NCBI GenBank assembly: GCA_937901475.1
Contig: CALGTL010000144.1
Location: forward strand, 1 to 32,287
Direction: 5' to 3'
Length of the DNA: 32,287 nucleotides
Source of the DNA: an uncultured Dehalococcoidia bacterium
GTDB lineage: Bacteria > Chloroflexota > Dehalococcoidia > Lucifugimonadales > Australimonadaceae
Below are positions 1 to 32,287 of the stretch, piece after piece (position 1 is the first letter of the stretch; every line of letters starts with the position of its first letter). Under the pieces are notes generated by a model. That model was given only the letters and a program-made list of their open reading frames with translations. It was not told where the DNA came from and made no database searches. Position numbers and translations under genes: made by a program.

Positions 1-372
1 GCTGTGCCCCAGCACGCCAATACTCGTGTACCCCTGATCAATCGCAAAACAAATCCAAGCGTCCCAATCGTGGATACAATCCGAAATGATTTCGTAGGCA
101 GCACCAATGCGCCTGCGACCACTAGGCCCAGTAGCCCAGCTAACCGGGTCGTGACCACGATTGTTTGCTCTAATGACCGCAATCCCATCGGCTGCGGCAA
201 GATTACTGAAGTCGTCGAACATATCGCTACCGTAGAAATTGCCAGCCACCCCGTGGTGGCAAATCAGCACGTCGATGGGCAGCTCGTTTTTCGCGCCCTT
301 GAACGGTTTCTGCCAACTGCCGTGCAGTGTTATACCGTCCGCAGTCGTGACCTTTACGATATCTACGGGCAT
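1..372 (-). CDS. alpha/beta hydrolase, truncated by the left window edge
   Basis: Reverse-complement reading from ATG at 372 is open to the edge: MPVDIVKVTTADGITLHGSWQKPFKG...VLICHHGVAGNFYGSDMFDDFSNLAAADGIAVIRANNRGHD...GVLGHS. HHGVAGN oxyanion-type motif, RANNRGHD strand, and GHS start of the nucleophile elbow. AGGAGGGG SD upstream. Absent from the ORF track because it has no stop in the window. Confidence 0.8.
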   Translation of the reverse strand, partial: MPVDIVKVTTADGITLHGSWQKPFKGAKNELPIDVLICHHGVAGNFYGSDMFDDFSNLAAADGIAVIRANNRGHDPVSWATGPSGRRRIGAAYEIISDCIHDWDAWICFAIDQGYTSIGVLGHS

Positions 373-483
373 AGGAACCCCCTCCTACCGTTTTAGTAGT
401 AGCCGTCTCCGTCTTTCACACGCAGAACTTGGCCAGTAACGTAATATTCGTCCCGCGCACCTATCCAAACCAAGGAGATTCAC

Positions 484-1596
484 ATGCTGTTCATCGACAA
501 TCCAACGGTAGAAAAGGTACTGAGTATGGATGACTGTATCGACGCACAGGATATCGCGTTCCGAGGGTTGCCAAGCGGCGCTTCAGTGCACCGCCCTCGT
601 ATCGATGTGTATGTCCCTACAGACCGAACTGACGGTTACTATCGCTGGGGGACAATGGAAGGGGCAAGCAAGGATCTTGGGGTGTTCGCCATACGTATGA
701 AGTCCGATATTCTTTATTGGCCCCAGGACGAACAAGGATTCTGGAAGGAAGAGAAGTACAACACCGAGCCTGGGCTCTACTGCGGGCTGGTGATGCTGTT
801 CAGTACACGAAATGGGGCGCCGTTGGCCATTATTAACGACGGGATCATCCAGCATATGCGCGTGGGGGGAGGCGCTGGTCTAGGAGCGAAATATCTGTCG
901 CGTCCCGATTCCCATACGGTCGGGATGATTGGGTCTGGTGGAATGGCACGGACCTATTTACAGGCATTTTGCTCTGTTCGAGACATCCGACATGTTAAGG
1001 TTTTCAGCCCAACCAAAAAAAATCGCGAAGCGTATGCCGCGGAGATGGCTGGCAAGCTAGAGATTGATGTTCAACCAGTTAGCACTCCAGAAGAGGCTGT
1101 CGAGGGCGCCGATATCGTATCTGCGGCCACGAACGCAATGCAGGCCGCACTGAAAGGCGCGTGGCTTCAGCCAGGTCAGCATGTTACCGACGTGCGAGGG
1201 GAGCTTGACGACGACGTGTTCACCAGGGCAGACGTGATTTTCAAGCAGGGCGTTTCACACTCACGCCCACGTAACGAAGATGTTGAGCACATGGGTGATG
1301 GTTACAACAATGGCGACTACATAGCGGGCAACGCAGAAGAGTTAGAGCGCCTACCAAAGCGACATCGATCGGGTGCACTCGGAGAGCCTTCGACTTCTTA
1401 TCCCTCTTTCACTGACCTGGCCAGCGGCAACTTCCCGCTGCGAACCTCAGATGAACAGATCACTTTGTACCTGAACACTGGCAATCAGGGGCTTCAATTC
1501 GCGGCTGTGGGCGCCGCCGTCTATAACCGTTGCCTGGAGCTCGGCCTTGGGCATCAACTTCCCACGGAGTGGTTCCTTCAAGATATTCGCGATTGA
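484..1596 (+). CDS. ornithine cyclodeaminase / mu-crystallin family protein
   Basis: 370 aa; Rossmann motif VGMIGSGGMARTYLQAFCSVRDIRHVKVFSPTKKNREAYAAEM, ADIVSAATNA, and DVRGELDDDVFTRADVIF, typical of the OCD/mu-crystallin family. Upstream 'caaggag' SD. Confidence 0.85.
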   Translation: MLFIDNPTVEKVLSMDDCIDAQDIAFRGLPSGASVHRPRIDVYVPTDRTDGYYRWGTMEGASKDLGVFAIRMKSDILYWPQDEQGFWKEEKYNTEPGLYCGLVMLFSTRNGAPLAIINDGIIQHMRVGGGAGLGAKYLSRPDSHTVGMIGSGGMARTYLQAFCSVRDIRHVKVFSPTKKNREAYAAEMAGKLEIDVQPVSTPEEAVEGADIVSAATNAMQAALKGAWLQPGQHVTDVRGELDDDVFTRADVIFKQGVSHSRPRNEDVEHMGDGYNNGDYIAGNAEELERLPKRHRSGALGEPSTSYPSFTDLASGNFPLRTSDEQITLYLNTGNQGLQFAAVGAAVYNRCLELGLGHQLPTEWFLQDIRD

Positions 1597-1700
1597 GCGG
1601 GTAAAATCTTTACTCAATGTGTCGGTTTGCTCTACTGTCATATCCTAGTGTTCGATGACAAGCATATGAATTTTTAGTGAAGTACGGACGAGGACGATAG

Positions 1701-2897
1701 ATGAAAGATGGAATGCAGTTTGTCGACTGTGATATGCACGTGATGGAGCCCGCCGATATATTTGACCGCTACCTTGATCCAAAATTTAAAGACCGCGTAC
1801 TTACTTCGGCACCCGCTGGAGGGAAGCCAGGCATGGGAAGGGTAGTGATTGACGGATTGTCTCGAAACGGGGACGAAGAGCCGCAGCAATACCGCAAGCC
1901 AAATCGGTCCGTCGCGTCCAGCGACAGACAGCCACTATCAGGGTCACGCTCAACCGACTACCTCAACTTTGCCATTGATCGCCGCTATAACGCTGAAGCC
2001 CAGGTTATGGGATTGGAAATGGAAGGGATCGACATCGCCGTTCTCTTTCCAACCATGGGATTGAGCCTAATCGCGAGGGACGGCTTGGACCCATTGCTCT
2101 CAGAGGGCCTCTGCCAGGCTTACAACAATTGGATCTACGACTTTTGCCAACACAGCCCTCATGAGCTGAAATTTGCCGCGATGCTTCCCTACCACGACGT
2201 GACCATTGCTTGTCGCGAACTGAAGCGCTGTGTAACTGAACTAGGAGCTGTGGGTTCTTTTATCAGGCCCAATCTCGTAAACGGGAGATATTGGCACTCC
2301 AATTACTGGAACCCTCTCTACAGCCTTCATGAAGAACTTGATGTGACATGGGGATTTCATGAAGGAACCGGAGCTTGGTACTCTCACATGAATACACTGT
2401 ACGGCGAGAATAGGTTTTATCGCCATGTCGCAAGCCACTGGATTGAGATGCAGCAGGCGCTAATCGCCATGGTGATTGGTGGTGTATTCGAGTTTCACCC
2501 CAAACTGAGGGTCGGTTTTCTTGAGGCGCAGAATTCCTGGGTACCGGGCCTGCTAAGTAGGATCGAATGGGATTACCCCCAATATCGAGACTCCCACGCG
2601 CCTTACCTATCAATGACTCCTAAGGAATACTTTCAGCGGAATTGCTGGGCTTCAGTTGAAGGTAGTGAGCCTGAAATTGAAGCTACGGCGTCGTTAATCG
2701 GCGCAAACCGCATGTGCATTTCATCCGACTATCCACACTTTGATTCACACTTCCCGAATGTTTCCAATAACTTGTTGAGCGGCGTTTCGCGCGAGACTGC
2801 GGCAGCAATCCTAAGGGGAGGAGCAGGCCTATGGGGGTTCACTGATGAGAATTTTAAAAATGCCAAAATCGCAGCCGATGCACGCCACGCTAATTAG
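1701..2897 (+). CDS. amidohydrolase family protein (COG2159-type TIM-barrel metal-dependent hydrolase)
   Basis: 398 aa; starts FVDCDMHVMEP, contains AYNNWIYDFC, GFLEAQNSWVPGLLSRIEWD and ISSDYPHFDSHFPN, typical of amidohydrolase-2 proteins. Confidence 0.85.
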   Translation: MKDGMQFVDCDMHVMEPADIFDRYLDPKFKDRVLTSAPAGGKPGMGRVVIDGLSRNGDEEPQQYRKPNRSVASSDRQPLSGSRSTDYLNFAIDRRYNAEAQVMGLEMEGIDIAVLFPTMGLSLIARDGLDPLLSEGLCQAYNNWIYDFCQHSPHELKFAAMLPYHDVTIACRELKRCVTELGAVGSFIRPNLVNGRYWHSNYWNPLYSLHEELDVTWGFHEGTGAWYSHMNTLYGENRFYRHVASHWIEMQQALIAMVIGGVFEFHPKLRVGFLEAQNSWVPGLLSRIEWDYPQYRDSHAPYLSMTPKEYFQRNCWASVEGSEPEIEATASLIGANRMCISSDYPHFDSHFPNVSNNLLSGVSRETAAAILRGGAGLWGFTDENFKNAKIAADARHAN

Positions 2898-2949
2898 CTA
2901 GTGTGCACAAATCAGCGCCATGCTTACATCCTCTTCGTACCAGGGTGAG

Positions 2950-4458
2950 TTAAGTTAAAAACTCAGCAAGCCGCTCGGCAATCATCATCACGGTGACATT
3001 GGTATTGGCGTGGGTAACAGTGGGCATTATCGATGCATCAGCTATAGAGAGATTATCGAGACCGTAGGCGCGTAGTCGTGAGTCAACAACGGCCATTGAA
3101 TTCGAAGCAGGACCCATCATGCATGTACCAACACCGTGATGGTACGTGTCATAACTGGAACGGGCGAATTCAGCCCAGTCTTCTGTGCGCGTGGGGGTTA
3201 TCAAAGGGCCGTAGAACTCTTTGAGAGTGCTGTCGTTCACGAACTCATAGATAAATTCCATCGCAGAAACCATCGCGGCAAGGTCATCAGGATCAGTTAG
3301 TAGAGCATCTTCAATGATGGGAAGCTCTCTTGGGTTCAGGCTAGCCAGACCCACTCGACCACGGCCGCGATTTTCAATTAAATTTGCCACTATGGGCATC
3401 ATCGGAGCTAACCCTTCGATGACCATGGGTGCGCGCATAAAGATATGGAAATCGGAATTGCTTGATGCCAGAGGGCTCTTATAATTCAACCGGAAACCGG
3501 CAACTACCCAGTCTGGGTTGAAGTCCTTAGAGCCTTCGAACGTCATCGAAATGTTGGCATGGTCTTGGTAATTTGCTCCTACACCAGGAGCATCAATCAA
3601 TGGCTTGATGCCTAAACGCTCAAGCTCATTAGCTGGCCCAAATCCAGACAACTGCAGTATCTGAGGGCTGTGGTAGACCCCTGCGGTCAATACAACATGG
3701 TCGGTAGAAGCCGAGAAAAGTTGTCCATCTACTTCATATGTGACTTCTTCAACGCGCTTCCCGATGATTTTCAATGAATGTACTAAGGCATTAGCGATAA
3801 TCGTGAGGTTTTCCCTCGGGCGTGCTTGGTCGAGGTAAGCAACAGAGCTAGATTGCCTCAGCCCGTCTTTTACATTAGAAACTCCTGGAGTCACCCCTTC
3901 TGGATTGGGAACATTGCCGTCAGGACTCAGAGGAAATCCGAGATTTACAGCGCGTTCAATAACAGCGGCAATCATTCCCGGTTGAGGATCATCAAAAGAA
4001 AACTTCCGCTTAACGTAAGTTGGCCCGTCTGTGCCATGGTGAGCCTCAGCTCCAAAGTCCTGATCGGACTCGATTCCCTTTAAGTACGGAAGGCAACCCT
4101 CATATGACCATCCAGGATTTCCGAGCGACTCCCATGTATCCAAGTCATGTTGAGTCGGGTGGACAAACCCCATCATGTTGACGGAAGATCCTCCTCCCAT
4201 AATACGACCCGCCAGAGGGTAATAAATGCTGCTATCAACCTTGCGTTTTGTGGGGTACATGATCACGTAATCAGACTCCAGAATCGCGCTATTCCCTCCG
4301 TTCCCATCAGCGATGACCTTTGGCAATGGTTGGGGGTCTGGGCCTGCTTCGAGTAGTAATACATGGCGATTGGGGTCCTCGGAAAGGCGTGATGCAACCA
4401 CGCAACCCGCGGACCCGCCACCGATCACGATAATGTCAAATGATTTACGATTTTCCAT
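2950..4458 (-). CDS. GMC-family FAD-dependent oxidoreductase (choline dehydrogenase-like)
   Basis: 502 aa; FDIIVIGGGSAGCVVASRLSEDPNRHVLLLEAG (FAD-binding), GRIMGGGSSVN, and C-terminal HHGVGTCMMGP...DASIMPTVTHANTNVTVMMIAERLAEFL. Confidence 0.93.
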   Translation of the reverse strand: MENRKSFDIIVIGGGSAGCVVASRLSEDPNRHVLLLEAGPDPQPLPKVIADGNGGNSAILESDYVIMYPTKRKVDSSIYYPLAGRIMGGGSSVNMMGFVHPTQHDLDTWESLGNPGWSYEGCLPYLKGIESDQDFGAEAHHGTDGPTYVKRKFSFDDPQPGMIAAVIERAVNLGFPLSPDGNVPNPEGVTPGVSNVKDGLRQSSSVAYLDQARPRENLTIIANALVHSLKIIGKRVEEVTYEVDGQLFSASTDHVVLTAGVYHSPQILQLSGFGPANELERLGIKPLIDAPGVGANYQDHANISMTFEGSKDFNPDWVVAGFRLNYKSPLASSNSDFHIFMRAPMVIEGLAPMMPIVANLIENRGRGRVGLASLNPRELPIIEDALLTDPDDLAAMVSAMEFIYEFVNDSTLKEFYGPLITPTRTEDWAEFARSSYDTYHHGVGTCMMGPASNSMAVVDSRLRAYGLDNLSIADASIMPTVTHANTNVTVMMIAERLAEFLT

Positions 4459-4496
4459 TACAAATATCTCCAGGAAAAAGGCCCTACAAATTTTGA

Positions 4497-4522
4497 GGCG
4501 CCAGGAAAAACCACCTGGCGCC
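4497..4522. other. inverted repeat GGCGCCAGG-N8-CCTGGCGCC in the dctP-GMC intergenic region
   Basis: Perfect 9-bp stem read directly from sequence; no T-tract follows. Lies between the dctP terminator and the GMC start. Confidence 0.55.
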
Positions 4523-4542
4523 GAGTCAATTAGGCATAAATA

Positions 4543-4586
4543 AAGAGAAGAGGCCTTGCAGTCTTTCCTGCAAGGCCTCTTCTCTT
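4543..4586 (-). terminator. probable intrinsic terminator downstream of the TRAP substrate-binding protein gene
   Basis: AAGAGAAGAGGCCTTGCAG-TCTTTC-CTGCAAGGCCTCTTCTCTT: 19-bp perfect stem, 6-nt loop, 12 nt after the 3' end of the 4599-5660 CDS. Confidence 0.8.
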
Positions 4587-4598
4587 ATTCGGATTCTC

Positions 4599-5660
4599 TT
4601 AGCTTGCCTTAGTTCTTAGGCAATCCATAGCCGCACCTACGCTTGCGCCGTAAGTCGAGTCAACATCAATGAAAGTCTTCTTGCCTTCTTCAAACCAAGT
4701 CGACTGCCAGAGAGCTGAACCTGCAGCGTCAAACTCAATTCCAACGGTACCTTCTGCGAGCATACCAGCATCTGTCTTAGCAGAATCGCGTCTGCTGTTG
4801 GCCAGATTCTCTTTGGACATACGCTCGAATTCAGTATTGATTAGCTCCTTCAAGTCATCAGGTATGGCATCCCATGTCTTTTTGTTGAAGAAGAAACCTG
4901 TGCCGCCACCTTCACCTAGTTCGTCGGTTACCCAGTAATTTACGACGTTGTACCAACTCCCTCGGTGTGCCCCACTTGAAGCATATGCAGCCCCATCAAT
5001 AATTCCCTTTTCAAGGGCGGTGTAGATTTCAGGGTAAGGAATACGAGTTGGAATTCCACCGAGCTTCTTGATGAAAGGCCCGTATAGGCCTGAATCTCGA
5101 ATCTTCAGACCGGTGAGATCTGGTGTGGTCATATCCTCGTTAAGGTAGATCTTGTAGCCGGCTCCAATATTTGGACCCGTCCAATATGCACCCTGCAAAC
5201 GACCTGCTAGGGCTTCTCGAACAGAAGAAATTAGCCCACAAGATTCACGGGCATCCCAATCGCCTTTGACGAAGTCACCGGAAGTGCCAATCGCGGTGAA
5301 TTCCTGGATGTATGAAGCATGGGTGTATAGAAGCTGGAACTGATTGGCCAGTAGCGGGCGCATCTGCTCAAAAGCAGGAGCAATCTCGCTGCCGCCGAAA
5401 TCAGTAAGGACGAGCCTGCCGTTTGATTTCTCATTGATAATATCAATGAAGGGCAAGTAGAAATTCTTAATCGATGGCGTCGCTGGGCTCCATGGACGCA
5501 CAACCTTTATGTTGATCGGGTTAGACGCGGAAGACCCTGGACCAGTTGGGGCCGCGGCTACCGCAGACTCCGGGGCAACAGTTGGATCGTCACCACCACA
5601 ACCAGCTACTGCAAGTAGCATCAACATTGCTACTACCATCATGACTATTTTCTTCACCAC
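4599..5660 (-). CDS. TRAP transporter substrate-binding lipoprotein (DctP family)
   Basis: 353 aa; lipoprotein signal MVKKIVMMVVAMLMLLAVAGCGGD; DctP-like LTGLKIRDSGLYGPFIKKLGGIPTRIPYPEIYTALEKGIIDGA, TGFFFNKKTWDAIPDDLKELI. Confidence 0.92.
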   Translation of the reverse strand: MVKKIVMMVVAMLMLLAVAGCGGDDPTVAPESAVAAAPTGPGSSASNPINIKVVRPWSPATPSIKNFYLPFIDIINEKSNGRLVLTDFGGSEIAPAFEQMRPLLANQFQLLYTHASYIQEFTAIGTSGDFVKGDWDARESCGLISSVREALAGRLQGAYWTGPNIGAGYKIYLNEDMTTPDLTGLKIRDSGLYGPFIKKLGGIPTRIPYPEIYTALEKGIIDGAAYASSGAHRGSWYNVVNYWVTDELGEGGGTGFFFNKKTWDAIPDDLKELINTEFERMSKENLANSRRDSAKTDAGMLAEGTVGIEFDAAGSALWQSTWFEEGKKTFIDVDSTYGASVGAAMDCLRTKAS

Positions 5661-5708
5661 TATCCTCCTTTGTTCTGGCTACGAGAAAGCCCTGCTAAAA
5701 TTGCGACG

Positions 5709-6785
5709 TCATTCAAATCCATAAAAACGATTGGCATTTGAATACATAATTGCCTCTTTATCTTCGTCAGATAACTCGGAGTTCTCGCAAATCTCTTCAA
5801 CTTCATGTTGACAGAGCTCGGCGTTTACCTCGTGAGGGAAGTCGGTTGAGAACATGAAAGGCTTATTCCCAAATACTTTTACGGCATATGGCAGATCGGG
5901 CTCATCACCTTCGACGCCTACGTAAATCCGTCCCTCGTCAATCTGGCGCTGAATGTAATCAGCTACTTGCTCCCCATCTTTCAAATCAAACAAAGTCTTT
6001 TGAGGATTCATCGCAGTAAATGCGCGATAAGAACTATCACAGCGTTCTCGAGCCATGAGCAGCCATCCAACGCCACCTTCTAGGAATCCGAATTTTACAT
6101 TTGGGAATTTATCGAAAACTCCATTGAACAACAAACTCACGAAGCCGATGGTGATCCCTGCGGGATGCCCTAAAGCATGGACTCCAGCAAAAACATTTAG
6201 GGTATCTAACCCCAAACCACTATGTGCTCCTCCATGAAGAGCTAATGCGCAACCTAGTCGATTAGCTTCTTCGTAAATGGGGAAGTAGTCCTTATCACCC
6301 AAATGAGTTTTTAAGCCTGTTGAAGGAAGCATTGCCCCGCACAGGCCCAGCTCCGTAACGATTCTTCGAAGCTCGATCACTGCAAGCTTTGGGTCTTGCA
6401 TTGGAATCAGCCCTACAGCATTCAGGCGCTCATCTTTAGATACATAAGTTTCGTATATCCAGTCGTTGTATGCGCGCGCAACGCCATCAGCCCAATCTAA
6501 ATCCATAATCCTGCCAAAGGCTAAGCCGCGCGTGGGGTATAAAACAGAACGCTCAATCTTTAATTGATCAAGAAACTGCCCCCAACCTACGGCACCACCG
6601 GGGTCTACGAAGGACCCGGGCGGACTGACATGCAAGTGGTGATGGATATGGTCGAGCTCGGGAAATGGAAGTTTGCGTGATTGAGTCCGCCCCCATGAGG
6701 ACGGCGCACGTTCCATAATCCCGGCCAGATCTTCAAAGATGTGGCCATCTGCATCGACGATGCGACTAGGGGTCCAGGCGCTCAT
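5709..6785 (-). CDS. amidohydrolase family protein
   Basis: 358 aa; RIVDADGHIFED, AYNDWIYETYV, ALHGGAHSGLGLD, KFGFLEGGVGWLL, FSTDFPHE. AGGAGGAAGT SD before ATG. Confidence 0.87.
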   Translation of the reverse strand: MSAWTPSRIVDADGHIFEDLAGIMERAPSSWGRTQSRKLPFPELDHIHHHLHVSPPGSFVDPGGAVGWGQFLDQLKIERSVLYPTRGLAFGRIMDLDWADGVARAYNDWIYETYVSKDERLNAVGLIPMQDPKLAVIELRRIVTELGLCGAMLPSTGLKTHLGDKDYFPIYEEANRLGCALALHGGAHSGLGLDTLNVFAGVHALGHPAGITIGFVSLLFNGVFDKFPNVKFGFLEGGVGWLLMARERCDSSYRAFTAMNPQKTLFDLKDGEQVADYIQRQIDEGRIYVGVEGDEPDLPYAVKVFGNKPFMFSTDFPHEVNAELCQHEVEEICENSELSDEDKEAIMYSNANRFYGFE

Positions 6786-7239
6786 ACTTCCTCCTGTTTT
6801 ACAGCTCTCTGGGTAACGAATTAGCTCGGGACATCACTAAAGCGACGCCTAAGCACATATGAAGACCTGTACTACCCACTTCTGCAACTTAAGGAGTAGG
6901 GACGCACGATACAAATCCCGTTTGAATGTGTCAAGTAGGGAACAGAAAAAGGCATATGGGGAGCATATATGGCGAAAGAAGTGGACTACTCTAATCTAAG
7001 CCTCTAGAAAGAGTAATGCCTATATGCTTCGCCCCAAGTGAGGTGTATAGTTTCGCCGAACATTTAACCCTGACTCCGCCTGCGAACTCGACAGTAGCTG
7101 GGGCAATCAAAAGGCAGAAATGTTCTTAACCAGAGGCTCTGGTTTGGAGTACTCATGATGAGGAATGATCCACCTGCTAAAGATCGGCCCGGATACAGGC
7201 CTTTTAATTAACGAGTGATTTGATTAACAAGGACAGATT

Positions 7240-7764
7240 GTGATTATGCACAGACTATCTAGCAGCGTGAAACTTCTAGAACAAATCTTTGATTTCATAG
7301 TTAACGGGGCTTTTATCATTGCGACCTGGTTGATTATGTTCTTGGCCCTGATTGTGGGCTATGAAGTTCTGATGAGATACGCATTTAATGCCCCCACATT
7401 TTGGGTACTACAAACAGCTGGCTATTGCTTAGCGTTCATTACATTTTTTAGCGCAACAAAAATCTTGCAAGAAGACGGACATACTCGAATGACAGTTGTA
7501 ATCGATATGTTCCCCGAACGTGTCGTGACTGTAGTGAATAGAATTACAGCCTTAGCATCTGGTGTAGTGTGCGGAATCTTGACTTGGAGAACCGGCTTAT
7601 CTACCTACGAAGGCTACCTCTGGGACTTGAACATTTGGGAAGGGTACAAAATCCCTCAGTATTGGGTATGGTGGGTTATGCCCTTTGGTTTTGGATTACT
7701 GACCATTCAATTCTTTCGTATGGTTGGGGGATACAAGCCTCGGCGATGGGATGACTACGATTAA
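7240..7764 (+). CDS. TRAP transporter small permease (DctQ family)
   Basis: 174 aa with four hydrophobic segments; YEVLMRYAFNAPTFWVLQTAGYCLAFITFFSATKILQEDGHTRMTVV is DctQ-like. GTG start with AAGGA upstream; adjacent to DctM. Confidence 0.88.
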   Translation: MIMHRLSSSVKLLEQIFDFIVNGAFIIATWLIMFLALIVGYEVLMRYAFNAPTFWVLQTAGYCLAFITFFSATKILQEDGHTRMTVVIDMFPERVVTVVNRITALASGVVCGILTWRTGLSTYEGYLWDLNIWEGYKIPQYWVWWVMPFGFGLLTIQFFRMVGGYKPRRWDDYD

Positions 7765-7875
7765 CGGAACCCTCAATTAAATTGAGGTGACTCCCAAGCA
7801 TGCGTCGATGTTTTAAATAAACCTAATACGGACAAGTGTGGACACAGTTACTGCTTGACCCAAGAGGAGTTAGTC

Positions 7876-9186
7876 ATGGAGTGGTGGTTAGTTCTTGGTT
7901 TTATTTTCTTATCATTAGTAAGTTTAATGGCTACAGGTATACCGGTAGCCATGACCTTCATGGTATTAAATATTATTGGACTGATTTGGATCGCGGGAGG
8001 ACTGCAAGGACTCGCTTCAATCCCCGGAAGTGTCTTCTCTGGAACCAGCACTTTTAATTTACTTGCTGTCCCTATGTTCTTTTTGCTCGGAGCGGTCCTC
8101 CTTCACTCAGGAATAATCCAGATGGTTATGGAGGTAACTAATGTCTGGGTAGGGAAAATTAGAGCTCGATTGCTTTTTGTTTCTCTCTTCTCAGGCACAG
8201 GGCTAGCAATGTTAAGCGGTGCAGGAGCAGCAGACACCGCATTATTAGCATCAACTCTCTACCCTGAAATGGAAAAACAGGGTTATCACCGAAACCTGAG
8301 CTTGGGAACAATTGTCTCTTCTGGCTTATTGGCAGCCATAATCCCACCAAGCGCCTTGGCAGTTCTTCTGGGGAGCTTGGCAGAAATTAATATTGGAGCC
8401 TTGTTACTGGCCGGCTTATTCCCGGGTTTAATGATGGCGACAATTTACGTGATATACGTCAGCATCAGAGTCGCTTTGAATCCTAGCCTTGCCCCAACGT
8501 ACCCATCCGAAACAGTGTCATTGAAGACTAAATTGCTGATGACATTAAAAATATCACCCCTTGGCATCATAGTATTCATGGTCATGGGTTTTATTTTGCT
8601 AGGAGTAACAACCCCAAGCGAAGCGGCCGTAACTGGCGCTCTTGGAGCCATAGTGGTAACTGCCCTGTACGGTCGGTTAACAATTCAAACGATGAGACTG
8701 GCACTGACTTCAGTTGTTCGTGTATTTGGAATGTTTTTCTTGATAATTGCAGGGGCAATATCATTTGGGCAAGTTATAGCGCAAACAGGGGCTGCAAATG
8801 ACTTGCTTGCGTGGGTCATTAGCTTGCCTCTTAGCCCGATTATGGTTTTGATAGTGATGCAATTAACAATTGTTATATTGGGCCTATTTATGAGCCAATT
8901 ACCAATCATGTTAATAGCGATTCCAATATTCACACCAATTATTGAGACAATGGGTTGGGACCCAATCTGGTTCTGGATTATGTTCTTGATGAATATGGCG
9001 GTGGGCGCAGAGTCTCCACCATTCGGCTTGGCTTTGTTCGTAGTGAAAGGAGCCCTGCCGAAGCATATATCTATGGCCGACATCTATAAGGCACAAATAC
9101 CATATGTAATTATGGATGTGGGCGCTATTGGAATCATCATGGCATTCCCGCAAATAGCTCTCTGGTTGCCAAATAAAATGTATTAG
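7876..9186 (+). CDS. TRAP transporter large permease (DctM family)
   Basis: Very hydrophobic; VPMFFLLGAVLLHSG, GTGLAMLSGAGAADTALLASTLYPEMEKQGYHRNLSLGTIVSSGLLAAIIPPSALAVLLGSLAEINIGALLLAGLFPG. ORF opens at 7855, but GAGGAG SD supports ATG at 7876. Confidence 0.92.
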   Translation: MEWWLVLGFIFLSLVSLMATGIPVAMTFMVLNIIGLIWIAGGLQGLASIPGSVFSGTSTFNLLAVPMFFLLGAVLLHSGIIQMVMEVTNVWVGKIRARLLFVSLFSGTGLAMLSGAGAADTALLASTLYPEMEKQGYHRNLSLGTIVSSGLLAAIIPPSALAVLLGSLAEINIGALLLAGLFPGLMMATIYVIYVSIRVALNPSLAPTYPSETVSLKTKLLMTLKISPLGIIVFMVMGFILLGVTTPSEAAVTGALGAIVVTALYGRLTIQTMRLALTSVVRVFGMFFLIIAGAISFGQVIAQTGAANDLLAWVISLPLSPIMVLIVMQLTIVILGLFMSQLPIMLIAIPIFTPIIETMGWDPIWFWIMFLMNMAVGAESPPFGLALFVVKGALPKHISMADIYKAQIPYVIMDVGAIGIIMAFPQIALWLPNKMY

Positions 9187-9200
9187 ATGGGGGAGCGTAC

Positions 9201-9431
9201 TTGCTCTTGCGTGTGATTGCAGCACTAACGAGCCTTTGGATTGGACTATGCCTGATCGCGTTGATTGGTTACTCGGCAATGACTTTTGTCATATGTTGTG
9301 CTGATGGATCAAGTCGCTGGTCCCAGGGTTCATTCGATTTGACCCCTCCAGCGATAGTGGCTCTTCCCGTTGCTAGTTTGGGTATTGCCCTGGGCTTTGC
9401 CCTGCGGCATCGGTTCCTCAGGCAGCGATGA
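9201..9431 (+). CDS. small hydrophobic protein, two predicted TM segments
   Basis: 76 aa; TTG start at 9201 preceded by GGGGGAG SD; two hydrophobic stretches; begins 15 nt after the dctM-like stop on the same strand. Confidence 0.5.
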   Translation: MLLRVIAALTSLWIGLCLIALIGYSAMTFVICCADGSSRWSQGSFDLTPPAIVALPVASLGIALGFALRHRFLRQR

Positions 9432-9545
9432 CGCGGGGCTCAATACGCCTTGCGCAGAAATGGACGACAAGTTTTATGACGGTAATTGCTCCTTCTTTGA
9501 TAAACCGAATAGGCTCATCGGAGAATATGGCTTGACGGGATAATA

Positions 9546-10826
9546 ATGGAGAACGGTATCCATTATAAAATTGCTCAACTCGCTCCTTTCTACTACGGCT
9601 GGGTTATTGTTGCTATTTGTGCGATAGCCGGAGCTTTCAACGTTGGGCTTATGATTTGGGGACTCGGAGTTTTTCTTTCTCCCATGCAAGAAGAACTAGG
9701 GTGGAACCGCTCAACCTTCTTTTTGCCACTCGCGGTCGGTGGTATTGCCGCTTCAATCCTAGGTCCAATAATTGGCCGCTACTCAGACCAAGAACATGGC
9801 CCTAGGCTTTTGTTCTTGGCAGGAGTACTGCTCCTTGGCTCAAGCGCAATGTACATGCGAAACATTGAAAGCGTTCCCGTATACCTCCTAATTTTCGGAT
9901 TAGTTGGCGGGGTGGGGCGATATTGCATTCAACTTATCACGTACATTATTCCCAAATGGTTTGTGCGCAGACGAGGGCTCGCGCAGGGCATCAGCCTCGC
10001 AGGAATAGTAGGTGCCGGCCCGTTGATATTCCCCGTCTTACTGCAATTCCTTTTCACTGAAATAGGGTGGCGGGATACCTGGTTTGCAATGGGCGTAGCA
10101 CTAATTGTAATAGGACTTCCGGCTACCTTTTTAATCATTAGGCAACCAGAAGATGTAGGGCTGAAGCCCGATGGAGATTCGCTAGAAAGCCTTCAGCTGG
10201 CGAATACAACTTCGCCGATTGCGACACCTACCATTGAAGTGAGCATAACTGGTGATCAAGCAATCCGAACCAGGCAATTTTGGATACTGGCTGTGAGCAC
10301 TAGCTTGGGAATGTTGGCAATCCAAGGCATTATCCCGAATTTTATCCCGTTCTTTATTTCTCAAGGAATTTCCCCTGCCATTGCAGCAGGCACTGTAAGT
10401 GCATACGCTCTTAGTGCGATGACAGCGGGATTGTTCTGGGGCCTTGCGGCCGATAGGTACGGGCACCACCGGGCATACATCATTGCATGCTCTCTCCTGG
10501 GGTCTTTGCTTCTTGCCATGCTTCTTATTCGAAGCCCAATACACGCCTTTAGCTTTATGGTTTCCCTAGGCCTCCCTCTTTCTGGATTTTGGGTACTCCA
10601 ATTCTTGTTGGTAGCAAACACTTTTGGCCGACGCCATATTGGTGCAATCCGTGGCGCTATGCAGCCATTCAACAACGCAGCCATGTATGGAGGACCGCTT
10701 CTTTTTGGTGTGATTTTTGACTTGCGCTCAGATTACGCCTGGCTCTTTTCAATTGCAGGGCTGCTATTTTTGACTAGCGCTGTAATCGCAAGCTTCCTCC
10801 GGCCCCTACCCACCGCCAGGCCATAA
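9546..10826 (+). CDS. MFS transporter (monocarboxylate/OFA-like)
   Basis: 426 aa, about 12 hydrophobic segments; YYGWVIVAICAIAGAFNVGLMIWGLGVFLSPMQEELGWNRSTFFL resembles MFS monocarboxylate/OFA-type N-termini; DRYGHHRAYI loop motif. Confidence 0.88.
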   Translation: MENGIHYKIAQLAPFYYGWVIVAICAIAGAFNVGLMIWGLGVFLSPMQEELGWNRSTFFLPLAVGGIAASILGPIIGRYSDQEHGPRLLFLAGVLLLGSSAMYMRNIESVPVYLLIFGLVGGVGRYCIQLITYIIPKWFVRRRGLAQGISLAGIVGAGPLIFPVLLQFLFTEIGWRDTWFAMGVALIVIGLPATFLIIRQPEDVGLKPDGDSLESLQLANTTSPIATPTIEVSITGDQAIRTRQFWILAVSTSLGMLAIQGIIPNFIPFFISQGISPAIAAGTVSAYALSAMTAGLFWGLAADRYGHHRAYIIACSLLGSLLLAMLLIRSPIHAFSFMVSLGLPLSGFWVLQFLLVANTFGRRHIGAIRGAMQPFNNAAMYGGPLLFGVIFDLRSDYAWLFSIAGLLFLTSAVIASFLRPLPTARP

Positions 10827-10875
10827 ATTTCTCTGCGCGCCTTAACGTGTACTCGACCATGCGAGAATTGCTACG

Positions 10876-12087
10876 ATGACACGCCCCTCCCTTGGAATGC
10901 CCCCCCATAAGATTCGAGACTCTTGGCGACGGCCTGAAGTCTTGCTTCCACCTAATACATTCATGTTCGGATTTTTCGTCGGGATGATGCTCGCGCTTGT
11001 GCCGTTGTACATGTACGCCAATGGGTACGACGTCAGCGCGATTGGTGCCGTCGTCGCTGCCCAGGCAGTGTTCCAGATTGGCCTTCGCATCGTCGCTGGG
11101 GTCGTGTCAGACCGCTACGGTGAGCCAAGGGTTATCACCGCCGGGTTTGTCGCGATGATTATTAGCGCCTTGCTCTTCATGGCCTCCACTAATATTTGGA
11201 TTATGTTCTTAGCCCAATTATTCACAGGAGCATCCCGGGCTGCACACATGCCAACTTCTAAGTCTTATGCGAGCCGTATTGACGAAAGGAATGCCGCCAG
11301 CAACATCGGAAGATCTCTAGGTGCCACGACCCTTGGTAACATCGCAGGCCCCGCGGCCGGTGGCTTATTGTCAGCATCGATAGGTTTCTCCAGCGCGTTC
11401 GCTGTAGCTGCTGCTATCGCTACGATTGGTCTTCTGATTTCGTTCTTGCTGCCTGAGCTAGCTCGCAAGCAAGCACAGACTATGCGCGAAGCATTAGCTC
11501 GAGTCCCTGCAATGATTCGCGCGCGCGCCAGTGTATTACCTGGACTGATTGCGCTGTTCGTCGCTTCCTCAATGTCTGTTATGACATCGGTCTTCGTGGT
11601 CTTGATTAGGGACAGTGATTCGGGAGAAACAACGGTCGGGCTTACCCTAGGCGCAGTCGCGCTTGGTGCTTCTGCCACTAGCTTTGGATTCGCGATTATC
11701 CATGAGAAATTTGGTACGCGTGGAGTTTTCGCGCTGCTTTTCGGATCAATAGGAGTGGGTATGATTGTCATCGCTGTGACCGACATGGTGCTTCTCCGGT
11801 TCATATTCGCCGGAATAGTAGGCGGAGGAGTAGGGCTAGGCGCCGTCATGTACGGTCTGCTCGCGGCCATCAATAGCCAGCCTGAGGAGCGTGGAGTAGC
11901 CATGTCAGTGGCAGGTCTTTACTGGGCTGTTGGCATGCTCGTTGGTCCTCTGGCTTATGGCGGTCTGGCCGAAGCCATCGGTACGTCTCAATCTGTGGTT
12001 ATTGCTGGCATGTTTGCGCTTGCCCTTTCGCTTCTCACTCCCCTAGTCTTCGCCACTTTATCGAATAAGCCGGCGGCAGCGCCGTAA
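10876..12087 (+). CDS. MFS transporter
   Basis: 403 aa, about 12 hydrophobic segments; GVVSDRYGEPRVITAGFVAMIISALLF (MFS loop motif). Confidence 0.85.
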   Translation: MTRPSLGMPPHKIRDSWRRPEVLLPPNTFMFGFFVGMMLALVPLYMYANGYDVSAIGAVVAAQAVFQIGLRIVAGVVSDRYGEPRVITAGFVAMIISALLFMASTNIWIMFLAQLFTGASRAAHMPTSKSYASRIDERNAASNIGRSLGATTLGNIAGPAAGGLLSASIGFSSAFAVAAAIATIGLLISFLLPELARKQAQTMREALARVPAMIRARASVLPGLIALFVASSMSVMTSVFVVLIRDSDSGETTVGLTLGAVALGASATSFGFAIIHEKFGTRGVFALLFGSIGVGMIVIAVTDMVLLRFIFAGIVGGGVGLGAVMYGLLAAINSQPEERGVAMSVAGLYWAVGMLVGPLAYGGLAEAIGTSQSVVIAGMFALALSLLTPLVFATLSNKPAAAP

Positions 12088-12421
12088 GCCGTACGAAGCT
12101 AACGAGGGGTTGAGCTTCACTGAGTGATCATGGTTACGTCCCCATGCGGGTAAGTTTTCGCTGTTAGGGTTGATAGTGGATTGATCTAAAGTGGTTTGTA
12201 GTACCGGCCATGAGTATGCCCAGAAGAATTACAGAGAATCATTCACTGGAATGGATAATGAGATTTACAAAAAAATGTGCGACCATCTGCCCAAATGATG
12301 ACAAGGCTTCAACCCCGAATTGCGCTCAGCTTGGATGGCCAATAACCCTGACCAAAGGAAACTGGCTGCTGGCCTTGCGTGTAGTGCATAGGAGGAATAT
12401 TCCTTCCTTGGAGATGAAAGA

Positions 12422-12943
12422 ATGATTGAGACTTGGTATGACGTGTTCCAGACGAGCTGGGGATGGATGAGCGCGGTAGGGTCAGCCAAAGGACTTCGGT
12501 ACTGCTCGCTTCCGGAGGAAACTCCGGTTGATGCGGTGGAGTTCCTGGCTAAGACGGTCAAAGGAGGCTTGCCTGAGCAGCGCGAGGGCGCGTTCGAGGC
12601 CTTTCGAAAGCAGGTCGAAGAATACTTTTCGGGTAAGCGCACGGACTGGGACATTACGCTTGATCTCGATGACTCTACTCCGTTTTTCCGACGAGCATGG
12701 GACGCTTGCCAGTTGATACCGCGTGGCGAAACACGGACGTATCGCTGGTTGGCCGAGCAAGCAGGGAATATTGCCGCGTCAAGAGGAGCCGGGCAGGCAA
12801 TGGCACGCAATCGCATCCCGATTGTTATCCCATGCCATCGCGTAATCGGCAGCGATGGTGGATTGCATGGGTTCGCTGGGCCAGGCCTGCCACTGAAGGC
12901 ACGCCTTTTGCAGCACGAGTCCGCTCTTACGCTTACGGACTAA
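12422..12943 (+). CDS. ogt: methylated-DNA--protein-cysteine methyltransferase family (MGMT)
   Basis: 173 aa; IPRGETRTYRWLAEQAGNIAASRGAGQAMARNRIPIVIPCHRVIGSDGGLHGFAGPGLPLKARLLQHE contains the PCHRV active-site motif; GGAGATGAAAGA SD. Confidence 0.93.
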   Translation: MIETWYDVFQTSWGWMSAVGSAKGLRYCSLPEETPVDAVEFLAKTVKGGLPEQREGAFEAFRKQVEEYFSGKRTDWDITLDLDDSTPFFRRAWDACQLIPRGETRTYRWLAEQAGNIAASRGAGQAMARNRIPIVIPCHRVIGSDGGLHGFAGPGLPLKARLLQHESALTLTD

Positions 12944-15900
12944 CCGATGGCGACCGGAGAAGGGTCGGCTATCGTGATGGCGTCTGGTCGGGGCAGCAAA
13001 TCGTGGATGCGCGTTTCAAGTGCCGGGCAGAATCCTGTCGTGATAATCGGCATCTCGAGGCGCCAATTGCGTCCTTCGCTGGTGATTAGCAGGTCGACTG
13101 CGTCGTTGCCAGGGAAGGACAACAAGGTTTGCAACACCTCGCGGAGTAACCTCTGATCCTCATCTGGGCTATCCGTTTCAGTCATGTTGATGAGCAGCTT
13201 TCTCCGCGTTGGTTGCAATGGCATGCTTGAAGTGACTGGAGGGGAGGGTGGCAACGGAGCGGAATATGGCTGCTCCATTTTGATTGGGCTTGGGCCATTG
13301 GGTGCGGGCGAAGGCTTCAGGCTCCCACCATTGCTTTCTGGTGCATCTCCCGAAAATGATGACACTGAGGTTGACTGAGATATGGCCAGAACTTCGGAGT
13401 TCAAGGGTTTGTTTTGGGTCGTGTTCGCTGTGACGGCAGTAGAGGCAACCCACTGCTCCATCTTGGGTTCATGAACTGGAAGCGAGGCTAGTGGTTCGTC
13501 GACCCCCTCAGGTAGCTCATAGGCAATGGCTTCGTCGCAGTGGACTGAAATTTCGTCGTTTCTGTACCGCACTGGGCCTTTCATCTGGACGAGACTACTA
13601 TCGATCCACAAGGATGACGTTTGCTCGTAAGTCCTACTCCAAACGGCGACATCTACGGCTGAGCCATCGAATATCTCCAGAGTCACGAAGGCGATGCGGC
13701 GTTGATTCTTGTCAGTCTGCAGTCGCACCCCGGTTACCATGCCCACGAGGATGACCTTTTCATTCTCGGGAATCTCATTCAATTGCTCGCGAGAGAGAAT
13801 GGCTCCTTCAGGCGCATGACGTGGGTCTAGAACCCGAGTGGTAAGGGAAACTCCCAGCAGATCACGTTCCCATAAGGCAACCTCGCGCGCTCCTAGCTCT
13901 GGTGCGTTGACCAATTCGATATCGGCCAGAGGGGTTGGGACTGAGTCCCCGAAAAGATCGAACATCGTCGACTGGCCTGAGTTTTTGAGATCGGCTTCGC
14001 GTTGGAGCAGGTGAGTAATTGAGTCCACACTAGCTAGTATGCTTGCTCGATTGCCGAAGATATCGAGGGCTCCGACTTTGGCTAACGCTTCTATGACGCG
14101 GCGGTTTGCTACGTTGGAACCGGCTCGCCGTGCAAAATCTTCGAGAGTCACGAAGGGGCCGATTGTCACCCGTTCATCAACTAATTCTTCGACGGCCTGT
14201 TCACCAACCCCTTTGATAGTGGCTAACCCAAATCGGATACCACGCTTGTCTTCTGATGTGGTGTCGATGGCGAAACGGACTTCGCTACGGTTCACGTCAG
14301 GGGCTAACACGGGGATGTCGAGTCGTGCACACTCCGCCATGGTGGCCGCCATCTTCTCGGCGTTGCCTTCATAAGCGTTTAGTACGCAGGTCATATACTC
14401 AACGGGGTAGTTCGCCTTGAAGTATGCCGTCCAGTAGGCGACTACGGCATAGCAAACGCTGTGGGCCTTGTTGAAGGCATATCCGGCGAAGGGTTCGATG
14501 AGGTCAAACACCTGGCCTGCCGTGACGTTGTCATAGCCTAGCCCCTGTGCTCCAGCAAGGAAATTGGCTCGCTCCTGAGCCATCAACGATGCATCTTTCT
14601 TCCCCATGGCTTTACGAACGATGTCTGCACTACCGAGTGTGTAGCCCGCGAACTTGCGCAGGATGTGTAACACTTGGTCTTGGTAGACGATGACCCCATA
14701 GGTTTCTTCGAGAATTTCTTCCAGAGCCGGATGCGGGTATTCGATGGGTACTCGGCCGAACTTGGAGTCGATGAACCTGCCGATGTGCTCCATTGGTCCA
14801 GGTCTGTAGAGGGCTACCATGGCAGCAAGTTCCGCGAGGCTTCCCGGCTTCAATTCCTTGATGTGCCGTCGCATGCCAGCACTTTCAAGTTGGAAAACAG
14901 ATGCTGTTTCAGCTGAGGCTAGGAGATCATACGTTGCTTGGTCATCAAATTTGATGTCAGGAAGGCCGAATTCAATACCTTGGTGCTTCTTGATTAGCTT
15001 TAGGGCTTTAGACAGTATCGAGTAGTTAATCAGGCCAAGGAAGTCCATCTTGAGGAGGCCGAGTTTGGCGACAGGGCCCATAGGGTACTGGGTCATGGCC
15101 ACGCCAGATTCATCGCCTTTGGTTGGCCTTTGCAGCGGCACATGATCTGTCAGTGGTTCCTGGGAGATGACGACAGCGGCTGCGTGAGTGCTAGAGTGCC
15201 GAACCACACCTTCGAGGCCGCGAGCGGTGTCGAACAGCCGGCGTAGATTGGCATCAGAGTTGACTGCAGCTTGAAGCTCAGGAGTCTCATCCCAGGCTTC
15301 TTGAAGAGTGATTCCTAGTTTGGTGGGAATCAACCTTGCGAGTCGATCGGCATCAGCAAGGGGAATCGCGAGGGCGCGACCCGAGTCTCGGATTGACGCT
15401 TTCGCACCCATCGTTCCAAATGAGATGATCTGAGCGACGTGGGCAGGGCCGTATTTCCTGGTGACGTACTTGATGGCCTCTTCACGCCGGTCATCTTGGA
15501 AATCCATGTCGATGTCAGGCATCTCTTTGCGCTCTATGTTCAGGAAGCGCTCAAACACTAGCCGGTATTCCAGAGGGTCAATTTCGGTGATGCCCAAGCA
15601 GTAAAGCGCAAGGGAAGATGCCGCACTGCCTCTTACGCCGAAGACAATGTCATTTTTGCGGGCGAAGTCGGCGATGTCCCAAACCACAAGGAAATAATTT
15701 GGGTACTGAGTGGTCTTAATGACATCAAGCTCGTAATCAAGCCTAGCTTTTGCGTCATCAGTGCCGCCATCAGGGTAGCGCTCTGTGAAGCCCTGCCAGC
15801 AAATCTTACGGAGGTAGTCGTCCGCGTCTTCCCCTTTGGGCACATCGTACTGAGGTAAATGGAGAGTCGAGAAATCGAGAGTGGTCTCACACATCGCAGC

Positions 15901-16695
15901 GATCTTCTCGGTGTTGGCGAGCGCTTCGGGTAGATCGGCGAACATGACCGCCATCTCATCGGGGCCTTTGAGGTAATAGGACTCATCCGACATCTTCATG
16001 CGGGACTCATCATTTACGGTGGTGTTGGTCTGCACGCACACCATTACGTCTTGGAATCGAGCGTCTTCTTGGTTGACGTAGTGGAGATCATTCGTGGCGA
16101 CCAAAGGGATATCCATGTGCTCGGCAATCTTGACCAGTCCAGCGTTGAGCCCATCAAGGAAGGGAAGGTTGGTGTGCCTTTGAATTTCAAGGTAGAAATT
16201 TGGTACTGAGGCCTGGTACCACCGAACCAAATCCTCTGCCTCCTTGATATTGCCGTCCATGATGAGTTGAGACATCTCGGCGCTTGGGCACCCTGATAGA
16301 ACGACGAGACCATCCGCATGCTCAGCAAGCAGGTCCTTGGAGATGCGAGGTTTGTAGTAAAAACCTTCGAGGTTGGACTTGGTTACCAACTGCATCAAAT
16401 TGCGATAGCCCGTGTTGTTCTGGGCTAGAACCGTCAGATGGAACGGAGTTTTGTCCATGGACGAGCGCTCGGTGTGCTTGCCTGGAGCTACATATAGCTC
16501 GCAGCCAAGGATGGGCTTGATCCCAACAGCTTTGCAGGCGGTATAGAAATCGACTACGCCGTACATACCACCATGATCGGTTATGCCCAGGGAGTCCATG
16601 CCCAAATCTTCGGCTCGTTTCACGAGCTTGTTAATGTTGCTCAAACCATCGAGCATGCTGAATTCGGTATGGACGTGAAGATGGGTAAAAGACAA
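12940..16695 (-). CDS. dnaE: DNA polymerase III subunit alpha
   Basis: 1251 aa; PHP domain FTHLHVHTEFSMLDGLSNI, catalytic MPDIDMDFQDDRREEAI, YRPGPMEHI, EYPHPALEEILEETYGVIVYQDQVL, C-terminal OB-fold-like segment. Convergent 4-nt overlap with the MGMT gene. Confidence 0.98.
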   Translation of the reverse strand: MSFTHLHVHTEFSMLDGLSNINKLVKRAEDLGMDSLGITDHGGMYGVVDFYTACKAVGIKPILGCELYVAPGKHTERSSMDKTPFHLTVLAQNNTGYRNLMQLVTKSNLEGFYYKPRISKDLLAEHADGLVVLSGCPSAEMSQLIMDGNIKEAEDLVRWYQASVPNFYLEIQRHTNLPFLDGLNAGLVKIAEHMDIPLVATNDLHYVNQEDARFQDVMVCVQTNTTVNDESRMKMSDESYYLKGPDEMAVMFADLPEALANTEKIAAMCETTLDFSTLHLPQYDVPKGEDADDYLRKICWQGFTERYPDGGTDDAKARLDYELDVIKTTQYPNYFLVVWDIADFARKNDIVFGVRGSAASSLALYCLGITEIDPLEYRLVFERFLNIERKEMPDIDMDFQDDRREEAIKYVTRKYGPAHVAQIISFGTMGAKASIRDSGRALAIPLADADRLARLIPTKLGITLQEAWDETPELQAAVNSDANLRRLFDTARGLEGVVRHSSTHAAAVVISQEPLTDHVPLQRPTKGDESGVAMTQYPMGPVAKLGLLKMDFLGLINYSILSKALKLIKKHQGIEFGLPDIKFDDQATYDLLASAETASVFQLESAGMRRHIKELKPGSLAELAAMVALYRPGPMEHIGRFIDSKFGRVPIEYPHPALEEILEETYGVIVYQDQVLHILRKFAGYTLGSADIVRKAMGKKDASLMAQERANFLAGAQGLGYDNVTAGQVFDLIEPFAGYAFNKAHSVCYAVVAYWTAYFKANYPVEYMTCVLNAYEGNAEKMAATMAECARLDIPVLAPDVNRSEVRFAIDTTSEDKRGIRFGLATIKGVGEQAVEELVDERVTIGPFVTLEDFARRAGSNVANRRVIEALAKVGALDIFGNRASILASVDSITHLLQREADLKNSGQSTMFDLFGDSVPTPLADIELVNAPELGAREVALWERDLLGVSLTTRVLDPRHAPEGAILSREQLNEIPENEKVILVGMVTGVRLQTDKNQRRIAFVTLEIFDGSAVDVAVWSRTYEQTSSLWIDSSLVQMKGPVRYRNDEISVHCDEAIAYELPEGVDEPLASLPVHEPKMEQWVASTAVTANTTQNKPLNSEVLAISQSTSVSSFSGDAPESNGGSLKPSPAPNGPSPIKMEQPYSAPLPPSPPVTSSMPLQPTRRKLLINMTETDSPDEDQRLLREVLQTLLSFPGNDAVDLLITSEGRNWRLEMPIITTGFCPALETRIHDLLPRPDAITIADPSPVAIG

Positions 16696-17103
16696 TGTAA
16701 CGCCGCCCCCGCAAAGGTCGGGCCATTATACCGAGGACCCGGATTAGCACAAAGCAAAAATCAACTATATTTGCTCTTTTAACTCGACTTGGCTACAGCA
16801 TCCTGTGGTACAGAGGCAAGCAGTGTTAGATGATGACTCTATGACCAGCGCACGATCACTACGAACCTGCTTTCGACACCGATGCCGTCATTAAATGTAC
16901 CGGTGCAAAAAGCTGGCACCAACACTGGCTCTGCCAAGGGGATTTGAACTCAGAAGACCCACGTGCTCAACGACGGTGCGGGGAGGGGGAGGGTGACTCC
17001 TGCCTATTCGGTTCTTAGTTAAACGATCTTCTTCATTGCAGGAATTCTTGCACGTAATGCAGAGACATCCATGGCAAGAGCCGTAGTAGTTTAAACGTGG
17101 ATA

Positions 17104-18561
17104 ATGACGATATTCTACGGTTCTGCTACGCTCGAGAGGCCTATGAATGACCCTGTTGCACCCTCTCCAGTAAGTTTCGGCTACGAGCTCGCTCTGCACC
17201 GAGTTGTGGGTCTTGCCGACTACGAACGAGTTGCTGGAATCGGGTCACCTCTCGTTAAGGAAGACCTGAATAGGATGCGCAATCTCGCTCATCGTATTGG
17301 GAACCCTCAGTGCGATGTTCCGGTTGTCCATGTTGCGGGTACCAAGGGAAAAGGCAGCACTGCGGCGATGATTTCCAGCGTCCTTGTGGCTGCGGGCCAT
17401 CGCGTGGGGTTGTTCACGTCGCCGCACCTACATACATTTCGAGAGCGAATTCGAGTCGATGGCGTGCCATTGTCCGAAGATCAATTCGTCAACTCTGTTA
17501 ACAGAATATGGCCTCATGTAGAGGCCATGGCGGTCGAATGCACGGATGGCGCGCCTACGACATTCGAGTTGCTGACGGCGATGGCTTTCGACCTGCCGCG
17601 CAGCGAGGGAGTTGATGTGCTGGTCTTAGAAGTGGGGATGGGTGGAAGGCTCGATTCTACGAATGTTGCCGACGCAATTGTTGACGTCATTACGTCCATC
17701 AGTCTTGATCACACCGCGATACTAGGAGACACGATCGAACTAATCGCAACAGAGAAGGCAGGCATAATCAAGGCGGCTACTCGAACGGTGGCCGCACCGC
17801 AGGTATTTCCCTCGGCTCGTGAAGTAATTACGGAGCGCGTGCTAGAGAAGGGGGCAACACTGATCGAGGTTGGGCAGGATCTGACTTTCGAGGTGCTTGA
17901 CCATGATTTGACAGGGCAAACGGTTGGGATTGATACCCCGCTTCGTCATTACGGAGTTCGTTTTTCGTTGCTCGGTGCGCATCAGGCTGAGAATGCAGCC
18001 ACTGCTATAGCTGCGATTGAGGCGTTCGATCCCCGTATTGAACCTGAGGTTATTGCACGAGGCCTAGCGAATGTTCAATGGGAAGGCCGGTTCCAGGTAC
18101 TGGATGGAGGGCCACCTGCGCTGGTAATCGATGGAGCACATAATCCCCACTCTATGGGTGTGCTTTGCGATGCGATTCGCGAGTACCTGGCCCCAACCGA
18201 TATCGTAGTTGTATTTGGCTGTTCGGGCGACAAAGAGCTGACAGGGATGGTCGAGCAACTCGCAACGCTGGCAAGCTATGTCGTCGTTTGCACGTCGCGC
18301 CACCCCCGGGCAACCAAGGGTGAAGCAGTGGTTGCCGCGTTCGAGGCAGCAGGTGTATCGACGAGCTATGTGCCCAACGTGACTGATGCATTGGATGTTG
18401 CGCGTGAAATAGTGACACCATCTGGTGCGATTATCGTGACAGGTTCACTTTTCGTCGTAGGGGAAGTGCTTGAGGCATGGCAGGGTATCGAGCCGGAGCG
18501 TTACCCTGAGTTGGATCGCCCGTATGAGGGCCAAGTGAAGCCTGTTTCAGGCTTGGGGTAG
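17104..18561 (+). CDS. folC: bifunctional folylpolyglutamate synthase / dihydrofolate synthase
   Basis: VVHVAGTKGKGSTAAMISSVLVAAGHRVGLFTSPHLHTFRERIRVDG, VLEVGMGGRLDSTN, SLDHTAILGDTIELIATEKAGI, VIDGAHNPHSM. Start may instead be the internal ATG at 17143. Confidence 0.96.
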   Translation: MTIFYGSATLERPMNDPVAPSPVSFGYELALHRVVGLADYERVAGIGSPLVKEDLNRMRNLAHRIGNPQCDVPVVHVAGTKGKGSTAAMISSVLVAAGHRVGLFTSPHLHTFRERIRVDGVPLSEDQFVNSVNRIWPHVEAMAVECTDGAPTTFELLTAMAFDLPRSEGVDVLVLEVGMGGRLDSTNVADAIVDVITSISLDHTAILGDTIELIATEKAGIIKAATRTVAAPQVFPSAREVITERVLEKGATLIEVGQDLTFEVLDHDLTGQTVGIDTPLRHYGVRFSLLGAHQAENAATAIAAIEAFDPRIEPEVIARGLANVQWEGRFQVLDGGPPALVIDGAHNPHSMGVLCDAIREYLAPTDIVVVFGCSGDKELTGMVEQLATLASYVVVCTSRHPRATKGEAVVAAFEAAGVSTSYVPNVTDALDVAREIVTPSGAIIVTGSLFVVGEVLEAWQGIEPERYPELDRPYEGQVKPVSGLG

Positions 18562-18565
18562 TGCA

Positions 18566-19828
18566 ATGACCGAGTTGAAGAGGAACGGGAAACCTAGAGT
18601 CGTAATCACCGGCATGGGGGCCCTGACGCCCTTGGGTGAGAGCGCCTCAGAATTTTGGAATGGACTAGTGGCGGGTAGATCTGGCGTAGGCCCGATGCGT
18701 CTGGCCGACTCCACGGGATACCCATGCCAGATTTCAGGGGAGGTCAGTGACTTCGACCCTGAGCGCTACATGGAGAAGCGCGAAGCCCGGCGGATGGCTC
18801 GCTTTTCCCAATTGGCCGCCGCCGCGACGCAAGAGGCCTTTCGCGATGCAGGGATTACTGAGGGGTCGGTGAATGGCGAGCGTATGGGTGTTGCTCTCGG
18901 GAATGGGAACGGTGGATTCCCTACAATCGAGGAGAATATGCGGATACTGGTGGATCGCGGAGGCATGAGGATGTCTCCGTTTTTTTTCCCGATGATTTTG
19001 CCCAATATGGCCTCAGCTAATCTTAGTAGGATGTTTGGAGCTTTGGGCCCCAGCAGCACGATTACTACCGCGTGTGCAGCGTCGACTCAATCCATAGGGG
19101 AGGCGACGGAGATTATTAAGCGTGGTGCAGCGGACATCATGATCACAGGAGGTACGGAAGCGGGTATCTCACAGATGGGCCTTTCTGGATTCGCTGTCAT
19201 GCGAGCGCTCACCACTCAGAACGAAGAGCCCGGTCGAGCCAGTAAACCATTCGATGCGAACCGCGATGGCTTCGTGCCTTCAGAAGGCGCAGGTATATTA
19301 ATCATCGAATCTTTGGAGCATGCGCTGAGGCGCGGAGCCAATATCCTCGCTGAGATTCAGGGGTACGGCGCGTCTTCCGACGGACATCATCAATTCCAGC
19401 CCGACGACGATGGTGCAGGAGCGAGTCGCGCCATTCGCTGGGCTCTCGAAGATGCTGGCATTGGGCCGCAAGAGATTGATTACATCAACGCTCACGGTAC
19501 ATCGACTCCTATGAATGACGCGTCGGAGACCGCTGCAATCAAGCGGGTATTCGGTGATGCTGCGTACCAAGTGCCGATTAGCTCGACTAAATCGATGATT
19601 GGCCACGCGCTCGGCGGTGCAGGGGGGATGGAAGCGGTTGCCTGCGTGCAGACCATTCGCTCGGGTTTGATCCACCCGACAATTAACTATACGACCCCTG
19701 ATCCTGCCTGCGATCTAGATTACGTTCCTAATGTGGCTCGTGAGAAAGACATCCGATTGGTGCTGTCTAATAGCTTTGGCTTCGGTGGACAGAACGCCTG
19801 TCTAGTATTCTCGCGGTACGAGGACTAG
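18566..19828 (+). CDS. fabF: beta-ketoacyl-[acyl-carrier-protein] synthase II
   Basis: 420 aa; VVITGMGALTPLG, active site TTACAASTQSIGEA, YINAHGTSTPMND, STKSMIGHALGGAGGMEA, SNSFGFGGQNACL. Confidence 0.97.
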   Translation: MTELKRNGKPRVVITGMGALTPLGESASEFWNGLVAGRSGVGPMRLADSTGYPCQISGEVSDFDPERYMEKREARRMARFSQLAAAATQEAFRDAGITEGSVNGERMGVALGNGNGGFPTIEENMRILVDRGGMRMSPFFFPMILPNMASANLSRMFGALGPSSTITTACAASTQSIGEATEIIKRGAADIMITGGTEAGISQMGLSGFAVMRALTTQNEEPGRASKPFDANRDGFVPSEGAGILIIESLEHALRRGANILAEIQGYGASSDGHHQFQPDDDGAGASRAIRWALEDAGIGPQEIDYINAHGTSTPMNDASETAAIKRVFGDAAYQVPISSTKSMIGHALGGAGGMEAVACVQTIRSGLIHPTINYTTPDPACDLDYVPNVAREKDIRLVLSNSFGFGGQNACLVFSRYED

Positions 19829-19853
19829 CCCAAGCTTCTAGTGCCCTGTTATC

Positions 19854-20087
19854 ATGCTTAAGATGGCTACAGACGCAAAGCTGGTCGTGTATACACGCCC
19901 CGATTGCTCCTATTCAGACGCGCTTCTGCACGATTTGGAGAAAGACGGGGTCGAATATAAGCAAATTGACCTGAGCATGTTTCCTGAATTGATTCCGGAA
20001 ATGGAGCGCCTCACGGGTGGTGAGCGAGTTACTCCAGTTATGGTTGAAGGAGACTTGGTCATTGTCGGTTACCACGGCATAGGCTGA
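19854..20087 (+). CDS. glutaredoxin-family protein (CxxS)
   Basis: 77 aa; LVVYTRPDCSYSDALLHDLEKDGVEYKQIDLSMFPELIPEMERLTGGERVTPVMVEGDLVIVGYHGIG: thioredoxin-fold beta-alpha-beta start, TPVM cis-Pro region, CSYS in place of CPYC. Confidence 0.8.
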   Translation: MLKMATDAKLVVYTRPDCSYSDALLHDLEKDGVEYKQIDLSMFPELIPEMERLTGGERVTPVMVEGDLVIVGYHGIG

Positions 20088-20130
20088 GCGTTCTAGCACC
20101 TGGTGGGTCGTTGGCCCATCGAGACACCGC

Positions 20131-20209
20131 GGGCCGGTGGTGTAGTCTGGCTTAACACACCTCCCTGTCAAGGAGGAGATCACGGGTTCGAATCCCGTCC
20201 GGCTCGCCA
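20131..20209 (+). tRNA. tRNA-Asp (GTC), CCA encoded
   Basis: GGGCCGG acceptor pairs with CCGGCTC; anticodon arm CCTCC-CTGTCAA-GGAGG (anticodon GTC); T arm ACGGG-TTCGAAT-CCCGT; discriminator G followed by CCA. Confidence 0.95.
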
Positions 20210-20550
20210 GTTTCTCTTTCGCGCAACGGCTACTCAGCATAAGTGGCATGTGGCGCTCTTTTATAAGGAGTACGTTGAGTATCTCCTAAAAATTGATTCT
20301 TCAACTTTTGATAATACTTACCGCCCCGTGCTGCTGAATGTTGAGCAGCAGCAGGTGAAGACTCCCGGTGGATTAATCTGGAAAATGGACTTAGTAAGGC
20401 CATTTGAACTTGCGTTCGCGCAACGCGGCATTTTCTATAACGATTCACTTTCTACTTGAAGAGACCTTATCTGCCCGAGCTTGACTACGTGCAAAGTATC
20501 CGTAAGCCATGCCGGGAAGAAACGTGATGAGATATTGTGTATTAAATAGT

Positions 20551-20580
20551 AAAAGGCCCCGCCATTTGCCGGGGCCTTTT
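20551..20580. terminator. bidirectional intrinsic terminator
   Basis: AAAAGGCCCCG-CCATTTGC-CGGGGCCTTTT: 11-bp stem flanked by A4/T4. Confidence 0.85.
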
Positions 20581-20597
20581 ACCTACTTCTCGCTTCC

Positions 20598-20726
20598 CTA
20601 GGACTTGATGGACATGAACGCAGCGAGTTCGTTGCGTATCTCATGTCGTGGCGCAGTAGTTGCGATCTCGTTGTAATAAGCAGCGAGCTTCATCGAGCTG
20701 TAAAGCGTCTTTAGGTAATTGAACAT
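20598..20726 (-). CDS. putative 42-aa small protein (MFNYLKTLYSSMKLAAYYNEIATTAPRHEIRNELAAFMSIKS)
   Basis: Manual minus-strand translation from ATG at 20726 to TAG at 20598; GGAGGGA SD; shares LK-x-[LI]-x2-[SA]-[ML]-x2-A-x-YY-x-E-[IV]-[AS] with the adjacent upstream small ORF; ends just before a strong terminator. Confidence 0.55.
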   Translation of the reverse strand: MFNYLKTLYSSMKLAAYYNEIATTAPRHEIRNELAAFMSIKS

Positions 20727-20773
20727 GTAGTTCCCTCCGTTGTCCTTCGTGTTGATATGCAATCCGAATCCGC

Positions 20774-20800
20774 GAGCCCTACGCTACGAGCGTGGGGCTC
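20774..20800 (-). other. stem-loop overlapping the stop codon of the 52-aa small ORF
   Basis: GAGCCC-T-ACGCT-ACG-AGCGT-G-GGGCTC: two-part stem with one internal mismatch. Confidence 0.5.
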
Positions 20801-20937
20801 TCGGAATCATTGGCCCTGTCGCCTTGGACCATTCCAGACGCCAGGTCTTGGGAAAGACTGGCCTGGTATCGTGCGGACACTTCTCGATAGTATCGTGCGG
20901 TGGCAAGCGCTTCATCGATTCTCTTTAGCAGTCCCAT
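20779..20937 (-). CDS. putative 52-aa small protein (MGLLKRIDEALATARYYREVSARYQASLSQDLASGMVQGDRANDSESPTLVA)
   Basis: Manual minus-strand translation from ATG at 20937 to TAG at 20779; strong AGGAGGTGGAACAA SD; N-terminal similarity to the downstream 42-aa ORF. Confidence 0.55.
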   Translation of the reverse strand: MGLLKRIDEALATARYYREVSARYQASLSQDLASGMVQGDRANDSESPTLVA

Positions 20938-20981
20938 TTGTTCCACCTCCTACAGTGTGCGGGTATGCAAATTGTTTGCGT

Positions 20982-21057
20982 GTGTGCCGCGTTTCGTTCA
21001 GGCGCGCCGAACTAAAGGCCCCAAACCGGGGGCGCGTGAAACGAATCACGGGCACAC
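20982..21057 (-). other. long imperfect hairpin in the leader of the small-ORF pair
   Basis: Minus strand GTGTGCC...TTCGTT-T-CA-CGCGCC...GGCGCG-CC-TG-AACGAA...GGCACAC: three aligned stem blocks (7, 6+2 and 6 bp) around a GC-rich loop, about 45 nt 5' of the 52-aa ORF. Confidence 0.55.
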
Positions 21058-21398
21058 AACTATGATTGTTGTGCAAGCCGCTGGAGCGAGAGGTGTAACG
21101 GGTAAGCCCTTCTCCGCGGTGGCGCCTCCACGTGGAGTACACCCTGCTCGATGGGGCCAGCGGTCTGCGTGCAGACTCTTCGGAGTTCGGTCCAAGTACG
21201 TGATCCCGGTAAAGTGCCTGACCGCGCCAGTTGTGGCGTCGCGCCATGCGTGTAGTGGGGGCCCGTAGCCTTCGGTCCATTCCTTAGTGTCTGGGATAAT
21301 CATAGCACGTGACGATATTCGACGCAAGAGCAGGATGACAGGTTTATGTTAAATGGTAGTTACATTAGAGTTACTGATGAATGCTGATATGGCAGTAG

Positions 21399-21944
21399 AT
21401 GAGTTTTATGGCATACCCTGTCGAAATACGCACTAAAAGTCTTCATATTCGCGAATTTAGAAATAATGATGCTGAAAGACTATTCCAATTGACCTCAGAC
21501 CCAGATGTAGTCCGTTACCTTGAATTCGAAGCGACGTCACGCGGAGAATCCCAAGGTTTGCTGGATTTCGCTATTGGATCATCGGAATCCGTACCGCGGA
21601 GTGCCTATGTGCTGGCAATCGTCGACCCATTAACCGAAATAGTAATAGGTTCATGCGGTTTGGAGGCATCTGCCGACGACCCTAGCATTGCTGAAGTGTC
21701 CTTTATGCTTGGTCGTGACCAGTGGGGAAAAGGATTCGCGGGAGAGCTAATGCCAGCATTGATCGAACTGGCACAGGGGCCTGCCGGGTTCAGCCTCCTC
21801 TACGCAGTGGTGCACCCCGACAATGTGGCATCGATACGCGTCCTCGAGCACTTAGGAATGACTATCGACGGTACGGTTCCAGGTGAGGCCTCGCGCGAAG
21901 GACGATGGCGAGAAGGCCTGCACTATTCAATACTTTTTGCTTAA
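21399..21944 (+). CDS. GNAT-family N-acetyltransferase (RimJ/RimL-like)
   Basis: 181 aa; LHIREFRNNDAERLFQLTSDPDVVRYLEFEA, SFMLGRDQWGKGFAGELMPALIELA, YAVVHPDNVASIRVLEHLGM. Confidence 0.9.
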   Translation: MSFMAYPVEIRTKSLHIREFRNNDAERLFQLTSDPDVVRYLEFEATSRGESQGLLDFAIGSSESVPRSAYVLAIVDPLTEIVIGSCGLEASADDPSIAEVSFMLGRDQWGKGFAGELMPALIELAQGPAGFSLLYAVVHPDNVASIRVLEHLGMTIDGTVPGEASREGRWREGLHYSILFA

Positions 21945-22061
21945 CATGAAATACTTCCCCCCGGGGAATCCGTGCATCGGGGGAGTGAAAAGATTCAGCG
22001 CAATCTCGTTGTAAGCTTCAGGGGAGACACCGGAGCCCCTTGGTGTAGATATAGGTAGGCG

Positions 22062-22274
22062 CTAGCCCCGTTCATCATCTCTAGCAGCAGTAAGAGAAGA
22101 GCGCTTAACCGCACGTTCGATTTTGGTGCGTGTCATCAGGAGGTAGTGCTGACAAGTGAGGCAACGAACTCCGATATCGGCACCGAGGCGCTCCACACGC
22201 CACGTGGAGCCGCCGCAGGGGTGCGCTTTGCGCATGGTCAGGGCCTCACCAAGATGGAACTCTACGACGGCCAT
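22062..22274 (-). CDS. DUF951 family protein
   Basis: 70 aa; LRKAHPCGG-type core [46 protein letters not shown] matches the remembered DUF951 pattern (KKPHPCG..W.V.R.GAD...C..C.H.....R...E..VK). Start overlaps the pyrF 3' end. Confidence 0.85.
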
Positions 22275-23092
22275 TGGAAGCCTAGTTTCTTGCGCTCCAC
22301 GTTAATATCGGTCCGGAGCGTGTCAGCCGCTGCTCGCGCAGCCTCCGCAAAATCAGGCCCCTTCGATGCAAAAATGATCCCACGTGACGAGTTGACCACA
22401 GCACCTAGACCTTTAGTATTCATACCGAATCGGATCGCTGATTCTAAGTCACCGCCTTGCGTGCCGATGCCGGGAATGAGAATTGGCATGTCAGTCGCAA
22501 TCTCGCGAACACGGCGCATTTCCTCAGGGGCGGTCGCGCCGACAACTAGGCCAATATTTCCTCTGGTATTCCATTCGACTGCACGCCCAGTGACGTGCTC
22601 GTAAAGTGGGCGTGAACCTTCTGCATCCGTGACTTGTAACTCCTCAAAATCGCTAGCGCCGGGATTCGATGTGCGCGTCAGAATGAACACGCCTTTGTCC
22701 TTGTACTCAAGGAAGGGTTCGATAGTATCTCGACCCATGTAGGGGTTCAGCGTTATCGAATCAGCCCCCCAGACTTCGAATGCGGCCTTCGCGTATGCGG
22801 CCGCGGTGCTGCCTATATCACCTCGCTTAGCGTCAAGAATCACAGGCACGTCGCTCGGCACTGCCTTCATAGTGGCTTCTAGGGCACGCAACCCGAGGAG
22901 CCCCTCTGCTTCATAGAAGGCATAGTTGGGCTTGTAGGCGCATACGAGGTCGCCCGTTGCTTCGATGATTGACTTCGTGAAGGCCGCGAAATCGCTGATT
23001 GGCATGGACGGACCCCATGGATCCAAACCGATACATACCAAGCTTTGGTTGCGCCTCGCTGCAGTGTCTAGGCGGTCAGTAAATGTACTCAC
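22262..23092 (-). CDS. pyrF: orotidine 5'-phosphate decarboxylase (type 2)
   Basis: 276 aa; [98 protein letters not shown]. Confidence 0.96.
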
Positions 23093-23280
23093 ATGAACAA
23101 GTTTATCAGCGCATAGGTGCTATCGTGGCTAGACTTGGCCTGATTGACGGGGCAACGTGACTAGCAACAGCGCGATGGCACCGGGATGCTAGGTCCGCTT
23201 ACGTATAAAGACACCGTGTTTGCCAGCACGATAGCTAGTGAGCAGAACCCTAGAGAAGTAAGGATTCGGACTATCTAAAT

Positions 23281-23979
23281 TTGCCATGGAGTGTGCGAGT
23301 GACTCGATTTTCTGCAAAAGCCCGGTTGCTCATGGATATCTACGACCGCTTGTTCGCGGCATACGGGCCACAGGGTTGGTGGCCGAGCGATGGTCCGTTC
23401 GAGACAATTGTCGGAGCTGTGCTGACGCAAAACACCGCGTGGGTCAATGTCGACAAGGCATTATCTAATTTATGGGCGGCTGATTTGATGACGCCTGCTG
23501 CCATTCGCGCGGTCTCGGATTCTGACCTAGCGGAGGTAATCCGGCCAAGTGGATACTTCAATAGTAAAACGCGTAAGCTCAAAGCGATTGCTGCGCACCT
23601 AGCGCTCTATGATGATGATACTAATCGGTGGTGCTCTCGCGAGGCCAAGGAGCTACGAGAAGAGCTATTAAGCGTGTATGGCATTGGTCCGGAGACGGCG
23701 GATGACATTGTGCTGTACGTTGCTAAATTGCCGTCGTTCGTGATGGATACGTATACGATTCGCATCATTGACCGTATTGGTGCGACTCCTCGGCGCAAGC
23801 GTTACGAGGACTATCAAGCTCTGTTTGAAGATAATCTTCCTAACGATGCGCCTCTATTCAACGAATACCACGCTCTACTCGATGAGCATGCGAAAGCGAT
23901 TTGCCACAAGCGTAACCCTGCCTGCGGTGACTGCGCGCTACGTGAAATCTGTCGCGAAGGTAAGCGTGCCATGGTGTAA
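23281..23979 (+). CDS. endonuclease III-like HhH-GPD DNA glycosylase with FeS-type Cys cluster
   Basis: LFAAYGPQGWWPSDGPFETIVGAVLTQNTAWVNVDKAL, LLSVYGIGPETADDIVLYVAKLPSFVMDTYTIRI (HhH-GPD), C-terminal CHKRNPACGDCALREIC. Start uncertain; ATG at 23332 is the conservative choice. Confidence 0.9.
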   Translation: MPWSVRVTRFSAKARLLMDIYDRLFAAYGPQGWWPSDGPFETIVGAVLTQNTAWVNVDKALSNLWAADLMTPAAIRAVSDSDLAEVIRPSGYFNSKTRKLKAIAAHLALYDDDTNRWCSREAKELREELLSVYGIGPETADDIVLYVAKLPSFVMDTYTIRIIDRIGATPRRKRYEDYQALFEDNLPNDAPLFNEYHALLDEHAKAICHKRNPACGDCALREICREGKRAMV

Positions 23980-23983
23980 AGGG

Positions 23984-24021
23984 AAAGGAGAGAGGCCGTA
24001 CCCCACCCCCCTCTCTCCTTT
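23984..24021. terminator. bidirectional terminator between converging genes
   Basis: AAAGGAGAGAGG-N14-CCTCTCTCCTTT: 12-bp perfect stem, A/T flanks, between converging 23979 (+) and 24052 (-) CDS ends. Confidence 0.85.
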
Positions 24022-24051
24022 TGTGAATTCGCTAGTGAGAGGCTATTCGGT

Positions 24052-25212
24052 CTACGTGTCACGCTCGCTTGTGACACCAGCCTCACCAGTGCACCAAGGA
24101 ATGAAGGCCTTCATGTTGCAAGTGGCACCAACCTTTGCAAGCTCGGCCTCGAATAGCCGATGTATCTCGCGATCTTCGTCTTCGTACTCAATTTGAATCC
24201 CGCCGTCTTTCATCGACTTCGCCGCATTGCCATAGGACCCGCCGTACGGCTTCACGAGCCCGTGGCTACCGGCCTTCATTGCCAAGTAGCGCGCGCGGCG
24301 TGTGCCGGAATTGAAGTGCTGGTGCACTGTGCCGGCACCGGGCACTATGACCATCGCTCCCGCCTTCCAGTTGGCGCGCACCATGTCAGAGCGATCTTCG
24401 TTTTGCCAAAGAAGCGAGTAGCCTGCATCGCCGCTGAGAAGGACGAGATGGGCACCGGGCCCGTGCCTGTGTGCCTTCTTGTAGGTGCCAATGGGGAACT
24501 CTGAGATGTGCAAGTTCAGGCTGTTTTTCGCCATCTCAAGCATCGCATTGACTCCTCCTGCACCACGCTCTTTCCAGCCATAGAGTGGCATATCAGGCGC
24601 GTTTGGTACGAAATTCGATTCCCATACACGCTTGTTATAGAGCGTTCCTGTCCCGCTATAGGAATCTTCGCCACCGGAGAAACGCTCGCTGAAGATGTAT
24701 GGGTTGTTGAAGATGAAATCGTCGTTTCGGTAGAGCCTCATTAATGGAGGCGCGCTGGTTACCGCTATGTAGCGTGCCGGCTCCGTGCCGCTGCCGTTGA
24801 AGAATTGATACCAGGCGTTCAGTGGAATAGCGAATAAGCTGCCGGCGTGCCATTCGAACGTAGATTTCTCTTTCTCATTGTTCCAGAGGCTCGTCGCACC
24901 CCGACCAGAGAGTACATAAATCTGAGTCTCATACATGTGGTGTTCAGGTTCTGACTTGCCACCTGGTTTAATCTCCACTACTTGAGAGTCGTTTGGAATC
25001 TCGTCATTAGGGATATTGATGATGGCACCCTTGCCACCTTTACGCTCCCAAGGGCCGAGTTCCAGCGTGTTCAAATCTTCAAAGGCAAAGTCCACTATTA
25101 GAGGTACGCCCTCACGCTCAACCCAATCTATGTAGGGGTCTCCGATCGCAAAATCTTGAAGCGCCTCTGTAGGCTCTGGTGCTTGAATGATGCCTGTGTC
25201 GTTGGTAGTCAT
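24052..25212 (-). CDS. two-domain cupin protein, array member 1
   Basis: Starts MTTNDTGIIQAPEPTEALQDF; SEPEHHMYETQIYVLSGRGATSLW (cupin 1), AHRHGPGAHLVLLSGDAGYSLLW...VPGAGTVHQHFNSG (cupin 2). ORF opens at 25230, but GAGAGGG SD supports ATG at 25212. Confidence 0.9.
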   Translation of the reverse strand: MTTNDTGIIQAPEPTEALQDFAIGDPYIDWVEREGVPLIVDFAFEDLNTLELGPWERKGGKGAIINIPNDEIPNDSQVVEIKPGGKSEPEHHMYETQIYVLSGRGATSLWNNEKEKSTFEWHAGSLFAIPLNAWYQFFNGSGTEPARYIAVTSAPPLMRLYRNDDFIFNNPYIFSERFSGGEDSYSGTGTLYNKRVWESNFVPNAPDMPLYGWKERGAGGVNAMLEMAKNSLNLHISEFPIGTYKKAHRHGPGAHLVLLSGDAGYSLLWQNEDRSDMVRANWKAGAMVIVPGAGTVHQHFNSGTRRARYLAMKAGSHGLVKPYGGSYGNAAKSMKDGGIQIEYEDEDREIHRLFEAELAKVGATCNMKAFIPWCTGEAGVTSERDT

Positions 25213-25233
25213 ATGAACCCTCTCTAGCATTCA

Positions 25234-25263
25234 AAGAGCGCCCTCCGTACGGAGGGCGCTCTT
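25234..25263. terminator. perfect 15-bp inverted repeat between cupin array members 2 and 1
   Basis: AAGAGCGCCCTCCGT|ACGGAGGGCGCTCTT; only a short T-run on the minus strand and ending about 20 nt before the ATG of member 1, so terminator function is uncertain. Confidence 0.6.
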
Positions 25264-25293
25264 ATCCATAGTGCCGAAACTACATAATGATGA

Positions 25294-26442
25294 CTAAGTG
25301 TCACGCTCGCTGGTCGGACCTACCTCGCCTGTGCAGTAGGGAATGAAAGCCTTCATTCGGCAAGGCGCGCCGTTCTTGGCAAGCTCCGCCTCGAACAGCT
25401 GATGAATCTCACGGTCTTCGTCTTCGTACTCTATCTGCATCCCGCCTTCTTTGATGCTGACATTAGACTCGCCCCATCCGCTAGGCTGGCCATCACCAGG
25501 GCGCAGTGCGAGGTAACGTGCGGGCTCTGGACCAGTGTTGAAATGCTGATGGTATGTGCCGTCCGCGGGCACTATGACCATACCGCCCTTCTTCCATGGT
25601 GCGATTTCGTATTCCTTTTTGTCATTGTCCCACCACAAGGCGGAAAACCCCTGGCCACCAAGTATGACCAAATGCGCGCCTGGACCGTGCTTGTGGCCCT
25701 TTTTGTAGGTACCAACAGGGAACTCGGAAATGTGAGTGCCGGTAACGTTACCAGCGAGATCGAAATGAGTATTGATTCCACCAGCCCCACGATCCTTGTA
25801 CTGCCACAATTTCATTACATCGGCGTTGGGCACGAAATTGGTCTTCCACATGGTGCCGAACTTTGTACCCTTGCGCTTGTATAGCGTGCCTTGGCCGTTG
25901 AAGTAGTCTTCGTTATCACCAGAGAACCTGTCGCTGAAGTGGTAGTCGTTGTTGAAGATGAAGTCACTGCTCTTGAACATTCGCATGACGGGAGGAGCGT
26001 TAGTCATGGAGACGTAGCGCGCGGCCTCGGCCCCTGAGCCATTGAAGTGCTGATAAGTGGCATTCAACGGGATAACCACGAGACTGCCAGCAGCCCACTC
26101 GAACGTGGATTTTTGGCCGTCTTCGTGCCATACGCTGGTCGCGCCGCGACCGGAGACGATATACATCACCTCTTCATACATGTGATGTTCGGGCTCGGAC
26201 TTGCCCCCTGGTTTGATCTCAATCAAGTGACAGTCATTAGGCAATGCACCATTGGGGATGTTGATGACAGCACCTTTGCCACCCTTTCGGTCCCAGGGAC
26301 CTAACTCAACTTCGTCCAAGTCCTCGAATTTGTATTCAACGATGCGCTTGATGCCTTCGCTCGCAATCCATTCTAAGTAAGGATCACCAGCCTCCCAGAG
26401 ATCCATTTTTTCGGGGAGTTCTGCCTCTCGTAGGTCAACCAT
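25294..26442 (-). CDS. two-domain cupin protein, array member 2 (most divergent)
   Basis: 382 aa; SEPEHHMYEEVMYIVSGRGATSVW; GHKHGPGAHLVILGGQGFSALW...VPADGTYHQHFNTG; GGAGGCCGCATCCA SD. Confidence 0.9.
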   Translation of the reverse strand: MVDLREAELPEKMDLWEAGDPYLEWIASEGIKRIVEYKFEDLDEVELGPWDRKGGKGAVINIPNGALPNDCHLIEIKPGGKSEPEHHMYEEVMYIVSGRGATSVWHEDGQKSTFEWAAGSLVVIPLNATYQHFNGSGAEAARYVSMTNAPPVMRMFKSSDFIFNNDYHFSDRFSGDNEDYFNGQGTLYKRKGTKFGTMWKTNFVPNADVMKLWQYKDRGAGGINTHFDLAGNVTGTHISEFPVGTYKKGHKHGPGAHLVILGGQGFSALWWDNDKKEYEIAPWKKGGMVIVPADGTYHQHFNTGPEPARYLALRPGDGQPSGWGESNVSIKEGGMQIEYEDEDREIHQLFEAELAKNGAPCRMKAFIPYCTGEVGPTSERDT

Positions 26443-26490
26443 TGGATGCGGCCTCCGTTTCGATTCGTGCGGTGATTGTACACAAAAAAA

Positions 26491-27657
26491 CTAAGTGTCA
26501 CTTTGAACAGTCGGCCCTACCTCACCAGTACAGTAAGGTATGAATGCTTTCATCCGGCAAGTGGCCCCGCGCTTCGCTAGCTCGGCTTCGAATATTTCGT
26601 GAATCTCGCGAGCTTCGTCTTCATATTCGATCTGGCGACCGCCATCTTTCATGCTGACGTCTGCACCGGGGCGGATGCCACCATATGGAGGCACGAGGCC
26701 GTGCTCGCCTTGTTTGAGCGCGAGATAGCGGGCACGCTTAGTGCCTGTGTTGAAGTGCTGATGGAAAGTTGCGTCACCAGGCACAATAACCATTCCATTT
26801 TTCTTCCAATCGGCCTTAATCATGTCCGAGCGGTCTTCCTTTGTCCACAGCATGGAGTAACCGGAGTCGCCGCTCAGGAGCACGAGATGGGCCCCTGGGC
26901 CATGGCGATGGCCCTTCTTGTAGGTGCCAACAGGAAATTCAGAGATGTGCGAGTTGATACTGTTCTTGGCCATCTCCAGTGCCGTGTTGATTCCACCCGC
27001 ACCACGAGCCGCCCAGCCTTGCAGCGGCATGTCAGGTGCATTCGGGATGAAGTTGGACTCCCAGATACGCTTATTGTAAAGCTGGCCGTTACCACTGAAG
27101 GCGTCCTCTCCTGACGAGTAACGCCCTTTGAATATGTGAGGAGTGTTGAACATGAAATCATCATCGCGGTATAAACGCATAAGAGGTGGGGCACTGGTGA
27201 CCGCAACGTAACGGGCGGGGTCCGAGCCGCTAGCATTGAAGAATTGATACCAGGCGTTGAGAGGAATCGAGAACAAGCTGCCCTCGTGCCATTCGAACGT
27301 ACGTTTTTGGTTTTCGTCGACCCATAGACTTGTTGCACCACGACCCGAAAGCACATAAATCTGCGTCTCGTACATGTGGTGCACGGGCTCGGACTTCGCG
27401 CCGGGATTGATTTCTACAACTTGGGCGTCGTTAGGGATGGTGTTATTGGGGATATTGATGATTGCACCACTGCCACCTTTTGCCTCCCACGGAGCCAATT
27501 CTAGTGCGTTCAAATCCTCGAATGCGAAATCTACAATATACCTTGGCCCTTCTCGCTTCACCCACTCTAAATAGGGATCTTCCACCGTAAAGTCCTGTAG
27601 GGCCTCCGTTGGTGTTTTTGCCCTGAGAATCTCTCGGTCTTCCGTGCCGCTGGTCAT
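26491..27657 (-). CDS. two-domain cupin protein, array member 3
   Basis: SEPVHHMYETQIYVLSGRGATSLW; GHRHGPGAHLVLLSGDSGYSMLW...VPGDATFHQHFNTG. ORF track opens at 27741, but GGAGG SD and paralog alignment support ATG at 27657 (MTSGTEDREILRAKTPTEALQDF). Confidence 0.9.
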   Translation of the reverse strand: MTSGTEDREILRAKTPTEALQDFTVEDPYLEWVKREGPRYIVDFAFEDLNALELAPWEAKGGSGAIINIPNNTIPNDAQVVEINPGAKSEPVHHMYETQIYVLSGRGATSLWVDENQKRTFEWHEGSLFSIPLNAWYQFFNASGSDPARYVAVTSAPPLMRLYRDDDFMFNTPHIFKGRYSSGEDAFSGNGQLYNKRIWESNFIPNAPDMPLQGWAARGAGGINTALEMAKNSINSHISEFPVGTYKKGHRHGPGAHLVLLSGDSGYSMLWTKEDRSDMIKADWKKNGMVIVPGDATFHQHFNTGTKRARYLALKQGEHGLVPPYGGIRPGADVSMKDGGRQIEYEDEAREIHEIFEAELAKRGATCRMKAFIPYCTGEVGPTVQSDT

Positions 27658-27684
27658 AGTGATGAGCCTCCGCTTCTTGGTAAT

Positions 27685-27718
27685 GCGGAGACTATCTGAA
27701 TGTGCACGCGGGTGCCAG
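27685..27718 (-). promoter_or_regulatory. putative promoter of cupin member 3 (CTGGCA-N18-TAGTCT-CCGC)
   Basis: Same arrangement as the elements upstream of members 4 and 5; TCAGATAGTCTCCGC vs TCAGATAGGCTCCGC (member 4). Confidence 0.45.
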
Positions 27719-27745
27719 TTTTCGTGTTGGGCTTGCTTCAAAGCA

Positions 27746-27788
27746 AAGAAAAGGAGACGGGCCTCACTGAGGCCCGTCTCCTTTTCTT
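27746..27788. terminator. terminator-like hairpin between cupin members 4 and 3
   Basis: AAGAAAAGGAGACGGGCCTC-ACT-GAGGCCCGTCTCCTTTTCTT: 20-bp perfect stem with A-rich/T-rich ends. Confidence 0.8.
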
Positions 27789-27815
27789 ACAAAACCAATA
27801 TTACTGAGATGAAGC

Positions 27816-28970
27816 CTAGGTATTGCGCTCTTCAGTGACTCCCTCGTGACCAGTGCAGTAGGGGATGAATGCCTTCATGTTGCACTGTGCCCCATTCTTG
27901 GCAAGCTCCGCCTCAAAGATTTCGTGAATCTCACGATCCTCGTCGGTGTACTCGACCTGGATGCCGCCGTCCTTGAGGCTGACGTCAGCCGACGCGCGCT
28001 GATTAGGAGCTAGGAACCCACCCTTGCCATCACGGAGAGCCATGTAGCGCGCTCGCGTTGTACCAGAGTTGAAGTGTTGGTGATAGGTCCCGTCTCCTGG
28101 AATAATGACGATTGAACCTACCTGCCAGTCGCACTTGATCATGTCGGAGCGGTCGTCCTTCGTCCACAGCAATGAGAAACCGGAGTCACCGCTCAGCAGC
28201 ACCAAGTGAGCCCCTGGGCCGTGACGGTGCGCCTTCTTGTAAGTGCCGACAGGGAACTCTGAGATGTGGTTCCCCATGTCGTTCTTGCCCATGTTGAGCA
28301 TGGCATTGATACCGCCAGCACCGCGTTCTTTCCAGCCATATAGAGCCATGTCAGGAGCATTGGGAATGAAATTAGTCTCCCATATGCGCTTGTTGTATAA
28401 GGTGCCACCACCTGCAAAGTAGTCCTCGTCACCAGAGTAACGAGACTCGAACATGGTGGGGCAGTTGAACATGAAGTTTTCGTCTCGGAACAAGCGCATC
28501 ATTGGTGGTGCGTTGGTGGTCGCGATGTAGCGAACCTTTACGTCACCGGTTCCGTTGAAGTGCTGGTACCAAGCGTTCAAAGGGACGGTGAATAACGCCC
28601 CAGCTGACCACTCGAAAGTCTGCTTGTGCGCCTCGTCCATCCATACCGTCGTGGCTCCGCGACCGGACACGATGTAGAAATTCACTTCATACATGTGATG
28701 CTCTGGCTCGGACTTTCCACCGGGGTCGATGTCGACTACGTGGAGGTCGTTGGGCATGTTGTTGTTGTCAATGTGGACAACAGCACCCTTGCCTCCCTTG
28801 CGCTCCCAAGGACCAACTTCAATCTCGTGCATGTTGGGGATGTAGAAAGTCTCGTGAACGAGAACATTCTCTTTTGCCAACCAATCCTCATACGCATCAG
28901 GAATGCGGAAATCCGTCAGCCCTTGCGACGGCGTGTCCGCGACTTTCATGTCGGTGCCCTTCATTACCAT
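27816..28970 (-). CDS. two-domain cupin protein, array member 4
   Basis: 384 aa; SEPEHHMYEVNFYIVSGRGATTVW; AHRHGPGAHLVLLSGDSGFSLLW...IPGDGTYHQHFNSG; GGAGGG SD. Confidence 0.92.
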   Translation of the reverse strand: MVMKGTDMKVADTPSQGLTDFRIPDAYEDWLAKENVLVHETFYIPNMHEIEVGPWERKGGKGAVVHIDNNNMPNDLHVVDIDPGGKSEPEHHMYEVNFYIVSGRGATTVWMDEAHKQTFEWSAGALFTVPLNAWYQHFNGTGDVKVRYIATTNAPPMMRLFRDENFMFNCPTMFESRYSGDEDYFAGGGTLYNKRIWETNFIPNAPDMALYGWKERGAGGINAMLNMGKNDMGNHISEFPVGTYKKAHRHGPGAHLVLLSGDSGFSLLWTKDDRSDMIKCDWQVGSIVIIPGDGTYHQHFNSGTTRARYMALRDGKGGFLAPNQRASADVSLKDGGIQVEYTDEDREIHEIFEAELAKNGAQCNMKAFIPYCTGHEGVTEERNT

Positions 28971-29013
28971 GGCAACTGCCCTCCGATTTAATCAATGAGT
29001 GCTTGGATACTGA

Positions 29014-29046
29014 GCGGAGCCTATCTGATTCAGACAAAAGGGGCAA
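29014..29046 (-). promoter_or_regulatory. putative promoter of cupin member 4 (TTGCCC-N17-TAGGCT-CCGC)
   Basis: -35/-10-like hexamers at 17-bp spacing; element shared with members 3 and 5. Confidence 0.45.
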
Positions 29047-29083
29047 CGCCTGGGTCTTCTTATATCAAGGAAGCATTCTCTTT

Positions 29084-29129
29084 GAAATAGAAAGAGACAG
29101 GGCCGGCTGGCCCCGTCTCTTTCTATTTC
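29084..29129. terminator. terminator-like hairpin between cupin members 5 and 4
   Basis: GAAATAGAAAGAGAC-A-GGGCC...GGCCC-C-GTCTCTTTCTATTTC: 15-bp outer stem plus inner GC stem. Confidence 0.8.
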
Positions 29130-29157
29130 ATTCGCCGGCACACTAACAGACAGTTGA

Positions 29158-30315
29158 TTACGCGTCGCGCTCGCTCGTTACACCCGCGATGCCGGTGCAA
29201 TACGGGATAAAGGCTTTCATGTTGCACTGAGCACCTTTCTTGGCTAGCTCAGCCTCGAAAACCTCATGAACGACACGCTCTTCGTCGCTGTACTCAATTT
29301 GCCAACCTCCCTCTTTGATGGAGGCATCAGCTCCTTTCCAAGGAGCGGCAGGGTCATTGAATCCACCATCCCCCGAGCGGAGCGCCATGTAGCGAGCGCG
29401 CTTCGTGCCGGAGTTGAAATGCTGATGGAATGTACCGTCACTGGGGACGATTACCATAGTGCCAACCTGCCAGTCGCACTTAATCAAGTCAGATCGGTCT
29501 TCCTGGGTCCAAATCTGCGAGTAGCCGGAGTCACCACTGAGGAGCACCAAGTGAGCCCCGGGGCCGTGTCGATGCGCTTTCTTGTAAGTACCGACAGGAA
29601 ACTCAGAGATATGGTTACCCATGTTGTTTTGGCCCATTGAAAGCATGGCGTTGATGCCACCCGCACCACGCTCTTTCCAACCGTAAAGAGCCATATCAGG
29701 AGCGTTTGGGATGAAATTGGATTCCCATATGCGCTTGTTGTATAGCCGCCCACCGCCGCTGAAAGCGTCTTCTTCGCCGGAGTAACGACCTTTGAACATA
29801 TGGTCATTGTTGAATATGAAGTCGTTGTCACGGAACAGGCGCATCATTGGAGGGGCATTGGTCGTGCAAAGATAGCGTGCAGGCTCTGCCCCTGAACCGT
29901 TGAAGTGCTGGTACCAAGCGTTCAATGGGACAACGAAGAGGCTGCCTTCTTTCCACTCAAAAGTGTGCTTCTGCTTCTCATCAATCCACACTGTCGTGGC
30001 TCCGCGCCCAGACACAATGTAGAAATTGGTCTCGTACATGTGGTGCTCAGGCTCAGACTTTCCACCGGGATCAATCTCAACAACGTGGCAGTCGTTGGGC
30101 ATGTGGCGGTTGTCGATGTGGATAACCGCACCCTTGCCGCCTTTGCGCTCCCAAGGACCGACTTCAATCTCTTTTATATTGGGGAAGTAAAATTCTTTGT
30201 GAACCAGGACTCCCTCGTCATCCAGCCACTGCTGGTACGCGTCGGGAACGTTGTGATCGGTGAGACCATCGGTAGGGGTCTCTGCGATCTTCATGTCCGT
30301 GCCTTGCATGACCAT
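29158..30315 (-). CDS. two-domain cupin protein, array member 5
   Basis: 385 aa; SEPEHHMYETNFYIVSGRGATTVW; AHRHGPGAHLVLLSGDSGYSQIW...VPSDGTFHQHFNSG; AAGGAGAG SD. Confidence 0.92.
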   Translation of the reverse strand: MVMQGTDMKIAETPTDGLTDHNVPDAYQQWLDDEGVLVHKEFYFPNIKEIEVGPWERKGGKGAVIHIDNRHMPNDCHVVEIDPGGKSEPEHHMYETNFYIVSGRGATTVWIDEKQKHTFEWKEGSLFVVPLNAWYQHFNGSGAEPARYLCTTNAPPMMRLFRDNDFIFNNDHMFKGRYSGEEDAFSGGGRLYNKRIWESNFIPNAPDMALYGWKERGAGGINAMLSMGQNNMGNHISEFPVGTYKKAHRHGPGAHLVLLSGDSGYSQIWTQEDRSDLIKCDWQVGTMVIVPSDGTFHQHFNSGTKRARYMALRSGDGGFNDPAAPWKGADASIKEGGWQIEYSDEERVVHEVFEAELAKKGAQCNMKAFIPYCTGIAGVTSERDA

Positions 30316-30347
30316 GCCACACTCTCCTTATTAGAGAAAACTAGTGG

Positions 30348-30381
30348 GCGGAGGTTAGCTCAACCTAACGTAATGGCACAA
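30348..30381 (-). promoter_or_regulatory. putative promoter of cupin member 5 (TTGTGC-N18-TAACCT-CCGC)
   Basis: -35/-10-like arrangement matching members 3 and 4. Confidence 0.45.
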
Positions 30382-30392
30382 CTAGCCAGTGA

Positions 30393-32198
30393 TTATCGCT
30401 GCGCTACAGTCTTTGGCTCTTGGGGTTTCAAAACTCCAATGTGCGGAAGATTGCGATAGCGTCCGCCATAGTCCAATCCGTAGCCGATGACGAATTCGTC
30501 AGGGATCTCAAATCCGATGTAATTCAAAGGTATCTGCGCCATGCGCCGTACCGACTTGTCGAGTAGACAGCAGACATTCAGGCTTGAGGGATTCTTTGCT
30601 TGAAGATGTTCTAAGAGGTAACGAAGAGTTAGGCCTGTATCAACGATGTCCTCGATGACGATTACTGGCCTGCCTTGAATGTCAGTGCCCACGTCACGGA
30701 GAATCTCGATGGTCTCCTCTCGCTCCTCTCCGTAGTGAGAGATCTCCATGAACTCGATCTGAATAGGCAGATCGATGTTGCGCATGAGATCGGCCATGAA
30801 GACAACAACACCACGGAGCACCCCGATGAGCAATGGCTCTTGGCCCGCGTAGTCTTCAGCAATCTGTTTGCCTAACTCGCGAACACGTTGCTGCACCTGG
30901 GCTTCGCTGAAGAGGACCTGCTCTGTGCCAGTGACATCTACGTCTGAGAGAGGACCGAAACCGTACTTGCCCATTAAGCGCATAAGATCGCGTCTGTACA
31001 GCAATTGAATATTGATTTCCGGGTACATCTCCTGCACGTGACGCAATTTCCTGTTCTTTTGCGTCACTAGGCTCTGCTTCATGGTCGTTAGCTCGAAATA
31101 CTGGTCGTACTCAGGCAGATAGAAGTCTGGGGTGTGCATCTCGATTACGCGATTGCCATCCCACCGCAGCGGAAAGGACCGAGGTTCATAGAGGAATTTG
31201 ATTTGGTAGTAGTCTAGAAGGTTCGCGAATTCACGCTCGCTGGGATGCATGAATGAGAGATCAGGAGTTTTAGACGGGGACGAGTCAATCTCAGACAGGC
31301 TTCGGGCGGGTCTATGTCGTTCGCGCCTTTGTTCCTCCCGGACTTCGTGGTCTGCATCGCTCTTCATCTCGGAGGAGTCCCAGTCTTCCGAGTCCGGCGA
31401 AGCCTCTAGTGACTCGGCAGGCGCGCGATCACCACGAACCCATTCGTCAGCAATCCGCCCGTCGATTGGTCGTGGGCCAACAAGAATAGTCTCTTGAGAT
31501 GGGGGGATACCCGCAACCCCTTGTTCGGGGGTTTGCCTGCGACGGCCTACGCCTCCCCGATGACCCCTACGGCGCCTGCGGGGTGCAAGGGTTTCTCCTT
31601 CAGAGTCACCATCGCCTTGCGAGTCGATTTCTTCCGTCTTTGCTGGTACGGCATACTGTGCCGCGTTCTCTGTGCTGGCTGCCTCCGCTGCTGGTTCTAT
31701 GGTGCGGCGAATGCGCTGTACGGGCGCCGAAGCTTCCTCGCTTGCCAATTCGTTTGGAGTGGCCTCGTCTGAGGATTTTCCCTCGGTATGCTTTACGGCT
31801 GGCTTGCGACGGCGCCGCGTCGGCTTGTGGGCTTCATCCGCCACAGGGATGTTCGTTTGGGCGTCACTAACTACTTCACTCAATGCTGTCTTGTTTGTGC
31901 GTCGTCGTCGTGTGCTAGTGGACACTGGCTCGGCGGGGCTTCCGGGCGAGGAAATTGCATCTGTGGCAGGCACCTCTTCCATTGGGAGTGACTTCGCTGG
32001 CCGACGGCGCGACGTACGCCGCGGATCTTCGTCGCCGATGGACGAGGCGGTTGCTTCCTGAGAAGGGCGTGCCTTTGCCTCTGGCGCGGCCCTCCTACGA
32101 CGCCTTGGGGCTGGTGTTGCCTCAGTGCTGTCGTCTCCAGGAGCCTTGCCGTGTGGTGTAGGTAGGTTGTCTTCTACCACGTTTTCTCCGTCGAGCAT
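30393..32198 (-). CDS. hpt: hypoxanthine phosphoribosyltransferase with Arg-rich disordered N-terminus and PD-(D/E)XK nuclease-like middle domain
   Basis: 601 aa; C-terminal HPRT: LLIGVLRGVVVFMADLMRNIDLPIQIEFMEISHYG...VIVIEDIVDTGLTLRYLLEHL...EIPDEFVIGYGLDYGGRYRNLPHIGVL. Middle: SEREFANLLDYYQIKFLYEP...HTPDFYLPEYDQYFELTTMK. N-terminus: repeated RRRRR blocks. Confidence 0.92.
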   Translation of the reverse strand: MLDGENVVEDNLPTPHGKAPGDDSTEATPAPRRRRRAAPEAKARPSQEATASSIGDEDPRRTSRRRPAKSLPMEEVPATDAISSPGSPAEPVSTSTRRRRTNKTALSEVVSDAQTNIPVADEAHKPTRRRRKPAVKHTEGKSSDEATPNELASEEASAPVQRIRRTIEPAAEAASTENAAQYAVPAKTEEIDSQGDGDSEGETLAPRRRRRGHRGGVGRRRQTPEQGVAGIPPSQETILVGPRPIDGRIADEWVRGDRAPAESLEASPDSEDWDSSEMKSDADHEVREEQRRERHRPARSLSEIDSSPSKTPDLSFMHPSEREFANLLDYYQIKFLYEPRSFPLRWDGNRVIEMHTPDFYLPEYDQYFELTTMKQSLVTQKNRKLRHVQEMYPEINIQLLYRRDLMRLMGKYGFGPLSDVDVTGTEQVLFSEAQVQQRVRELGKQIAEDYAGQEPLLIGVLRGVVVFMADLMRNIDLPIQIEFMEISHYGEEREETIEILRDVGTDIQGRPVIVIEDIVDTGLTLRYLLEHLQAKNPSSLNVCCLLDKSVRRMAQIPLNYIGFEIPDEFVIGYGLDYGGRYRNLPHIGVLKPQEPKTVAQR

Positions 32199-32287
32199 TC
32201 AACGCTCGTTGCGTAGTCTAAAATTATCGAGCCTAGAGAACTTCGCCTTTTACGTACGCTGTTGTTGTGGCTACATGATAGTCGCGC

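Follow-up and report, generated by a model that had tools for sequence, protein, structure and literature searches.

What do five two-domain cupin (bicupin) genes in a row do for a marine SAR202-type bacterium, and how did they come to lie side by side? Paralog expansions are a hallmark of SAR202 and are thought to broaden the range of recalcitrant carbon that it can oxidize. In the deep ocean, SAR202 accounts for a large fraction of the bacterioplankton (PMC10444878). Its expansions include FMNO (group III), enolases (group I), and Rieske RHDs (group VII), MPMJ01 being a group VII symbiont with 62 RHDs (PMC6946804, PMC5395668, PMC10444878). The word "cupin" is absent from the main text of these expansion papers, and the mention of cupins that we found in the SAR202 literature lies within a cited title. 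Here we follow up a prediction made from a 32,287-nucleotide stretch of DNA (the window) from the genome of a SAR202 group VII family member.

Five intact bicupin genes at a conserved locus

All five open reading frames between positions 24052 and 30315 are intact and lie on the minus strand at the coordinates originally predicted (Table 1), and the motifs quoted in that prediction are present and line up in the protein alignment. The proteins score 41 to 51 bits on Cupin_2 (PF07883), above the gathering cut-off of 27.2. An AlphaFold2 model of member 5 (pLDDT 91) has two beta-barrel domains with two cupin strand sets, and two-domain cupins match it along its length. Sister genera carry one or two bicupin genes at the same hpt/nth/pyrF locus.

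Table 1. Features at and around the bicupin array (positions in the window)
Feature	Position	Strand	Remarks
pyrF (orotidine 5'-phosphate decarboxylase)	22262..23092	-	Conserved flank of the locus
Endonuclease III-like gene (HhH-GPD; nth)	23281..23979	+	Conserved flank of the locus
Terminator-like hairpin	23988..24013	-	Just downstream of member 1; basis is a consensus match only
Bicupin member 1	24052..25230	-	392 aa; second in-frame ATG at 25212
Bicupin member 2	25294..26442	-	382 aa; separate lineage
Bicupin member 3	26491..27657	-	About 388 aa from likely ATG 27657; TTG-start ORF open to 27741
Bicupin member 4	27816..28970	-	384 aa
Bicupin member 5	29158..30315	-	385 aa; AlphaFold2 model pLDDT 91.3
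Member 5 cupin domain 2 (residues 196-385)	29161..29730	-	Predicted catalytic metal site
Member 5 N-terminal region and cupin domain 1 (residues 1-191)	29743..30315	-	
hpt-type gene, 601 aa	30393..32198	-	Directly upstream, same strand, 77 bp gap; flank conserved in G001 and OSU_TB62

Origin and age of the array

The original prediction paired member 1 with member 3 and member 4 with member 5. All-vs-all protein identities bear out both pairings (74.5% and 76%, respectively, compared with 57 to 66% for the other pairs). A tree also places members 1 and 3 within one small clade, but member 5 splits off ahead of a clade that contains member 4 and genes from other genera, so members 4 and 5 are not strict sisters. 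Member 2, which had been singled out as an outlier, indeed falls in a separate lineage, represented elsewhere by dispersed single-copy orthologs (G009, G012, and OSU_TB62). Each of the five genes has its own ortholog in the array of a genome of the same genus (G001), with 80 to 85% DNA identity and 91 to 95% protein identity; the member 1 ortholog, in the G001/casp40 array, is 91% identical in protein. The dN/dS ratio between orthologs is about 0.03, indicating that they are under purifying selection.

Within the array, DNA identity between copies is only 60 to 73%, which together with the separate G001 ortholog of each copy excludes a collapsed or duplicated assembly. The congener's array is itself divided between two contigs, which could be taken to favor an assembly artifact or a recent tandem amplification; with 27 to 40% of bases differing between copies, an ortholog for each in a second genome, and the low dN/dS ratio, either origin is rejected as extremely improbable. 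The predicted old duplication and divergence thus stands as far as age is concerned, whereas simple serial tandem duplication is rejected for member 2 on account of its dispersed orthologs. Sequence relationships indicate that the array is a composite, with members 1 and 3 as sisters, members 4 and 5 as near relatives, and member 2 from a lineage whose genes lie singly and dispersed elsewhere. An origin from phage or plasmid was rejected, as a search for viral relatives found none and the only good plasmid relatives are 38% identical copies in Rhizobiales.

The host genome (2.3 Mb) holds 24 full-length bicupin copies, including further tandem sets of three genes (C26) and two genes (C13). Its relatives in the same GTDB family carry 12 to 52 copies in each of 12 genomes. 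Five bicupins in a row are not unique, as a genome from another family (G022) has an independent seven-gene array. The array is best explained as a single locus of a large bicupin family of the SAR202 group VII lineage that diversified long ago. It shares both clade and pattern, tens of ancient paralogs per genome, with the published SAR202 expansions but represents a different enzyme family.

A conserved 3-His site in the C-terminal cupin

We counted residue conservation across 62 diverse family members, using member 5 numbering. Domain 2 contains an almost invariant H248-x-H250-x3-A254 plus H297-x-H299 motif: H248, H297, H299, Y244, W269, and R308 are present in 62 of 62 members, H250 in 57, and A254 in 46. 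The putative ligands H248, H250, and H297, with A254 in place of Glu, correspond to the 3-His, Glu-to-Ala pattern of GDO and SDO. In domain 1 the metal motif is degenerate (EHHMYE / YQHFN; E90/H92/Y135/H137) and poorly conserved across the family. Conservation thus indicates that the C-terminal cupin keeps one 3-His site throughout the family. To our knowledge, such a C-terminal 3-His site is a structural form undescribed among gentisate-type enzymes.

The site resembles that of gentisate, salicylate, and 5-aminosalicylate dioxygenases in its H-x-H-x3-A and H-x-H motifs, its missing Glu ligand, and its second-shell His; for gentisate dioxygenase, the literature describes both the Ala in place of Glu and the second-shell histidine of HxH (PMC4019311). 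Unlike in those enzymes, the 3-His site of the bicupins lies in the C-terminal cupin and has been lost from the N-terminal one. In homogentisate 1,2-dioxygenase, a ring-cleaving bicupin, it is likewise the C-terminal cupin that carries the active site (PMC4019311), but by its published description the ligands are 2-His-1-carboxylate rather than 3-His. Arg127 of salicylate 1,2-dioxygenase is essential for substrate deprotonation (PMC10306065); the aligned position in member 5 is L256, with L, V, I, or Y elsewhere in the family.

Profile and fold comparisons

The best sequence-profile match of the bicupins is to the collinear gentisate, salicylate, and 5-aminosalicylate 1,2-dioxygenases (PDB 3bu7, 2d40, and 2phd; TIGR02272 and NF049978). 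The best PDB match of the family profile is gentisate 1,2-dioxygenase 3bu7 (E 9.6e-11), and an hhalign comparison with gentisate-dioxygenase-like proteins of SAR202 yields 97% (E 1.2e-10) and is collinear across both domains. The domain 2 profile scores 22 to 41 bits on those SAR202 proteins versus 3.5 bits on OxdC, the control being one oxalate decarboxylase sequence, the sole one found in 201 genomes. These results uphold the predicted likeness to 3-His ring-cleavage dioxygenases.

The bicupins match no curated enzyme family, none of the enzyme-family cut-offs being reached. They are unmatched or score about 18 bits on TIGR02272 (gentisate 1,2-dioxygenase; cut-off, 442 bits), members 1 to 5 score 18 to 30 bits on NF049978 (5-aminosalicylate 1,2-dioxygenase; cut-off, 650 bits), and MabB scores are below threshold. 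On TIGR03404 (oxalate decarboxylase; cut-off, 254 bits) they score 15 to 20 bits, and Ala stands in domain 2 at the position of the Glu of the Mn-binding 3-His-1-Glu sites. With the TIGR02272 and MabB cut-offs missed, Arg127 replaced by Leu, and the 3-His site C-terminal, membership in the gentisate and salicylate families does not hold. In Foldseek searches, oxalate decarboxylase/MncA bicupins are the closest full-length fold (TM 0.47) and generic cupins such as ABP1, TM1459, and quercetinase are nearest to domain 2; gentisate dioxygenase is absent from the top 50 for both the whole model and domain 2, scores being nearly equal among cupins, and gentisate-type enzymes do not stand out by predicted fold.

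Genomic context

In one sister genus (g4), the gene order at the same locus is Rieske RHD, Amidohydro_2, and, downstream of these, bicupin(s). Gentisate/aminosalicylate-type dioxygenase genes adjoin bicupins in L092, L098, L119, L178, and L179. Bicupins occur in 26 and LigXa_C RHDs in 14 of 301 Chloroflexota genomes, with both in 12 (Fisher 9e-13, treating the genomes as independent and ignoring shared phylogeny). Bicupins are missing from one RHD-rich relative (G021), and around the bicupins of SAR202 genomes no neighbor class, RHDs and amidohydrolases included, was significantly enriched over a background of 40 positions in G012. Ring cleavage is favored by the 3bu7, hhalign, and domain 2 profile matches, the 3-His/Ala site, the g4 locus, the adjoining gentisate-type genes, the co-occurrence, and dN/dS; the missed cut-offs, the Arg127-to-Leu difference, the Foldseek ranking, the lack of local enrichment, and G021 speak against it.

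Possible functions of the bicupins

The bicupins could instead be metal-dependent cupin enzymes that work in the same catabolic setting without cleaving rings, either as O2-independent lyases, isomerases, or decarboxylases or as dioxygenases on diketone- or flavonol-like substrates. Fold searches rank oxalate decarboxylase, MncA, quercetinase, TM1459, and phosphoglucose isomerase over gentisate dioxygenase, the (R)-mandelonitrile lyase and oxalate decarboxylase models match weakly, and Arg127 is missing. However, the domain 2 profile favors gentisate-type dioxygenases over the one OxdC sequence by 18 to 37 bits, Ala stands where OxdC and quercetinase use a Glu ligand, and several loci have neighboring gentisate-type genes; we consider this function rather unlikely. 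It is considerably less probable that the proteins are true but divergent gentisate/salicylate-type 1,2-dioxygenases with ordinary substrates, as the collinear two-domain similarity and the 3-His/Ala signature might suggest, since the same genomes encode separate, recognizable gentisate-type proteins, mostly at 230 to 390 bits on a model on which the bicupins have no hit or about 18 bits, and the active domain is swapped and Arg127 missing. Fold and profile searches also retrieve ABP1 and vicilins, but non-catalytic ligand-binding or storage cupins (sensors or carriers) are very improbable given the near-complete conservation of the 3-His site and second-shell residues in 62 diverse members and the gene strings with oxygenases.

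We put at about even the chances that the bicupins are a new family that acts in aromatic catabolism in the way ring-cleaving 3-His Fe(II) cupins do. In such enzymes, Fe(II) would occupy the 3-His site of domain 2. Since the Glu ligand is missing, with Ala in its place as in gentisate/salicylate dioxygenases, an aromatic acid would have space to bind and chelate the metal while O2 takes up the remaining position. Insertion of O2 would then open the ring of the substrate, a hydroxylated aromatic (or heteroaromatic) carboxylate. With its site lost, the N-terminal cupin may be structural or shape the pocket. The paralogs would have differing substrates and would follow, in the pathway, the Rieske (LigXa-type) oxygenases, which are expanded in a similar way.

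The bicupins, which are distant relatives of ring-cleaving enzymes, probably help SAR202-type bacteria to use hard-to-degrade aromatic compounds. More tentatively, and with somewhat less than even confidence, these C-terminal-site 3-His Fe(II) bicupins may be undescribed dioxygenases that have expanded, in other Chloroflexota lineages as well as in SAR202 group VII, to tens of copies in each genome and that serve as the ring-opening stage after the Rieske expansion. Every paralog would then act on an aromatic ring of its own, from refractory dissolved organic matter or from sponge-derived aromatics. Ring-hydroxylating oxygenases, the known group VII expansion, require a subsequent ring-cleavage step, and the bicupins in the same genomes offer a concrete, expressible candidate for it.

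Structure and origin of the bicupin array

The array comprises five intact ORFs of 382-392 aa each, the third reaching 416 aa with a TTG extension, separated by intergenic gaps of ~48-190 bp. All five members pass the Pfam Cupin_2 cut-off, and none of the curated enzyme models comes near its cut-off on them. Pairwise identities among members are 57-76% for protein and 60-73% for DNA. The tandem array of five bicupins (two-domain cupins) put forward in the original prediction is confirmed, and the observation proves larger in scale than was reported there.

Features of the window and of related loci in the own genome (G000) and in G022
Feature	Location	Strand	Remarks
Bicupin array (members 1 to 5)	24052-30315	minus	
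hpt-type gene	30393-32198	minus (as bicupins)	77 bp upstream of array
nth and pyrF			downstream of array
Terminator-like hairpin			3' of array's last bicupin gene
Catabolic neighbourhood	484-12087		ornithine cyclodeaminase-like, two Amidohydro_2, GMC oxidoreductase, TRAP transporter DctP/Q/M, two MFS transporters
Second array, own genome	L112 (G000:C26), 8316-11870		three bicupins; four small genes, then molybdenum hydroxylase gene
Short match, own genome	G000:C200:1513-1689		59 residues matched, one in-frame stop; possible decayed bicupin
Seven-gene array, another family of the order	L121 (G022:C1:90000-109900), 3750-12504		seven tandem bicupins; adjoins Rieske RHD gene

In the hpt-type product, the hypoxanthine phosphoribosyltransferase occupies residues ~422-593. 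Ahead of it lie an N-terminal extension, long and rich in Arg, and a middle segment (..THTPDFYLPEYDQYFELTTMKQ..) whose sequence looks, by eye, like a PD-(D/E)XK/TnsA-like nuclease. The sole Pfam hit is the C-terminal domain.

The array is also present in a genome of the same genus (G001; JAQCEV01... contigs, isolate casp40-mb.130), divided between two contigs. Each member has a separate G001 orthologue, at 91-95% protein and 80-85% DNA identity, which rules out an assembly artefact and means that the array predates the split between the two species, in line with the old duplication originally proposed. Between window members and their orthologues, dN/dS is 0.026-0.031 where dS is estimable (it is saturated for member 3); the copies are under strong purifying selection.

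A quick tree search with SH-aLRT support groups members 1 and 3, as had been paired by eye, with the single-copy bicupin of sister genus g4. The other proposed pair, 4 and 5, does not come out as strict sisters: member 5 diverges ahead of a clade that unites member 4 with genes from other genera. Member 2, already singled out as the outlier, sits in another clade, its orthologues being lone genes elsewhere in three relatives (G009, G012 and OSU_TB62). The locus itself is syntenic among relatives, with one bicupin between hpt and pyrF in OSU_TB62 and, beside nth and pyrF, one or two in g4 genomes and two in genomes of sister genus g2. Tree placement and these smaller loci therefore indicate that the array grew from one or two ancestral genes to five within the window genus, but that member 2, at least, came from another lineage, so that serial duplication explains only part of the array.

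Copy number and distribution of the family

At 2.31 Mb and 97% completeness, the own genome encodes 24 full-length bicupins plus one short, stop-containing match. Within the order, the family occurs in 14 of 39 genomes, namely 13 of the 16 of the own family, with 12-52 copies each, and G022, with 17. The three own-family genomes without bicupins are 60-76% complete and belong to other genera. The seven-gene array of G022 is monophyletic (99% support) and independent of the window array. Across the phylum sample, 26 of 301 Chloroflexota genomes have a bicupin match, which in a few cases is weak or partial, and copies reach 31 (G051), 37 (G076), 25 (G094) and 44 (G223). Relatives outside the phylum occur in MAGs of Deltaproteobacteria/Binatia, Alphaproteobacteria and Acidimicrobiaceae and on plasmids of Sinorhizobium and Phyllobacterium; a search for viral relatives found none.

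Relation to ring-cleaving dioxygenases

Searched against PDB sequences, the family profile matches gentisate 1,2-dioxygenase 3bu7 best (E 9.6e-11), followed by ABP1 (1.5e-7) and oxalate decarboxylase (5.6e-5). Aligned profile to profile with nine gentisate-type proteins from SAR202 relatives, the family reaches 97% (E 1.2e-10), with both domains collinear, and domain 2, the C-terminal cupin, alone gives 96% against their C-terminal domain. In a control comparison, the nine proteins receive 22-41 bits from the domain-2 profile and one oxalate decarboxylase receives 3.5; with the full-length profile the separation is less sharp (23-56 versus 22.5). Fold searches of the bicupin models do not single out gentisate dioxygenase.

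Among 62 diverse family members (member 5 numbering), Y244, H248, W269, H297, H299 and R308 are invariant, H250 is kept in 57, and 46 have Ala where the Glu ligand usually sits. All of these positions lie within the C-terminal cupin; many paralogues lack the N-terminal motifs EHHMYE and YQHFN. The AlphaFold2 models reach pLDDT 91.3 and 89.5, which marks them as confident. Gentisate dioxygenase has H119-x-H121, H160, a Glu-to-Ala replacement and second-shell H162 (PMC4019311), and bicupin domain 2 shares the 3-His set, the replacement and the second-shell His. The functional site, however, is in the N-terminal domain of gentisate dioxygenase. In the S. pomeroyi enzyme, two iron centres have been reported (PMC10306065).

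The resemblance to 3-His Fe(II) ring-cleavage dioxygenases thus stands in the profile match and the 3-His/Ala site, whereas membership in the gentisate dioxygenase family is contradicted by model cut-offs, site position and the missing Arg127, leaving the original interpretation supported in part. We therefore say that the bicupins, judged from sequence, probably work like a 3-His ring-cleaving cupin without being gentisate dioxygenases.

Genomic context and proposed mechanism

Bicupins are mostly scattered in SAR202 genomes, and none of the neighbour classes around them rises significantly above background. Some individual loci are telling. In g4 genomes, the syntenic one reads Rieske/LigXa-type RHD, Amidohydro_2, bicupin(s). 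A gentisate/aminosalicylate-type dioxygenase gene adjoins a bicupin in Syntrophobacter sp. (L092), a deltaproteobacterium (L098) and, twice, G011 (L178, L179), and lies ~4 kb from one in the own genome (L119). Locus L088 strings together two UbiD decarboxylases, two bicupins and a molybdenum hydroxylase. Within the order, all 14 bicupin genomes have at least 27 LigXa_C-type RHD matches, versus any match in 3 of the 25 bicupin-less genomes; in the phylum sample, bicupins occur in 12 of the 14 genomes with LigXa_C, a count without correction for phylogeny. G021 is an exception, with 48 LigXa_C-type matches, no bicupin and two full gentisate-type matches instead.

Nearly every bicupin genome among the SAR202 relatives (G000-G015, G022) also has several full-length EutA-family genes (PF06277); the order's bicupin-less genomes have no full-length copy. 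Of 60 such genes, 10 lie within 2 kb of a listed bicupin versus 1.8 expected, orthologous pairs not being independent. This adjacency recurs in Acidimicrobiaceae, a Bacillota MAG and Rhizobiales plasmids (L085, L087, L104 and L105 among the loci).

The analysis establishes homology, one conserved 3-His site, selection and expansion, together with a genomic, partial link to aromatic catabolism. The 3-His site would bind Fe(II), which an aromatic o-hydroxy acid would chelate, with O2 activation and then ring opening to follow; substrates may be partitioned among paralogues. As a guess, R308, Y244 or H299 might assume the role of the missing Arg.

The sponge symbiont MPMJ01 (here G013), of SAR202 group VII, has 62 Rieske RHD paralogues (Saw et al., PMC6946804); the word "cupin" does not appear in the main text of the SAR202 expansion papers PMC6946804, PMC5395668 and PMC10444878. 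The bicupins are a new family inside a known kind of enzyme, and they add a further example to the paralogue expansions already known in SAR202.
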